The position numbers and the translations under genes are program-made. This document shows positions 1 to 60,288 of a stretch of DNA of 60,288 nucleotides, piece by piece (position 1 is the stretch's first letter; every line of letters starts with the position of its first letter). The DNA comes from an uncultured Actinomycetes bacterium (GTDB lineage Bacteria; Actinomycetota; Acidimicrobiia; Acidimicrobiales; Microtrichaceae): positions 1 through 60,288 of the forward strand of contig CAINRS010000163.1 in NCBI GenBank assembly GCA_903852755.1, given 5' to 3'. A model generated the notes under the pieces. That model was not told the DNA's origin and did not search any database. It was given only the letters and a program-made list of their open reading frames with translations.

Positions 1-64
1 GCGATCGCGAGGCCGAGCAGCGCCGGGACCGCTCCCCGTCGACGTGCGGCGGCCTCGTCGCCCA
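1..64 (-). CDS. Partial gene, N-terminus of a possible membrane protein
   Basis: A possible gene starts with GTG at 64 and runs leftward off the window edge. About 21 residues are visible: a short acidic and arginine-rich stretch (VGDEAAARRRG) followed by a hydrophobic run (AVPALLGLAIA), as in the start of a membrane or exported protein. It lies 8 bases beyond the stop of the beta-helix lipoprotein on the same strand, so it would be the next gene of that transcript. Too little is present to name a family. Confidence 0.35.
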
Positions 65-72
65 CGGGTGGC

Positions 73-1512
73 TCAGGCCGCCGGCTTGGCCGGGACCTGA
101 ATGGTGGACACGTCGGGCAGGGTCGGCCCCGTGTACCGGGTCGGCGGCGTGGAGGTCGGCTCGGGCATGTTCTCCTGCGGGCCCGGTTCCGGCGTGGTCT
201 TGTAGGCGTCGGCCGGCGGCTTGGGCGGGTTGTCCGACAGCAGTGCCAGCAGGTCGAGCCCGCCGGCGTTCCAGTCGCCCGTCCCGGCGGTGCCGATCGG
301 GCAGGGGGCGAGCGCCTCGAGGTTCTGCGGTGCGGAGGTGGCGAACGTGTTGCCGCTGAAGCAGTTGCCGAGCTTGTCCACGCTCTCGCCGGTGCCGAAC
401 ACGTCGATCGTCGCCACGGCGAGGTCCGCCAGGCCGGAGCCGGACACGACGTTGCCCTGCACCACGTTCTCGAACGGGTTCCAGATCACGGCGCAGGCCG
501 CGAGCAGACCCTCGACCGAGTCGCAGTCCTCGGGCGGGATGGGCGGGACCTCGAGGTCGCGGACCTCGGCGCACGGCGTGTCCCACTCGCTCCGGTCCGG
601 CGCCGTGTCGTTGGCGTCCTCCTCCGGGTAGGGGACCAGGCCGATACCGGTCCGGTCGTGGTCGAACACCAGGTTGCGCTCGATCGTGTTGCGCACACCC
701 CCGGCCGCGAGGATCCCGTTGCCCTGTGCGAGCAGGGACACGTCGATCCCGGGGCCGTCGAGGTAGTTGTTGTCGTGGACGATGTTCCCGACGATCGTCG
801 ACTCACGCTCCGGGTAGCACAGCTCGTAGGCGCCGGAGTTGGGCACGATGCCGGCGCGGTTGTTGCGGAAGGTGGAGTTGACGATGAACAGGTCGCCACC
901 GGAGTTCGTGCCCGAGTACCCGAGGCCGTTGTACTCAGACGTCACGTCAGTGATCAGCGCGTCACAGGGGAAGCACTCGCCGATGTAGAAGCCGGCGTCG
1001 GGGCTGCCCGAACCGAGGCTGTTGTCGAACTGCCCGTGGTACGCGTCGAACGCGTAGATGCCGTAGTCGCCGTTGCGGTAGGCGGTCAGGTAGGACCCGC
1101 GGTAGTAGTCCGATCCGGTCCAGAAGAACCCGTTGGACGTGTAGTTGCGGGCGGTCATGTTCTCCACCACGACGCCGTCGGTCTCGAGCACGCGGATCCC
1201 GTTCTCGAGCGTGAAGCCGCCGTCGAGGATCACGGCGTTGCGGTCCTCGCCGCGGATCGTGATGTAGGGGGTGGTCACGTCGACGGCCTCGGCGTAGGTG
1301 CCCGGTGCGACGAGCACCAGGTCGCCCTCCTTCGCTGCGGTGACCGCCGCCTGGATGGTGGGGAACTCCGACGGGACCTGCAGCGGGTCGAACGCCGGGG
1401 CCCCGCCCTCGGCGCCACCGGACGACGTCGACTCCCCACCACCGCACGCGGCGGCGACCAGCGAGAGCACGGTGATCGTGATGGCGAGCAGTGACGTTCG
1501 TGTGGTCGACAT
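73..1512 (-). CDS. Secreted lipoprotein with right-handed parallel beta-helix
   Basis: A 479-residue exported lipoprotein. It opens with a short basic stretch, a hydrophobic core and the lipobox LVAAAC (Cys about 23), followed by a Gly/Ser-rich linker. The body begins with FPTIQAAVTAAKEGDLVLVAPGTY, the classic entry motif of carbohydrate-binding or sugar-hydrolase (CASH/NosD-type) beta-helices. It continues with repeated N-rich turns (ITIRGEDRNAVILDG, NMTARNYTSNGF, STFRNNRAGIVPNSG, NTIERNLVFDHDRTGIGL), the stacked-coil pattern of pectate-lyase-like folds. The tail is Pro-rich. No catalytic residues can be assigned, so it may bind or process surface polysaccharide. Upstream on the minus strand is a G-rich ribosome-binding site (GGGGGGACC) directly before ATG. 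It lies downstream of a secreted RCC1 gene on the same strand, which suggests a cell-surface role. Confidence 0.85.
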   Translation of the reverse strand: MSTTRTSLLAITITVLSLVAAACGGGESTSSGGAEGGAPAFDPLQVPSEFPTIQAAVTAAKEGDLVLVAPGTYAEAVDVTTPYITIRGEDRNAVILDGGFTLENGIRVLETDGVVVENMTARNYTSNGFFWTGSDYYRGSYLTAYRNGDYGIYAFDAYHGQFDNSLGSGSPDAGFYIGECFPCDALITDVTSEYNGLGYSGTNSGGDLFIVNSTFRNNRAGIVPNSGAYELCYPERESTIVGNIVHDNNYLDGPGIDVSLLAQGNGILAAGGVRNTIERNLVFDHDRTGIGLVPYPEEDANDTAPDRSEWDTPCAEVRDLEVPPIPPEDCDSVEGLLAACAVIWNPFENVVQGNVVSGSGLADLAVATIDVFGTGESVDKLGNCFSGNTFATSAPQNLEALAPCPIGTAGTGDWNAGGLDLLALLSDNPPKPPADAYKTTPEPGPQENMPEPTSTPPTRYTGPTLPDVSTIQVPAKPAA

Positions 1513-1537
1513 GTGGTCCCCCCGGTTCGGCTCCCGA

Positions 1538-1543
1538 ACTGTA
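1538..1543 (-). promoter_or_regulatory. Candidate -10 box for the beta-helix lipoprotein
   Basis: On the minus strand the hexamer reads TACAGT and lies about 26 bases before the ATG. That leaves a short leader that includes the G-rich ribosome-binding site. No clear -35 element is visible. This is inference from spacing only. Confidence 0.3.
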
Positions 1544-1620
1544 GGTGCGATCGGCCTTCGTTGCCCGGTTCGCCCGTTCCGTCCACAGCGGTTCGGCTGT
1601 CCGTCGGCCCGGTGCCGAGG

Positions 1621-3879
1621 TCAGACCACGGTGAGCGGTGTCGGGCTGACCACGGTCCGGTTGGCGCCGAGCTCGCCCTCGGTGTTCGCGCCCCAGCAGC
1701 GGGCCTGACCGGTGGACAGCACTGCACAGGCGTGGGAGAATCCGGCAGCGAGCTGGGACGCGCCCGTCAGGCCGGTGACTGCGACCGGTGTGGTGCTGGT
1801 GGCGGTACCGCCGTTACCGAGTTGGCCGGAGCTGTTGAGTCCCCAGCAACGGGCCTGGCCGCCCGCCACCAAGGTGCACACGGAGTCGCTGAGCGCCCTG
1901 ATCTCGGTGGCTCCGGAGAGCCCGGTGACAGCGAGGGGTGTGGTGCTCCCGGTGGTCGTGCCGTCCCCCAGTTGCCCGAGGGCGTTGTCGCCCCAACACC
2001 GGACCTGACCTCCCGCGACGATCGCGCACGAATGGAAGCTGCCGGTGGAGATCCGGGCGGCGCCGGAGATCCCCGTCACTCCGACCGGGGTCGAGGAGCT
2101 GTCGGTCGTCCCGTTGCCGAGCTGCCCGTTGATGTTGTACCCCCAGCAGCGGGCCTGGCCACCGGTGACGACGGCGCAGGTGTGCGCAGCCCCCCCGCTG
2201 ATCGTCGTCGCACCGGTCAGACCGGTGACGGCGACGGGGACCAAGCTGGAGGTGGTGGTGCCGTTGCCGAGTTCCCCCGATGCGTTGGTGCCCCAGCAGC
2301 GGGCCTGACCACCGCCGACGATCGCACAGGTGTGGAACCCGCCGGCGGTGATCTGGGTCGCCCCGGACAGGCCGGTGACGGCGACTGGTGAGGTCGTGGC
2401 GACCGAGGTGGTCCCGTTGCCGAGCTGTCCGGCGGTGTTCCCGCCCCAGCAGCGGACCTGACCGCCGGTGACGATGGCGCAGGTGTGCAGACGGCCAGCG
2501 GCGATCTGGGTCGCTCCGGAGAGTCCGGTGACGGCGACGGGTGCGGTGCTCCGGTCAGTGGTGCCGTTCCCGAGCTGTCCAGCTCCGTTGCCACCCCAGC
2601 ACCTGACCTGGCCTCCGGCCACGATCGCACACGAGTGGTCTGCACCGGTCGCGTTGGTCGTCGCTCCGGAGAGGCCCGCCACCGGAACGGGGGTGCCACT
2701 GGTGAGCAGGTCGCCGATACCGAGCTGCCCGTCGAAGTTCCTGCCCCAGCACCGGAGTTGACCGACGGACAGGACGGTGCAGGAGTGATCGGATCCGGCA
2801 GTGATCTGGGTGGCGCCGGAGAGGCCCGTCACTCCCACCGGGAGCGGTGTGTTGGTGGTTCCGCCGTTTCCGAGCTGTCCGGACCTGTTCTCGCCCCAGC
2901 ACCTCGCTTGTCCGCCGGCGACGATCGCACAGGTGTGGAACCCGCCGGCGGCGATCTGGGTGGCACCGGAGAGCCCTGCGACGGCGACCGGAGCGGCTGT
3001 GAATCCTCCGGAACCACCGCTGCCGAGTTGCCCATCGAAGTTGTTGCCCCAGCAGCGGGCCTGACCGCCGGCGACGAGGACACACGTGTGGTCGCGAGTC
3101 GCACTGATCTGGGTGGCGCCCGACAGGCCCGTCACTGCGACCGGGACCGGCGAGTCGACGGTGGTGCCGTTGCCGAGCTGTCCGGAGAAGTTGTCACCCC
3201 AGCAGCGGACCTGGCCCCCGCTGAGGAGTGCGCAGGTGTGACTCCCGCCGCCGGTGATCCGGGTGGCACCGGACAGGCCCGTCACTGCGACCGGGACCAG
3301 CGAGTCGACGGTGGTGCCGTTGCCGAGCTGTCCGGAGAGGTTGTCACCCCAGCAGCGGACCTGGCCACCGGTGACGAGTGCACAGGTGTGGAATGCGCCG
3401 GCGGTGATCTGCGTGGCGCCCGACAGGCCCGTCACTGCGACCACGGTCGATGAGCTGGAGGTGCTGCCATTCCCGAGCTGTCCGCCGAAGTTGCTTCCCC
3501 AGCAACGGGCCTGACCGCCCGAGACCAGCGCGCAACTGTGATTCCTACCGGTGGCGATCTGGGTGGCACCTGACAGACCCGTCACCCCGACCCGGGTAGA
3601 GGAGTCCGCCGTGGTGCCGTTCCCCAGTTGCCCGTCGATGTTGTTGCCCCAGCAGCGCGCCTGGCCTCCGGTCACGAGGGCACACGTGTGTGACCCACCC
3701 GCTGCAACCTGGGTTCCTCCAGTGAGGGTCGCCGGCGACGTTGCGGGTTCGACTGAGGCTGCGCCGACGACCTGAGCGGTGACCGCTGCCGCGGCCGGGA
3801 GGGCCGGAGCGATCGAGAGGCCCAGCACGGCGAGTGTGGTGGCCACCACTCCTGCGAGCCAGCATCTGGTCCGTGTCAT
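1621..3879 (-). CDS. Secreted RCC1-repeat protein, 14 blades (two propellers)
   Basis: A 752-residue exported protein. The start chosen is the ATG at 3879, preceded by GGAGG with good spacing. It gives a signal peptide (MTRTRCWLAGVVATTLAVLG... ending AAAA near residue 33), whereas upstream in-frame starts would bury it. After a short linker come exactly 14 RCC1-type repeats of about 50 residues, each with the core H-[TS]-C-...-G-G-Q-[VA]-R-C-W-G-x-N-x-x-G-Q-L-G-N-G. Fourteen equals two seven-bladed propellers. The protein ends in TPLTVV, the strand that would pair with the N-terminal LTGGTQVAAG to close the ring. There is no membrane anchor or sorting signal. Every blade has a Cys pair ten residues apart; blade 13 has lost its His (DSVC). 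Function unknown; RCC1 propellers generally bind proteins or other ligands. Confidence 0.9.
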   Translation of the reverse strand: MTRTRCWLAGVVATTLAVLGLSIAPALPAAAAVTAQVVGAASVEPATSPATLTGGTQVAAGGSHTCALVTGGQARCWGNNIDGQLGNGTTADSSTRVGVTGLSGATQIATGRNHSCALVSGGQARCWGSNFGGQLGNGSTSSSSTVVAVTGLSGATQITAGAFHTCALVTGGQVRCWGDNLSGQLGNGTTVDSLVPVAVTGLSGATRITGGGSHTCALLSGGQVRCWGDNFSGQLGNGTTVDSPVPVAVTGLSGATQISATRDHTCVLVAGGQARCWGNNFDGQLGSGGSGGFTAAPVAVAGLSGATQIAAGGFHTCAIVAGGQARCWGENRSGQLGNGGTTNTPLPVGVTGLSGATQITAGSDHSCTVLSVGQLRCWGRNFDGQLGIGDLLTSGTPVPVAGLSGATTNATGADHSCAIVAGGQVRCWGGNGAGQLGNGTTDRSTAPVAVTGLSGATQIAAGRLHTCAIVTGGQVRCWGGNTAGQLGNGTTSVATTSPVAVTGLSGATQITAGGFHTCAIVGGGQARCWGTNASGELGNGTTTSSLVPVAVTGLTGATTISGGAAHTCAVVTGGQARCWGYNINGQLGNGTTDSSSTPVGVTGISGAARISTGSFHSCAIVAGGQVRCWGDNALGQLGDGTTTGSTTPLAVTGLSGATEIRALSDSVCTLVAGGQARCWGLNSSGQLGNGGTATSTTPVAVTGLTGASQLAAGFSHACAVLSTGQARCWGANTEGELGANRTVVSPTPLTVV
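3131..3362 (-). repeat. Two nearly identical 150-bp blade units
   Basis: Inside the RCC1 gene, 3131-3212 and 3281-3362 differ at only a few positions over about 80 bases and lie exactly 150 bases (50 codons) apart. Other blades of the gene are clearly more diverged. This is the mark of a recent tandem duplication or of gene conversion between blades. Confidence 0.8.
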
Positions 3880-3905
3880 CGCGTCCTCCGGTCGTCCCGT
3901 CCGAG

Positions 3906-3932
3906 TCAGAGAGTTCAGAGAGTTCAGAGAGT
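3906..3932 (-). repeat. Three perfect 9-bp direct repeats in the RCC1 leader
   Basis: The unit TCAGAGAGT (ACTCTCTGA on the transcribed strand) occurs three times in a row, 27-53 bases before the RCC1 ATG. It sits just inside the predicted transcript. It could be a protein-binding site or a slippage-prone leader; nothing in the sequence decides between these. Confidence 0.7.
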
Positions 3933-3959
3933 ATCGTCGGGATTCATCGGGGAGGTCGA
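3930..3959 (-). promoter_or_regulatory. Candidate sigma70-type promoter of the RCC1 gene
   Basis: On the minus strand TCGACC (3954-3959), an 18-base spacer and GATACT (3930-3935) resemble -35 and -10 elements. Transcription would start near 3923 and give a leader with the 9-bp repeats and a GGAGG site. Confidence 0.35.
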
Positions 3960-4006
3960 CGGATCCTCGCATCGTCCTCGGAGTTCGTCGTGATCAACGG
4001 TGGCTG

Positions 4007-4035
4007 CGCTGCGAGACGCTGAACGTCTCGCAGCG
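4007..4035. terminator. Perfect 12-bp hairpin between tRNA-Gly and the RCC1 gene
   Basis: CGCTGCGAGACG (4007-4018), a loop CTGAA and the exact reverse complement CGTCTCGCAGCG (4024-4035). It lies about 90 bases past the 3' end of tRNA-Gly in its direction of transcription and upstream of the RCC1 promoter. No T-tract follows on either strand. It could end tRNA transcription or insulate the RCC1 gene. Confidence 0.55.
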
Positions 4036-4123
4036 GGTCGGATCGGCGCCGGTGGCTGCGCCACTGCAGGCCGAAAGGTCAGGTCCACCCGGCGGCGTCC
4101 CCCCGGGAGGAGGGGGATCCACG

Positions 4124-4198
4124 TGGAGCGGGTGACGGGAATCGAACCCGCATAACCAGCTTGGAAGGCTGGGGCTCTAGCCATTGAGCTACACCCGC
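4124..4198 (-). tRNA. tRNA-Gly (anticodon UCC), CCA encoded
   Basis: The minus strand folds as a full cloverleaf. The acceptor stem GCGGGTG/CACCCGC is followed by discriminator U and an encoded CCA. The D stem is GCTC/GAGC. The anticodon stem CCAGC/GCTGG encloses loop CTTCCAA, giving anticodon TCC. The T arm carries GGTTCGATTCC. All expected elements are present. Confidence 0.96.
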
Positions 4199-4298
4199 GC
4201 ATCGACCACGCTAGCGGGAGCATCCACACCTGCCGAACCGACGGTGCCTAGGTTGATGACGCGCCACGCGCTGCGGCCACTGCACCCGGAGGTTCCAC

Positions 4299-5105
4299 AT
4301 GCTCGCCAAGAAGCTCGGTGCCGAGTTCATCGGCACGTTCCTGTTGGTGCTCGGGGGCTGCGGCTCCGCGATCTTCGCCGCCAAGGCGCTCTCCGGGGCG
4401 CGCAACGAGATCGGCATCGGTGGCGTCACGCTCGACGCGGCCGGGATCGTGAACAGTGGCATCGGGTACCTCGGTGTCAGCTTCGCGTTCGGCCTGACGG
4501 TGGTGTGCGGTGCGTACGCCCTCGGCCACGTGTCGGGCGGCCACTTCAACCCGGCCGTGTCGGTCGGCCTCGCCACGGCCAAGCGGTTCGAGTGGCGGGA
4601 CGTCCCGGCGTACGTGGTGACCCAGTGTGTCGGCGCCATCGCCGCCGTGGCGGTCCTGTGGGCCATCCAGGCTGGGCGTCCCGGCGGCTTCTCGATCGGC
4701 CAGGGGTCGTTCGCCTCCAACGCCTACGGCCAGGAGAACGGACGGATCTTCTACGACCTGCCGGCGGCGTTCATCGCAGAGGTCGTGCTCACCGCCCTGT
4801 TCCTGATCGTCATCCTGGGCGTGACCACCAAGGCGGCGTCCAAGGCACAGGCGGCGCTCGGCATCGGTCTGATGCTGACGCTCATCCACCTGATCAGCAT
4901 CCCGATCACCAACACCAGCGTGAACCCGGCCCGATCGCTCGGCCCGGCCCTGTTCGAGGGTGGCACGGCGCTCGGTCAGCTCTGGTTGTTCATCGTGGCG
5001 CCGCTCGTCGGCGGGGTGATCGGCGCCGTCGCCTGGAAGGCGGCGACCGGCGGCGACGACTTCCAGACCGGCGAGTCCGAGGCCGAAGGGGTCGAACAGG
5101 CCTGA
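4299..5105 (+). CDS. aqpZ: Aquaporin Z-type water channel
   Basis: A 268-residue MIP-family inner-membrane channel that carries water passively. Both half-helix signature motifs are present: HFNPAVS near residue 84 and NPARSLGP near residue 209, each closing one half of the pseudo-twofold fold. Six hydrophobic helices surround them. The first begins KLGAEFIGTFLLVLGGCGSA, the normal aquaporin N-terminus. A short acidic C-terminal tail follows. A GGAGG site 7 bases before the ATG supports this start, and a possible -10 box (TAGGTT, 4249-4254) gives a leader of about 40 bases. The gene stands alone, facing the CPBP protease gene. Selectivity-filter residues would have to be checked by alignment to separate water from glycerol transport. 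Confidence 0.95.
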   Translation: MLAKKLGAEFIGTFLLVLGGCGSAIFAAKALSGARNEIGIGGVTLDAAGIVNSGIGYLGVSFAFGLTVVCGAYALGHVSGGHFNPAVSVGLATAKRFEWRDVPAYVVTQCVGAIAAVAVLWAIQAGRPGGFSIGQGSFASNAYGQENGRIFYDLPAAFIAEVVLTALFLIVILGVTTKAASKAQAALGIGLMLTLIHLISIPITNTSVNPARSLGPALFEGGTALGQLWLFIVAPLVGGVIGAVAWKAATGGDDFQTGESEAEGVEQA

Positions 5106-5121
5106 TCGCCGACCGGCCGGT

Positions 5122-5137
5122 GGGCCCCGCGGGGCCC
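5122..5137. terminator. 16-bp GC palindrome between convergent genes
   Basis: GGGCCCCGCGGGGCCC is its own reverse complement and is flanked by further pairing bases (CCGG/CCGG). It lies in the 39-base gap between aqpZ and the CPBP gene, which converge on it. No T-tract. Likely a bidirectional terminator. Confidence 0.6.
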
Positions 5138-5144
5138 GGCCGCC

Positions 5145-6122
5145 TCAGGCGTCGGTGACCCGGCGGGCGAACGGCCAGGACCGGCGTCGCCGACGCACGG
5201 GTCGGTCCCAGTTCCACGGCCGGTCGGCGGTCGCGCCGGAACTCCGGGCGAGCCCCCAGGCGAGCGTGTAGGCGCCGCCGTTGATGGCGCCGTGGAGCAG
5301 CACGGGGGCCACGACGCTCCCGGATCGGTTCCGCAGCCACGTGAAGAGCAGGCCGGCGGCGGTCGTGCTGGTGACGCTCCCGAGGATCGCCGTGCCACGC
5401 GCCGCGGTGGTGGGGAGCTCCTGCAGCGTCGGGTTGGCCTCGGCGAGCGCCGAGGCGGGCAGCACGTGCCAGAGCCCGAACAACCCGGCGGCCGTCAGGT
5501 CGGCGCGGACCGCCCAGTTGGGTTCACCCGCGAAGCGCCTGCGGAAGAGGGCGGGCAGGACGCCGCGGAACGCCACCTCCTCGGTGAGCGCAGTGCCGAG
5601 CGGGATCTCGACCAGGACGCGCCACACCAGTTCGGACACACCCACCTGGTCGGCGCGGTCGTCCCGGAACGCCCGTCGGGTCCGGGGCACCGCGACGCCG
5701 GTCGCGTACAGCAACCCGACCGCACCGGCGGCGCCGAGCCCCCAGCGGAGCCCGCCGAGCAGGTGTCGCCTGGCGAGCCCGAGTTCCGCTGCGGTGCACC
5801 CGCCGGCGGTGCGCGCCCACCACACGAGACCGGAGGCCACCGCGACGTTCCACGGGACGTACGCCCACCGGGGGAGGACCCGGTTGGTCATGACGTTCGA
5901 GGCGCTCAGCGCCACCACCACCCCTGCGGCCGGCCAGACCTCCGACTCGGCGTGGTCGGGCCGGACCGAGAGGTCGTCCCACCACTCGGGTCCGCCGTGG
6001 TCGTGCGGGGTCCCCCTCGACTCGCTCCACCCGGTTCGACCACCGGGCTGCGCGGCAACCCGGGACGGCCCGGTGCTCCCGTCGCGGGACGTCCCCCCGG
6101 CCCCGTGGTCCTCTGGGTTCAC
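5145..6122 (-). CDS. CPBP-family intramembrane metalloprotease
   Basis: About 325 residues. The GTG at 6122 shares the bases GTGA with the stop of the hydrolase gene upstream, so translation is probably coupled. The region to about residue 65 is polar and poorly conserved in character, so a later start is possible. The membrane domain holds the CPBP (Abi/CAAX protease) motifs: TEEVAFRG near residue 180 (the EExxxR pair and Arg), FGLWH (FxxxH) and a later conserved His in LLHGAIN, which in this family hold the catalytic metal or activate water. About seven hydrophobic segments are visible. Substrate unknown; relatives process prenylated proteins, peptides or bacteriocins, or act in immunity. 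Partnership with the coupled membrane hydrolase is inferred from the overlap. Confidence 0.83.
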   Translation of the reverse strand: MNPEDHGAGGTSRDGSTGPSRVAAQPGGRTGWSESRGTPHDHGGPEWWDDLSVRPDHAESEVWPAAGVVVALSASNVMTNRVLPRWAYVPWNVAVASGLVWWARTAGGCTAAELGLARRHLLGGLRWGLGAAGAVGLLYATGVAVPRTRRAFRDDRADQVGVSELVWRVLVEIPLGTALTEEVAFRGVLPALFRRRFAGEPNWAVRADLTAAGLFGLWHVLPASALAEANPTLQELPTTAARGTAILGSVTSTTAAGLLFTWLRNRSGSVVAPVLLHGAINGGAYTLAWGLARSSGATADRPWNWDRPVRRRRRSWPFARRVTDA

Positions 6123-8311
6123 GCTGGCGCCGACTGCGACTCGCTGCGCTGGGTGCGGTGGCGACCCGAGCTCGTCCAGCGAGCTCCCGAGGTCCGGCCC
6201 GCAGGACCGGTGGTCGGGGTGGATGCGGACCTCGACGGTGTGGCGCCGCCGAGGTCGGCACCGGGAGCGTCGTCGCCGGCCGGCGGCTCGGCCTGGCCCT
6301 TGATCCGCTCGGCCCGTTCCGTCTCGAGCCGCCGCAGCTCGACCTCGACGTTGGCGAGCTGGTCCTCGGTGTACGGGAGTCGGTAGCCCTCGGCGACGAA
6401 CCGGGCGGTGTCGGCCCGGTAGTCGTGTCCGGTCGAGCGGAACTGCCCGGGCTCGTTGCGCATCGCATTCGCAGCGTCGATCAGCGTCTGGAACGCGGTG
6501 ACGACCGGGTACCAACGCTGCGACTCCGGCACCCCCCGGCCGCGGGGCTCACCCAGCCAGTCGGGCGGGGAGTACAGCAGTGTCGGGTCCACGTGGGTGA
6601 TCGGGTCGTTGTCGTGGCTGAGCTGCACCACCCGGAGTCCGTCCCGCTGCTCCGGCGTGAGCTGCTCGAGTTCCTCCCAGCGGTCGAACACCCCGACGGT
6701 GCCCTCGGGGACGAGTGCACCCGGTCGGTCGAGGCCGGCCTTGGACCACTTGGCGAGGTGCGGCATCCCGAACCACAGCGCCCGGTCGATCGAGTAGCGG
6801 TCGAGGCCCTCGATGCCCTCCTTCATGACGACGTCGGAGGACGACCACGCGCCCAGGCTCTCGCCGAACACCAGGACGGTCGGTCGTCGGTCCTCGGGGA
6901 TCCCGAGCAGTCGCTGGTGGACGCCCCAGACGAGGCCCCGGAACTGCCGGCGCCCCTGGCGCACCTTCTGCAGCGACAGGAACGACGGGTAGCGGCCGTA
7001 CTGGATGCACACCGACGCCACGTTCCCGCGTGTGAAGAACTCGGCCGCCTCGATCATGGTGTGGTCCACCCAGCCCGTGCCGGTCGGGGAGATCAGCAGC
7101 AGGTACTCCCGCTCGTAGGCTCCGGTGCGTTCCATCTCCTCGAGCGCGATCTCGGTCCGGCTCGTCGAGTGGATCGGGTGGCTGTTGAACCCGACGAAGA
7201 TCCGGATCGGAGCGACCGCGGGTTCGCCCATGGTCTCGGAGATGAGCTCGGGCTCGAGCGCGTCGAGGACGAACCGTCGTCCCTGCTGTCCGAGCTCCTC
7301 GAACGGGCAGAGGCTGTCGGGCGATCCCGAGACGAGCGGCGAGGTCGGCGGATCGGTGTACCCGGGGTCGACCTTCTCGTTCGCCCGGCCGATCGCGGAC
7401 ACCCCGGCCCAGTAGAGCCCTGCGGTCCCGGCGGCCCAGAGGGCGGCGTTGGTGCTCCGGGCGAGCACGTTCTTGGTGATCCCCGGTCCCAGGTAGCCCT
7501 GGAGTCCGCGACGTGAGAGTCGGTATCCGGCGGCGAGTCCCGTGCCGACCGCAGTCACGGCGGCCGTGTTGGCCGCGGACCGCGGGAGGGTGAGCGGCAG
7601 CTTGTCGAAGTCGTCGGTGAAGAACGAGCGCCGCTCGGCCAGGTAGTGCCGCGACGCCCAGACCGCGGCGCCGAGCGACGTCCCGGTGGTGACCAGCAGC
7701 CGCAGCGCACTGCGCTCGTCGGCGGAGGCCCCGGGCCGGGCCGCACTGAGGACGTCGTAGAGCGCCCCGCCGGCGGCGCCGAGCTCGAGCAGTTCACCGC
7801 CGAGGTGGGCCACCTCGCTCGGCCACGCCGGCCCGTCGCCCCGGGGGACCATCCGCAGGCCGCGACCGGCTCCCACCAGGCCCGCCCGGACGGTGAGTCG
7901 GAGCGGGAGGCTGGACGAGCCACCGGTGAGCGCGTCGGTGAGGCGCTCGACCCGGTGGCTCACGCCGCGTGCTGCGAGCACCGACAGCCCGCTCACGACT
8001 CCCTGGTGGAGCGAGGTCCGCGGCATGAGCGAGGGCTGCATCGACCGGATGAAGTTGGTGGTCTGCAGCGGCGCACCCGGAGAGGAGGTGAGCGGTGACA
8101 GGACCGCCAGGACCGACTCGAGACGCTCGATCCAGCTCGTCCCGGTCGCCAGGTGCTCCAGGTCGACGTCGGCGGTGCCGACGGGCTCGAGCGGGTCGGC
8201 ACCGGGGTCCACTCCCGTCGGGTCGGCACCGACCGGCACGGTCGTGTCGGGACCGATGACGTCCGGGACGAGGGTCGTGCGGCCGGTTCGGCGGGCTCTC
8301 GGGAGGCGCAT
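6119..8311 (-). CDS. Membrane-anchored alpha/beta hydrolase (COG4425 type)
   Basis: 730 residues from the ATG at 8311; an open frame extends further upstream but crosses the divergent promoter region. The N-terminal half has several hydrophobic stretches and matches the membrane part of the alpha/beta-hydrolase_9 family. The C-terminal half is the hydrolase domain: RIFVGFNSHPIHSTSRTEIA, the nucleophile elbow VLVFGESLGAWSS (GxSxG), and late acidic and His residues in SHDNDPITHVDP. The last 60 residues are Ala/Gly/Ser/Arg-rich and probably disordered. A TACGCT box ends 6 bases before the ATG with no ribosome-binding site, so the mRNA is probably leaderless. The CPBP gene is translationally coupled downstream. 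The substrate is unknown; a lipid or ester at the membrane is likely. Confidence 0.85.
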   Translation of the reverse strand: MRLPRARRTGRTTLVPDVIGPDTTVPVGADPTGVDPGADPLEPVGTADVDLEHLATGTSWIERLESVLAVLSPLTSSPGAPLQTTNFIRSMQPSLMPRTSLHQGVVSGLSVLAARGVSHRVERLTDALTGGSSSLPLRLTVRAGLVGAGRGLRMVPRGDGPAWPSEVAHLGGELLELGAAGGALYDVLSAARPGASADERSALRLLVTTGTSLGAAVWASRHYLAERRSFFTDDFDKLPLTLPRSAANTAAVTAVGTGLAAGYRLSRRGLQGYLGPGITKNVLARSTNAALWAAGTAGLYWAGVSAIGRANEKVDPGYTDPPTSPLVSGSPDSLCPFEELGQQGRRFVLDALEPELISETMGEPAVAPIRIFVGFNSHPIHSTSRTEIALEEMERTGAYEREYLLLISPTGTGWVDHTMIEAAEFFTRGNVASVCIQYGRYPSFLSLQKVRQGRRQFRGLVWGVHQRLLGIPEDRRPTVLVFGESLGAWSSSDVVMKEGIEGLDRYSIDRALWFGMPHLAKWSKAGLDRPGALVPEGTVGVFDRWEELEQLTPEQRDGLRVVQLSHDNDPITHVDPTLLYSPPDWLGEPRGRGVPESQRWYPVVTAFQTLIDAANAMRNEPGQFRSTGHDYRADTARFVAEGYRLPYTEDQLANVEVELRRLETERAERIKGQAEPPAGDDAPGADLGGATPSRSASTPTTGPAGRTSGARWTSSGRHRTQRSESQSAPA

Positions 8312-8317
8312 CGGCAC

Positions 8318-8323
8318 AGCGTA
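8318..8323 (-). promoter_or_regulatory. -10 box of a leaderless transcript (hydrolase)
   Basis: On the minus strand TACGCT is followed by 6 bases and then the ATG at 8311. There is no Shine-Dalgarno sequence, so the transcript probably begins at the start codon. Confidence 0.55.
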
Positions 8324-8405
8324 GACCCGGGCCCCGACGGCGCCACCCGACGGATCGGACGTTCGCGCCCCGCCCGGACCCGGCACCGCGGCCGGGGTCG
8401 ATCGG

Positions 8406-8411
8406 TACGAT
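8406..8411 (+). promoter_or_regulatory. -10 box of a leaderless transcript (BrkB-like)
   Basis: TACGAT is followed by 7 bases and then the ATG at 8419, the spacing expected if transcription starts at the A of ATG. No ribosome-binding site is present. Confidence 0.6.
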
Positions 8412-8418
8412 CCGGACG

Positions 8419-9441
8419 ATGTCCGACCAGCCGGTGTCGCCCGACCTTCCCGGTGATGCCGACGGTGGAGGTGACGCCCCGTCCGGCGTGTCGGCCCGGG
8501 CCCGGGTGGTGGGCGACCGGGTCCTGGCCCACTACGCGGCACTGCAGGAGCGGTCCGGCCCGGTGCGGGTGGTCGCGGAGCTGCTGGAACGGACGCTGTC
8601 CGAGGGCGGCACCGCGGTCGCCGGACTGCTCGCCTACCGACTCTTCGTGATCGTGTTCCCGGTCGGGGTGATCGTGGTGGCGCTGGCCGGGTTCGACCAC
8701 ATCGGCGCCGCTGGCGCAGCCGGTGACATGGGACTCGGACAGACGGTCGCGTCGTCGATCGCCCAGGCGGGTCGCGACGCCGAACGGAGTCGGGTGCCGT
8801 TGCTCGTCGCCGGGGTCGCCGGCCTGGCGTTCGCCACCTGGGGGCTCCTCGGTGCACTCCAGTACGCCGCAGCGGTGGCGTGGAGGATCCCGACCCGGCG
8901 GTTCCCCCGGAGGGGCCGGGCGGTCCTGCGGCTGGCGTCGAGCGTGGTGGTGTTCGCCGGGGTGCTCTACCTGTCGATCCTGGTCAGACGGGCGGGTCTC
9001 CTGGCGGGGCTGGCCGCGACGGGGGCGAACCTCGTGGCCTGCACCGTCGCGTACTTCGGACTCTCGTGGATCCTGCCGCACCGTTGCCGGGAGTGGTTCT
9101 GGCTGGTCCCCGGGGCGCTGGTCGGGACCGTGGGCGTCGCCGGCCTGCAGGTCGTGGCCACCTACTACCTGCCCGGCGAGATCTCGGATTCCTCGCAGAC
9201 CTACGGGGCACTCGGCGTCGGGCTCGCGACGTTGACCTACCTGTACCTGCTCGGGATGCTCACGTGGCTCGTGCTGCTCGTCGACGTCGTGGTCTGGGAG
9301 CACTACCGGACGTCACCTCCCGGGATCCTGCGCCGGATCGCCGAGGTGCTGCCGATCCCCGAGACGACGTTCGCATCGGGTCACGTCGGGGAGCACGACG
9401 TGGTCGAGACGGTCGGTGGACCGCAACGTCCGGTGGCCTGA
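8419..9441 (+). CDS. YihY/BrkB-family inner-membrane protein
   Basis: A 340-residue multi-pass membrane protein. The N-terminal 55 residues are cytosolic and polar. Then come the family-typical segment RTLSEGGTAVAGLLAYRLFVIVFPVGVIVVALAGF and five more hydrophobic helices. They include a loop before the last helices (YYLPGEISDSSQTYGALGVGLATLTYLYLLGMLTWLVLLVDVVVWEH) with the characteristic S-x-x-Y-G-x-x-G turn. The family was once called tRNA-processing ribonuclease BN, but it is not a nuclease. Its function is unsettled, possibly in envelope transport. It is transcribed divergently from the membrane hydrolase, with both leaderless starts in a gap of about 100 bases. Confidence 0.87.
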   Translation: MSDQPVSPDLPGDADGGGDAPSGVSARARVVGDRVLAHYAALQERSGPVRVVAELLERTLSEGGTAVAGLLAYRLFVIVFPVGVIVVALAGFDHIGAAGAAGDMGLGQTVASSIAQAGRDAERSRVPLLVAGVAGLAFATWGLLGALQYAAAVAWRIPTRRFPRRGRAVLRLASSVVVFAGVLYLSILVRRAGLLAGLAATGANLVACTVAYFGLSWILPHRCREWFWLVPGALVGTVGVAGLQVVATYYLPGEISDSSQTYGALGVGLATLTYLYLLGMLTWLVLLVDVVVWEHYRTSPPGILRRIAEVLPIPETTFASGHVGEHDVVETVGGPQRPVA

Positions 9442-9471
9442 CGTCGCGCCCGGGTCCCGACGACTGGCAGG

Positions 9472-10758
9472 ATGCCCGACGTGCCCCCGAGCCTGCCGCC
9501 CGAGTCCACGGTCGCCGAACTGGTCGACCTGGTGGGGCCCGGAACCGACGTGATCGTGCCGCTCGGAAACGGCGAGCCGGTTGCCTTCCTCGACGAGCTC
9601 GAGGCCCGGGCGGACTCGCTCGAGGGGGTCCGGGTGCACCAGATGCACCCGCTGCGCCACCGGCCGCACCACACCGGGGCGTTCGGTGACCGGCTCCGCC
9701 ACATCTCGTACTTCCTCAGTCCCGACATCCGGGCCGACTTCGCCGCCGGGCACCTGGATCTGGTCCCGAACGACTTCCACCGGGTGCCGGCCATCCTCCG
9801 GCAACGGTGCCGGAGACCGTTGCTGGTCGTTGCCACCTCGCCGCCGGACCACCTGGGCGTGGTCTCGATGGGGGTCACCGCCGACTACGCCGCGGCCCTG
9901 CTCGGTGAGGTGCCGGTGGTGGTCGAGGTCAACCCGGACATGCCCCGGACGGCGGGCAGCCACCAGGTGCGACTGACCGACTGCGCGGGATGGACGACCT
10001 CGCCCCACACCCTCGTCGAGACCGACGTCCGCCCACCGGACGACGTCGACCGGCGGATCGCAGAGTTCGTCGCCGAGCGGATCCCCGACGGTGCAACGGT
10101 GCAGGTGGGGGTGGGGTCGGTGCCCAGTGCCGTCGCCGGCCTGCTGGTCGACCACCGCGACCTGCGGATCCACACCGAGCTGTTCGGCGACGCGCTCGCC
10201 GACCTGGTGGAGTCGGGTGCCGTGCGACTCACCGACGGGTCGGGGGAGCCCACCGTGGTGACGACGACGGCGTTCGGCACCGAGCGGCTGTACCGCTGGC
10301 TGGCCGAGGAGGACGTGGTCACGTTCCGGTCGGTCGACGTGACGAACAGTCCCCGCGGGATCGCACGGCTCCCCCTCGTCCGGGCGGTCAACGCGACGAT
10401 GCAGGTGGACCTGCTCGGGCAGTGCGCGTCGGAGTCGCTCGGGCACCACTACGTCTCCTCCTCCGGAGGCCAGGCCGACTTCCTCCGGGGGGCGCAGCTC
10501 GCCGAGGACGGCCGGAGCCTGATCGTGACCAGGGCCACGGCGCTCGACGGCACGGTGTCACGCATCGTGGGGGAGCTCACACCGGGCTCGGTCGTGACGG
10601 GCCACAAGAACCTCGTCGACATGGTCGTGACCGAGTTCGGTGTGGCCGAGCTCGAAGGACGGACCGTCACCGAACGTGCCGCAGCCCTGGTCTCGGTCGC
10701 CGACCCACGCTTCCGGGAGGACCTCGAGCGCGCTGCGCACGGGCTCCTCGACCGCTGA
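9472..10758 (+). CDS. Acetyl-CoA hydrolase / CoA-transferase family protein
   Basis: 428 residues, the usual length of the two-domain family that moves CoA between acyl-CoA and a free acid (4-hydroxybutyrate or acetate CoA-transferase type). The N-terminal domain has [12 protein letters not shown] and the [12 protein letters not shown] stretch. The C-terminal domain has [35 protein letters not shown] and [12 protein letters not shown], all typical. The catalytic Glu of the family is probably the one in IHTELFGD. The start is uncertain: ATG 9472 is used here, but a -10-like CAGGAT ends 7 bases before the in-frame GTG at 9481. The substrate cannot be read from sequence. Confidence 0.85.
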
Positions 10759-10769
10759 GCCGCGGCTCA
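10756..10769. terminator. 14-bp palindrome over the CoA-transferase stop codon
   Basis: TGAGCCGCGGCTCA is a perfect palindrome that begins with the TGA stop itself. It lies between the CoA-transferase gene and the convergent tRNA-Pro. No T-tract. Likely a bidirectional terminator. Confidence 0.5.
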
Positions 10770-10804
10770 CGGGAGGAGCCGGGCCCGAGGGGAACCCCCC
10801 TCCG

Positions 10805-10855
10805 GTGTGCGCGTGTGGTCCGCGTGCGCCTGTGGTCGGCGTGCGCGTGTGGTCG
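10805..10855. repeat. Three ~17-bp repeats abutting the tRNA-Pro 3' end
   Basis: The unit GCGTGCGCGTGTGGTCG occurs about three times in tandem (two full copies at 10822-10838 and 10839-10855, plus a diverged one before them). The last copy includes the tRNA terminal CCA and part of the acceptor stem. This looks like slippage or repeated duplication of the tRNA 3' edge. Confidence 0.7.
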
Positions 10856-10926
10856 GGACGGCGAGATTCGAACTCGCGACCCCCGGCTCCCAAAGCCGGT
10901 GCGCTCCCAGACTGCGCCACGTCCCG
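10850..10926 (-). tRNA. tRNA-Pro (anticodon UGG), CCA encoded
   Basis: The minus strand gives acceptor stem CGGGACG/CGTCCCG with the C1 typical of proline tRNAs, discriminator A and encoded CCA. The D arm includes GGCGCAG...GCGC. The anticodon stem CCGGC/GCCGG has loop TTTGGGA (anticodon TGG), and the T arm has GAGTTCGAATCTC. The length of 77 is normal. Confidence 0.96.
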
Positions 10927-10980
10927 TCCCGGCGATGCTACCGGCACGGTGCCGATGCACGGGGGGCTCGCGGTGGTCGG

Positions 10981-10986
10981 TATGCT
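10981..10986 (+). promoter_or_regulatory. -10 box of a leaderless transcript (tig)
   Basis: TATGCT is followed by 9 bases and the GTG start of the trigger factor gene. No ribosome-binding site intervenes. Confidence 0.5.
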
Positions 10987-10995
10987 CCCCGTCCT

Positions 10996-12390
10996 GTGCA
11001 GGCGACCGTGACCCCAGGAGCAGTCGATCGACCGGGCGAGTTCGTCCAGATCGAGGTGGAGTTCACCGAGGAGGAACTCGCACCGTCCGTCGAGGAGGCC
11101 TGGGGCCGGGTCGCCAAGGAGGCGCGACTCCCCGGGTTCCGGCCGGGCAAGGCCCCACGGCGACTGCTCGAGGCGCAGTTCGGCACCCTCTACGGCCGCG
11201 CCGAGGGTCTGCGCATCGCCCTGCCCGAGTTCTACGCCGACGCCGTCATCGAGCACGACGTCGACGTGATCGCACCGCCCGAGTTCGAGATCACCGAGGG
11301 GCAGGAGGAGGGCCCGGTCCGGTTCCTCGCGACGGTCGAGGTGCGACCCGAGGTCGAGGTGACCGGTTACGCCGACCTCCGCGTCGAGGTGCCCTCGCCG
11401 TCGGTGAGCGACGAGGAGATCCAGGATCAGGTGGACCGCATCCGCTCGCAGTACGGCGAGCTGGCTGCGGTGGACCGTCCGGCGATCGAGCGCGACTTCG
11501 TCCTCGTCGACATCCAGGGCACCCGCGATGGCGAGCCGGTCGAGGGGCTCACCGCGGACGACTTCAAGTACCTCGTCGGCTCCGGGTCGATCGTGCCCGA
11601 GTTCGACGAGCACCTCACCGGGTCCAAGGTCGGCGACGTCCTGGTGTTCTCGGCGGTGCCCCCGGGTGGCGACGAGTCCGATCCGATCGAGTTCCGGCTG
11701 CTGGTCAAGGGGGTCGAGGAACGGGTCCTGCCCGACCTCACCGACGAGTGGGTCGCCGAGGCGACCGAGTTCGACACCGTCGAGGAGTTCCGGGAGGACC
11801 TGCGCTCCACCGCCCTCGGGGCCCGGAGCGAGCACACCCGGTCGTCGGTGCGTCCCCGTCTGGCGGCCGCCCTCGCCGAACTCGTCCAGGTCGAGGTGCC
11901 GCAGTCCATGGTGTCCGCCGAGATGCAGTCCCGCCTGCAGTCGCTGGCGTTCCAGCTCGAGGGCCGGGGCATCGGACTCGAGGACTACCTCCGGCTGACC
12001 GGGTCCGACCCGGAGTCGTTCTCGGCCGACCTGCGCGTCGCCGCCGAGGAGGCGGTCCGCACCGACCTGGCGCTGCGTGCGGTCGCCGCGGCCGAGGGGC
12101 TCGAGGTCGACGAGGAGGAGGTCGACCACGAGGTCGGGCACTTCGCCGCGGGTGGGGACCAGTCGTTCGAGGAGGTGCGCGAACAGCTGGAGTCCGAGGG
12201 CCAGCTCTCGGCGGTACGCTCGATGCTGCTGAAGCGGGCCGCGATGGAGTGGCTCGTCCAGCACGCCACCGTGGTCGACCCGGACGGCGTTCCGATCGAT
12301 CCCGAGCTGCTCGTGCTCCCCGAGCACGACCACGACCACAGCGACCACGACCACAGCGACCACGACCACAGCGACCACGACCACGACTGA
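10996..12390 (+). CDS. tig: Trigger factor, with a His/Asp-rich tail
   Basis: 464 residues from GTG 10996, chosen because VQATVTP matches the usual trigger-factor start. It is the ribosome-bound chaperone and prolyl isomerase that receives nascent chains. The ribosome-docking signature GFRPGKAP is at 47-54, the FKBP-type isomerase domain is about 150-245 ([18 protein letters not shown]...[16 protein letters not shown]), and the helical chaperone arms fill most of the rest. Unusually it ends in a tail of repeated H-D-H-S-D units encoded by a 15-bp tandem repeat. Such tails bind metals in SlyD and UreE, but none is part of the standard trigger factor. The gene heads tig-clpP-clpX. Confidence 0.96.
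12328..12387 (+). repeat. 15-bp tandem repeat encoding the His/Asp tail
   Basis: The unit GACCACGACCACAGC is present in three exact copies and a fourth ending GAC instead of AGC. It encodes DHDHS and lies at the very end of tig. Length variation between strains would be expected from slippage. Confidence 0.85.
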
Positions 12391-12425
12391 GGCCGACCAG
12401 CGGCCACCCGACCAGGAGCGACCGA

Positions 12426-13061
12426 GTGATCGAGCCGAGCAGCTACTACATGCCGAGCGTGGAGTGGGAGACGCCCAAGGGCACCCGCACCTCCGACCTC
12501 TACTCGCGGCTGCTGCGGGAGCACATCATCTTCCTCGGCACACCGATCGACGACGTGGTCGCCAACCTGACGTGCGCCCAGTTGCTGTTCCTCGAGTCCG
12601 AGAACCCCGACCGCGACATCAGCATCTACATCAACTCGCCCGGCGGTGACATCAACGCCCTCATGGCGATCTACGACACGATGCAGTACGTGCGGCCCGA
12701 GATCACCACCCTGTGCTTCGGCCAGGCGGCCTCGGCGGCGGCGGTGCTGCTCGCCGCCGGCACTCCGGGGAAGCGGCTGGCCCTGCCCAACGCCAGGATC
12801 CTGATCCACCAGCCCTACGCCCAGTCGGGCTACGCGCAGGTCTCGGACCTCGAGATCGCGGCCAACGAGATCCTCCGGCTCAAGGCGACGCTCGAGCAGG
12901 TGCTCTCCCGCCACACCGGCCAGGACGTCGAGCGGATCTCCCGGGACACCGACCGCGACTACGTCATGACGGCGGCCGAGGCCAAGGAGTACGGGATCAT
13001 CGACGAGGTGATCGAGTCCCGCAGCGGCGCCCCGGGTGGACCGGTCACGGCCATCCGCTGA
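12426..13061 (+). CDS. clpP: ATP-dependent Clp protease proteolytic subunit (ClpP2-like)
   Basis: 211 residues from GTG 12426 (AGGAG lies 7 bases upstream); ATG 12450 is an alternative. It forms the serine-protease barrel that degrades substrates unfolded by ClpX. The catalytic triad is visible: Ser103 in [11 protein letters not shown], His128 in ILIHQP, and Asp174 in SRDTDRD. The GQAASAAA motif, INSPGG, and the long [10 protein letters not shown] and [12 protein letters not shown] stretches are those of actinobacterial ClpP2. Actinobacteria normally encode clpP1 and clpP2 side by side between tig and clpX and need both for activity. Here only this one is present. Confidence 0.96.
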
Positions 13062-13213
13062 CCCGGAACTCCCCGGTGACGCATTCCGTCGCCGGTCGGC
13101 CGTGATCGGCCACAATGGTGCCCCCGGTGGCAGCGGTGCCCCGGTGACCACGACAGCGTCCGGTGTGCACCCCGGTGGGGGTGTCGTCGGACCGAACCAC
13201 GGCGAGGAGTCCG

Positions 13214-14485
13214 GTGGCCAAGTTCGGTGACGGAGGCGAGCTGCTCAAGTGCTCGTTCTGCGGGAAGACCCAGAAGCAGGTCAAGAAGCTGATCGCCGGA
13301 CCGGGCGTCTACATCTGCGACGAGTGCATCGACCTGTGCAACGAGATCATCGAGGAGGAGCTGACCGAGACCGGTGAGTTCGCCCTCGACGAGCTCCCCA
13401 AGCCCCGCGAGATCTTCGCCTTCCTCGACGACTACATCGTCGGCCAGGAACAGGCCAAGAAGATCCTCTCGGTCGCCGTCTACAACCACTACAAGCGGGT
13501 CCAGCACGGGAGCCGTCCTGGTGTCGACGACATCGAACTGCAGAAGTCGAACATCATGCTCATCGGGCCGACCGGCTGCGGCAAGACCCTGCTCGCCCAG
13601 ACGCTCGCCCGCATGCTCAACGTTCCCTTCGCCATCGCGGACGCCACGGCGCTCACCGAGGCGGGGTACGTGGGTGAGGACGTCGAGAACATCCTGTTGA
13701 AGTTGATCCAGGCCGCCGACTTCGACGTGAAGAAGGCCGAGACGGGGATCATCTACATCGACGAGATCGACAAGGTGGCCCGCAAGTCCGAGAACCCGTC
13801 GATCACCCGCGACGTGTCCGGCGAGGGGGTCCAGCAGGCGCTCCTCAAGATCCTCGAGGGCACCACTGCGTCGGTCCCGCCGCAGGGGGGGCGCAAGCAC
13901 CCGCACCAGGAGTTCATCCAGATCGACACCACGAACATCCTGTTCATCTGCGGTGGTGCCTTCGCCGGACTCGACGGGATCATCGAGCAGCGCATCGGTC
14001 GCCGCGGGGTCGGCTTCGGCGCCGAGATCCGCTCCTCGGACGAGCGGTCCGAGAGCGAGTTGCTCTCGGGCGTCCTGCCCGAGGACCTGCTGAAGTTCGG
14101 GCTCATCCCCGAGTTCGTCGGACGACTGCCGGTCCTCGGTGTCGTCGACAACCTCGACCGGGCGGCGCTGATCGAGATCCTCGTCGAGCCCAAGAACGCG
14201 CTCGTGAAGCAGTACCGCAAGTTCTTCGAGCTCGAGGACGTCGAACTCGAGTTCACCGACGAGGCGCTCACCGCTGTGGCGGACCAGGCGCTCGCGCGTG
14301 GCACCGGTGCCCGCGGCCTCCGGGCGATCCTCGAGGAGGTCCTCCTGGGGGTCATGTACGACCTGCCGTCGCGCGACGACGTGGAGCTGGTCCGGGTCGA
14401 CGAGGCGGTCGTCCGGTCGGGGGAGCCCCCGACGCTGGTCCTGCGGGACCAGGCCCGGTCGCGCTCGCGACGGGCTGCGTCCTGA
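13214..14485 (+). CDS. clpX: ATP-dependent Clp protease ATP-binding subunit ClpX
   Basis: 423 residues. GTG 13214 is preceded by GGCGAGGAG and gives the standard start [17 protein letters not shown]. The N-terminal C4 zinc finger (CSFC...CDEC...C) dimerises and recruits substrates. The AAA+ core has Walker A GPTGCGKT near residue 120, the substrate-gripping pore loop GYVGED, Walker [10 protein letters not shown], and the sensor region EFVGRLPV. It unfolds tagged proteins and feeds them to ClpP. The 152-base gap after clpP suggests it also has its own promoter, though none is clear. Confidence 0.98.
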
Positions 14486-14534
14486 CCGCCCCGTCGGTGG
14501 GGATCGGGCGTCGTCGGGCGCACCGGAGCCGGTG

Positions 14535-15848
14535 ATGGGCGAACTCGGCCCGATGGTCGACTGGCTGCAGTCGCACCTCGACCACGAGACGGGCAGTCTG
14601 GGGGTCGCGGCGGGGCAGGTCGACGGCCTCGACCTCGGCGTCATGCGCGAGCTCGTCCACGTCCTCGGCGACCCGCAGGACGCGCAGCCGGTGGTGCACG
14701 TGACCGGGACCAACGGCAAGGGTTCCGTCGCTGCGATGGTCACCGCCCTGCTGATGGCCCACGGGTTGACGGTGGGCACGGCGACGAGTCCGCACCTGCG
14801 CTCGATCAACGAGCGGATCCTGCTGGGCGGGGAACCGGTGCCGGACGGGGTGCTCGCTGAGGCCCTCGCCGGGGTGCGGGCCGTCGAACCGCTCCTCGAT
14901 GGGCGGCCGACCTGGTTCGAGATCATGGTCGCGGCCGGGTTCCGGTGCTTCGCCGAGGCACCCGTGGACGTCGCCGTGGTCGAGGTCGGGCTGCTCGGCC
15001 GCTACGACGCGACCAACGTCGTCGACGGCCTCGTGTCGGTGGTGACCTCGGTCGGGGGTGACCACACCGACTTCGCCGAGGGCTGGGAGGCGGCGATCGC
15101 GACGGAGAAGGCCGGGATCCTCCGGCCGGGCGGGACCGCGGTGCTCGGTGACGTTGACCCGGCGTTGTGGCCGATCTTCGAGTCCGAGGGACCGCACCGG
15201 CTGTGGTGCGCCGGCCGGGACTTCCGGGTTGCGGACGACCGTGTCGCCGTGGGCGGGCACGTGGTCGACGTCGAGGGGGTGCTCGCGGAGTACCCCGACC
15301 TGCTCGTCCCGCTCGCCGGCGCCCACCAGGCGCGCAACGCCGCAGTGGCGGTGGCGGCGACCGAGGCGTTCTTCGACCGGCCGCTCGCCCCCGACGCCGT
15401 CGCCGAGGGGCTGGCGGCGGTCCGGGTCGAGGGCCGGTGCGAGGTCATCGGCCACCACCCGCTCGTCGTGCTCGACGGTGCGCACAACCCCGACGCCGTG
15501 GAGGCACTCGCACGAACCGTCGACTCCGAGTTCGGGGTGGTCGGCTCCCGCTACCTCGTGCTCGGACTCCTCGCAGGTCGGGACCCGGAGCGGTTCGTCG
15601 ATGCTGCCGAGGCGCTCCGGCCGGACCTGGTGGTCTGCGTCCCGGTCGGGGAGGGTCCGCGGCGCGGTGACCCGGTCGCGCTCGCCGCGGCGTGGCGGCG
15701 TCGCGGCGTCGCCGCGGAGCCCGTCAGCTCGGTCGGAGCCGGCCTCGACCGGATCATGGCCGCAGCGCTCGAGGAGGACCTGGTCGTGGTCGCCGGGTCC
15801 TTCCGCCTCCTCGACGAGGCCAGGACGGTGCTCGCCACCACGGACTGA
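14535..15848 (+). CDS. folC: Folylpolyglutamate synthase / dihydrofolate synthase
   Basis: 437 residues from ATG 14535 (in-frame GTG directly before it; GGAG upstream). It adds glutamate to dihydropteroate or to folates. The P-loop is [13 protein letters not shown] near residue 57, the Mur-ligase-family form. The other Mur-type motifs are the [12 protein letters not shown] loop, the metal-binding HTDF segment ([15 protein letters not shown]), [13 protein letters not shown], and the C-terminal domain start [14 protein letters not shown]. Length and motif order are normal. It lies 50 bases after clpX on the same strand and faces ndk. Confidence 0.95.
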
Positions 15849-15869
15849 GCCGACCGTTCCGTCCCGTCA

Positions 15870-15881
15870 CCCCGGCCGGGG
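15870..15881. terminator. 12-bp GC palindrome between folC and ndk
   Basis: CCCCGGCCGGGG is a perfect palindrome in the 63-base gap between two convergent genes. No T-tract. Likely a bidirectional terminator. Confidence 0.5.
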
Positions 15882-15911
15882 CCGTGCGGAGTCGTGTGGT
15901 CTACCGGCGGC

Positions 15912-16331
15912 TCAGGCGGTCGGCAGACCGGGGAACCAGAGCTCGAGTTCCCGACGTGCGGACTCGTCGGAGTCGGAGCCGTGCACCAGGTTCTCGTTGG
16001 TCGTGGTGGCCAGGTCACCCCGGATCGTCCCGGGCAGCGCCTCGGTGACCTTGGTCGCACCGATGAGCAGCCGAGCGATCTGCCAGGTGTCTTCGCCCGG
16101 GCCGTCGACCGCCATCGCCACGACGGGCGAGCGGGTCAGGAAGGCCACCAGTTCGCCGAAGAACGGCTTGTCGGCGTGTTCGGCGTAGTGGGCCTCGGCG
16201 AGCGCCGTGTCCACGCTGCGGAGTTCGACCGCCACGAGTGAGAGTCCCTTCTGCTCGATCCGGCGGATGATCTCGCCGACGAGACCACGCTCGACGGCGT
16301 CCGGCTTGCACATGACGAAGGTTCGGCTCAC
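15912..16331 (-). CDS. ndk: Nucleoside diphosphate kinase
   Basis: 139 residues. It passes phosphate from ATP to NDPs through a phosphohistidine. The N-terminus SRTFVMCKPDAVERGLVGEII is standard, the active-site region is NLVHGSDSDESA with the catalytic His, and the length is typical. The GTG at 16331 is chosen because a TAGCAT -10 box ends 7 bases before it and because it gives the usual short N-terminus. The ATG at 16340 would lie inside that box and add three residues. The gene is transcribed away from mreB. Confidence 0.95.
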   Translation of the reverse strand: MSRTFVMCKPDAVERGLVGEIIRRIEQKGLSLVAVELRSVDTALAEAHYAEHADKPFFGELVAFLTRSPVVAMAVDGPGEDTWQIARLLIGATKVTEALPGTIRGDLATTTNENLVHGSDSDESARRELELWFPGLPTA

Positions 16332-16338
16332 GGCGCGC

Positions 16339-16344
16339 ATGCTA
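16339..16344 (-). promoter_or_regulatory. -10 box of a leaderless transcript (ndk)
   Basis: On the minus strand TAGCAT is followed by GCGCGCC and then GTG (16331). The box overlaps the alternative ATG, which argues that the ATG is not the start. Confidence 0.55.
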
Positions 16345-16374
16345 GCGCCGGTCCGGGCGACGACCGGCATCTTC

Positions 16375-16404
16375 TTTACGGTTGTGTTGCGAATCTGTCA
16401 TGAT
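16375..16404 (+). promoter_or_regulatory. Candidate promoter of the mreB operon
   Basis: TTTACG (16375-16380), an 18-base spacer and CATGAT (16399-16404) sit in a locally AT-richer stretch of the ndk-mreB gap. This would give a leader of about 80 bases before mreB. A second box, TAGCGT, is at 16471-16476. Confidence 0.35.
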
Positions 16405-16489
16405 GCGGCAGCACCCTCCGAGCCGCCCCCACCCCGACCAGCCGACCGGGACGGCCCGTCCGCCACCGGGTAGCGTGAGGTCACCGTCT

Positions 16490-17539
16490 ATGCCACGCCT
16501 GTCGACATCGATGTTCAGCACCGGGCTCACCGGCCGGGACATGGCGGTCGACCTCGGCACCGCCAACACGTTGGTCTACGTGCGGGGTGAGGGCATCGTG
16601 CTGTGCGAACCGTCCGTGGTCGCTGTCCGCGAACACGACGGCAAGGCCGTGGCCGTGGGGACCGAGGCCAAACGGATGATCGGCAAGACGCCGGCCCACA
16701 TCCGCGCCATCCGACCCCTGCGCGACGGTGTGATCTCGGACTTCGAGGTGTGCGAGGTCATGCTCCGCTACTTCATCCAGCGGGTCCACAACAGCCGGTT
16801 CTCCAAGCCCCGGATGATCATCTGCGTGCCGTCGGGGGTGACCGGGGTCGAGCAGCGCGCCGTGCAGGACGCCGCCGAGTTCGCCGGTGCCCGCAAGCCG
16901 GCGCACATCATCGAGGAGCCCATGGCGGCAGCCATCGGGGCCGGGCTGCCGGTGCAGGAGCCGACGGGCAACATGGTGGTCGACATCGGCGGTGGTACGA
17001 CCGAGGTCGCGATGATCTCGCTCGGCGGGGTGGTGACGAGCCAGTCGGTGCGCGTCGGTGGCGACGAGCTCGACGAGGCGATCATCCAGTACATCAAGAA
17101 GGAGTACTCGCTCGCCCTCGGGGAGCGCACGGCCGAGGTCGTCAAGATGGAACTCGGCTCGGCGTGGCCCCTCGAACAGGAGCTCCAGGCCGAGATCCGC
17201 GGCCGCGACCTCGTGACCGGACTCCCCAAGACGATCGTCACCTCGACCTACGAGATCCGCGAGGCCATCGAGGAGCCGCTCTCGGCGATCGTCGACGCCG
17301 TGAAGGTCACCCTGGACAAGACGCCGCCCGAGCTCGCTGCGGACGTGATGGAGCGGGGCATCGTCCTGACCGGCGGTGGAGCGCTGCTGCAGGGATTCGC
17401 CAACCGGCTCGCCAACGAGACCGGCATGCCCATCCGGATCGCTCCTCGTCCGCTCGAGGCGGTGGCGCTCGGTTCGGGTCAGGCGCTCGAGGAGTTCGAC
17501 TCGCTCCGCGGGATCCTGTTCTCGTCGCACCGCGACTGA
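16490..17539 (+). CDS. mreB: Rod-shape actin MreB
   Basis: 349 residues. It is the bacterial actin that forms membrane-bound filaments guiding sidewall synthesis. Actin-fold motifs are present: phosphate 1 DLGTANTLVYV, connect 1 region EPMAAAIGAGLPV, phosphate 2 DIGGGTTEVAMISLGG, the adenosine motif VLTGGGALLQG, and the C-terminal RIAPRPLEAVALGSG. Length is normal. The ATG at 16490 is the likely start; an in-frame GTG 15 bases upstream and an ATG seven codons downstream are alternatives. It begins a five-gene elongasome operon (mreB-mreC-mreD-mrdA-rodA). Confidence 0.98.
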   Translation: MPRLSTSMFSTGLTGRDMAVDLGTANTLVYVRGEGIVLCEPSVVAVREHDGKAVAVGTEAKRMIGKTPAHIRAIRPLRDGVISDFEVCEVMLRYFIQRVHNSRFSKPRMIICVPSGVTGVEQRAVQDAAEFAGARKPAHIIEEPMAAAIGAGLPVQEPTGNMVVDIGGGTTEVAMISLGGVVTSQSVRVGGDELDEAIIQYIKKEYSLALGERTAEVVKMELGSAWPLEQELQAEIRGRDLVTGLPKTIVTSTYEIREAIEEPLSAIVDAVKVTLDKTPPELAADVMERGIVLTGGGALLQGFANRLANETGMPIRIAPRPLEAVALGSGQALEEFDSLRGILFSSHRD

Positions 17540-17544
17540 CCGCC

Positions 17545-18381
17545 GTGCGGCCGGTCGCCACCCGACGACGATCCCGCTACCTCCTGGTGGTGCTGTCGCT
17601 CGTCGCCGTCACGCTCATCGCCCTCGACGCCGGAGGGTTCCCCGTGTTCTCCGGGGCCCGTTCCGTCGCCGGCGACTCCGCAGCGCCGTTCCAAGGGGTC
17701 GTCGACACGGTGACGGCGCCGTTCCGCAACGCGTGGAACGGCGTGACCGGGTACGACGACCTGGTGGCCGAGAACCAGCAGCTCCGCGACCGCATCGGTG
17801 AGCTCGAGTCCGGTGCGGTGCTCGAGCAGAGCGCCCGTGAGCAGCTCCGGCGCCTGAACGAGCAGCTCGAGCTCGGCTACGTCGACGGGATCCCGACCCA
17901 GGTCGCCCGTGTGTCGTCCGGTTCCTACTCCAACTTCGCCGACTACCGCATCGAGATCGACCGGGGATCGTCGAGCGGACTGGCCGTCGGCATGCCGGTC
18001 GTCACGCGGTCGGGTCTGGTCGGCCGCCTCGAGCGGGTGGGTTCGACCACGTCGGTCGTCCAGCTCGCGACCGACCCCGACTTCGTCATCGGGGTGCGGC
18101 TCGCGTCCACCCAGGACCTCGGGGTCGGGCGGGGTGCGGGCGCCCGGGGCACCTTCGTGGTCGACCGGGGCATCGACCTCGACGACGCCGTGCGCACGGG
18201 TGAGGCGGTGCTGACCTCTGGGTTGAGCACCTCGATCATGCCCCCGGACATCCCCGTGGGGATCGTCCGGTCCGTCGATCCGAACCCCACCACCCGGGAG
18301 CAGCGGCTCGAGGTGACCCTGTCGGCCGAGCTCACCAAGCTCGACGTGGTCCAGGTGCTCGAGTGGGAGCCGCCGTCGTGA
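17545..18381 (+). CDS. mreC: Rod-shape determining protein MreC
   Basis: 278 residues from GTG 17545, five bases after the mreB stop. It is a bitopic protein linking MreB to the periplasmic penicillin-binding protein. The architecture is regular: an Arg-rich cytosolic start, one membrane helix (YLLVVLSLVAVTLIALDAGG), a coiled coil (DLVAENQQLRDRIGELESGAVLEQSAREQLRRLNEQLEL, about residues 72-110), then the MreC beta-domain with DRGSSSGLAVGMPVV, GLVGRLERVG and the end segment VVQVLEW. Its stop overlaps the mreD start by GTGA. Confidence 0.95.
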   Translation: MRPVATRRRSRYLLVVLSLVAVTLIALDAGGFPVFSGARSVAGDSAAPFQGVVDTVTAPFRNAWNGVTGYDDLVAENQQLRDRIGELESGAVLEQSAREQLRRLNEQLELGYVDGIPTQVARVSSGSYSNFADYRIEIDRGSSSGLAVGMPVVTRSGLVGRLERVGSTTSVVQLATDPDFVIGVRLASTQDLGVGRGAGARGTFVVDRGIDLDDAVRTGEAVLTSGLSTSIMPPDIPVGIVRSVDPNPTTREQRLEVTLSAELTKLDVVQVLEWEPPS

Positions 18382-18887
18382 ACCTCGACTCACGGGCCGT
18401 CCGGTGGGCCCTCGTGTTCACGGTCGTCACGGTCGCCCAGGTTGCGGTCGCCTCCCGGATGTCGATCCTGGGGGTGCACCCGGACCTCCTGCTGCTCCTC
18501 GCCGTGACGGCCGGCCTGACGGGTGGGGCGGCCCGCGGTGCCGTGGTCGGGTTCGCGGCCGGGCTCGTGGCCGACCTGTTCCTGTACACCCGCTTCGGGG
18601 TGGGCACCCTGGCGGGGACGCTCACGGGGTACGCCGCCGGCGTGGCCGGTGACACCGTGGTCCGGCCCAGCACCCCCATCTGGGCAGCGGCGACCGCGGC
18701 GCTGAGTGCGGTGGGGACCCTCCTGTACGCCACCCTGGGACATCTGCTCGGTTCGGGGACCCTTGCTGACCCGAACCTGATCGTGATCGTCGGTATCGTC
18801 TCGGGAACCAACGCCGCCCTCTGCGTCCCGGCCATGGCGGTCTGCCGCTGGGCGGGTGACGACCACTCCGCGGTGCAGATCCGCTGA
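18378..18887 (+). CDS. mreD: Rod-shape determining protein MreD
   Basis: 169 residues. GTG 18378 shares GTGA with the mreC stop, so it is translationally coupled. It is a small integral membrane protein with about five hydrophobic helices. The family-typical segment GVHPDLLLLLAVTAGLTGGAARGAVVGFAAGLVADLFLYTRFGVGTLAGTLTGYAAG contains the conserved D-L-F and G-x-x-L turns. It scaffolds the elongasome with MreC. Confidence 0.92.
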   Translation: MNLDSRAVRWALVFTVVTVAQVAVASRMSILGVHPDLLLLLAVTAGLTGGAARGAVVGFAAGLVADLFLYTRFGVGTLAGTLTGYAAGVAGDTVVRPSTPIWAAATAALSAVGTLLYATLGHLLGSGTLADPNLIVIVGIVSGTNAALCVPAMAVCRWAGDDHSAVQIR

Positions 18888-18942
18888 GGGTTCCCGGGGC
18901 GCCCCCGACCGACCAACGCCGACCGACCGACGCCGAGCGAGC

Positions 18943-21027
18943 ATGAACACCAGTTCCACACAGGTGAGGCTCAGTGCGATCGGCATCGTCGCCGTCTGCC
19001 TGTTCGCTGCGCTGCTGGTCAGGCTCTGGTTCCTGCAGGGTGTCGACCCGCAGCGTTTCGAGGCCGCCACCGAGTCCAACCGGCTCCGCGTGATCCACGA
19101 GGAGGGTCCCCGCGGGAGGATCCTCGACCGCGACGGCCGGGTGATCGTCGACAACCGGACGATGATCGTGGTGGCCCTCGACAAGGAACCGCTCCGGCGT
19201 CTCGAGGACGAGGAGCGCACCGCGGTGTTCACCGATCTCGCCGACACGCTCACCGGACTCGGTGTGCCGACCAAGGTCAGCACCGTGGAGCGCCGCTACG
19301 AGGACGTCCGGTACGCGCCGCAGGAGTACGTCCCGGTGGCCGAGGAGGTGCCCGAGGACGTCGAGCTCTACCTCGCCGAGCGGGCCGAACGGTTCCCCGG
19401 AGTGGTCGTGGAGCGGCGCACCGTCCGCTCGTACCCCTACGGCTCGCTCGCCGCGCAGTTCGTCGGGTACGTGGGCGAGGTCAACGAGACCGAGCTGGCC
19501 TCGGTCGAGGGGGCGGCGGTCCCGCTCGCCGCGGACGGCACCCCGAAGGAGTACCAGCCCGGCGACAGCTTCGGGAAGGGGGGCATCGAGTTCGCCGAGG
19601 AGGCGTCGCTGCGCGCCGTTCCCGGTCGGCGCACCATCGAGGTCAACGCACGCGGTGAGCTGCTCGGCGAGGTCGATCGCGTGGACGCCCGTCCCGGTGA
19701 CGACGTCTGGCTCTCGCTCGACCTCGACCTGCAGGCTCACGCCGAGCGCCTGCTGGCGGCCAAGATCCGCTCCCTCCGCGGACGAGAGGGTGGTGAGGGG
19801 ACCCTCAACGCCCCCCAGGGGTCGGTGGTGATCCTCGAACCCGGCACGGGTCAGGTGCTCGCCATGGCCTCGTACCCGTCGTACAACCCGGCGATCCTCG
19901 TGAACGGCATCTCGACGGACCTGTGGGAGCAGCTCAACGACCCCAACAACGGCCGCCCGCTCTACAACTGGGCCCTGCAGGGCGCGTACGCACCCGGCTC
20001 GACGTTCAAGCCGGTGACAGCGCTCGCCGGGTGGCGCGCCGGGATCATCGGCCCTGGCAACGAGGAGTACGACGATGCCGGCACCTACCGGCTGGGGAAC
20101 TGTGAGGGCGCGGGCTGCACGTTCCAGAACGCCGGTCGGAAGCGCCTGGGCACGGTCGACCTGGCCCGGTCCCTCGCCGTGTCGTCGGACACCTACTACT
20201 ACCGGCTCGCCGAGCTGCTCTGGATCAACCGACTGCAGTTCGGTGACAACCCCATCCAGGACGTCGCCACGGAGTTCGGGATGGGTCGCCCGACCGGCAT
20301 CGACCTACCGGGTGAGACCTCCGGTCGCATCCCCACCCCGGAGCAGCGGCGGGAGGCGTTCGAGTCCAATCCCGAGGTGTTCATGACCGGTGAGTGGTTC
20401 ACCGGCGACACGGTGATCACCTCGATCGGCCAGGGCGACGTCCTGGTGACACCCCTGCAGCTCGCCGAGCTGTACGCCACGATCGCCACCGGCGGTGTCC
20501 GGTACCGACCCCAGGTCATCTCCAAGGTGACCCGGCCGATCGACCAGGCCGAACCGCCCGGGGCTGCGGGGAACTACGAGGTGGTCCGGACCGTCACCCC
20601 CGAGGAGGTGGGCCGGATCGAGATGGACGACGACTTCTACCTGCGGGTCCTCGCCGGCCTGATCGGGGTCACCCAGGACGAGGACGGCACGGCCAGTCGG
20701 TCGTGGTCGGCCTCTCCCACGGCCTGGACCATGGGCGGCAAGACGGGTACCGCCCAGGTGGCCGGCAAGGCCGACTCGGCGTTGTTCGCCGGGTGGGGCC
20801 CGGTCGCAGCGGGCGTCGATCCCGAGTACGCGATCTCGGTCGTGATCCCCGAGGCGGGATTCGGGGGCGACGTGGCGGCACCGCTGGCGTTCCGGATCCT
20901 GGCCCCGGCGAGCGACGGCACCCTGCCGACCGCCTGCACGATCGCAGCGGCCGGACAGTGTCGGGACGCCGATGCCAGCGCCGCACAGGCGAGCCTGCGG
21001 GACGTGGGGTCGGGGGGCCCGGGGTGA
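18943..21027 (+). CDS. mrdA: Penicillin-binding protein 2, elongasome transpeptidase
   Basis: 694 residues from ATG 18943. A single N-terminal membrane anchor (IGIVAVCLFAALLVRLWFLQ) is followed by the pedestal/dimerisation domain with RGRILDRDGRVIVDNR. Then comes the class-B transpeptidase domain with Ser353 in STFK, the SxN-position motif as SSD (VSSDTYYY), and K600 in KTGTAQV. It crosslinks new sidewall peptidoglycan together with RodA. The C-terminus carries a Cys pair (TACTIAAAGQC) and a short Ala-rich tail. Its stop overlaps rodA by GTGA. Confidence 0.96.
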   Translation: MNTSSTQVRLSAIGIVAVCLFAALLVRLWFLQGVDPQRFEAATESNRLRVIHEEGPRGRILDRDGRVIVDNRTMIVVALDKEPLRRLEDEERTAVFTDLADTLTGLGVPTKVSTVERRYEDVRYAPQEYVPVAEEVPEDVELYLAERAERFPGVVVERRTVRSYPYGSLAAQFVGYVGEVNETELASVEGAAVPLAADGTPKEYQPGDSFGKGGIEFAEEASLRAVPGRRTIEVNARGELLGEVDRVDARPGDDVWLSLDLDLQAHAERLLAAKIRSLRGREGGEGTLNAPQGSVVILEPGTGQVLAMASYPSYNPAILVNGISTDLWEQLNDPNNGRPLYNWALQGAYAPGSTFKPVTALAGWRAGIIGPGNEEYDDAGTYRLGNCEGAGCTFQNAGRKRLGTVDLARSLAVSSDTYYYRLAELLWINRLQFGDNPIQDVATEFGMGRPTGIDLPGETSGRIPTPEQRREAFESNPEVFMTGEWFTGDTVITSIGQGDVLVTPLQLAELYATIATGGVRYRPQVISKVTRPIDQAEPPGAAGNYEVVRTVTPEEVGRIEMDDDFYLRVLAGLIGVTQDEDGTASRSWSASPTAWTMGGKTGTAQVAGKADSALFAGWGPVAAGVDPEYAISVVIPEAGFGGDVAAPLAFRILAPASDGTLPTACTIAAAGQCRDADASAAQASLRDVGSGGPG

Positions 21028-22145
21028 GCACCGACCGGGTGGTCGCACCCTCCGGCTTCCGGTCGAGGAACCTCGGCGACCCGCGACGGCACGTCGACGT
21101 CGTCCTCGCCGCGGCCGTCGGCGCGGTCCTGGTCCTCGGCCTCCTGCTCGTCTACTCCGCCACGAGGCGCTTCGAGCAGGGGACCGGCTACGTGGTGCGG
21201 CAGTTGCTGTTCGCCGTGGTCGGGATCGCCGCCGCCACGGGGGTGGCCCTCGTCGACTACCGCAGGGTCGCCGACTGGTGGCAGGCCCTCTACGCCGTCG
21301 GCATCGTCATGCTCGTCGGGGTGCTCACACCCCTCGGCACCGTCGTCAACGGGACCAGTGGGTGGTACCGGTTCGGGCCGATCGCCCTGCAGCCGGCCGA
21401 GTTCGCCAAGCTCGCCACGATCCTGGCGATCGCCGCCTACCTGGGATCGGTCGATCAGGTCGACCTGCGTCGGCTCGCCGGGGCGCTCGGGCTGCTCGGT
21501 GTGCCCGTCGTGCTCACCCTGCTGCAGCCGGACCTGGGTTCGGCGCTGGTGTTCATCGTCCTGGGCATGGGGATGCTCGTGGTGGCCGGCGTGCAGATGC
21601 GGCACCTCGGGGTCCTGGTCAGCCTGGGGATCGTCGCGATCCTCGTGATCCTCAACTCGGGGGCGCTCGACGACTACCAGACCGAGCGGCTGACCTCGTT
21701 CGTCTCACCCGACGGGCAGTCCTACAACGTCGACCAGGCCCAGAAGGCCATCGGCTCCGGTGGTCTGACCGGATTCGGCTTCACCAACGGGCCGCAGACC
21801 CGGGGCGGGTTCGTCCCGGAGCAGCAGACCGACTTCATCTTCACCGTCGCGGGCGAGGAGTTCGGCTTCGTCGGGTCCAGCCTCCTGGTGGCCCTGCTCG
21901 CCGTGGTGATCTGGCGCTGCTGGCGGGCCGCGCAGCTCGCTGCGGACCAGACCGGGACGCTGCTGTGCATCGGAGTGACCTGCATGTTCCTGTTCCACAT
22001 CTTCGAGAACATCGGGATGACGCTCGGGATCATGCCGGTGACGGGGATCCCGCTGCCGTTCGTCTCCTACGGCGGGTCCTCGCTGCTCGCATCGTTCGTG
22101 GCCGTCGGGTTGGTCCAGTCCGTCCACATGCACCGGTTCTCGTGA
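21024..22145 (+). CDS. rodA: SEDS glycosyltransferase RodA
   Basis: 373 residues. GTG 21024 overlaps the mrdA stop. It is a polytopic peptidoglycan polymerase working with the upstream PBP2. SEDS-family features include the first helix VLGLLLVYSATRR, the long loop with GTSGWYRFGPIALQPAEFAKLATIL, LLQPDLGSALVF, the catalytic region EQQTDFIFTVAGEEFGFVGS and the last-helix motif GIPLPFVSYGGSSLLASFVAVGLVQSV. Gene order with mrdA identifies it as RodA rather than FtsW. Confidence 0.95.
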   Translation: MSTDRVVAPSGFRSRNLGDPRRHVDVVLAAAVGAVLVLGLLLVYSATRRFEQGTGYVVRQLLFAVVGIAAATGVALVDYRRVADWWQALYAVGIVMLVGVLTPLGTVVNGTSGWYRFGPIALQPAEFAKLATILAIAAYLGSVDQVDLRRLAGALGLLGVPVVLTLLQPDLGSALVFIVLGMGMLVVAGVQMRHLGVLVSLGIVAILVILNSGALDDYQTERLTSFVSPDGQSYNVDQAQKAIGSGGLTGFGFTNGPQTRGGFVPEQQTDFIFTVAGEEFGFVGSSLLVALLAVVIWRCWRAAQLAADQTGTLLCIGVTCMFLFHIFENIGMTLGIMPVTGIPLPFVSYGGSSLLASFVAVGLVQSVHMHRFS

Positions 22146-22191
22146 TGGCGGGCCCGGGCACACCGATGGGTGCCGGAGGGGTCCGCTCCGG

Positions 22192-22197
22192 TAGGCT
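22192..22197 (+). promoter_or_regulatory. -10 box of a leaderless transcript (radical SAM)
   Basis: TAGGCT is followed by 9 bases and the ATG at 22207; no ribosome-binding site. Confidence 0.5.
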
Positions 22198-22206
22198 CTG
22201 GGCACC

Positions 22207-24246
22207 ATGACCGTCCCGTCGGCCGATGTCCGCAGACCGGAGACCGTCAGGACGGACCCGCCCGGGTCGCTGTGGAGCCGGCTCGAGCCGCTGCTCGCCA
22301 GGGTCGAGAAACCGGCCCGTTACATCGGCGGAGAGGACGGTGCGGTCCGCCCTGACTGGTCCTCCCGCGCGCCCGGGGGACCGGTGTCGTGGCTGTTCAC
22401 CTATCCGGACACCTACGAGATCGGCCTGCCCAACCAGGGGCTGCAGATCCTCGCCGAGATCGTCCGGGAGCACCCCCACGGGGTGGCCGAGCGCGCCTAC
22501 GCCCCGTGGATCGACCTCGAGGCCGAGCTCCGGGCGCACGGCGTCCCGCTGTTCAGCGTGGAGAGCCACCGACCGGCCGGTTCGTTCGACCTGATCGGCT
22601 TCAACCTCTCGGCGGAGCTGACCTACACCAACCTGGTCAACCTGGTCGACCTCGCAGGTGTCCCGGTGCGCGCCGCGGAGCGCGCCCCGCACCACCCGCT
22701 CGTGTGCATCGGCGGACACTGCACGTACAACCCGGAGCCGGTTGCGGACTTCGTCGACCTGGTGGTCCTCGGCGACGGCGAGGAGGTCGTCTCCGAGATC
22801 ACCGACGTGGTGCTGGAGTGGAAGGCCGCCGGTCGCCGGGACCGGCGTGAGGTGCTCGAGGCCCTCGCCGCGGTGCCCGGCGTCTACGTCCCGGCCGCCT
22901 ACGAGGTGTCCTACGACGGCCCCCGGATCCGGGCGATCGAACCCCGCTGGCCCGGGGTGCCGGAGGTGGTCGAGAAGCGGACGATCGCCGACCTCGGGGA
23001 GTGGCCCTACCCGAAGTCGCAGCTCGTCCCGCTGACCGAGGTCGTGCACGACCGGCTCAACGTCGAGGTCTTCCGTGGGTGCACCCGGGGTTGCCGGTTC
23101 TGCCAGGCCGGCATGATCACCCGACCGGTCCGGGAGCGACCCGCCGAGCAGGTCCGCACGATGGTGGCCGAGGGGTTGCGCCGGACCGGCTACGACGAGG
23201 TGGCCCTCACCTCGCTGTCCACGGCGGACTTCTCGAACATCTCGGAGCTCGTCGGTCGTCTCGCCGGGACCCAGGAGTCCGGCGGAGGTTCCGGCGACCT
23301 GTGTGGTCCGGTCTCGGTCTCACTGCCGTCACTCCGGGTCGATGCGTTCGGTGTGGGCATCGCCGCCGAGCTCCAGAAGGGCCGTCGCAGCGGGCTGACG
23401 TTCGCTCCCGAGGCCGGGACCTGGCGCATGCGGCAGGTCATCAACAAGCTCATCAGCGACGAGGACCTGTACGGGGCGGTCGAGTCGGCGTACTCCCAGG
23501 GGTGGAGGCGGGTGAAGCTCTACTTCCTCACCGGACTGCCGACCGAGACCGATCAGGACACGCTCGGTATCGCCGACCTCGCCGCCAACTGCATCGAGGT
23601 CGGCCGTCGTCACCAGCGCTCCCCGGGGGTCACGGTGTCGGTCGGCGGCTTCGTTCCCAAGCCGTTCACGCCGTTCCAGTGGTTCGGCCAGAACACCGTC
23701 GGCGAGCTGGGCCGCAAGATCGGACTGCTCCGCGATGCGTTCCGCAACGTCCGCGGTGCCCAGATGAAGTGGCACGACCCGGCGGCGACCCTGGCCGAGG
23801 GCCTGCTGAGCAGGGGTGACCGTCGCCTCGGACCGGTCATCGAGACGGTGTGGCGGCGCGGCGGCACCTTCCAGGAGTGGTCCGAGCACTTCGACCTCGA
23901 CCTGTGGACCGGTGCCATGGCCGAGCACGGCCTCTCCGTCGACGACTACGTGTACCGCCACCGGACCGAGGACGAGGTGCTGCCGTGGTCGCACCTCTCG
24001 GCAGGCCTGCACCAGGACTTCCTGTGGCAGGACTGGCAGGACGCACTCGCCGAGGTCGGTCTGCCCGACTGCCGGTGGACGCCCTGCTACGACTGCGGTG
24101 CCTGCACCGGCTACGGGATCGAGCACGTGGTCGCATCGGCCACGCCGCCGGCCGGGGGATCCCAGGGGACCGGCCAGGGACTCTCGTGGACGCCGGGCGG
24201 ACCGGCTGCGGTGCCGGTCGGCGCCCCGACCCGGAGGACGACGTGA
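22207..24246 (+). CDS. B12-binding-like / radical SAM protein (TIGR03960 type)
   Basis: 679 residues. The N-terminal half has a cobalamin-binding-like domain (TYPDTYEIGLPNQGLQIL, IGGHCTYNPEPVADFVDLVVLGDGEE). The radical SAM domain carries the cluster motif CTRGCRFCQAG near residue 293, then LTSLSTADFS, LPSLRVDAF, GLTFAPEAGTWRMRQVINK and KLYFLTGLPTETDQD. The C-terminal part has the Cys-rich segment CRWTPCYDCGACTGYG and a Gly/Pro tail. It is paired, by GTGA overlap, with the DUF2344 protein. This pair occurs next to rng-rplU-rpmA in many actinobacteria. The reaction is unknown; involvement in RNA or ribosome maturation is suggested only by neighbours. Confidence 0.9.
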   Translation: MTVPSADVRRPETVRTDPPGSLWSRLEPLLARVEKPARYIGGEDGAVRPDWSSRAPGGPVSWLFTYPDTYEIGLPNQGLQILAEIVREHPHGVAERAYAPWIDLEAELRAHGVPLFSVESHRPAGSFDLIGFNLSAELTYTNLVNLVDLAGVPVRAAERAPHHPLVCIGGHCTYNPEPVADFVDLVVLGDGEEVVSEITDVVLEWKAAGRRDRREVLEALAAVPGVYVPAAYEVSYDGPRIRAIEPRWPGVPEVVEKRTIADLGEWPYPKSQLVPLTEVVHDRLNVEVFRGCTRGCRFCQAGMITRPVRERPAEQVRTMVAEGLRRTGYDEVALTSLSTADFSNISELVGRLAGTQESGGGSGDLCGPVSVSLPSLRVDAFGVGIAAELQKGRRSGLTFAPEAGTWRMRQVINKLISDEDLYGAVESAYSQGWRRVKLYFLTGLPTETDQDTLGIADLAANCIEVGRRHQRSPGVTVSVGGFVPKPFTPFQWFGQNTVGELGRKIGLLRDAFRNVRGAQMKWHDPAATLAEGLLSRGDRRLGPVIETVWRRGGTFQEWSEHFDLDLWTGAMAEHGLSVDDYVYRHRTEDEVLPWSHLSAGLHQDFLWQDWQDALAEVGLPDCRWTPCYDCGACTGYGIEHVVASATPPAGGSQGTGQGLSWTPGGPAAVPVGAPTRRTT

Positions 24247-24968
24247 GCCGGTTGCGGGTGCGGTACACCAAGCACGGACGCATCAGGTTCCTGTCGCACC
24301 GTGACGTGGCCCGGTGTCTCGAGCGGGCGGTCCGGCGGGCCGGTCTGCCCGTCGCCTACAGCCAGGGGTTCAGCCCCCGGGCCCGGCTGCACTTCGGGCT
24401 GGCGCTGTCGACCGGGTTCGAGTCCGACGCCGAGTACTTCGACGTCGACCTGGTCGACGGTCGGTCGGCCCCCGGGCTGGACACGCTCCCCTCGGTGCTC
24501 GGTTCCGCGCTCCCGGAGGGCATCGACGTGGAGGCCGTGGTGCCGATCGCTCCGGGCACCCCGTCCCTGCAGGACGCCGTGGTGTCGTGCACCTGGAGGT
24601 TCACCGTCCCGGGCGCGGCGCCCGGAGCGCTCGCCGAGGCCGCGGCGCGGCTCACGGCACGGGAGTCCATCCCGCTGACACTCGTCAGGAAGGGCAAGCA
24701 GGTACGCGAGGACCTGCGCCCCCTGCTCGGCGGCATCGTCGCCGAGCCCGGGGCGATGGGCACCGAGCTCACGGTCGACCTCGGCACCAAACCTCGCAGC
24801 GTCCGTCCGGTGGAGTTCCTCTCCGCCCTGGACGCACCGGAGCTCACCGGTGACGTCGCCGACGTCCGCGTGCTCCGGACACACCAGTGGATCAACGTCG
24901 ACGGGAGGCGCTGCGAGCCCATCTCGCTCGGTGCACCGTCGACCCGCATCGGGGAACGCGCGTCGTGA
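24243..24968 (+). CDS. Radical SAM-associated DUF2344 protein (TIGR03936 type)
   Basis: 241 residues from GTG 24243, overlapping the radical SAM stop. The start VSRLRVRYTKHGRIRFLSHRDVARCLERAVRRAGLPVAYSQGFSPR and the following LALSTGFESDAEYFDVDL are the family hallmark; both invariant stretches are intact. In some bacteria this domain is fused to the radical SAM protein, so the two probably form one enzyme. The substrate is not known. Confidence 0.9.
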   Translation: MSRLRVRYTKHGRIRFLSHRDVARCLERAVRRAGLPVAYSQGFSPRARLHFGLALSTGFESDAEYFDVDLVDGRSAPGLDTLPSVLGSALPEGIDVEAVVPIAPGTPSLQDAVVSCTWRFTVPGAAPGALAEAAARLTARESIPLTLVRKGKQVREDLRPLLGGIVAEPGAMGTELTVDLGTKPRSVRPVEFLSALDAPELTGDVADVRVLRTHQWINVDGRRCEPISLGAPSTRIGERAS

Positions 24969-25007
24969 ACGCCGGTCCCGAGGTGCGCAACGTGAAGGGA
25001 CATCCCC

Positions 25008-26819
25008 ATGTCGGATTCGACGACCAGTCCTCCCCCCAGCGGGGGAGGCGACCAGACCAACCGGACGGCTCCGGAGCCTGTGGCTCCCGAGGCCCCCTCC
25101 ACCGGGGGATCGCCTCCCGCTGAGTCGGCTGCCAAGCCGAAGATCGGCGACTCCCGGCCCGCCCCACCCCGGCCGGCGGGTGCCACGACCGCACCTGCTC
25201 CCGGTGGACGTGCCGCCGGTGGTGGTGCTGCGGAAGGTGCCGGCGGAGGTGCTGGCGGAGGTGGTGGTGCCGGCGGATCCGGGACCGGTTCGGGTCGCCG
25301 TCGACGTCGCCGGCGCGGCGGACGCGGCGGCCAGGGCGGTCCGGGCGGCCAGCAGCGATCCGGACAGGGCAACCAGCAGCGTGGTGGTCAGGGTGGTCAG
25401 CAGACCAGGGCCGGAGCGCCGGGACCGCGCGGCGGCCGGCGTCCGGACGGCCCGGCCCCCGTCGACGGCGGTGACCTGGGCGTCGAGCCGGTCGAACTCG
25501 ACGAGGCCACGCTGGAGCGCCGCCGGGGCCGCCAGCGCAAGGGCAAGGCGGTCGGTCGCTTCCAGATGTACGTCCACGTGGCCGGGGAGGTGACCCACAC
25601 CTCGATCTTCGAGGGTCGGTCGCTCATCGAGCACTACGCGTCGCGACCGGCAGACGACGTGTTCGAGATCCACGGGAACATCTACGTGGGCAAGGTCGAG
25701 AACGTGCTCCCGGGCATGGAGGCGGCCTTCGTCGACATCGGCACCCCCAAGAGCGCCGTGCTCTACCGCAGCGACGTGCAGTTCGACCCGGACGAGGTGG
25801 AGACCCAGGGCGAGACCCCTCGGATCGAGGACCTGCTCCGGGCCAAGCAGCTGATCGTGTGCCAGGTCACCAAGAACCCGATCGCGCACAAGGGGGCCCG
25901 CCTCACCCAGGAGGTGTCCCTCGCCGGCCGGTTCGTCGTGCTGGTGCCCAACTCGACGACCTACGGGATCTCCAAGCGGCTCCCGGACACCGAACGCAAG
26001 CGTCTCCGCAAGATCCTCGACCGGGTGCGTCCCCAGGGCCACGGCATCATCGTCCGGACCGCTGCCGAGGGCGCGACCGCCGAGGAGATCGAACGCGACG
26101 TGACCCGGCTCGCCGACCAGTGGACGCGCATCTCGGAGCTCGCCGCCGCCCAGAACCGTCCCGGCCTCGTCTACCGGGAGCCGGCGTTCGCCATGCGGAT
26201 GATCCGCGAGGAGTTCAACGCTGAGTACCGCTCCGTCCTGATCGACGACCGTGCCCTCTACGAGGACCTGCGGGACTACGTGACCGCAGTCGCGCCGGAG
26301 CTCGCCGAACGGGTGGAGTACTACGACGCGCAGGCCGAGCAGCTGTCCCTGTTCGACCGGTTCCACGTGACCGAACAGCTCGCCAAGGCGCTCGACCGCA
26401 CGGTGTGGCTGCCGTCGGGGGGTTCGCTCGTGATCGAACGCACCGAGGCGCTCACCGTGATCGACGTCAACACCGGCCGCAACGTCGGCTCCTCGTCGCT
26501 CGAGGAGACGGTGCTCCACAACAACCTCGAGGCCGCCGAGGAGATCGCCCGGCAGCTCCGCCTGCGTGACATCGGCGGGATCATCGTGATCGACTTCGTC
26601 GACATGGACGTCAAGGAGAACCGGGACCGGGTGGTCAAGGTGTTCCGGGAGGCCCTGGCCCGGGACAAGACCAGGACGCAGGTGTTCAACATCTCGGACC
26701 TGGGCCTGGTGGAGATGACGCGCAAGCGGATCGGTGAGGGGCTCCTCGAGTCGGTGGCGGAACGGTGCGGGACCTGCTCCGGCCGGGGACTGATCGTGCC
26801 CGAGGACCTGCTGGGCTGA
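25008..26819 (+). CDS. rng: Ribonuclease E/G
   Basis: 603 residues. It is an endoribonuclease for rRNA processing and mRNA decay. Residues 1-165 are a Pro/Gly/Ala region turning into Arg/Gly/Gln-rich RNA-binding-type sequence, likely disordered. An S1 domain follows (GNIYVGKVENVLPGMEAAFVDIGTPKSAVLY), then the RNase H-like and DNase I-like parts. The metal-binding aspartates are Asp486 (VIDVNTGRN) and Asp529 (VIDFVDMD), 43 residues apart exactly as D303 and D346 in E. coli RNase E. A zinc-link CGTC motif is at 587-590. AAGGGA lies 8 bases before the ATG. The protein lacks a long C-terminal scaffold; its disordered extension is N-terminal. Confidence 0.95.
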   Translation: MSDSTTSPPPSGGGDQTNRTAPEPVAPEAPSTGGSPPAESAAKPKIGDSRPAPPRPAGATTAPAPGGRAAGGGAAEGAGGGAGGGGGAGGSGTGSGRRRRRRRGGRGGQGGPGGQQRSGQGNQQRGGQGGQQTRAGAPGPRGGRRPDGPAPVDGGDLGVEPVELDEATLERRRGRQRKGKAVGRFQMYVHVAGEVTHTSIFEGRSLIEHYASRPADDVFEIHGNIYVGKVENVLPGMEAAFVDIGTPKSAVLYRSDVQFDPDEVETQGETPRIEDLLRAKQLIVCQVTKNPIAHKGARLTQEVSLAGRFVVLVPNSTTYGISKRLPDTERKRLRKILDRVRPQGHGIIVRTAAEGATAEEIERDVTRLADQWTRISELAAAQNRPGLVYREPAFAMRMIREEFNAEYRSVLIDDRALYEDLRDYVTAVAPELAERVEYYDAQAEQLSLFDRFHVTEQLAKALDRTVWLPSGGSLVIERTEALTVIDVNTGRNVGSSSLEETVLHNNLEAAEEIARQLRLRDIGGIIVIDFVDMDVKENRDRVVKVFREALARDKTRTQVFNISDLGLVEMTRKRIGEGLLESVAERCGTCSGRGLIVPEDLLG

Positions 26820-26844
26820 TGTGCGCCGGGGCGGCTGACCCCGG

Positions 26845-26850
26845 TAGAGT
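26845..26850 (+). promoter_or_regulatory. -10 box of a leaderless transcript (rplU)
   Basis: TAGAGT is followed by 9 bases and the rplU ATG. The gap after rng is 40 bases, so no structured L21 leader is possible from this promoter. Confidence 0.5.
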
Positions 26851-26859
26851 CCAATCCCT

Positions 26860-27168
26860 ATGTACGCAGTGGTGAGGACCGGCGGCAAGCAGTACCGGGT
26901 GCAACAGGGCCAGCGGGTCCGCGTCGAGCGGGTGGCCCCGACCGGCGAGACCGTCGAGCTGACCCCCGTCCTGCTCGTCGACGGTGACACCGTGCTCGCC
27001 ACGCCCGAGCAGCTCCGGGGCGCCAGCGTCTCGGCGACCGTGGTCGACGAGGGTCGTGGGCGCAAGATCCACGGGTTCGACTACAAGGCCAAGGCCCGGG
27101 TGCGGCGTCGCTGGGGCCACCGGCAGAACTACTCGACCATCGAGATCACCGGCATCTCGCGGGGCTGA
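26860..27168 (+). CDS. rplU: 50S ribosomal protein L21
   Basis: 102 residues, normal length. The start MYAVVRTGGKQYRVQQGQRVRVER and the C-terminal KARVRRRWGHRQNYSTIEITGI are the conserved L21 segments that contact 23S rRNA. It is followed by rpmA, the usual partner. Confidence 0.97.
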   Translation: MYAVVRTGGKQYRVQQGQRVRVERVAPTGETVELTPVLLVDGDTVLATPEQLRGASVSATVVDEGRGRKIHGFDYKAKARVRRRWGHRQNYSTIEITGISRG

Positions 27169-27222
27169 CCCGCAGGTTGTCCGGCCCGGTCGACGCACCG
27201 GGACGCAGATCCAGGAGGATCC

Positions 27223-27480
27223 ATGTCGAAGACCAAGGGTGGGGGCTCCACCAGGAACGGCCGGGACTCACAGAGCAAGCGGCTCGGGGTCAAGGTCTAC
27301 GACGGGACGACCGTCACCGCCGGTTCGATCATCGTGCGCCAGCGGGGCACCCGGATCCACCCGGGCGACAACGTCGGCCGTGGCGGCGACGACACCCTGT
27401 TCGCACTCGCCGACGGCAGGGTCAAGTTCGGCTCGAGCCGCAACCGCAAGATCGTCAGCGTCCTCCCCGCCGAGGACTGA
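27223..27480 (+). CDS. rpmA: 50S ribosomal protein L27
   Basis: 85 residues with the conserved [19 protein letters not shown] start and [23 protein letters not shown] core; the N-terminal tail reaches the peptidyl-transferase centre. A strong AGGAGG site precedes the ATG. There is no cleavable N-terminal extension of the Firmicutes type. Confidence 0.97.
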
Positions 27481-27485
27481 TCCGG

Positions 27486-27497
27486 CCGACCGGTCGG
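27486..27497. terminator. 12-bp palindrome between rpmA and dgt
   Basis: CCGACCGGTCGG, a perfect palindrome filling most of the 17-base gap between convergent genes. No T-tract. Confidence 0.5.
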
Positions 27498-28703
27498 TCA
27501 GCCGATCCCGGGCGGCAGGGACGCCGGGTCCCACCCCAGCTGGTCCACCGCCTGGCTGAAGGCGTAACGGTCCGTCATCCCACCCACGTAGGTGACGGCC
27601 GCGGTGAGGGCGGCGGAACTCCCGGCCTCGGGCGGCTCCACCCCGCTGCCCGGGGGTGGTAGCGCTCCGGGGCGCTCGGCGAGGTGCTCGACCAGGGCGC
27701 GCAGCACGGCGATGACCGTCGCGGACTGCTCGAGCGATGCCGGCCGCATGTAGATGTGCTCGTAGTTGAACCGTCGGAAGGCGGCGAGCGCCCCGGCGGT
27801 CGTCCGGTCCATCCCGATCCGTCCGGTCGCCCCGGCCGTGTCGACCACGGCGTCGATGAACGTGTGGAGCTGCCGACTGCGCCGGTCGCCGCAGTGGTCC
27901 CGGACGACCTCGGGGAGGCGGTCCGGGTGGGTGATCCCGACGTGGACCGCGTCCTCGAAGTCGTGGCAGACGTAGGCGATCCGGTCGGCCCACGAGACGA
28001 TCTCCCCCTCGGGTGTGGACGGTGACGGTCGCGACCACGAGTGGTTGCGGATGCCGTCGAGGGTCTCCCGGCACAGGTTGAGCCCTGCCAGCACCACGTC
28101 CGCCCCCCACGTGGCGTGGTCGTACCCCCCGTCGACGTAGGGGCTGAAGGCGTCCTCGGACGCGTGGCCGCCGGGACCGTGACCGCAGTCGTGGCCGAGT
28201 GCGATCGCCTCGGTGAGCGCGACGTTGGCGCCCACGGCCCGGGCGATGGCCACCGCCACCTGGGCGACCTCGAGTGCGTGCGTGAGCCGGGTGCGCTGGT
28301 GGTCCTCGGGGAGCACGAACACCTGCGTCTTGCCGGCGAGCCGTCGGAACGCGGTGCTGTGGAGGATGCGGTCCCGGTCGCGCTCGAAGCACGTCCGTCG
28401 AGGATCGGGTGCCTCGGGCACGAGTCGGTCCCCGGCGTCGCGCGCCCGGGTGGCTCCTGGTGCGAGGAGTCGCTCCTCGAGTTCCTCGCGGGCCCGGCGG
28501 TCGCCGAGCGGACCCGAGCCGAGCGGTCCGGAACCCAGCGGCCCGTCGGCCAGTGCGGCCGAGCTGTCGGCGTGGGCCAGGGCCACCACCCGGCCGCTGC
28601 GCTCCTGCTCGTGGCCCGACATGGTGGCGGCCCACTCGACCGCCCGCTCACCGAGCTGTGGCGCGGCGTCGCCGGCCGACGGGTGCGTGTCGAGATCCTC
28701 CAC
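27498..28703 (-). CDS. dgt: Deoxyguanosinetriphosphate triphosphohydrolase-like HD protein
   Basis: 401 residues from GTG 28703. It hydrolyses dNTPs to nucleoside and triphosphate. HD-domain metal ligands are visible: the His in RTRLTHALEV, HDCGHGPGGH, and the later Asp in YVCHDFED. DRDRILHSTAFRRLAGKTQVF is the family entry motif. The first 75 residues are low-complexity with a GPLGS repeat. The TACGAT box overlaps the ATG at 28712 and ends 7 bases before GTG 28703, favouring the GTG. The gene sits reversed between rpmA and obgE, splitting an otherwise collinear block. Confidence 0.9.
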   Translation of the reverse strand: MEDLDTHPSAGDAAPQLGERAVEWAATMSGHEQERSGRVVALAHADSSAALADGPLGSGPLGSGPLGDRRAREELEERLLAPGATRARDAGDRLVPEAPDPRRTCFERDRDRILHSTAFRRLAGKTQVFVLPEDHQRTRLTHALEVAQVAVAIARAVGANVALTEAIALGHDCGHGPGGHASEDAFSPYVDGGYDHATWGADVVLAGLNLCRETLDGIRNHSWSRPSPSTPEGEIVSWADRIAYVCHDFEDAVHVGITHPDRLPEVVRDHCGDRRSRQLHTFIDAVVDTAGATGRIGMDRTTAGALAAFRRFNYEHIYMRPASLEQSATVIAVLRALVEHLAERPGALPPPGSGVEPPEAGSSAALTAAVTYVGGMTDRYAFSQAVDQLGWDPASLPPGIG

Positions 28704-28710
28704 GCCCGTC

Positions 28711-28716
28711 ATCGTA
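28711..28716 (-). promoter_or_regulatory. -10 box of a leaderless transcript (dgt)
   Basis: On the minus strand TACGAT, GACGGGC, GTG. The alternative ATG at 28712 lies inside the box. Confidence 0.45.
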
Positions 28717-28786
28717 CGGGTGGGTGGTGACAGCCACGGCGGACCGCGGTCCGGCGCCCCACCCCCGGTCCGACGGACCGGGCATC

Positions 28787-28792
28787 TAGGGT
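28787..28792 (+). promoter_or_regulatory. -10 box of a leaderless transcript (obgE)
   Basis: TAGGGT is followed by 6 bases and GTG 28799; no ribosome-binding site. Confidence 0.55.
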
Positions 28793-28798
28793 GCTCGC

Positions 28799-30178
28799 GT
28801 GTCGAACTTCGTCGACGAGTGCGCGCTGAACGTGCGGGGTGGCGACGGGGGCGCGGGCTGCGTCTCGTTCCGCCGGGAGTCGCACACCCCCATGGGCGGA
28901 CCCGACGGCGGGGACGGCGGCTCCGGTGGTGACGTCTGGCTGGTGGCCGACCACAACGTCGCCTCGCTCCTCGCGTTCCGGGACCACCCGCACCGGCGGG
29001 CCGCTTCGGGCGCGCACGGATCGGGTCGGCGGCGCCACGGGTCGAGTGGTCGCGACCTCGAGGTGCCGGTGCCGGTGGGCACCGTCGTGCGCGACCGGGA
29101 TGGCGTCGTCCTGGCCGACCTGCCGGGACACGGTGACCGCTGGCTCGCGGCCTCCGGTGGTGTCGGTGGCAAGGGGAACGCCCGGTTCCTGTCGAACCGT
29201 CGGCGCGCCCCGGCCTTCGCCGAGCAGGGTGAGGCGGGGGAGGAGCGCTGGATCTGGCTGGACCTCAAGCTCCTCGCCGACGTCGCCATCATCGGCTTCC
29301 CGAACGTGGGCAAGTCCACGCTGATCTCCCGGATCTCGGCGGCTCGCCCCAAGATCGGGGACTACCCGTTCACGACTCTGGAGCCCCAGCTCGGAGTGGT
29401 CCGACTCGGCGACGGGGCCGACGCCTTCGAGATGGTCGTCGCGGACATCCCCGGGCTCATCGAGGGCGCCGCAGAGGGTCGGGGACTCGGTCACCGCTTC
29501 CTCCGGCACGTGGAGCGGGCGCGGGTGCTGCTCGTCCTGTGCGACCTGTCACCCATCGCCGCAGCAGCACCGGCCGAGCAGTACCGGATCCTCCTCGACG
29601 AGCTCGCCCGGTACCAGGTCCAGCTCGGCGTCGAGGCCCTCGACCTGGTCGACCGGCCCCGGGTGGTGGCCGGGTCCCGGGCCGACCTCGCCGATCCCGG
29701 GGTGCTGGACACGTGGGCCGACGGCCTTGAGGTCCCCGACTCCCCGGAGTCGCAGGCCGAGCCGCCCGTCGCCGTCTCGGCGGTGACGGGCCTCGGCGTC
29801 GACCGGCTGCTCGGGGAACTGCGTCGCAGGGTCGAGTCCGCCCGGGCCGAGGAGCCCGAGCGCGACGGGTTCGTGACGCTCCGGCCGGTACCCGAGGGCA
29901 TCCGTGTCGTCCGGCACGACGATGCCAGCTTCGAGGTGCTCGGCCGGGCCGCGCTGCGGGCCGTCGGGCTCTCGGACCTCACCCAACCCGAGGCGCTCGA
30001 CGAGGCGCGTCGCCGGCTCGATCGGCTCGGGGTCGACCGCGCCCTGGCCCGGGCCGGGGCGCGCAACGGGGACGTGGTGCGCATCGGGGACCTGGTGTTC
30101 ACCTACGACTCGATCGACGAGCTCGACGTCCAGCCGTTCGACGAGGCGCCCGCCGACCGGAGGGGAGGGGCCTCGTGA
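28799..30178 (+). CDS. obgE: GTPase Obg (CgtA), unusual G4 motif
   Basis: 459 residues. It is a ribosome-associated GTPase in 50S assembly and stress control. The Gly-rich Obg fold is at 1-158 ([29 protein letters not shown]). The G domain has G1 GFPNVGKST at 166-174, switch TTLEPQLG, and G3 DIPGLIEGA from 216. The expected NKxD (G4) reads SRAD at 293-296 (VVAGSRADL), so both the base-contacting Asn and the Lys are replaced. G5 is VSAVTG. The C-terminal OCT domain is present ([24 protein letters not shown]). The stop overlaps proB by GTGA. Confidence 0.95.
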
Positions 30179-31263
30179 GGCTCGTCGCCAAGTACGGGAC
30201 CTCGAGCCTGACCGACCACGCCGGCAGGATCGACGATGCGGCGGTGGCCAAGGCAGCCGCCGAGATCGCCGCTGCCCGTGCCGCCGGTCACGAGGTCCTC
30301 GTGGTGACCTCGGGTGCGGTCGCCGCAGGCCTGCCCGTCCTCGGCATCGACACCCGGCCCGGTGACGCCCGGACGTTGCAGGCGGTGTCGGCCGTCGGGC
30401 AGGCGCAGCTCGTCCAGACCTGGTCGCGCCACCTGGGCGCGCACGGGTTGGTCGCGGGTCAGGTCCTGCTCGCCCCGCTCGACTTCATGGTCCGCACCCA
30501 GTACGTGCACGCCAAGGACACCCTCGAGCGGCTCCTCGAACTCGGGGTCGTGCCGGTCGTGAACGAGAACGACGTGATCGCGGACGACGAGATCCGCTTC
30601 GGGGACAACGACCGCATCGCCGCCCTGCTGGCCCAGCTCGCCTCGTGCGAGCTGCTCGTCCTGCTCACCGACACACCCGGCCTGATGGACGCCGACCCGC
30701 GCGTCGTCGGGGAGGCGTCGCTGATCGAGGAGATCGTCGCCGTCGACGCCTCCCTCGAGGAGCTCGCCGGGGGCAGCGGGACCGACCGGGGTTCGGGCGG
30801 CATGGCCTCCAAGCTCGCTGCGGCCAAGATGGCGGCGTGGTCCGGAGTGCGGGCGGTGATCGCCCACGCGGACCGCCCCGCCGTGCTCGTCGAGGCGATC
30901 GACGGCGTCGCCGGGGTGGGGACGGTCGTGCGGCCCCGGGCGGCCCGACTGAACGCCCGGAAGCTCTGGATCGCGTTCGCCGTCGTGCCATCCGGCAGGG
31001 TCGTCGTCGACGAGGGGGCGGCCGCGGCGATCGCCGCCGGTGGCCGGTCGTTGCTCGCCGCCGGGGTGGTCGAGGTGCAGGGTGAGTTCGACGCTGGCGC
31101 CGCTGTCGAGGTGGTGGGCCCCGGGGGCGGTGTGGTCGCCAAGGGTCTGGTCGGCGTCGGTTCCGACGAACTCCGCGGCATGGCCGGACTGCGGTCGGCC
31201 GAGCTGGAGGGCCGTGACGCTGCGGTCGTCCACGTGGACGACCTCGTGGTCCTGCCGGACTGA
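30175..31263 (+). CDS. proB: Glutamate 5-kinase
   Basis: 362 residues from GTG 30175, coupled to obgE by GTGA. It phosphorylates glutamate in the first step of proline synthesis. The amino-acid-kinase domain has [62 protein letters not shown] and [15 protein letters not shown]. The C-terminal PUA domain (about 280-362) is present, with [17 protein letters not shown]. The partner proA lies 13 kb away on the same strand, past eight minus-strand genes. Confidence 0.95.
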
Positions 31264-31264
31264 T

Positions 31265-31287
31265 CCGGCCGGGGTTCAGCCGGCCGG
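31265..31287. terminator. Hairpin over the convergent stops of proB and the PspA-like gene
   Basis: CCGGCCGG (31265-31272), a 7-base loop and CCGGCCGG again (31280-31287). It starts just after the proB stop and covers the stop codon of the opposite gene. No T-tract. Confidence 0.5.
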
Positions 31288-32154
31288 CGTGTCTCCGGTC
31301 TCGTCGCCGGAATCGCTGTCGGACTTGCCGGTGTCGCTGCCGGTGTCGCCGGTGTCGCCGGCCCCGGAGGTGGCCGCCGGAGCGGCTGCGGCACCTGCGG
31401 TGGCCGCGGCGGCCGCCGGTGCCGCGGTCGGGTCGCCGATCCCCAGCTTCGAGCGGATCTCCGACAGTCGGGCCTGGGCCTCGACGTTGACCGCCGCCTG
31501 CTCGATCTCGACGATGCGGGACTCGACCGACATGTCCTGGATCTCGGCCATGCCCTTGGCCTTGGCGTGACGGGCCTCGATCTTCTCCTTGACCTCGGCG
31601 AGGGTCGGCACGTCCTCGCCGACCTGCTCGCTGAGGGAGGCCATGGCCGAGTTCATCTGCTCCTGCATCTTGGCCTGGTCGAGCTGGGAGAGGAGCCGCT
31701 GCTTCTCGGCGAGCTTCTGCTGCAGGACCCGGGAGTTCTGCTGCACGGCCGCCTTGGCCTGCTCCGAGGCCTGCGTCGACTGCAGGGCGAGGGTCTTCAG
31801 CCCCTCGATGTCCTGCTCCTTGGCGATCAGCTGGTTGGCGATCGCCTCGGCCGCCGAGGTGTACTCGGCCGCCTTGGCCGCGTCACCGGCCTTGGTCGCC
31901 TCGTCGGCCATGAGCACGGCCTGCTGTGCGTTGCGGTTGAGCTGTTCGAGCTGGGCGAGGGCCTCGTCGAGCCGGCTCTGCGTCTGCTTCTGGTTGGCGA
32001 TCACGTTCGCCGCCTGCTCCTTGAGCCGACGGTGCTGCTCCTGGGCCTCGGTGATGGCCTGCTCGAGCTGGATCTTCGGGTCGGCGGCGTCGTTGAAGGC
32101 GCTGTTCAGCTTGGCCCCGAGGTACTTCCAGAACTTCTTGATCGACTTCCACAT
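31276..32154 (-). CDS. PspA/IM30-family membrane-remodelling protein
   Basis: 292 residues. ATG 32154 is chosen because AGGAG lies 8 bases upstream; the GTG three codons earlier is too close to it. The body (to about residue 215) is almost all helix with heptads: LNSAFNDAADPKIQLEQAITEAQEQHRRLKEQAANVIANQKQTQ, then long Gln/Ala/Glu-rich helices. That is the PspA/Vipp1 (ESCRT-III-like) pattern, including the conserved DP near residue 24. PspA binds damaged membranes. The last 70 residues are unusual: an Ala/Pro/Gly run and a Ser/Asp/Gly/Thr acidic tail. It lies upstream of nothing on its strand and is downstream of murJ. Confidence 0.85.
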   Translation of the reverse strand: MWKSIKKFWKYLGAKLNSAFNDAADPKIQLEQAITEAQEQHRRLKEQAANVIANQKQTQSRLDEALAQLEQLNRNAQQAVLMADEATKAGDAAKAAEYTSAAEAIANQLIAKEQDIEGLKTLALQSTQASEQAKAAVQQNSRVLQQKLAEKQRLLSQLDQAKMQEQMNSAMASLSEQVGEDVPTLAEVKEKIEARHAKAKGMAEIQDMSVESRIVEIEQAAVNVEAQARLSEIRSKLGIGDPTAAPAAAAATAGAAAAPAATSGAGDTGDTGSDTGKSDSDSGDETGDTPAG

Positions 32155-32191
32155 GGTTCGCACTCCTCATCGGCGCGTGGACGGCGAGAGC

Positions 32192-33988
32192 CTAGCCACC
32201 GATGCCACGTCCCCGACTGCGCCAGCCGGTGGTGACCCTCCGGAACAGGGGTTCGAACCCCACCGGGCGCAACAGCAGCGTCGCCCCGGCGAAGGCGACC
32301 AGACCCACACCGACGCCGACGAGCACCTCGAGCAGCGCCCGGCCGTCGGTGCCGGGGCGGAGCAGGACGAAGGTTCCGAACAGCACCAGTCCGACCACCA
32401 CGCCGACCCCGGCGGCCCGGGCGAGTGCGGTGCAACCCGGGCGACCGAACAACCGGAGCCCGTCGCTGCCGGACCCATTCCCGCCGGAGCGCAGGGTACG
32501 CGCCAGGGCGGCGAGCGCCACGACCACGATCACCCAGTAGCTGAGCGAGTAGGCGAGGGCCAGGCCGGCGCCTCCCAGGGCGGCGGTCAGCGGGAACATG
32601 ATCGCCACGTTGAGGACGTTCTGGGTCAGGTTGAGCCAGAAGGGCGTGCGAGTGTCCTGGCGGGCGTAGAAGGCCCGGACGGCGAACAGGTAGACGGCGA
32701 AGGCCGGCAACCCGACGGCGAACCCCTGGAGCATCTCGGCGGTCAGCGTCGTGTCGGCCGCGTCGAAGTTGCCCCGCTGCAGGACCAGTTCGACCAGGGG
32801 GCGGGCGAGGAGCAGCAGGCCGACCGCCGAGGGGACCATGAACGTGACGAGCAGGCTGGTGCCCTCGGTGAACCGGCGGGCGAAGTCGCGGTGCCGGCGC
32901 TCCGCTGCGGCCTCGGCGAGTTCGGGCAGCGAGGCCGTGGTGATCGACACGGCGATGAGGCCGTAGGGGAGCTGGAAGAACGCGAAGGAGTACATGAACG
33001 CCGAGAGCGCGCCGGTCTCCAGCGTCAGGGCGAGGCCCAGGATGATCAGGAACGCCACCTGGTTGGACGCCGCGTAGCCGATGACCCAGCCCGAGAAACC
33101 GACGAGCTTGCGCACCGCCGGGTGACCCGGCCGGAAGTGCCAGCGCAGGCGGAGGTCCGACCGCCGGAGCGACGGGACGAGGGCGAACGCCATGGCGGCC
33201 ACACCGGCGGTCGTCCCGAGTCCCAGGATCCACAGCTGCGTCGAACCGCCGCGGGTCGACGCCCACGCGACGCTGGCGAGCGCTGCTGCCGCGGTGATCA
33301 GGTTGGTCAGCACCGGCACGAACGCCGGGGCGGCGAAGCGCCGCCGGGCGTGCAGCAGCGCCGTGAACAGCGTGACCAGTCCGTAGAAGAGGATCTGGGG
33401 GAGGAGCAGCCCCATGAGGTCGTCCCCGAGGGCGAGCTGCTGCCGGCGCTGCTCACCCTCGAGCGGGATCGCGAACAACAGGTTGATGAGCGGCGCGAGC
33501 AGGGTGACGAGCAGCGTGAGGGCGACGATGCCCACGAACGACACCGTGGTGATGGCCGAGGCCGAGTCGTCGTCCGGGTCGTCGAAGGCCCGGACGAACA
33601 GCGGGACGAGCGTCGAGGAGAGCACCCCGCCGAGCACGAGCTCGAAGAGGATGTTGGGGGTGGTGTTGGCCAGGTTGTAGACGTCGGCGATCTCGGTCAG
33701 CCCGAGGGCCGCGGTGAGCGCCGCGATCCGCACCAGGCCGGTGACGCGGGACAACGCCGTGCCGATCGCCGGTGCGGAGCTCGCCCGCAGCAGGCTGCGG
33801 GACCGTCGTGCGGCGAAGCCGGCGTCCCCGGTCCCGGCACCGCCGGCACTGCCACTGCCACGCTCACGTCGCAGGTGGTCCTCGGTCCGGTCGACCACGG
33901 CCGCATCGTCGCCGAGCGCCTCGGCGAGCGCGACCTCCTCGGCCTCGTCGCGTCGGACCTGGTCGGGGTCCGGGGAGGTCCGACTCAC
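32192..33988 (-). CDS. murJ: Lipid II flippase MurJ (MviN family)
   Basis: 598 residues. A charged 75-residue N-terminal tail is followed by a MATE/MOP-type membrane domain of about 14 helices: SAPAIGTALSRVTGLVRIAALTAALG, DVYNLANTTPNILFELVLGGVLSSTLVPLFV, the family core. Later segments include LLVTFMVPSAVGLLLLARPLVELVLQRGNFDAADT and VYLFAVRAFYARQDTRTPFW. It flips lipid-linked peptidoglycan precursor for the elongasome encoded at 16-22 kb. It starts within the stop of the upstream coiled-coil gene (ATGA). Confidence 0.93.
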   Translation of the reverse strand: MSRTSPDPDQVRRDEAEEVALAEALGDDAAVVDRTEDHLRRERGSGSAGGAGTGDAGFAARRSRSLLRASSAPAIGTALSRVTGLVRIAALTAALGLTEIADVYNLANTTPNILFELVLGGVLSSTLVPLFVRAFDDPDDDSASAITTVSFVGIVALTLLVTLLAPLINLLFAIPLEGEQRRQQLALGDDLMGLLLPQILFYGLVTLFTALLHARRRFAAPAFVPVLTNLITAAAALASVAWASTRGGSTQLWILGLGTTAGVAAMAFALVPSLRRSDLRLRWHFRPGHPAVRKLVGFSGWVIGYAASNQVAFLIILGLALTLETGALSAFMYSFAFFQLPYGLIAVSITTASLPELAEAAAERRHRDFARRFTEGTSLLVTFMVPSAVGLLLLARPLVELVLQRGNFDAADTTLTAEMLQGFAVGLPAFAVYLFAVRAFYARQDTRTPFWLNLTQNVLNVAIMFPLTAALGGAGLALAYSLSYWVIVVVALAALARTLRSGGNGSGSDGLRLFGRPGCTALARAAGVGVVVGLVLFGTFVLLRPGTDGRALLEVLVGVGVGLVAFAGATLLLRPVGFEPLFRRVTTGWRSRGRGIGG

Positions 33989-34740
33989 CCGGCGGTCCCG
34001 GCGAACCCGGTCCCCGGCGTGGCGCTCGTCTCCTCGATGGCCTGCCGCAGGGCCTCCATCTCGCCGACGATCGAGTCGACCTCGGTGTCGAGGCCGCCGA
34101 GCTCGCTCGTCTCGGCCTGGGTGACCGAGAGCTCGACGGTCCGGGTGACGGCCTCGTCGATGCGGGCATCGAGCAGGCGGAGGCGGTCCCAGGTCGACTG
34201 CACCGTTGCGTCGAGCCGGGCCGCCGAGGCGAGCTGCGACTCGAGTGCGGCGACCACCTGGGCGTTGCCGCCGGCGTCGCCGTAGTGGCGGGCGGTGTCG
34301 AGCTCGGCCTGGATGGCCCGGGTGTCGATGCGTCCCCGGCCCTGTTGGAGGGTGTTGCCGGCCGCGGCGACACGGGCGGCCTCGGCCACCGCGACGTCGA
34401 GCCGTCCCCCGAGCTCACGGAGCCGGTCCTGCAGCGGACCCGGCCGGACCCCGTCGGCTGCCTCGTCGAACCGGCGCCGGGCGTCGATCACGCCCTGCAG
34501 CAGCGTCCGCCACGGTTCGCTCAACTGTCTGGGTTGCACCGGGAGGGCGCTCGGGTTCCCGGGCACGGCGGCGAGCACCCGGACCACCCACGCTCCGACG
34601 GCGCCGAGCACCGCGCCGATGGGTCCCAGTCCGACCAGGATCCCCGCCGCCGCTCCGGCTCCCGCGGCCACGATCGCCGACGGTGAGGTGGTGGCGCGGG
34701 CGACCCTCGGGGTCAGGAATCGGTCACGGAACGACGCCAT
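33985..34740 (-). CDS. Membrane-anchored coiled-coil protein coupled to MurJ
   Basis: 251 residues from ATG 34740. I do not recognise a named family. An N-terminal basic stretch (MASFRDRFLTPRVARATTS) precedes a Gly/Ala-rich hydrophobic region (AIVAAGAGAAAGILVGLGPIGAVLGAVGAWVVRVLAAV, one or two helices). The rest is helical with a probable coiled coil (residues about 70-240). Its stop overlaps the murJ start by four bases, so the two are made together and it may be a MurJ partner. A weak -10-like AAGCCT lies 6 bases before the ATG. Confidence 0.75.
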   Translation of the reverse strand: MASFRDRFLTPRVARATTSPSAIVAAGAGAAAGILVGLGPIGAVLGAVGAWVVRVLAAVPGNPSALPVQPRQLSEPWRTLLQGVIDARRRFDEAADGVRPGPLQDRLRELGGRLDVAVAEAARVAAAGNTLQQGRGRIDTRAIQAELDTARHYGDAGGNAQVVAALESQLASAARLDATVQSTWDRLRLLDARIDEAVTRTVELSVTQAETSELGGLDTEVDSIVGEMEALRQAIEETSATPGTGFAGTAG

Positions 34741-34896
34741 GGTCCAAGGCTTGCAGATCGGCCACGTGCGCGGGGTCCAGAGCCACGATGTGCTGCCCGG
34801 AACAACCCGGTGAGCCATTTCGGCGGCGGTCCTGCGTCCGTCGGGCGGAGGTTGCACCGTCCCGGGGTGACGACTCCTGCCGGGTCACCCGGGCGC

Positions 34897-37209
34897 TCAC
34901 ATCGCCAGCACGGACAACGGGGTCGCGGAGAACACGGTGGCGCCGTTACCGAGTTCCCCGGACTCGTTGACTCCCCAGCAGCGTGCCTGACCGCCGGCGA
35001 CCGTCACACACGTCGATGCCCGACCGGCGGTGATCCGGACGGCCCCCGACAGTCCCGTGACGCCGACGGGTGCAGGGCTCGGCGATCCGGCGAATCCTGC
35101 GCCGAGCTGACCGAAACCGTTGGCTCCCCAGCACCGGGCCTGGCCGTTGGAGAGCACGGCGCACGAGTGTGATCCGCCCGCTGCGATCTGCACGACCCCC
35201 GAGAGGCCGGTCACAGCGACCGGGGTCGAGCTCGACGCACCGACGCCGGAGTTGCCGAGCTGGCCGGAGAAGTTCGCTCCCCAGCACCGAACCTGTCCAC
35301 TGCCGAGGAGCGCGCACGTGTGGTCGTTGCCGGCTGCGATCTGGCTGACGCCAGAGAGTCCGGTCACGCCGACGGGCGACGTGAGGCCTCCGCCGGAGAT
35401 ACCGCTGCCCACCTGGCCGACGAAGTTGGCGCCCCAGCACCGCACCTGTGCGACGGCCAGGAGGGCGCAGGTGTGGGATCCACCGGCGACGATCTGGGTG
35501 GCGCCGGACAGGCCGTTCACCGCGACCGGGGAGACGGTCGGATCGAAGCTGACCTGGGCGTTCCCGAGTTGCCCCGCCCCGTTGGCTCCCCAGCACCGGG
35601 CCTGACCGCCGGCGACGAGCACACAGGAGTGGGAACCTCCTGCGGCGACACGGGTGGCGCCGGACAGGCCGGGAACGGCCACCGGTGCAGATGCATCGGT
35701 GACGGCTCCGTTGCCGAGCTGACCCGAGCCGTTCTCACCCCAGCACCGGGCCTGCCCCCCGGCGACCAGTGCGCAGGTGTGGTCACCGCCGGCACTGGCC
35801 TGTGTCGCTCCGGAGAGCCCGGTCGTTGCGACGAGTGTCGAGGTGGCCGAGCCGATCGATGGATCGCCCAGCTGACCGGAGGAGTTCTCGCCCCAGCAAC
35901 GCAGCTGACCGGCAGCCACCACGGCACACGAGTGGGCTCCCCCGGTCGTGAGGACACTGGCACCTGAGAGCCCGATCACGGCCACCGGGAGGGGCACCGG
36001 CGCTCCGCTCGAACTCGTCCCGAGCGCCCCGGAGCGGTTGCTGCCCCAACACCTGACCTGACCGCTGGTCAGCACGGCGCAGGTGTGGGTCGCACCGCCC
36101 TCGACCTGGGTGACGCCGGAGAGACCGGCAACTGCGATCAGAGCGGTCGTCGACGTCGAGAACCCGCCGCCGAGCTGACCGTCGAGGTTGTTCCCCCAGC
36201 AGCGGACCTGGCCGCTGGTGAGCACGGCACAGTTGTGGCCTCCGCCGGAGCTGACGGCGATGGAGCCCGAGAGGCCCGACACCCCGACCGGGGTCAGTTG
36301 GTCGCTCCCGGCGGCGCCCGTACCGAGTTGGGCCTCGAAGTTCCGACCCCAACACCTGCCCTGACCCGTCGAGAGCGTCGCACACGAGTGCTCGATGCCG
36401 ACCGAGATCGACGTCACCCCGGCGAGTCCAGTGACTGCAGTTGGGACGAGGCTCTCGGCCAGGGTGCCGTTGCCGAGTTGGCCGGTCAGGTTGCCACCCC
36501 AGCAGCGGACCTGGCCCGCAGTCAGTCGGGCGCAGGTGTGGACCTCCCCGGCGGCTACCTGGGCAACTCCGGTGAGTCCCGGGACGGCGACGGGGCTGGT
36601 CGAGGGGGCGTTGGTGCCGTTGCCCAGCTGACCGGAGAGGTTGCCACCCCAGCAGCGGACCTGACCGCCGGCGACGGTGGCGCAGGTGTGGGCGACCCCG
36701 CTGCTCAGGTGCGTCACCCCCGACAGTCCGGCGACTGCGACGGGGACCGTCGACGAGGTGACGCTGCCGCTGCCCAGCTGACCGGAGAGGTTCCCACCCC
36801 AGCAGCGGACCTGACCGCCGGCGACGACGGCGCAGGTGTGGGAATCGCCCGCACTGAGACGGGTGGCTCCGGACAGGCCCACGACGCCGACGGGCATCAG
36901 CGACGTCGTCGTGGTCCCGTCGCCGAGCTGTCCGGATGAGTTGTCGCCCCAGCAGCGGACCTGGCCGACCAGGAGCAGGGCGCAGGTGTGGCCGAGCCCA
37001 CTCGTGACCTGGCTCACCCCAGAGAGACTCGTCGACGCCGGGGTGAGTCCGGATGCTGCACGACTGGGTTCGACGCTGCGACGAGCCGCACCCAGCGAGG
37101 TCGTTCCGTCTGCACGGTCCGGTGGAGCGATGAGCACGATGAGGCTGACACACGTCAGGAGAGTTGCTGCGAGGGTCGTTCGTCGGATCGCTTGCATCCG
37201 TTCCACCAC
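34897..37209 (-). CDS. Secreted RCC1-repeat protein, 14 blades (second copy)
   Basis: 770 residues from GTG 37209, preceded by GAGGAG with 6 bases spacing; a signal peptide follows at once ([26 protein letters not shown]). ATG 37197 is an alternative. After a Ser/Thr-rich linker there are exactly 14 RCC1 blades with the same HTC...GQVRCWG core as the gene at 1.6 kb; the last ones vary (RASTC in blade 14). It ends with TPLSVLAM, again the closing strand without an anchor. It lies 100 bases downstream of the third 14-blade gene on the same strand, probably co-transcribed. Role unknown; an extracellular binding scaffold is likely. Confidence 0.9.
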
Positions 37210-37309
37210 GTTGCGCTCCTCGATCTCGCATGGCTTGCAGTCACCGCACCGTTCGTTCATGTGGGGCCGACCCGCCACAGCCGCTCCGGTGAGGTGGAGT
37301 TCCGATGCC

Positions 37310-39724
37310 TCAGATCGGGCCGATCACCGTCTGAGGGGTCGTGGAGAGCACGGTCGCCCCGTTGCCGAGCTGTCCGTTGGAGTTCGACCCCCAGCACCTG
37401 ACCTGCGAGCTACCCAGACGGGCGCAGGTGTGGTTCGTACCGGCCGCGAGTTGCGTCGCCCCGGACAACCCGGTCACGCCGACGGCGAGCGGTACCGGAG
37501 CGAAACCGATGGACCCATTGCCGATCTGACCGGAGGTGTTCGATCCCCAGCAGCGGACCTGACCGCCCGAGACGACGGCACACGCGTGGTCGCCCCCGGC
37601 GGCGACCTGCGTTGCGCCGGAGACGCCGATGACACCCAACGGAGTGGTCGACTCGGAGCCCGCCGTCGAGTCGTTCCCGAGCTGCCCGGAGAAGTTGGCG
37701 CCCCAGCAGCGCAACTGGCCGGCAGCCAACAACACACACGAGTGACTGTTCCCCGATGCGATCTGCGTCGCGCCGGTGAGGCCGGTGACCACCACGGGAA
37801 CGGCGGAGTTGCTGAGCGTCCCGTTGCCGAGCTGCCCAGAGTTGTTGTCACCCCAGCACCGGGCCTGTCCACTGGTGAGCAGGACGCACGTGTGCGACAC
37901 CCCGGCACTGATCTGGGTCGCGCCGGACAGTCCCGGCACGGGCACCGGCACTGCGGAGAATGCGCTGGTCGCCCCGTTCCCGAGCTGCCCGGAGCTGTTG
38001 TCGCCCCAGCAGCGGACCTGACCGCCGGCCACGACGGCGCAGGTGTGGGCGAACCCAGCGGCCAACCTGGTGGCTCCCGAGAGTCCCGGAACGCCGACGG
38101 GGGTGGAGCTCGACACGGTGGAGGATGGGTCGAGACCCAGCTGCCCCGAGGTGTTGAGGCCCCAGCAGCGGGCCTGCCCCCCGGAGACCAACGCGCACGT
38201 GTGGGTCCAACCGCTGGCGACTGCGGTGGCCCCCGACACGCCGCTGACGGCGACCGGCGCACTCGACCCAGAGGTGGAGCCATTGCCGAGCTGGCCAGAG
38301 GTGTTCCCTCCCCAGCAGCGGATCTGACCGGTCGTCAGGGTGCTGCAGGTGTGGGTGTTGCCGGCGGTGACCCCGGTCGATCCGGTGAACCCGCTGACTG
38401 CAACGGGGCTCGGGACTGGTGCGCCGGAGACCCCGATACCGAGCTGGCCGAAGGAGTTGTTCCCCCAGCACCGCACCTGTCCGCTGCCGATCACGGCGCA
38501 GGTGTGCAGCGAGCCGCCGTCGGTGGCGGTCACGCCGGAGAGCCCCGACACGGCAACCGGGAGCGCGGCCGCGACGGTCGTGCCGTTGCCCAGTTGACCG
38601 TCTGAGTTGTTGCCCCAGCACCGCATCTGGCCCCCGCTGACCACGGCGCAGGAGTGGCCCCGGTCGACGGTCAGGTTGGTGACCCCCGACAAGCCGGTCA
38701 CGGCGACGGGCACCGAACTGGCCTCGTCCACGGAGCCGTTGCCGAGTGCTCCGGAGGCGTTGCTTCCCCAGCAACGAACCTGTCCGCTGGTGAGTCGGGC
38801 ACAGGACAGGGCCTGACCCGCTCCGACCTGGACTGCGCCGGTCAGGCCCGACACGGCCACGATCCCCGGTCCCCCCGGCCCAAACGTCGCGTTGCCGAGT
38901 TGGCCCGATCCGTTCTGCCCCCAGCATCGGACCTGACCGGTCCCGAGCGCGGCACAGGTGTGCAGCGAACCAGCGGCGATGGACGTGACTCCTGAGAGTC
39001 CGGTGACTGCCACTGGCGTTGGCGAGTTGAACCCCGCTGCGGCATTGCCGAGTTGTCCCTCGCCGTTGAGGCCCCAGCACCGGACCTGACCACCGGTGAC
39101 GACGACGCAGGTGTGGTCGCCCGTGGCGGAGATCTGCGTCGCTCCCGACAGTCCGGCCACGGCGACTGGAGTGAACGAGGTGAAGCCCGCAGCGGCGTTG
39201 CCGAGCTGGCTGTTCGAGTTGTTGCCCCAGCAGCGGACCTGCCCGCCGGCGACGAGCGCGCACGTGTGGAAGGTCCCGGCGGTGATCTCCGTGGCTCCGG
39301 ACAGACCGGTCACCGCGACCGGGGTTGCCGCCACGATTCCGGCCGAGCCGTTCCCGAGTTGACCGGCGATGTTGGAACCCCAGCACCGGACCTGGCCGCC
39401 GGCGACGATGGCGCACGTGTGGGTGGCGCCGGCAGCGATGCGGGTGGCGCCGGTCAGGGTGGCGCCGGTCAGGGTGGCGCCGGTCAGGGTGGCGCCAGTC
39501 GGGGTGGCGCCGGTCAGGGTGGCGCCGGTCAGGGTGGCGCCGGTCAGGGTGGCGCCAGTCAGGGTGGCGCCAGTCAGGGCATCGAAATCTGCCGCCGAAC
39601 GGGTCGGTACTGCGCCGACGGGCCCGCTGGCTCCTGCCGGAACCGGTGCGACCAGGGCTGATGCCAGCACGAGCAGTCCGATCGAGAAGCCCGTGATCAC
39701 CGTCGCCGATCGACTGCGGGTCAT
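37310..39724 (-). CDS. Secreted RCC1-repeat protein, 14 blades, with LTGAT array
   Basis: 804 residues from ATG 39724 (CGAGGAG upstream). The signal peptide is SATVITGFSIGLLVLASALVAPVPAGA. Before the propeller is an array of nine five-residue units, LTGAT (one PTGAT), encoded by a 15-bp minisatellite. LTGAT is the turn that begins every blade (GLTGATQIAAG), so the array looks like expansion of that element. It also fits the A-x-L-x-G pentapeptide-repeat pattern. Exactly 14 blades follow, ending TPQTVIGPI. One blade lacks the His (QALSC). No anchor. Likely first gene of a two-gene RCC1 unit. Confidence 0.9.
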   Translation of the reverse strand: MTRSRSATVITGFSIGLLVLASALVAPVPAGASGPVGAVPTRSAADFDALTGATLTGATLTGATLTGATLTGATPTGATLTGATLTGATLTGATRIAAGATHTCAIVAGGQVRCWGSNIAGQLGNGSAGIVAATPVAVTGLSGATEITAGTFHTCALVAGGQVRCWGNNSNSQLGNAAAGFTSFTPVAVAGLSGATQISATGDHTCVVVTGGQVRCWGLNGEGQLGNAAAGFNSPTPVAVTGLSGVTSIAAGSLHTCAALGTGQVRCWGQNGSGQLGNATFGPGGPGIVAVSGLTGAVQVGAGQALSCARLTSGQVRCWGSNASGALGNGSVDEASSVPVAVTGLSGVTNLTVDRGHSCAVVSGGQMRCWGNNSDGQLGNGTTVAAALPVAVSGLSGVTATDGGSLHTCAVIGSGQVRCWGNNSFGQLGIGVSGAPVPSPVAVSGFTGSTGVTAGNTHTCSTLTTGQIRCWGGNTSGQLGNGSTSGSSAPVAVSGVSGATAVASGWTHTCALVSGGQARCWGLNTSGQLGLDPSSTVSSSTPVGVPGLSGATRLAAGFAHTCAVVAGGQVRCWGDNSSGQLGNGATSAFSAVPVPVPGLSGATQISAGVSHTCVLLTSGQARCWGDNNSGQLGNGTLSNSAVPVVVTGLTGATQIASGNSHSCVLLAAGQLRCWGANFSGQLGNDSTAGSESTTPLGVIGVSGATQVAAGGDHACAVVSGGQVRCWGSNTSGQIGNGSIGFAPVPLAVGVTGLSGATQLAAGTNHTCARLGSSQVRCWGSNSNGQLGNGATVLSTTPQTVIGPI
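39443..39577 (-). repeat. 15-bp minisatellite, nine copies
   Basis: Nine head-to-tail copies of GGTGGCGCCGGTCAG (plus-strand sense), with two variant positions, in the RCC1 gene at 37-39.7 kb. They encode the (LTGAT)n array on the minus strand. Copies are almost identical, so the array is young. Confidence 0.9.
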
Positions 39725-39793
39725 GTCCGCTCCTCGGGGAATCGCGCACGACTCGCGTGCTGGAACCTCACGATCACCACCGTACATTCCGGA

Positions 39794-39839
39794 TCGTCGG
39801 TGTCGGGATCGGCGTCTCGTCGGTGTCGGGATCGGCGTC
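39794..39839. repeat. Perfect 23-bp tandem duplication upstream of the RCC1 pair
   Basis: Two identical 23-base copies (39794-39816 and 39817-39839, beginning TCGTCGGTG and ending GGCGTC) lie between the VWA gene stop and the RCC1 promoter region. A minus-strand TACGGT (near 39778) could be the -10 box just downstream, so the repeats sit where an activator would bind. Confidence 0.8.
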
Positions 39840-39873
39840 ACTGCGTCGGGGAGCGTCGGTCGACGCTCGCGTC

Positions 39874-41760
39874 TCAGAAGTTGCTGATGACCGAGGTGAA
39901 CACCCGGTTGATCGTGGTGGCGTCCGTGGCCTGGTAGGCGCTGGCGTTGGAGGCCTCGGCGATCTGGCGGAGCTGGGTCGGGTCCGCGCCCTCGCCGTAG
40001 GCGACGGTGAAGATCCGGACCGGGCGAGAGTTCTCACCGTCGCTCGAGTCCTTGACGGAGCTGAGCAACTGCTGGAACTGCTGGGCGTCGTCGCTGCTGT
40101 TCCCGTCGTCGTTGACCCCGTCGGTCAGCAGCACCACCGCGTTGATGAGCGCCGGGTCGTAGCCCTGGAGCATCTGGTCGTACGAGGCCTGGGTGACCTC
40201 GTACAGCGGTGTGCCGTTGAGCGGGACGAGGGACTCGACGGCCCGCCGCAGCCGCTCCCGGTTGGCGCCGATCGGCTCGATCGGACTCAGGTCTCGGAAG
40301 TTCCCCGTCGCTCCGTCGGCCCCCGTGGTGAACACCCGCAGTCCCACCAGGTCGGAGTCCTTGAACTCGTCGAGCCCGTCGACGACGGCCTGCTTCGCCA
40401 GGTCGAGCTTGGTCGGTCCCGACGGGTCGGACGGGTCGGCCGGGTCACCCATCGACCCGGACACGTCGAGCACGAGCAGCACCCGGGCGCCCTTGCGCTG
40501 CTGGGCCCAGTTGGCGAGCAGCTGGTCCATGACCTCACCCGTCGGCGTCTCGAGCAGGGTCTGCGGCTGGTTGGGGTCGACGCCGTTGGCGGCCGACACC
40601 GGCTCGCCGAGCGGGACGTCGGGGTTGCCGGGTCGGAAGCCGGCGGCGAGCACCCGCTGCTGGTTCTCGGGACGCAGGACGAAGTCCTCGAACTGCTCGG
40701 CGGCCGCCCGCTGCTGCGGGGTCACCCAGTCGGCGTCCAGCACGTAGAGGGGGTTGTCGGAGTAGATCGTCCCCTCGGTCGGGTAGATCGCCACGAGCGG
40801 CGTCCGCGGTGGTCGGAGCTCCTCGCCCTGTGCCAGCTCACCGTCGGGGTCGCCGCGGTTGTAGTCGATCACCGACTTCTCCTCGACGGCGACGGCCGAG
40901 GCGTAGTTCAGCGCCGTGCCCCGCCGATCCGCCCGGAACCAGTTGTTCAGGAACGTCATGGTGATGTCGCCGTAGTGGACGACGGCCGACTCGATGTCGC
41001 TGCCGAACTGCTGCACCTGCGGGTTGGCGAGATCCTCGGTGGACAGGCCCGAGGTCTTGCCGGTCGCCGCGTAGTTCTGGGCGATGAGCGCCGACAGGCC
41101 CGAGGTCGAGAAGTTCGGGTTGGTCTTGCCGAGCTTGAACGGTCCCCACTCGGGGTGGCCGGAGTCGGCCCAGCCGCCCGGTGACTTCGACAGCCGCAGG
41201 ATGTCGGCCCAGCCGATCGGGGTGTCGGGCCACCCGAGCGCCCGGGCCATCGGCTCCGGCATGGCGATCACGAGCGGGGTGAGCATGAACGAGGTCGGCT
41301 GGTCCGAGACCATGGGCGGGCGACCCTCCGCGGCCAGCCGCACGTTCAGGATCTGGCCCCACGAGCTCGCAGCCGGCGACCAGATCGTCGGCTCCGGGCC
41401 GTACTCGTCGACGTTCCAGCCCTCGGCCAGCGCCGTGGTCGCCGCACCTGAGGAGACCTTCTCGACCTGGACGTCGATGCAGGTCCCGTCGACCGTCGCA
41501 CCCGACTCGTTGAACGAGCGCGCCAGGTCGCCGAGGAGCTGGATCTTCTCCGACGACACCGCCACGTCGACCGGGATGCACTCCGTGCGACGCTCCGCAC
41601 CGCCCGAGGCGGTCCCGTCGCCGGTGCCGCCGCTGCACGCCGCCGCGAGCACCGACACGGTGAGCGCCACCACGGTGAGGACGGTCGCCCGGACCGAGGT
41701 CGGCCGGGTCTCGGAGGTGGCGCAGTTCCCGGTCCTGCCGGTCATCCTGCGGCAGGTCAT
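39874..41760 (-). CDS. Lipoprotein with solute-binding and von Willebrand A domains
   Basis: 628 residues. ATG 41760 overlaps the upstream stop (ATGA). A lipobox LAAACSGG near residue 55 follows a hydrophobic stretch. Residues about 75-400 look like a periplasmic-binding-protein fold (VDVAVSSEKIQLLGDLARSFNESG, LGWPDTPIGWADILRL, TSGLSALIAQNYAATG). Residues about 425-628 are a VWA domain with the complete MIDAS motif DVSGSMGD, a Thr in LVGLRVFTTG and Asp in VVLLTDGVND. Such fusions occur in actinobacteria beside Ter-type stress proteins. It is the last gene of a three-gene coupled operon with another solute-binding-like protein and an AAA+ ATPase. Confidence 0.85.
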   Translation of the reverse strand: MTCRRMTGRTGNCATSETRPTSVRATVLTVVALTVSVLAAACSGGTGDGTASGGAERRTECIPVDVAVSSEKIQLLGDLARSFNESGATVDGTCIDVQVEKVSSGAATTALAEGWNVDEYGPEPTIWSPAASSWGQILNVRLAAEGRPPMVSDQPTSFMLTPLVIAMPEPMARALGWPDTPIGWADILRLSKSPGGWADSGHPEWGPFKLGKTNPNFSTSGLSALIAQNYAATGKTSGLSTEDLANPQVQQFGSDIESAVVHYGDITMTFLNNWFRADRRGTALNYASAVAVEEKSVIDYNRGDPDGELAQGEELRPPRTPLVAIYPTEGTIYSDNPLYVLDADWVTPQQRAAAEQFEDFVLRPENQQRVLAAGFRPGNPDVPLGEPVSAANGVDPNQPQTLLETPTGEVMDQLLANWAQQRKGARVLLVLDVSGSMGDPADPSDPSGPTKLDLAKQAVVDGLDEFKDSDLVGLRVFTTGADGATGNFRDLSPIEPIGANRERLRRAVESLVPLNGTPLYEVTQASYDQMLQGYDPALINAVVLLTDGVNDDGNSSDDAQQFQQLLSSVKDSSDGENSRPVRIFTVAYGEGADPTQLRQIAEASNASAYQATDATTINRVFTSVISNF

Positions 41761-42827
41761 CGGGCCGCCCCCCAGCGTTCCTGCAGGTACGAGAGGGATC
41801 CCGGGGACGCGAGGCCCGAGGTGTCCGGCAGGGGCGGCCCACCGCCCACGCCCGGTGCGTCTGGTCGGCCGGGCACGCGCCACCCCTCCTCGGCGAGGAG
41901 CTGTTCGACCCGGTCACGGCCGAGTCGGTCGAGCACCTCCTCCGGGGACGACCCCGCCGGAACGGTCAGGGTCACGTCCGCGCTCACCACGGGCTCAGGG
42001 TAGATGAGCGACGGTGCGTTCCTGCCCGCGCCCCGCTGCACGGCGGGTCCTGCGGCCGCCTCGAGCGCACCGACCACACCGAACGTGGCCGGCGCGACGA
42101 GGAACCTCGACAGCGGATCGCCGGCCGCGGCACCGGCGCGCTTGGACTGCGTGGCGAGCGCGTCGAACCACCCGCTGACCGCCGGGTCGTCCAGGTCGTT
42201 GCGGGCCCACAGGGCCGGCAGGTCGACCGCCACGGTCTGGCTGGACACCGCCTGGGACCACACCGCCAGGCCCGCACCGGTGGCCGGTGACGGGAGGCCC
42301 GGCCGCAGCTGCCCCCAGGCCGGTTGGCCGCCGGCCTCGGTCCACGGGCGGCCGGCGAACGGGCCCACACAGGCCCACGTGACGCCGGTCGGACACGCCG
42401 AGTTCAACGCGTTCGCCCGGTCGGCGGCAGCGACCAGGACCGCCGGTGACCGGGCCAGCACCGGTGAGGTCCCTCCCAGCGCGAGCGGCGGCAGTCCAGC
42501 GGCTGCCCGGTCGTCGGCGAGGACGGCGGCCGCCGGGCCGACGGTGAACCACGCATCGGCGTCGAGCCCGGCCACCCCGTCGGCGGCGAGCCGCGCGACG
42601 GTGTCGGCCTCGTCCTCGACGACCACCCGCACCGTGGGGTCTGCGGCAGCGAGCGCTTCGCACAGGGCGCGCAGGTCGGGACCGCAGACCACGGTGGTCG
42701 TGTCGTCCGAGCCGTCGCCCCCGGCCCCGCCGGAGCCACCCCCGGAGCCGCCGTCGATGACGGTCCGGACCAACAGGGCGGCGGCCACCATCCCGACCGC
42801 GGCGACGACGGCGAGGAACCTCCTCAC
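41757..42827 (-). CDS. Exported solute-binding-like protein of the AAA/VWA operon
   Basis: 356 residues, coupled by ATGA at both ends. One N-terminal membrane helix or signal (FLAVVAAVGMVAAALLVRTVI), then a Gly/Ser/Asp linker. The body resembles a type II periplasmic-binding fold: TTVVCGPDLRALCEALAAADPTVRVVVED, DADAWFTVGPAAAVLADDRA, PAVLVAAADRANAL. It lacks a lipobox and a VWA domain, so it may be the anchored partner of the downstream VWA lipoprotein. Ligand unknown. Confidence 0.7.
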   Translation of the reverse strand: MRRFLAVVAAVGMVAAALLVRTVIDGGSGGGSGGAGGDGSDDTTTVVCGPDLRALCEALAAADPTVRVVVEDEADTVARLAADGVAGLDADAWFTVGPAAAVLADDRAAAGLPPLALGGTSPVLARSPAVLVAAADRANALNSACPTGVTWACVGPFAGRPWTEAGGQPAWGQLRPGLPSPATGAGLAVWSQAVSSQTVAVDLPALWARNDLDDPAVSGWFDALATQSKRAGAAAGDPLSRFLVAPATFGVVGALEAAAGPAVQRGAGRNAPSLIYPEPVVSADVTLTVPAGSSPEEVLDRLGRDRVEQLLAEEGWRVPGRPDAPGVGGGPPLPDTSGLASPGSLSYLQERWGAAR

Positions 42828-44233
42828 GGGAGCTCCCCCAGGTCGGCGGGGAGGTCCTCGGCCACGAGCGTGGTCAGGTCCTCGGTCGACGGATCGCCGC
42901 CGGTCCGGATCACCCGGCTGGCGTGGTTGGCAACGGCGGCCTCGAACAGGTTGCGGCCCAGCCGGGCGTTGCCGAAACCCTCACCACGCGGTGCCGCCTC
43001 GAACAGGGCGCGCAACCGTTCGACGGCAGCGTCGTCGAGTTCGTACCGCTGCTTCTCGCCGAGTCGGACCACGATCTCGACGAGTTCGTCGGTGGAGTAG
43101 TCGGGGAAGTCGATCACGGTGGGGAACCGGGACCGCAGCCCCGGGTTGGCGTCGAGGAACGTGGCCATCTCACCGGAGTACCCGGCCACCACGAGCACCA
43201 CCCGGTCGCGGCGGTCCTCCATGAGCTTGACGACCTGGTCGATCGCCTCCCGCCCGAAGTCGTTCTCGTTGCCCCGGGCGAGTGTGTAGGCCTCGTCGAT
43301 GAACAGCATCCCCTGGTCGGCCTCGTCGAACCGGGCGGTGACCAGTGGTGCGGTCTGGCCGACGAACCCTGCGACCAGACCCGACCGGTCCACCTCGACC
43401 AGGTGGCCCCGCTCGAGGACCCCCAGGGTCCGGTAGATCCGGGCGAGCAGCCGGGCGACGGTCGTCTTGCCGGTTCCCGGGTTCCCGGTGAACACCAGGT
43501 GGTACGAGGACTCCATCCGGGGCAGTTCCCGCTCGGCCCGGAGCTGCTGGACCCGCAGGAAGTCGGCGACCAGGTGCACCCGGTGCTTGACGGCGGACAG
43601 CCCGACGAGTTCGTCGAGCTCGGCGAGCAGGTCCTCGAGCGGTTCGGGCCCGGGGTCGTCCTCCCGTTCGGCGGCCGCGGCCGCGACCGCGGCGGCCGCC
43701 GTCCCGGCCGCGCCCCCGCTCCGGGCGGCCCCGGTCTCGGCGGAGCGCATGGCGGCGAGCATCCGGTTGCGCAGTGTCGAGATGGCCTCGAGCTCGGCCT
43801 GGGCCGGGACCGCGTCGAGCGAGACCACGACGTGGGCCACGTCGAGGGCCCGGTCGTAGTACCGGCGGGCGAGCGACCCGCCGGTCCGGGCGTCGCTGCC
43901 GACGAGGATGGCGAACATCTCCGAGTCGCGCTGCAGCCACTCGGCCCGTCCGGCGAGCGCCGACCGTCGACGGAGCTCGGCGGGTGTGGTGAGCGCCAGG
44001 TTGCCGCCGACCGGTCGGTCCACGAAGGCGTCGAGCAGGGCGTCGAGCTCGGCGTCGGTGTGGCGCCCGTCCGCGTCGATCACGGCGCTGGCGAGGTCGT
44101 AGGCCTCGATGGTGACGAGCCGACCGGCGTCGTCCGGCCCGAGCTGCTCGACCGACGCCGCGGCCTCGAGCAGCGCTCCGGTCACGTCGTCGACGAATGC
44201 CGTGACCACGGCGTCGAGCGGACCGGTTCCCAC
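42824..44233 (-). CDS. CbbX/SpoVK-type AAA+ ATPase with TerB-like N-terminus
   Basis: 469 residues from GTG 44233. The C-terminal part is a CbbX/SpoVK-type AAA+ module: LVGLSAVKHRV, Walker A GNPGTGKT near 251, FVGQTAP, Walker B GMLFIDEAYTLA, VVLVVAGYSGEM, and the GFGNARLGRNLFE arginine-finger region. The N-terminal 160 residues are helical and contain AYDLASAVIDADGRHTDAELDALLDAF, an acidic D-x-D-G...E pattern reminiscent of TerB-type domains; that similarity is tentative. An Ala-rich linker joins the halves. A TAGCCT box ends 8 bases before the start, so the operon AAA-SBP-VWA probably starts leaderless. Confidence 0.85.
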   Translation of the reverse strand: MGTGPLDAVVTAFVDDVTGALLEAAASVEQLGPDDAGRLVTIEAYDLASAVIDADGRHTDAELDALLDAFVDRPVGGNLALTTPAELRRRSALAGRAEWLQRDSEMFAILVGSDARTGGSLARRYYDRALDVAHVVVSLDAVPAQAELEAISTLRNRMLAAMRSAETGAARSGGAAGTAAAAVAAAAAEREDDPGPEPLEDLLAELDELVGLSAVKHRVHLVADFLRVQQLRAERELPRMESSYHLVFTGNPGTGKTTVARLLARIYRTLGVLERGHLVEVDRSGLVAGFVGQTAPLVTARFDEADQGMLFIDEAYTLARGNENDFGREAIDQVVKLMEDRRDRVVLVVAGYSGEMATFLDANPGLRSRFPTVIDFPDYSTDELVEIVVRLGEKQRYELDDAAVERLRALFEAAPRGEGFGNARLGRNLFEAAVANHASRVIRTGGDPSTEDLTTLVAEDLPADLGELP

Positions 44234-44241
44234 GCCCGTGG

Positions 44242-44257
44242 AGGCTACCGGTACCCT
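44242..44257. promoter_or_regulatory. Back-to-back leaderless promoters (AAA operon / proA)
   Basis: A minus-strand -10 box TAGCCT (44242-44247) ends 8 bases before GTG 44233. A plus-strand box TACCCT (44252-44257) ends 6 bases before GTG 44264. The two boxes are 4 bases apart and the two start codons only 30 bases apart, so the polymerases must compete for the site. Confidence 0.6.
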
Positions 44258-44263
44258 TGGCGG

Positions 44264-45511
44264 GTGACCGTGACGACCGTCGCCGAGCAGGCCGCGAGCG
44301 CCCGCGGCGCTGCCCGCGCCGTCGCCGCCGCTCCCACGGCACAGAAGGACGCCGCCCTGGTTGCCGCTGCGGACCTGCTCGAGGCACGGGCCGGGTCGAT
44401 CCTGGATGCGAACGCCCTCGACGTGGCCGCCGCGATCGCCGCCGGGACCGAGGCCGGGCTGGTCGATCGGCTCCGGCTCGACGAGCGGCGACTGGCCGCC
44501 ATGGCCGGTGGCCTCCGGCAGGTCGTCGACCTGCCCGACCCCGTCGGCACCGTCGTCGACAGCTGGGAGCGGCCCAACGGCCTGCGGATCGACCGGGTCC
44601 GGGTCCCGCTCGGGGTGGTGGCGATCATCTACGAGTCCCGCCCAAACGTGACCTCCGACGCAGCGGGCCTGTGCCTCAAGTCCGGGAACGTGGCGTTCCT
44701 CCGCGGTTCGTCGACGGCGATCCACTCCAACTCGGCGATCGCCGAGGTCCTGCGCTCGGCAGTGGCGTCGGTCGGACTGCCGGCGGACGCCGTGGTGCTC
44801 GTGGCGGACACGAGCCGGGCCGCCGCCGTGGAGTTCATGCAGCAGCGCGGGTACGTGGACTGCCTGATCCCCCGTGGCGGCCCGTCGCTGATCCAGTCGA
44901 TCCTCGAGCACGCCACCGTCCCGTACGTGATCGACGGAGCCGGGAACTGCCACGTGTACGTCGACGCAGCGGCCGACCTCGACGTGGCCGAGCGGATCAT
45001 CGTGAACGCCAAGACCCAACGACCGTCGGTGTGCAACGCCGCGGAGTCGCTCGTCGTGCACGCCGCGGTCGCCGGTGAGCTCCTGCCGCGTCTCGACGAG
45101 ACGCTGGGTGACGTGGAACTCGTCGGCGACGCCCGGGCGCGCTCGTTCGTGCCCCGGATGGGCGAGGCCACGGAGCAGGACTTCGCCACCGAGTACCTCG
45201 ACCTGCGGCTCTCGGTCCGGGTGGTGGACTCCCTCGACGAGGCGATCGACCACATCGCCGAGACGACCACGGGCCACTCGGAGGCGATCGTGACCACCGA
45301 CCGGGACGCCGCCGAACGGTTCCTCGCCGAGGTCGACGCCGCTGCGGTCCTGTGGAACGCCTCGACCCGGTTCGTCGACGGTGAGGAGTTCGGGTTCGGT
45401 GCCGAGATCGGGATCTCCACCCAGAAGCTGCACGCCCGCGGGCCCATGGGCCTCGAGCAGTTGACGACGCTCAAGTTCGTCGTGCGTGGGGACGGCCAGG
45501 TCCGCAGCTGA
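44264..45511 (+). CDS. proA: Gamma-glutamyl phosphate reductase
   Basis: 415 residues from GTG 44264. It reduces glutamyl-5-phosphate to the semialdehyde, the second step of proline synthesis after ProB. The aldehyde-dehydrogenase fold is clear: VPLGVVAIIYESRPNVTSDAAGLCLKSGNVAFLRG, LIPRGGPSLIQSI, the catalytic Cys in KTQRPSVCNAAESLVVH, and the end segment NASTRFVDGEEFGFGAEIGISTQKLHARGPMGLEQLT. Full length. Normally adjacent to proB; here 13 kb away with its own leaderless promoter. Confidence 0.97.
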   Translation: MTVTTVAEQAASARGAARAVAAAPTAQKDAALVAAADLLEARAGSILDANALDVAAAIAAGTEAGLVDRLRLDERRLAAMAGGLRQVVDLPDPVGTVVDSWERPNGLRIDRVRVPLGVVAIIYESRPNVTSDAAGLCLKSGNVAFLRGSSTAIHSNSAIAEVLRSAVASVGLPADAVVLVADTSRAAAVEFMQQRGYVDCLIPRGGPSLIQSILEHATVPYVIDGAGNCHVYVDAAADLDVAERIIVNAKTQRPSVCNAAESLVVHAAVAGELLPRLDETLGDVELVGDARARSFVPRMGEATEQDFATEYLDLRLSVRVVDSLDEAIDHIAETTTGHSEAIVTTDRDAAERFLAEVDAAAVLWNASTRFVDGEEFGFGAEIGISTQKLHARGPMGLEQLTTLKFVVRGDGQVRS

Positions 45512-45581
45512 GCGACGGCGCCGCGCCGGAGCACCCACCGACGCCGGAGCGGGGGATTCCGCCGGTCGGGAGGGCCGTCGG

Positions 45582-45587
45582 TAGGCT
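45582..45587 (+). promoter_or_regulatory. -10 box of a leaderless transcript (MoxR)
   Basis: TAGGCT is followed by 6 bases and the ATG at 45594; no ribosome-binding site. Confidence 0.55.
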
Positions 45588-45593
45588 CGGACG

Positions 45594-46529
45594 ATGAGCG
45601 ACAGCGTCCTGCCCGCCACCGAGCCGCGGTTCGGGTCCGTCGACGACGTCCGGGAGCGGCTGCGGTCGGTCGACTACCTCTCCGACGAGGGGATCGCCGG
45701 GATCGTCTACCTCGCCGACCGACTCGGCAAGCCGGTGCTCGTCGAGGGTCCGGCCGGGACCGGCAAGACCCAGCTCGCCAAGTCGGTCGCGGAGATCACC
45801 GGGGCCCGGCTGATCCGGCTGCAGTGCTACGAGGGGCTCGACGAGTCCAAGGCGCTCTACGAGTGGAACTACAAGAAGCAGCTCCTGCGGATCCAGGCCT
45901 CCCGCAACACCGGGGAGCAGTCCGGGTGGGACGACCTCTCCGACGACATCTTCTCCGACGACTTCCTGTTGACCCGCCCCCTGCTCGAGGCCATCCGGGC
46001 CGAGGACCCGGTGGTCCTGCTGATCGACGAGGTCGACCGTGTCGAGGTCGAGACCGAGGCGCTCCTGCTCGAGATCCTCTCCGACTACCAGGTGTCCATC
46101 CCGGAGCTCGGGACGGTCACGGCCCGGCAGATCCCGCTGGTGTTCCTGACGTCGAACAACACCCGGGAACTGTCCGAGGCCCTCAAGCGCCGGTGCCTGT
46201 ACCTGCACGTCGACTACCCGGACATGGAGCGGGAGCAGGAGATCGTCCTGACCAAGGTGCCCGGCGTCGGCGCGGTGCTCGCCGACGAGATCGCCCGCAT
46301 CGTGCGGTCGATCCGCCAGCTCGAGCTCAAGAAGGCCCCGTCGGTCTCCGAGACGATCGACTGGGCCCGCACGCTCGTGCTCCTCGGGGTCGAGCACGTC
46401 GACGCCGAGACGGCGACCTCGACGCTCAACATCCTGCTCAAGTACCAGTCCGACATCGCCAAGGCCGCCAAGGAGCTGTCGGCCGACCAGCCGGGTCCGG
46501 GTCGTCCGGCCGGCTCCGCATCCCGGTGA
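45594..46529 (+). CDS. MoxR-family AAA+ ATPase
   Basis: 311 residues. Walker A GPAGTGKT at 52-59, RLQCYEGLDESKALYEWNYKKQLL (typical of the CoxD/MoxR branch), Walker B VVLLIDEVDR, sensor VFLTSNNTRELSEALKRRCLYLHVDYP, and a C-terminal lid with VSETIDWARTL. These ATPases act with VWA proteins to insert metals or mature protein complexes. The VWA partner follows with a GTGA overlap. In aerobic CO oxidisers CoxD/CoxE mature CO dehydrogenase; no coxL/M/S gene is in the window, so the client is unknown. Confidence 0.93.
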   Translation: MSDSVLPATEPRFGSVDDVRERLRSVDYLSDEGIAGIVYLADRLGKPVLVEGPAGTGKTQLAKSVAEITGARLIRLQCYEGLDESKALYEWNYKKQLLRIQASRNTGEQSGWDDLSDDIFSDDFLLTRPLLEAIRAEDPVVLLIDEVDRVEVETEALLLEILSDYQVSIPELGTVTARQIPLVFLTSNNTRELSEALKRRCLYLHVDYPDMEREQEIVLTKVPGVGAVLADEIARIVRSIRQLELKKAPSVSETIDWARTLVLLGVEHVDAETATSTLNILLKYQSDIAKAAKELSADQPGPGRPAGSASR

Positions 46530-48028
46530 CCGACGCCCCGGTGGTTCCCGGACCGACGTCGGGAGCGGAGGACACCGGGCCCGGTGACGCCATCGTCGAC
46601 CTGCTCGGGGGGTTCGTCCTCGAACTCCGTCAGGCGGGGATCCCGGTCAGCCTCACCGAACACCTCGACGCCGTCGAGGCGGTAGGAAGCATCCCGCTCG
46701 AGGACCGGGAGGCGTTCAAGTACGCGCTGGCCGCGACCATGGTCAAGCACCACGCCCACTGGCGGGCGTTCTCGACGGTGTTCGAGGTCTACTTCTCGCT
46801 CCGCGGCAGCGAGTACGCGCTCGGCGACGACGAGGAGGCGCTGCAGCCCGAGGACCTCGACGACGGCGAGGGCGGAGCCTCCGGGGAGCGGCCCGCCAAC
46901 CAGGGCGGCCCGGGTGACGCCCTCACCCCGGAGGAGCTCGCCCAGATGCTGTTCCAGGCGCTGCTCCAGGGAGACGACGCCGTCGTCCGGGCCATGGCCC
47001 GCCAGGCCGTGCGCCGCTACGCCGGCATGGAACCGGGCCGCCCGGTCGGCGGCACCTACTACCTGTACCGGACGCTGCGGAACCTCGATCTCGACGGGAT
47101 GCTCGAGCGGCTCGTGGACCAGGCCCGCGACGACGCCCCGGAGTCGTTGACCCCGCTCGAGGAACGCCTGCAGCACGACGAGTTCGAGCACCGGATCGAC
47201 CGGCTCAAGCAGGAGATCGAGGCGGAGATCCGGCGTCGGCTCGTCGCCGACCGGGGCGTCGAGGCGATGGCCCGGACCCTGCGCAAGCCCCTGCCCGAGG
47301 ACATCGACTTCATGCACGCGAGCCGGGAGGAGATGGTGTCGCTGCGCAAGGCGCTGCAGCCGCTCGCCCGACGCCTCGCGGTGCGGCTCGCCCGCAAGCG
47401 TCGCCACGGGCGCAAGGGGCCGCTCGACTTCCGCAGCACGGTGCGCCACTCACTCAGCTACGGCGGCGTCCCTGCGGAGCCGAAGTTCCGCTACCCGCGT
47501 CCCTCCAAGCCCGAGATCTTCGTGGTCGCCGACATCTCGGGCTCGGTGGCGGCCTTCGCCCGGTTCACGCTGCACCTGGTGCACGCCATCGCGTCGCAGT
47601 TCTCGAGGGTGCGGTCCTTCGTGTTCATCGACGGCATCGACGAGGTCACCCGGTTCTTCGAGGGCACCGAGGACATCGTCGAGGCCGTGCACCGGGTCAA
47701 CACCGAGGCCGACGTGGTGTGGGTCGACGGCCACTCCGACTACGGCCACGCACTGGAGGTGTTCTGGCAGCGGTGGGGCACCGAGGTCGGACCCAAGACC
47801 ACGGTGATCATCCTGGGCGACGCCCGCAACAACTACCACGCGTCCAACAGCTGGGTGCTCAAGGAGGTCCGGCACCGGGCCCGCCACGTCTACTGGCTCA
47901 ACCCGGAGCCCCGCGCCTACTGGGACACGGGCGACTCGATCGTGGGGGAGTACGGGGTGCACTGCGATGGGACCTTCGAGTGCCGCAACCTGCGCCAGCT
48001 CGAACGCTTCGTCGACCACCTCGTGTGA
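46526..48028 (+). CDS. CoxE-like VWA-domain protein
   Basis: 500 residues from GTG 46526, coupled to the MoxR gene. The N-terminus has the family segment GGFVLELRQAGIPVSLTEHLDAVEAVGSIPLEDREAFKYALAATMVK. A central acidic stretch, QMLFQALLQGDDAVVRAMARQAVRRYAG, and a charged helical region follow. The C-terminal VWA domain has MIDAS DISGSVAAF near 337, the Thr region and VIILGDARNNYH. No signal peptide, so it is cytosolic, unlike the VWA lipoprotein 5 kb upstream. Confidence 0.9.
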   Translation: MTDAPVVPGPTSGAEDTGPGDAIVDLLGGFVLELRQAGIPVSLTEHLDAVEAVGSIPLEDREAFKYALAATMVKHHAHWRAFSTVFEVYFSLRGSEYALGDDEEALQPEDLDDGEGGASGERPANQGGPGDALTPEELAQMLFQALLQGDDAVVRAMARQAVRRYAGMEPGRPVGGTYYLYRTLRNLDLDGMLERLVDQARDDAPESLTPLEERLQHDEFEHRIDRLKQEIEAEIRRRLVADRGVEAMARTLRKPLPEDIDFMHASREEMVSLRKALQPLARRLAVRLARKRRHGRKGPLDFRSTVRHSLSYGGVPAEPKFRYPRPSKPEIFVVADISGSVAAFARFTLHLVHAIASQFSRVRSFVFIDGIDEVTRFFEGTEDIVEAVHRVNTEADVVWVDGHSDYGHALEVFWQRWGTEVGPKTTVIILGDARNNYHASNSWVLKEVRHRARHVYWLNPEPRAYWDTGDSIVGEYGVHCDGTFECRNLRQLERFVDHLV

Positions 48029-48133
48029 GTCGCGCCGCTCGGGGCGGGCAGCCGCCTCGTGTGGACGGGGCTGTGTCGTCCGACCGGCCCGGCTGTCCGA
48101 ACGACGCAGGGTCCGCCGTCGTCGTCCGTCCGG

Positions 48134-48162
48134 TTGCCATTCTCCCGGATGTGAGTGAGAAT
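48134..48162 (+). promoter_or_regulatory. Candidate promoter and operator of the giant RCC1 gene
   Basis: TTGCCA (48134-48139), 17 bases, GAGAAT (48157-48162) resembles a sigma70-type promoter. It overlaps an inverted repeat, CATTCTC (48138-48144) and GAGAATG (48157-48163), spaced 12 bases. That geometry suits a dimeric repressor that would cover the promoter. The 188-base gap before the gene contains nothing else recognisable. Confidence 0.4.
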
Positions 48163-48216
48163 GAACCGGGGCGTGTATCCGACCGATGGCCGGCGGAGGG
48201 ATGACGAGGTCGAGGG

Positions 48217-51200
48217 ATGATGGGACGCGTCGGTCGTTGGGTGGTGTTGGGGATCGTCCTGGTCGTGTGGTTGGCGGCTGGTCGGGCGGCCGGAGCCCTC
48301 GAACCTGTCGCCGCCCCGGCGCAGACCGGTGGTCCTACGGTCACGGCGGTCGCTCCGCCGACGGGGTCGACGAGCGGCGGCACGATCGTCACGATCACCG
48401 GCACCGGCTTCACGGGTGCCACCTCGGTCCGGTTCGGTTCCGTGGGTGCGGCCAGTTTCTCGGTGGTCTCGCCGACCTCCATCACGGCGACGACTCCTGC
48501 AGGCATCGGTCCCGTGGGCGTGAGCGTGGTCACCCCGGGTGGCACCTCGGCACCGTCGCCTGCTGCGACCTTCACCTACATCTCGACGTCGGCCATCACC
48601 GGGGCGACGCTCGTGGACGGTGGCGGGTTCCACTCGTGCGCGGTGGTCGCCGGTGGCCAGGTCAGGTGTTGGGGCAACAACGTGTCGGGGCAGCTCGGGA
48701 ACGGCAGCACGACCGATTCGCCGACCCCAGTCGTCGTTCCGGGGATCACCGGTGCGACCCAGGTTGCAGCCGGGGGCTTCCACACCTGCGTGCTCGTCGC
48801 CGGCGGGCAGGCACGCTGCTGGGGTGACAACGATTCAGGACAGCTCGGGAACGGCTCCACGGAGGACTCGCCGATCCCTGTTGCGGTGCCGGGCATCAGC
48901 GGAGCCACCCTGCTGAGCGCAGGTCTCTCGCACACGTGCGTCGTGGTCGCTGGCGGCCAGGTGCGTTGCTGGGGAGCGGACGGGTCCGGTCAGCTCGGTG
49001 ACGGAGCAGCAGGCGCCGACTCGACGTCACCGGTCGCAGTGGCCGGTCTGTCCGGGGTGACGCAGATCTCTGCAGGCTCCTGGCACACCTGTGCGCTGGT
49101 CTCCGGCGGCCAGGCCCGCTGCTGGGGCAACAACGTCCGGCGGCAGCTCGGGAACGGCTCCACGGTCAACTCATCGGCACCCGTGGTGGTGTCCGGGCTG
49201 ACCGGTGCCACGCAGCTCGGTGTCGGCGGTGACCACGCGTGTGCCGTTGTCGCCGGCGGTCAGGTGCGCTGCTGGGGAGCCAACTCGGCGGGCCAGCTCG
49301 GGAACGGATCCACCACTCCGGCCCCGGCACTCGTGGCGGTCACCGGGTTGACCGGGGCGACTCGTGTGGTCGCGGACTTCGACCACACCTGCGCCCTGGT
49401 GGCCGGTGGCCAGGCACGCTGCTGGGGAGCGAACGGGTTCGGCCAGCTGGGGAACGGCTCCACCACCAGCTCGGCGACCCTGGTGCCGGTGAGCGGCCTG
49501 TCCGGTTCGACCAGCGCCGGTGCGGGCGGTGCACACACCTGCGCCGTGGTCGCAGGTGGGGAGGTTCGCTGCTGGGGGCGCAACACTTCCGGACAGCTCG
49601 GGAACGGCGCGACAGCTGGTTCTGCGCTGTTCGTGAGGGTCACCGCCGCCTCGGCGGTTCCTGCCGTCGGGGCGCTGAGCGCCACGGGCGGGCCTGCTGC
49701 AGGCGGCACCGTCGTGACGGTCTCCGGGGTCAACCTGACCGGGGCCACCGCCGTGCGGTTCGGCTCGGCTGCGTCGCCGAGCTTCACCGTCCTCTCGGCC
49801 TCCAGGGTCGTCGCCGTCACCCCGCCCGGGACGGGCGTCGTCGACGTGGTCGTGGAGACACCTGGTGGGGTCTCGGCGGTGTCTGGCGCGACCAAGTTCG
49901 ACTTCGTCCCCCAGCCCGCGGTGGCGTCGCTGTCGGTGACCTCGGGTCCGTCGACCGGCGGCACCGTCGTGACGCTGACGGGAACCAACCTCGGCGGGGC
50001 GACGGGTGTGCGGTTCGGAGCTGCGCCTGCAGCATCGTTCACGGTCAACTCACCGACGCAGGTGAGCGCCACCGCGCCCCCCGGGTCGGGCAAGGTGGGC
50101 GTTGCAGTCGTGACCCGGGGAGGGACCTCCGCCGTCGGTGCTGCCAACCAGTTCACCTACACGGCACCAGTCCCGACCGTCACCTCGATCAGCCCGGCCT
50201 CGGGTCCAGCGGGTGGCGGGACGGTCGTGACGCTGACCGGCACCAACCTGACCGGCACGTCGGCGGTGCGGTTCGGGACGGTGGACGCCACTGCGTTCGT
50301 GGTGAACTCGCCGAGTCAGGTCACGGCGACCAGTCCGGTGGGTGTCGCGGGTCCGGTCGGAGTGACGGTCACCACGCCGGGTGGAGCGAGTGCCGTCAGC
50401 GCACCCGCCACGTTCACCTACCTGGCTCCTGCCGCGCTGACCGGTGGCACCCAGGTCGCAGCGGGATCGAGTCACTCGTGTCTGGTGGTGGGTGGCGGCC
50501 AGGTGCGGTGCTGGGGTGGCAACGACTCCGGTCAGCTCGGCAACGGCACGTTCGTCGGGAGCCCGACGCCGGTCGCAGTGGTCGGTCTGTCGGGGGTGAC
50601 CAGCCTCGCCGTGAGCGGTGGCTACTCGTCCGGGCACTCCTGCGCCGTGGTGGCCGGTGGTCAGGTCAGGTGCTGGGGTGACAACTCCGCGGGTCAGCTC
50701 GGTGACGGCTCCACCACGGCGAAGCGTTCCACCATCTTCGCCGTGCCGGGCCTCACCGGTGCCGCCGAGGTCGTCGCCGGCAGCGAGCACAGCTGTGCCC
50801 GCCTGAGCGCCGGGCAGGTGCGGTGCTGGGGCGGCAACGACGCGGGTCAGCTCGGGAACGGCACGACGACCGGGTCCTCGGTGCCGGTGACCGTCTCCGG
50901 CCTGACCGGAGTGACTGCCCTGTCGGCCGGACCCGCCCACACGTGTGCGGTGGTGGCAGGCGGCGAGGTGCGCTGTTGGGGCGCCAACTTCTCCGGACAG
51001 CTCGGAAACGGCAGCACGACCGGTTCGTCGAGCCCGGTGGCGGTCACGGGTCTGACCGGAGCGACGCGCGTCGCCGTCGGTGAAGCGCACTCCTGCGCCC
51101 TGCTCTCCGGTGGCACCGCCGTGTGCTGGGGGAGCAACTTCCTGGGCTCGCTCGGGAACGGAACCACGCTCGACTCGCTGACACCGGTCGCAGTCAGCGG

Positions 51201-54200
51201 CCTCGCCGGGGCGACCGACCTGAGCGCTGGACTCCGGCACACGTGTGCCCTGGTGGCCGGTGGGCAGGGCAGGTGTTGGGGTTCGACGTTCACCGGCCAG
51301 CTCGGGGACGGGTCGCCGACCGGGTTGTTCTTCGGGTTCGTCCCGACACCGGTGGCGGTGTCGGGACTGTCGGGGGCGACCAAGGTCTCCGCCGGCTCGA
51401 TCCACAGCTGCGCCGTGGTCGCCGGCGGCCAGGTCAGGTGCTGGGGCGACAACGCGTCCGGTCAGCTGGGCAACGGGACCACGGCCACCTCGTCGATTCC
51501 GGTGGTGGTCTCCGGAGCCACCGCCCGTCCGGTCGTGTCCGTGGTGGCGCCACCGACCGGTCCCACCGCCGGCGGTACCGCAGTGGTCATCTCCGGTGGC
51601 AACCTCGCTGGCGCGACGGCGGTCCGCTTCGGTCCGCTCGTGGCGACGTCGTTCACGGTCAACTCCCCGACCCAGATCACGGCGACCACCCCGGCCGGGG
51701 CGGCCGGGAGCGTGGATGTCTCGGTGGTGACCCCGGGTGGGACGTCTGCGGTCGACGGCGCAACCAGGTTCACCTACGTGGGGCTCCCTCCGGTGACCGC
51801 CGTGTCGGGGTCGATCGACTCGGGGTCGGAGCACACGTGTCGCACCACTCCGGCTGCGACGGTGGAGTGCTGGGGCGCTGATGACCTTGGCCAGCTCGGC
51901 GACGGTGGTGAGCAGGCGTCCCCGGTCGGCTCGTCTTTCTCGTTCGAGTCCGCCGCAGGTGGGAGCGCCACTCCTGTGCCCGTGCTCGGGGTGACGGGTG
52001 CCCAGTGGGTGACCGCCGGGTCCCAGCACAGCTGTGCGGTCCTGTCGGGTGGGACGGTCAAGTGCTGGGGTGACAACAGCGCCGGTCAACTCGGCGACGG
52101 GCTCGAGGTCCCCACGGGTAGCTCGTTCTCGTTCGCCCAGTCCGTCGGCCAGCCCCAGTCGGTTCCGGTCAACGTGGTCGGCCTCTCCGGGGCCGTTGCG
52201 GTGAGCGCCGGACGGTCGCACACCTGCGCACTCCTGTCGGGCGGTGGCGTGGTGTGCTGGGGCGACAACAGCAGTGGTCAGCTCGGTGACGGGACCTTCA
52301 CCACGCGTAGTTCCCCCGTGCCCGTGCCGGGTGTCACCGGCGCCGTCTCGGTCAGCGCCGGTGGCGGGCACACCTGCGCCGTCCTGCTCGACGGGACGGC
52401 CAGCTGCTGGGGTGCCAACTCCTCGTGGCAGTCGGCGCCGGGCTCGACGACCTACTACTTCTCGACACCGCAACCGGTCGCAGTTCCAGGTGTGCAGTTC
52501 ATCGAGGTCGCTGCGGGGGACGACTTCTCGTGTGCCCGGACCTCGACCGGGACCGTCTTCTGCTGGGGTCAGGGTGGGTTCGGTCAGCGCGGCGACGGGA
52601 CGGCGGTCTCGCCGTCGTTCGAGGGCGGGTCGCTCGGTGGCGCGGACCTCGCTCCGGCCGACGGTTTCGCACCCGGAGCGAACCGGAGTGGCCCGGTCGC
52701 GGCGCTCGGTGTCACGGGTGCAGTGGGCATCGACGCCGGTGAGGCCCACGCGTGTGTGGTCGTGACCTCCGGCGTCACACGCTGCTGGGGCGCCAACTTC
52801 GGGGGCCAGCTGGGGGGCACCCCGGCGGTGGCATCGTCCGTGGCCGTGACGGTGACCGTGCCGGGTTCGGATGGCGCCACAGAGGTCGCGCCGGGAGGGC
52901 GCCACACCTGCGCCAGGACCGCTCCGACGTCGTTCACCTGCTGGGGCGACAACGGCTCCGGTCAGCTCGGCAACGGGGTTGCACGCCCGACGGTGACGTC
53001 GGTGTCGCCCAGCAGCGGGACGGTTCGGGGCGGCACGACCCTCACGATCACGGGCACCGGGTTCGTGGACGTCCGTTCCGTCTCCCTGGGCGGCTCCTTC
53101 GGCGGTCGGCCGGCCACCGACTTTCGGGTGATGTCGTCGACCGAGATCGCCGTGGTCGTCCCTCCCTACGTGGACGACTCGTTCTTCTTCGGGTTCTTCA
53201 GCACGTCGATTGCGCAGTCGCTGGTCGTGGAGACCGAGCGGGGCTCGGTCGTGGCCGGAACGTTCACCTACCTCCCCGATCCGCCTCCGACCGTGACGTC
53301 GATCGCGCCGGTGCAGGGGCTCACCTCGGGTGGCGCCACCCTCACGATCACGGGGACCAACCTGGCCGGGGCCCGTGTCGGTTTCGGTTGCAGTGCGACC
53401 TCCTCCTTCTGCTCCAGTGTCGTCAGTGCGGCGGTGGATGCGACCGGCACCGTGCTCACGGCCACCGTGCCCGCTGGTTCCGGAAGCGTCGCCGTCCAGG
53501 TGTCCACCCCCGGGAACGTTCCGGTGTTCGCAGGGACCTACCAGTACGTGCTCCCTGTCGCTCCGGCGTCGGTGCTGACGGCCAGTGGATCGCACTCGTG
53601 CATCGTCGTGACCGGGGGCCAGGTCCGCTGCTGGGGTGACAACTCCTCGGGTCAGCTCGGCACCCCGAGCTTCATCCAGCTCCGGAGTGCCGTTCCGATC
53701 GGGGTGAGCGGCCTGTCCGGTGCCACGGCCGCCGCTGCGGGCCGGGACCACACGTGCACGGTGGTGGCAGGTGGTCAGGTGCGCTGCTGGGGCCAGAACT
53801 TCTCCGGCCAGCTGGGTGACGGCTCGACGACCAGCAGTTCGACCCCCGTTGCGGTGCCCGGGTTGACCGGAGCAACCCAGGTCGCAGCCGGTGCCGCCCA
53901 CACCTGTGTGCTGGTCGCCGGTGGCCAGGCCCGGTGCTGGGGGTCCAACTCCTCCGGCCAGTTGGGCAACGGGACGACCACGTCCAGCTCGACACCAGTG
54001 GTGGTGTCCGGTCTGTCGGGTGCTACGGCCATCGCAGCGGGTACCGACCACACCTGCGCAGTGGTGGCCGGTGGTCAGGTGCGGTGCTGGGGAGCGAACT
54101 TCTCCGGCCAGTTGGGGAACGGGACGACCACGTCCAGCACGACACCGGTGGCGGTGTCGGGACTGTCGGGGGCGACCAGGGTCTCCGCCGGGTCCGCCCA

Positions 54201-55686
54201 CACCAGCGCACTCGTGGCCGGGGGTCAGGTCCGCTGCTGGGGGGAGAACTTCTCGGGTCAGCTCGGCAACGGCACCACGACCCAGAGCTCGACCGCAGTG
54301 GCGGTGTCGGGCGTGTCGGGTGCCACGGCCGTCACTGTGGGAGACAACCACACGTGCGTCGTGGTCGCCGGTGGTCAGGTGCGATGCTGGGGAGACAACT
54401 CCTCTGGTGAGTTGGGCAACGGCACGACGGCGAGCAGTTCGACGGCGGTGGCAGTGTCGGGCTTGTCGGGCGCCACGGCCGTCGCCGCAGGAGAGAACCA
54501 CACCTGTGTGCTCGTCGCCGGCGGTCAGGTGCGGTGCTGGGGGGGCAACGACGCCGGGCAGCTGGGCAACGGCTCCGTGGCGGGTCGCTCGGGTGTCCCC
54601 GTCGGCGTGGCGGGCCTCACGACCGTGACCCAGGCGTCCGCTGGTTCCCAGCACACGTGTGGGCTCGTGGCCGGTGGACAGGTGCGCTGCTGGGGGGAGA
54701 ACTCCTCTGGTCAGCTGGGCAACGGCTCGACGACGAACAGTTCGACACCGGTGGCGGTCAGCGCGTTGTCGGGTGCGACCCGGATCAGCGCAGGAAGCGA
54801 ACACTCGTGCGCCGTGGTGGCCGGTGGTCAGGTGCGCTGCTGGGGGGAGAACTTCTCCGGTGAGTTGGGCAACGGCTCGACGACGAGCAGTTCGACACCG
54901 GTGCCGGTGACCGGGTTGTCCGGGACCACACTCATCTCCGCCGGAGGACCCGGGTTCGGATTCGGTTTCTCGTGTGCCGTCATCGGCGGTGGACAGGTGC
55001 GCTGCTGGGGAGCGAACTCCTCCGGCCAGTTGGGCAACGGAACGACCACCAACAGTTCGGTTCCCACAGCGGTGAGCGGTCTGACTGGTGTCACGTCGAT
55101 CGCCGCAGGGGCCCGGCACACGTGCGTCGTCGTGACGGGCGGCCAGGTCCGCTGCTGGGGCGACAACTCCGACGGGCAGCTCGGCGACGGAGCGGGGAGC
55201 GTCAGCACGACCCCGGTCGCCGTGGGCGGACTGACAGGTGCGGTGCAGGTCAGCGCCGGGTACTCCCACTCCTGCGCCCTGCTCTCCAGCGGTGAGGTGC
55301 GGTGCTGGGGGGCGAACTTCTTCGGTGCGCTCGGTGGAGCTGGTGGATCAGCTGGCTCCTCGGTCCCGGTCGTGGTCCCCGGGATCACGGGCGCCACGGG
55401 GATCTCGTCCGGTGACTACCACACGTGTGTCACCGTCGGCGCCGGTGCGGTCCGTTGCTGGGGAGGCGGCTACTCGGGCGGCCAGCTCGGGAACGGGACC
55501 GTCGACCAGTTCTCGTTCGGCCCGGTCGACGTCGTCGGCCTGTCCGGTGTGACCGCGCTCGACTCAGGAGGCGGACACAGCTGTGCGGTGGTGTCCGGCC
55601 AGCCACGGTGCTGGGGCGAGAACCTCCGAGGCCAGTTGGGCTTCCCGCCGTTCAGCACCACTCCGGTCGCCGTCCTCTCCACGTGA
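48217..55686 (+). CDS. Giant secreted RCC1/IPT protein, 35 blades in five propellers
   Basis: 2,489 residues with a signal peptide (WVVLGIVLVVWLAAGRAAGA). GAGG lies 7 bases before ATG 48217; a second ATG follows directly. Order, with approximate residues: IPT/TIG 40-122; 7 RCC1 blades 124-480; three IPT 481-737; 7 blades 738-1103; IPT 1104-1189; 7 blades 1190-1590; two IPT 1592-1780; 14 blades 1782-2489. IPT domains show P-x-V-x-x-[IVL]-x-P-x-x-G-x-x-x-G-G-T and end TFTY. Blades 15-21 (third propeller) are the most diverged, lacking GGQ and with long insertions; the last 14 are nearly uniform. Almost every blade keeps both Cys; one late blade has HTS in place of HTC. It ends in TPVAVLST with no anchor. 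Function unknown; an adhesive or binding fibre is plausible. Confidence 0.9.
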   Translation: MMGRVGRWVVLGIVLVVWLAAGRAAGALEPVAAPAQTGGPTVTAVAPPTGSTSGGTIVTITGTGFTGATSVRFGSVGAASFSVVSPTSITATTPAGIGPVGVSVVTPGGTSAPSPAATFTYISTSAITGATLVDGGGFHSCAVVAGGQVRCWGNNVSGQLGNGSTTDSPTPVVVPGITGATQVAAGGFHTCVLVAGGQARCWGDNDSGQLGNGSTEDSPIPVAVPGISGATLLSAGLSHTCVVVAGGQVRCWGADGSGQLGDGAAGADSTSPVAVAGLSGVTQISAGSWHTCALVSGGQARCWGNNVRRQLGNGSTVNSSAPVVVSGLTGATQLGVGGDHACAVVAGGQVRCWGANSAGQLGNGSTTPAPALVAVTGLTGATRVVADFDHTCALVAGGQARCWGANGFGQLGNGSTTSSATLVPVSGLSGSTSAGAGGAHTCAVVAGGEVRCWGRNTSGQLGNGATAGSALFVRVTAASAVPAVGALSATGGPAAGGTVVTVSGVNLTGATAVRFGSAASPSFTVLSASRVVAVTPPGTGVVDVVVETPGGVSAVSGATKFDFVPQPAVASLSVTSGPSTGGTVVTLTGTNLGGATGVRFGAAPAASFTVNSPTQVSATAPPGSGKVGVAVVTRGGTSAVGAANQFTYTAPVPTVTSISPASGPAGGGTVVTLTGTNLTGTSAVRFGTVDATAFVVNSPSQVTATSPVGVAGPVGVTVTTPGGASAVSAPATFTYLAPAALTGGTQVAAGSSHSCLVVGGGQVRCWGGNDSGQLGNGTFVGSPTPVAVVGLSGVTSLAVSGGYSSGHSCAVVAGGQVRCWGDNSAGQLGDGSTTAKRSTIFAVPGLTGAAEVVAGSEHSCARLSAGQVRCWGGNDAGQLGNGTTTGSSVPVTVSGLTGVTALSAGPAHTCAVVAGGEVRCWGANFSGQLGNGSTTGSSSPVAVTGLTGATRVAVGEAHSCALLSGGTAVCWGSNFLGSLGNGTTLDSLTPVAVSGLAGATDLSAGLRHTCALVAGGQGRCWGSTFTGQLGDGSPTGLFFGFVPTPVAVSGLSGATKVSAGSIHSCAVVAGGQVRCWGDNASGQLGNGTTATSSIPVVVSGATARPVVSVVAPPTGPTAGGTAVVISGGNLAGATAVRFGPLVATSFTVNSPTQITATTPAGAAGSVDVSVVTPGGTSAVDGATRFTYVGLPPVTAVSGSIDSGSEHTCRTTPAATVECWGADDLGQLGDGGEQASPVGSSFSFESAAGGSATPVPVLGVTGAQWVTAGSQHSCAVLSGGTVKCWGDNSAGQLGDGLEVPTGSSFSFAQSVGQPQSVPVNVVGLSGAVAVSAGRSHTCALLSGGGVVCWGDNSSGQLGDGTFTTRSSPVPVPGVTGAVSVSAGGGHTCAVLLDGTASCWGANSSWQSAPGSTTYYFSTPQPVAVPGVQFIEVAAGDDFSCARTSTGTVFCWGQGGFGQRGDGTAVSPSFEGGSLGGADLAPADGFAPGANRSGPVAALGVTGAVGIDAGEAHACVVVTSGVTRCWGANFGGQLGGTPAVASSVAVTVTVPGSDGATEVAPGGRHTCARTAPTSFTCWGDNGSGQLGNGVARPTVTSVSPSSGTVRGGTTLTITGTGFVDVRSVSLGGSFGGRPATDFRVMSSTEIAVVVPPYVDDSFFFGFFSTSIAQSLVVETERGSVVAGTFTYLPDPPPTVTSIAPVQGLTSGGATLTITGTNLAGARVGFGCSATSSFCSSVVSAAVDATGTVLTATVPAGSGSVAVQVSTPGNVPVFAGTYQYVLPVAPASVLTASGSHSCIVVTGGQVRCWGDNSSGQLGTPSFIQLRSAVPIGVSGLSGATAAAAGRDHTCTVVAGGQVRCWGQNFSGQLGDGSTTSSSTPVAVPGLTGATQVAAGAAHTCVLVAGGQARCWGSNSSGQLGNGTTTSSSTPVVVSGLSGATAIAAGTDHTCAVVAGGQVRCWGANFSGQLGNGTTTSSTTPVAVSGLSGATRVSAGSAHTSALVAGGQVRCWGENFSGQLGNGTTTQSSTAVAVSGVSGATAVTVGDNHTCVVVAGGQVRCWGDNSSGELGNGTTASSSTAVAVSGLSGATAVAAGENHTCVLVAGGQVRCWGGNDAGQLGNGSVAGRSGVPVGVAGLTTVTQASAGSQHTCGLVAGGQVRCWGENSSGQLGNGSTTNSSTPVAVSALSGATRISAGSEHSCAVVAGGQVRCWGENFSGELGNGSTTSSSTPVPVTGLSGTTLISAGGPGFGFGFSCAVIGGGQVRCWGANSSGQLGNGTTTNSSVPTAVSGLTGVTSIAAGARHTCVVVTGGQVRCWGDNSDGQLGDGAGSVSTTPVAVGGLTGAVQVSAGYSHSCALLSSGEVRCWGANFFGALGGAGGSAGSSVPVVVPGITGATGISSGDYHTCVTVGAGAVRCWGGGYSGGQLGNGTVDQFSFGPVDVVGLSGVTALDSGGGHSCAVVSGQPRCWGENLRGQLGFPPFSTTPVAVLST
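53820..54910 (+). repeat. Highly similar 150-bp blades in the last propellers
   Basis: Within the giant gene successive 150-base units share long near-identical runs, for example around 53942/54092 and 54693/54843 (ACTTCTCCGG... and GGGCAACGGCTCGACGACGA type segments). The similarity is much higher than among blades of the third propeller, so this part expanded or was homogenised recently. Confidence 0.7.
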
Positions 55687-55737
55687 GCCCGGCCCGCTCG
55701 GGCTCCAGTACGCACTCCGCCCGACCCGGGCCATCGG

Positions 55738-55743
55738 TAGCCT
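55738..55743 (+). promoter_or_regulatory. -10 box of a leaderless transcript (LCP)
   Basis: TAGCCT ends 8 bases before GTG 55752. It supports that start over the GTG at 55683, which overlaps the stop of the giant gene. Confidence 0.45.
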
Positions 55744-55751
55744 CCAGAGGT

Positions 55752-56726
55752 GTGGGTGGGAGTCCCGGAAGGAGCGGCCGACGGACCCGGTGGGTGCTGC
55801 TCGGCGTGGCGCTGCTGGTCCCGGTGGTCGCCGGGGTCGGTGTCGCCGTGCTCTGGAGTCGGGTGGGGGTGGTGAACGTCCCGGCAGTCGTCGCCCCGGT
55901 TCCCGCTGACGTCGTCGCCCTGGTCGGGAGCGACCGCCGCAGCGGTGTGCCGTCCGGGCAGGAGGCCATCTTCGGCAACGTCGACCTGGTGCCGGGAGAG
56001 CGTGCCGACACCGTCGTGCTCGTGTCGACGCTGCCGGACGGGACCCTCCGGGCGCTCGGGCTCCCGCGGGACATGCTCGTGCCGAACGAACGTGGCGAGC
56101 CGGAACGGCTGTCCGTGCGCTACGAACGGGCGGGTCCGGCCGGTCTGGTCCAGGGGGTGTGCCAAGGTGTCGGGGTGCCGGTCCGCACGGTGGTGGTCGT
56201 CCGGTTCGAGACGGTGCGGGCGCTCGTCGACGCAGCCGGTGGGGTCGAGATCGACAACCGGGCCGCCCTGCGGGACCGAACCCTCGGCCTCGAACTGTCT
56301 GCCGGTCAGGTCCGGCTCGACGGTCCGACGGCGTTGTCCTACCTGCGGTCACGTACCCTCGAGACCCGACGCGACGGAGTCTGGGAGCCTGACCCGGTCC
56401 GCAGCGCCGCTCGGTCCGAGCGCGCCGCCCTGGTCGCCTCCCGGGTGGCCCGGGAGCTCCTCGCGCCCTCGTCGGTGCTCCGGGGGATCCGGGCGCTCTG
56501 GGACGTCGCTCCGTCGGTGGTGGTGAGTTCGGGGACGGGTCCCATCGACCTCTACCGACTCGGTGCATCGCTGCGGGGAACCGCGGGCGCAGTAGTGGCC
56601 GACCTTCCGCTCGAGGCCCGACCCGGACCCCTTCCGGCACTGGTGCCCGGCCCCGCCACCGAGCCTGCGCTCACCGAGTTCCTGGGTGCACGCCCGTCGT
56701 GCAGCCTCGCAGAGGCACCCTCGTGA
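55752..56726 (+). CDS. LytR-CpsA-Psr (LCP) family cell-wall transferase
   Basis: About 324 residues from GTG 55752; GTG 55683, sharing GTGA with the upstream stop, would add 23 Ser/Arg/Pro-rich residues. One N-terminal membrane helix (WVLLGVALLVPVVAGVGVAVLW) precedes the extracellular LCP domain: LVGSDRRSG, GERADTVVLVSTLPDGTLRALGLPRDML (the Asp/Arg pair that binds the lipid pyrophosphate), AAGGVEIDNRAALRD, LDGPTALSYLRSRTLE. LCP enzymes attach wall teichoic acids, arabinogalactan or glycans to peptidoglycan, and some attach glycans to proteins. It follows the giant propeller gene directly and its stop overlaps the next lipoprotein by GTGA. Confidence 0.85.
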   Translation: MGGSPGRSGRRTRWVLLGVALLVPVVAGVGVAVLWSRVGVVNVPAVVAPVPADVVALVGSDRRSGVPSGQEAIFGNVDLVPGERADTVVLVSTLPDGTLRALGLPRDMLVPNERGEPERLSVRYERAGPAGLVQGVCQGVGVPVRTVVVVRFETVRALVDAAGGVEIDNRAALRDRTLGLELSAGQVRLDGPTALSYLRSRTLETRRDGVWEPDPVRSAARSERAALVASRVARELLAPSSVLRGIRALWDVAPSVVVSSGTGPIDLYRLGASLRGTAGAVVADLPLEARPGPLPALVPGPATEPALTEFLGARPSCSLAEAPS

Positions 56727-58036
56727 ACGGGCGAGTGCCCTGGTCCCGGGTCGTGATCGGTGTCCTCCTGCTCGGCGGCTCGATGACGGCGTGCGCCGAC
56801 GATCCCCCCGGTGCGGCCGCCGAGGAACCGGGGGGTGGGGCGGCCGCCCCGACGATGTCCGTAGGCGTCCCGCTGGACCCGGACGTGGCGGCGCTGCTCG
56901 AGGTCGACGACCCGGAGTCGGTCCCGGGTGTCGGCCCGGCCGGGTGGCCGTTCGCCTCCGTCGGTCCGCCTGCTGGTCACCCCCTGGAACGCATCGACCG
57001 TGACGTGGGGATCAGTGTCGAACTCGGGGACGGGTCCAGGCTGTGGCTCTTCGGGGACACTGCGGAACGCGAGCCCGGGGGAGGCCTCCGGTACTTCGAG
57101 GTCGGCACGGCCGCGTGGGCGCCTGCCGACGACCCCACCGTGACCAGGGACGGGTCCGTCGGGGGGCTCCCGGTGCCGCTGGTGGCCGAACCGTCGGGGC
57201 GTCCACCCTGCCCACCGCAGGCACCGAGGAGCGGAGTGTGGCCGCTCGCTGCCGTCACCGACCCGGGTGATCCGAACCGGGTGCTCGTCTGGTCGGGCAA
57301 CATCTGCCTCGGGTCGTCCACCGTCCTCGAGCCGCAGGGGATCTCCCTCGGGGAGTGGCGCCACGATCCGGCTCGTCCACCGGTGGACCGGCCGGTGCAA
57401 CTCCGGGTCCTCAATCCGCTCCTCTTCCCGTCCCAGGACGAACTGGGCGCCGTGATCGGAGTCGGGGATGGTCGACATCTCGTCGCCATGGGGTGTCGGC
57501 CGCCGCAGATCGAGGGGTGGGCGGGTCCCGGCTCGGCCGGCCCGGCTCCGGCCGACGGCTCCTGTGTGCTCCGGCGTGTCGACGTGGCGGACGTGGCGGA
57601 CTCAGCGGCCTACGAGCCGTGGACAGGCGCACAGTGGGGCGGCGGCCCCCCATCCCCGGTCGACCTGCCGAGGCAGTCCACCTGGGTCTCCTACTTCGCT
57701 GCGCCGGTCGGTCCGTTCTCCCTCGCCCCCGATCCATCCGGGGAGGGTGTGGTGATGGTCTACTCGCCGTGGCCGGGCTACGTTCCGGTCGCGGCCGTCC
57801 GCTGGGCTCCGGAGGTGACCGGCCCGTGGAGCCCACCGGCACCGCTGCTGCTCGAGGGGTGCCTCCCGATCACGGACCCCCGCCGTTCGTGCTACGCAGC
57901 CAACGCCCAGCCCGACTTCTCGGTTCCCGGTGAGCTCGGGATCGGCTACTACGACCGTGAGGTCAGTACTCCACCTCAACGGGGAGCGTTCCTGGTCGGC
58001 AGGGTTCCGTTCCGACCTCCCGGCGCGAACCGCTAG
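56723..58036 (+). CDS. Secreted lipoprotein, possible DUF4185-like propeller
   Basis: 437 residues from GTG 56723, coupled to the LCP gene. Signal and lipobox: VVIGVLLLGGSMTAC, then an acidic Pro/Gly/Ala linker. The body has recurring beta-strand blocks with Trp/Asp/Gly turns (GDGSRLWLFGDTAE, VWPLAAVTDPGDPNRVLVWSGN, QSTWVSYFAAPVGPFSLAPDPSG, VAAVRWAPEVTGPWSPPAPLL, YAANAQPDFSVPGELGIGYYDRE). This pattern resembles DUF4185 and sialidase-like five-bladed propellers; the assignment is by pattern only. It probably works outside the membrane with the LCP enzyme. Confidence 0.7.
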   Translation: MNGRVPWSRVVIGVLLLGGSMTACADDPPGAAAEEPGGGAAAPTMSVGVPLDPDVAALLEVDDPESVPGVGPAGWPFASVGPPAGHPLERIDRDVGISVELGDGSRLWLFGDTAEREPGGGLRYFEVGTAAWAPADDPTVTRDGSVGGLPVPLVAEPSGRPPCPPQAPRSGVWPLAAVTDPGDPNRVLVWSGNICLGSSTVLEPQGISLGEWRHDPARPPVDRPVQLRVLNPLLFPSQDELGAVIGVGDGRHLVAMGCRPPQIEGWAGPGSAGPAPADGSCVLRRVDVADVADSAAYEPWTGAQWGGGPPSPVDLPRQSTWVSYFAAPVGPFSLAPDPSGEGVVMVYSPWPGYVPVAAVRWAPEVTGPWSPPAPLLLEGCLPITDPRRSCYAANAQPDFSVPGELGIGYYDREVSTPPQRGAFLVGRVPFRPPGANR

Positions 58037-58069
58037 CGTCGGGGTGGTCGTCGCAGACGGGAGGACAGC

Positions 58070-58933
58070 GTGTCGCTGGTGGATCGGATCACCGGACGGG
58101 CCCGGCGGTACTCGCCACGGGTGACGGAGTGCATCATCTTCGCGCGGCCGCTGCCGCTCATCGCGGACGAGAAGCCACCGGCGGGTGACGAGTTCGCCTT
58201 CCGGGCGGTGTTCGACCCCGGTGACCCCTACCTGGCCCAGATCGAGACGCCGGAGCGGCTCGAGCTCATGAAGCCGTTCTTCGCCCAGGGGGGCTTCGTG
58301 GCGCTCGCCGTGCACATCCCCAGCGACCGGACGGTGTCGAAGATGTGGATGCTCACGTACTCGCCGCAGCCCGGTGACGCCCAACGGGGCCTGCTGCCCA
58401 TCCGGCTGGCCAAGGACGAGTGCTTCATCCTGGACATCTGGACCCATCCGGACTTCCGTCGCCAGGCGGTCGCGTTCACCGTCGCCTACGAGCTCGGGGC
58501 GATCCTGGACCGCTACTACCCGCAGAAGCGCTGGGTGTACGGCTACGCCCACAAGGACAACGAGGCGTCCCGGGGTCTCATGGAGGCCCTCTACGGGATG
58601 TGGGCGGTGCAGGAGTTCAAGGAGGTCGAGGTGGGTCCGTTCTGGGTGACGATGGTCCCCGGCTCGGACTCGCCGAAGTTCGGGCCGTTCTCCAAGCGGG
58701 GTCGCCACTCCGGTGACGGGTTCCAGATGCCGGGCCGTCCGCGGTCGGGCGATGCGGCCCGCGACTACCACCACCCCGATGGCTTCGCCGTGGCCCGACT
58801 CGACGCCGTGGTCTCCGACGACTGGTTCTGGTCGGGGCCGGAGTGGTTCGACAACGACCACCCGACCGGTACCGACGGCCGGCCCGCCACCCCGGAGACC
58901 CTCCCCCGGGTCCTCGACGGGGACGAGCCCTGA
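58070..58933 (+). CDS. GNAT-fold acetyltransferase-like protein
   Basis: 287 residues from GTG 58070 (GGGAGG five bases upstream). The middle third resembles a GNAT core: GLLPIRLAKDECFILDIWTHPDFRRQAVAFTVAYELGAIL, then RYYPQKRWVYGYAHKDNEASRGLMEALYGMWAVQEFKEVEV, matching the strand-4/helix-3 and the N-x-x-S/A-x-x-L region of strand 5 to helix 4. The pyrophosphate loop R-x-x-G-x-G/A is poorly preserved (FRRQAV). The tail is polar with an unusual WFDNDHPTGTDG stretch. No specific substrate can be named, and activity as an acetyltransferase is not certain. Confidence 0.55.
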   Translation: MSLVDRITGRARRYSPRVTECIIFARPLPLIADEKPPAGDEFAFRAVFDPGDPYLAQIETPERLELMKPFFAQGGFVALAVHIPSDRTVSKMWMLTYSPQPGDAQRGLLPIRLAKDECFILDIWTHPDFRRQAVAFTVAYELGAILDRYYPQKRWVYGYAHKDNEASRGLMEALYGMWAVQEFKEVEVGPFWVTMVPGSDSPKFGPFSKRGRHSGDGFQMPGRPRSGDAARDYHHPDGFAVARLDAVVSDDWFWSGPEWFDNDHPTGTDGRPATPETLPRVLDGDEP

Positions 58934-59424
58934 CCGGAGCGTCCGCCGCCGACCTCGCCGTCCGGCTCGGTCTGGAACCCCACCCGGAGGGCGGCTGGTA
59001 CCGCCGCACCTGGGTGCACCCGGACCCGGCGGGCGACCGGCACCCGGACGGTCGTGCCGCCGGTTCGGCGATCCTGTTCCTGCTCGCCGCCGGCGAGGTG
59101 ACGTCGTGGCACCGCGTGGATGCCGCCGAGGTGTGGGTGCACCAGTCGGGCGGCTCGCTCGTGCTCGAGACCTGGGCCGAGGGAGGTGACGGGGTCGTCC
59201 GGACGACGCTGGGTCCGCCGACCGGGGACGCCGAGCCCCAGCACGTCGTGGCGCCGGGGTGTTGGCAGCGCGCGCTGGCGGCGGGGGTCGCGGACGATAC
59301 GACGACCGACGCCGACGACGGTCTGGTCTGGACGCTCGTGACGTGCGTGGTGGTCCCGGAGTTCCGCTTCGACCGGTTCGAGCAGGCGCCGGTGGGGTGG
59401 TCGCCTCCGGTCGCCGGGGAGTGA
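58930..59424 (+). CDS. Cupin-like DUF985 family protein, possible CTG start
   Basis: 164 residues if translation begins at CTG 58930, which shares CTGA with the upstream stop. DUF985 signatures are present and complete: LGLEPHPEGGWYRRTW, SAILFLLAAGEVTSWHRVDAAEVWVHQSGGSL (cupin strand with metal-site His), PQHVVAPGCWQRA and LVTCVVVPEFRFDRFE. No ATG, GTG or TTG lies between the upstream stop and the first conserved block. The alternative in-frame starts lie inside the upstream gene (GTG 58843) and would add about 29 non-conserved residues. Family function is unknown, perhaps small-molecule binding or isomerisation. Confidence 0.85.
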   Translation: MTGASAADLAVRLGLEPHPEGGWYRRTWVHPDPAGDRHPDGRAAGSAILFLLAAGEVTSWHRVDAAEVWVHQSGGSLVLETWAEGGDGVVRTTLGPPTGDAEPQHVVAPGCWQRALAAGVADDTTTDADDGLVWTLVTCVVVPEFRFDRFEQAPVGWSPPVAGE

Positions 59425-59540
59425 CGCCGTCCTCGTCGAGGTTGCAGCAATTCCGTCTGAATCGAGAGGCCCGTTGATCTCTCGTTGACGTTCGATCGCT
59501 ATGTTCCCGCAAGTTGGCGTCGGAGATTCTGGGGGTCGTG

Positions 59541-60288
59541 ATGCGCCGAGTGGCGGTCAGTGGATTGGTGGTGTGCGCACTGGTGGCGACGGTGCTCGTC
59601 AGTTCCGGCGTCGAGGTGGCTGCAGAGTCGTTGAACTCCGGGGCACAGTCTGGGGTGTCGATCCCTCAGCCCCTGATGGCGGCCACAGCGGGTGGGCCCG
59701 CTGCGTCATCGCTCACGGTGACCTCGAGTGGTCAGGCGCCCGTGGCGGTGATCTCCGTGTCTGCATCAACAGGTGCCGCCCCGTTCGCAGTCGACCTCAA
59801 CGGCTCGAACTCCACCGATGTCGACGGTGTCATCACTGACTACGAGTGGGACTTCGGGGACGGGACATTCTCCTTCGAGTCAGTCGCTTCGGGTGTGTCG
59901 GTGTCGCACACGTACGCCGCGCCGGGTTCGTACACGGCGGTGTTGACGGTGACGGATGATCAGGGGCTTTCCTCGTCGTCGTCCCAGGTGATCGACGTGA
60001 CCGTGAACCCGGGGGCTGTGATCAGCAATGGCCTGGTCATGCTTGGGGTCAATGGCGCTGGCAACCTTGTTGCCTCCGACGTGGGACTCAAGTTCATCCC
60101 GACAGACGGGGATGCGATCACACCCGGGTGCGCCTGTGAAGGCTGGGGCGTGGCTGATTCGCGGACTCGAGTCTCAGGATGGGCGAACCAGAATCAAGGG
60201 GGAACCTCGAATCTCATCCCGGTGTCGTTTGACTCGACCGCAACTACTGCGACCGCAGTCAGTCGAATCGGGGAAACCTTCCGGGTCA
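59541..60288 (+). CDS. Secreted PKD-domain protein, 3' truncated by window end
   Basis: About 249 residues are visible from ATG 59541 (GGGGG upstream; an in-frame GTG precedes it). Signal peptide RRVAVSGLVVCALVATVLVSSGVEVAA, then a Ser/Ala/Gly linker. A PKD domain covers about 70-155: APVAVISVSASTGAAPFAVDLNGSNSTD, the hallmark YEWDFGDGT, and HTYAAPGSYTAVLTVTDDQG. After it a new beta-rich region begins (NGLVMLGVNGAGNLVASDVGL...), which is not recognised, with a Cys pair CAC. The gene continues beyond the window. Another extracellular binding protein, in keeping with the surrounding secreted set. Confidence 0.88.
   Translation, partial: MRRVAVSGLVVCALVATVLVSSGVEVAAESLNSGAQSGVSIPQPLMAATAGGPAASSLTVTSSGQAPVAVISVSASTGAAPFAVDLNGSNSTDVDGVITDYEWDFGDGTFSFESVASGVSVSHTYAAPGSYTAVLTVTDDQGLSSSSSQVIDVTVNPGAVISNGLVMLGVNGAGNLVASDVGLKFIPTDGDAITPGCACEGWGVADSRTRVSGWANQNQGGTSNLIPVSFDSTATTATAVSRIGETFRV

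Follow-up and report, generated by a model that had tools for sequence, protein, structure and literature searches.

The RCC1/BLIPII group is the third most populated group of highly repetitive propellers according to Pereira and Lupas (2022, PMC9218822). The same source reports independent amplification in close homologues of such propellers (WRAP), and a passage in it describes BLIP-II as a secreted bacterial RCC1-like propeller. In plants, CRINKLY4 carries a C(x~10)CWG motif, which a passage of PMC4617170 proposes to form a stabilising disulfide in each repeat; the CRINKLY4/ACR4 ectodomain is presented there as an extracellular RCC1-type propeller. LCP enzymes attach glycopolymers, and one of them, LcpA of Actinomyces oris, glycosylates a surface protein, GspA, which is cell wall-anchored (as outlined in PMC6381275). 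The characterised DUF4185 members named in a passage of PMC10115798 are endo-D-arabinanases. Searches of one open library of papers returned no paper on RCC1 combined with IPT/TIG domains in Actinobacteria, none on extracellular RCC1 repeats with cutinase in actinobacteria, and none on RCC1 in freshwater Acidimicrobiia.

We analysed a contiguous stretch of 60,288 nucleotides (the window) from the genome of a freshwater actinobacterium (3.16 Mb in 168 contigs), which contains one very long gene for an RCC1–IPT protein. Three RCC1 families scored above their Pfam cut-offs in this protein (PF13540, 766 bits; PF00415, 676 bits; PF25390, 1020 bits), and IPT/TIG (PF01833) matched seven stretches, every one above cut-off. 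The TIG matches were grouped 1+3+1+2 along the chain, and the 35 CWG-anchored blades formed runs of 7, 7, 7 and 14; the blade HMM gave one spurious eighth match after the third propeller, P3. These positions confirm the domain order IPT1-7-IPT3-7-IPT1-7-IPT2-14 that a sequence-only reading had proposed, and the layout, in which propellers alternate with IPT domains, supports the bead-and-linker architecture described there. The features are listed in Table 1. Among all 19-residue stretches of the protein, the N-terminal signal was the most hydrophobic (2.07) and the runner-up, near residue 470 (469-489), reached 1.54, so that the protein is probably exported. The same reading had also noted the lack of an anchor, and this stands: a scan for sortase-anchor features found no LPxTG, no hydrophobic tail at the C-terminus and no recognisable anchor, and no hydrophobic 19-mer after the signal exceeded 1.54. 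In the NCBIfam scan, the repeat domain NF058597 was the only one named. Lysine is very scarce in the protein, with 5 in 2,489 residues.

Table 1. Features of the RCC1–IPT locus in the window and, in the last row, in related genomes (coordinates of the respective loci).
Feature	Position	Strand	Evidence and remarks
RCC1–IPT protein gene	48217–55686	+	2,489 codons = 2,489 aa, ATG start, intact frame
Predicted Sec-type signal sequence (MMGRVGRWVVLGIVLVVWLAAGRAAGA|LEP), residues 1-27	48217..48297	+	hydropathy peak at residues 9-27; cleavage site by eye
IPT/TIG 1	48334..48579	+	TIG 54.6 bits
Propeller A, 7 RCC1 blades, residues 129-481	48601..49659	+	CWG anchors and blade HMM
IPT/TIG 2, 3, 4	49663..50421	+	TIG at 49663-49902, 49915-50160, 50173-50421
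Propeller B, 7 blades, residues 741-1104	50437..51528	+	CWG anchors and blade HMM
IPT/TIG 5	51529..51777	+	TIG 44.9 bits; alignable in L124 and L125
Propeller P3, residues 1193-1589, 7 divergent blades whose loops carry Ser/Phe/Gly insertions	51793..52983	+	L124/L125 matches, positional blade match, weak model
IPT/TIG 6 and 7, conserved pair after P3	52987..53547	+	TIG at 52987-53190 (profile 1-61 of 84) and 53287-53547; alignment A1
Propeller D1, blades 22-28, residues 1781-2138	53557..54630	+	AlphaFold model of D, UVR8 match
Propeller D2, blades 29-35, residues 2139-2489, C-terminal end of protein	54631..55683	+	28 further strands in D model
Next gene, for a glycopolymer transferase of the LCP (LytR-CpsA-Psr) family	55752..56726	+	PF03816 64.8 bits, TIGR00350 75.1 bits; start by eye
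DUF4185-like protein gene	56699..58036	+	PF13810 37.7 bits; true start probably later
Further RCC1 proteins, 14 blades each, signal-like starts	1621-3972, 34897-37278, 37310-39841	-	
Exported-looking small proteins upstream of LCP	L163 1933-2481, L164 3920-4372, L166 1452-2330, L165 9117-10289		

Propeller P3 differs from the other propellers of the chain. The GGQ that stands two residues ahead of CWG was found in 6/7 blades of A, 4/7 of B and 11/14 of D (the C-terminal 14-blade block, D1 and D2), and in none of the seven P3 blades, which carry long insertions rich in Ser, Phe and Gly; the divergence noted from the sequence was thus borne out. Mean blade identity was 0.602 in A, 0.599 in B, 0.663 in D1, 0.554 in D2 and 0.431 in P3; these values were calculated over HMM columns, not with the pipeline behind the 60% internal-symmetry criterion of Pereira and Lupas. 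Among the matches listed, P3 had two strong relatives, L125 (C185) and L124 (C198), both in the same-genus genome G004. L125 matched P3 with 60% identity over almost the whole query, and L124 with 63% over two thirds, with a second piece at 52%. The remaining listed matches were at the generic level (54% over half of the query and lower), and, among the matches listed, only 2 of the 6 same-genus genomes had a P3 with an identity of at least 60%. The family of 33 genomes held no further genome with a P3 of this strength (51% over half of the query in G019 is generic), and the other 297 genomes of the order, sampled without G004 and with at most six candidates scored per genome, gave no P3 match at E ≤ 1e-45.

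The blades of P3 were conserved by position. When the seven blades were compared between genes, the best match lay at the same blade position for 7/7 blades against L124 and 6/7 against L125, and for 5/7 between L124 and L125; mean identities on the diagonal were 0.61, 0.60 and 0.61 versus 0.45, 0.42 and 0.44 off the diagonal (permutation p 0.0003 each), and an offset scan gave one clear peak, at offset 0. The loop residues GSxFSF and PxGSxxSF were invariant across the focal protein, L124 and L125, including G135, S136, F138, S139, F140, P196, G198, S199, S202 and F203 of alignment A1. In contrast to P3, the blades of focal D found their best match at their own position only once in 14 against each of L124 and L125 (p 0.69 and 0.30). 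A blade shift that masks a correspondence in D was considered and rejected, since no offset stood out (0.51-0.65 against L125 and L124). Between L124 and L125 themselves, D also gave 1/14 best matches, yet the diagonal was slightly higher (0.631 versus 0.611, p 0.0026), and some positional memory is therefore left there. Focal D compared with one array of genome G001 gave p 0.003, again with 1/14 best matches.

The same distinction was seen in a tree of 77 blades, in which 95% support was reached at only 3 of 74 inner branches and single branches are weak, blades being about 50 residues long. The expectation that P3 blades stand apart in a phylogeny of single blades held overall, with 5 changes of the P3 label versus a mean of 18.8 after shuffling, but not for three blades (focal 6, L124 6 and 7), which were placed among the others. 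P3 blades grouped by position (8 changes by position versus 13 by gene), whereas D blades grouped by gene (6 versus 36 by position). Blades of A, B and D of the focal protein were intermixed; as judged from these blades, A and B appear to go with D and to form no class of their own. A specific binding role of P3 would fit its positional identity and its conserved, unusual loops, and the positional conservation can alternatively reflect structural constraint.

The order IPT–P3–IPT–IPT–14 blades is repeated in L124 and L125, and the identity of the IPT–P3–IPT–IPT core to the window is 55% and 57%, respectively. L125 is syntenic with the window gene, because genes for an LCP protein and a DUF4185-like protein follow it, and is thus its positional counterpart; P3 and D are therefore not being contrasted across random paralogues. 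L125 ends after its blades, as the window gene does; it starts at a contig edge, and an A and B region, if present, would lie beyond that contig. At its start L124 (5860-14319) has a lipobox-like signal plus two IPT domains; it lacks A and B and carries a cutinase domain toward its end, so that the setting of P3 varies. Other RCC1 arrays are likewise joined to enzymes, namely an S8 peptidase (L023, 7 blades) and a cutinase-family domain (L131 8722-11973, in G004). These fusions raise the possibility of an exported esterase system in which the scaffolds are the accessory half: an enzyme of the cutinase type would be carried by or docked on them, and the focal copy would have none of its own. 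The continuation of the common IPT-P3-IPT-IPT-14-blade core into a cutinase domain in L124 favours this explanation, as do another open reading frame of G004 that consists of a cutinase and four blades, and the peptidase of L023. Against this, the syntenic L125 ends after its blades, which indicates that the enzyme-free form is common to this locus, and we regard the explanation as unlikely.

Both cysteines of a C-x9-CWG pair were present in 428 of 448 blades from 37 arrays; this set comprised the arrays with 7 or 14 HMM matches in which all anchors were found, which left out the P3 propellers of the focal protein and L125 (8 matches each). The focal protein has the pair in 34/35 blades, the exception being the HTSALV blade, as in the CRINKLY4-type trait of a Cys pair with CWG in each blade, and its 71 cysteines are accounted for by 35 and 34 in the blades and two in IPT7 (by reading). 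In the model of D, cysteines 122 and 132 lie on neighbouring strands (120-125 and 129-134) and face each other as judged by strand register, not by coordinates. The presence of both cysteines in nearly all blades suggests one disulfide per blade, by analogy with the plant proposal. The CRINKLY4/ACR4 ectodomain (PMC4617170), with its similar Cys-CWG motif, was also a structural match (Z 26-27). It differs in that it is a single plant receptor propeller with a kinase, whereas here blades with C-x9-CWG occur in bacterial multi-propeller chains.

Structure prediction in pieces, proposed with the sequence-only reading, covered D and P3. The AlphaFold model of the 14 blades of D (28 sequences) had a mean pLDDT of 92, a pTM of 0.63 and 56 strands, i.e., 14 × 4. 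D1 was superposed on the closed seven-bladed UVR8 with Z 56.9 and 1.6 Å over 357 residues; this match covers the first half of D, and the relative placement of the two halves is unsure. The model of P3 was weak (3 sequences, pLDDT 62, many loops below 50), and within this weak model the best structural match was again UVR8, with a TM by target of up to 0.85. The focal protein has both the blade sequence (E 3e-44 to UVR8) and the closed seven-bladed fold in common with UVR8, HERC2 and RCC1. Unlike these, it is apparently exported and has a Cys pair in almost every blade, five propellers per chain and IPT linkers.

The genes that follow the RCC1–IPT gene hint at a cell-wall glycan context. The DUF4185-like protein scored slightly below the cut-off of PF13810, the DUF4185/GH183 endo-D-arabinanase family (37.7 versus 39.5 bits, E 1.8e-9), and no solved structure matched it at E 0.001. 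The corresponding genes downstream of L125 match those of the window (LCP 57-59%, DUF4185-like 67-68%), and a search for the LCP gene over 153 loci returned the window's own copies and L125; the linkage of LCP to the RCC1 version is thus found in two genomes. At a threshold of 1e-30, LCP was matched in 8 of the 33 family genomes, and a DUF4185-like gene adjoins it in five of these eight (G000, G004, G015, G019 and G032). DUF4185-like genes are more widespread than LCP (17/33 family genomes). In the four other genomes with a readable gene upstream of LCP (G005, G019, G028 and G032), this gene codes for a small protein that looks exported by eye, one of them with a PKD domain. Pfam TIG gave no match at E ≤ 1 in the four proteins scanned, so that any resemblance to IPT is a matter of eye. 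The slot upstream of LCP therefore seems to hold an exported protein, here the giant one. The upstream VWA-CoxE gene was also considered as a conserved partner and was rejected: of 79 VWA loci, many of them short, only L109, the window's own, had the blade pattern in the DNA fetched.

Given the LCP and DUF4185-like context, we propose that the protein is a binding scaffold which stays at the cell surface and acts in a setting of cell-wall glycan. In the reading that we prefer, and to which we give about an even chance, the focal protein is an exported cell-surface binding scaffold with P3 as its specific module, located at the cell-wall glycan or glycosylated into it. The protein would leave the cell by the Sec route and fold outside it; its five RCC1-type propellers of seven blades each (A, B, P3, D1 and D2) would be connected by IPT domains, and a single disulfide would staple almost every blade. 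P3, whose seven blades are individually conserved, would be the specific module, with a ligand site shaped by its conserved Ser/Phe/Gly loops. The remaining propellers, A, B and D, would represent a common, interchangeable propeller type, as found in many apparently exported paralogues, and D would most likely supply a general, low-specificity surface or retention. The scaffold would then work at the cell-wall glycan, or be glycosylated into it, as the linkage to LCP and DUF4185-like genes suggests. The pair LcpA-GspA of A. oris, in which an LCP enzyme glycosylates a surface protein (in the account of PMC6381275), is comparable in that the focal LCP gene stands beside an apparently exported protein. 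GspA is anchored in the cell wall, whereas the focal protein has no sortase signal and is at most a candidate for glycosylation.

An alternative is a secreted decoy or inhibitor, in which a propeller would tightly bind a foreign enzyme, by analogy with BLIP-II. BLIP-II, itself a secreted RCC1-like propeller (PMC9218822, in the passage cited above), is a relative of D in sequence (E 1e-11) and fold (Z 31), and the P3 loops are distinct and conserved. However, BLIP-II is a single small inhibitor without IPT domains, whereas five propellers and seven IPT linkers give the focal protein the size of a scaffold, and the adjoining LCP and DUF4185-like genes offer no obvious target. We consider this explanation improbable.

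The focal protein is a member of a large RCC1 family of the genus, whose proteins are apparently exported. The focal genome holds at least 150 RCC1_2 matches (the best 150 of 271 candidates), and its fetched stretches contained 20 open reading frames that carry at least two CWG motifs, several of them truncated by contig ends. In the family of 33 genomes, the focal genome had at least 86 strong matches (E ≤ 1e-9), G003 at least 47 and G004 at least 46, and none of the others had more than 23. Loci of G001-G005 were drawn from among the matches listed, and their gene sets are incomplete. A signal-like start was assigned by a crude hydropathy rule to 38 of the 42 open reading frames with a closed 5' end, with at least one wrong pick (L132). 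After exclusion of 9 of 61 arrays at contig edges, 40 of the 52 arrays of the genus loci had a multiple of seven blades; compared with an expectation of 1/7, the binomial p is ~5e-24, which is descriptive, as the arrays are related. The 12 arrays off this rule had 12, 6, 5, 4 or 3 blades. Blades were counted as HMM matches with a WG anchor, and plain matches would raise L128 from 6 to 7, L147 from 12 to 13 and L149 from 12 to 14. Fourteen blades were present in 27 arrays, 26 of which end the protein within 10 residues, the exception being L124 with 1,230 further residues including the cutinase domain. D is thus a standard unit of the family. The N-terminal partners of the arrays vary and include an S8 peptidase (L023) and carboxypeptidase-regulatory and TIG domains (L019). 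Positional conservation beyond P3 was seen in two adjoining genes common to G001, G003 and G004, which are frozen arrays with 12–14/14 positional matches and 64–78% identity; among pairs of arrays of equal length, 12/396 had p < 0.001.

The sequence-only reading had suggested that the uniform last 14 blades of a fibre act as a stalk or were added recently. The D blades are indeed fairly uniform (amino-acid identity 0.607), follow P3 and end in no anchor. At four-fold codons with matching first two bases, however, third-base identity within arrays was 0.414 for D, 0.420 for P3, 0.419 for A and 0.444 for B, compared with a between-gene background in the same genome of 0.391 (sd 0.033, maximum 0.546, 130 pairs). 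The synonymous sites of D are close to this background, and D therefore does not have the look of a young array. At the amino-acid level, its identity is barely above that between genes (0.561), which would fit one constrained blade type throughout the genome. The longest exact direct repeat within the focal gene is 39 bp, and among the arrays read no form is more common than a 14-blade unit at the C-terminus. A recently re-amplified appearance belongs instead to the G004 copies, whose D arrays have third-base identities of 0.634 (L125) and 0.558 (L124), as if re-amplified at the DNA level; this would explain the lost blade correspondence. Recent addition of D in the focal gene is rejected on the synonymous sites and the exact repeats, and a recent stalk, very improbable overall, is for this gene already largely refuted. 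A genome in 168 contigs with several RCC1 genes at contig ends might point to misassembled repeats or to gene decay. Either is extremely unlikely in view of the short internal direct repeats, the intact frame with all four arrays in multiples of seven and the recurrence of the domain order in L124 and L125, the last applying to the chain from the IPT domain before P3 onward and not to the A and B part.

Highly repetitive propellers are amplified from single blades, and the 14-blade arrays of L124 and L125 suggest similar independent amplification. The focal protein differs from such propellers in that one of its propellers is position-specific, its neighbours look exchangeable and its D is not recent in DNA. 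Within the searches made, it seems to belong with the known highly repetitive propellers, including RCC1/BLIPII, and a fixed P3 within an otherwise exchangeable chain seems unusual. In a more detailed version of the scaffold reading, a recognition propeller that is frozen and specific by position would ride on interchangeable propellers, stapled by disulfides and re-amplified in relatives, the whole being held on the cell by a glycopolymer attached by LCP and trimmed by the DUF4185-like protein, not by a sortase or membrane anchor; taken with all its parts, this version is quite unlikely. One chain and its syntenic relative allow position-specific selection on P3 to be told apart from propellers that look exchangeable, and turn a repetitive protein of unknown function into a testable candidate binding module on a scaffold. 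The 7- and 14-blade arrays of the genus offer a natural series for propeller amplification and subsequent fixation, and the cysteine pattern suggests that bacteria and plants may stabilise extracellular RCC1 propellers in the same way.

Several further features of the family were observed. The two RCC1 genes at 34-40 kb of the window adjoin each other, and the N-terminal part of 37313-40033 (minus strand) contains TLTGA repeats before the first blade, resembling a short pentapeptide repeat. A repeat of ~115 residues around 'PCRxVDTR', in about three copies, stands ahead of the blades in L126, L127, L130, L132, L134, L135, L137, L142, L144, L151 and others; Pfam scans of four of these proteins (L126, L130, L134 and L142) listed no family for this repeat. 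Two arrays apparently were amplified recently, as judged from their DNA: L031 (6163-8271), with 12 blades in a break of the rule of seven, a third-base identity of 0.67 and exact repeats of up to 51 bp, and L027 (5903-9466), with 21 blades, a third-base identity of 0.60 and exact repeats of up to 100 bp.
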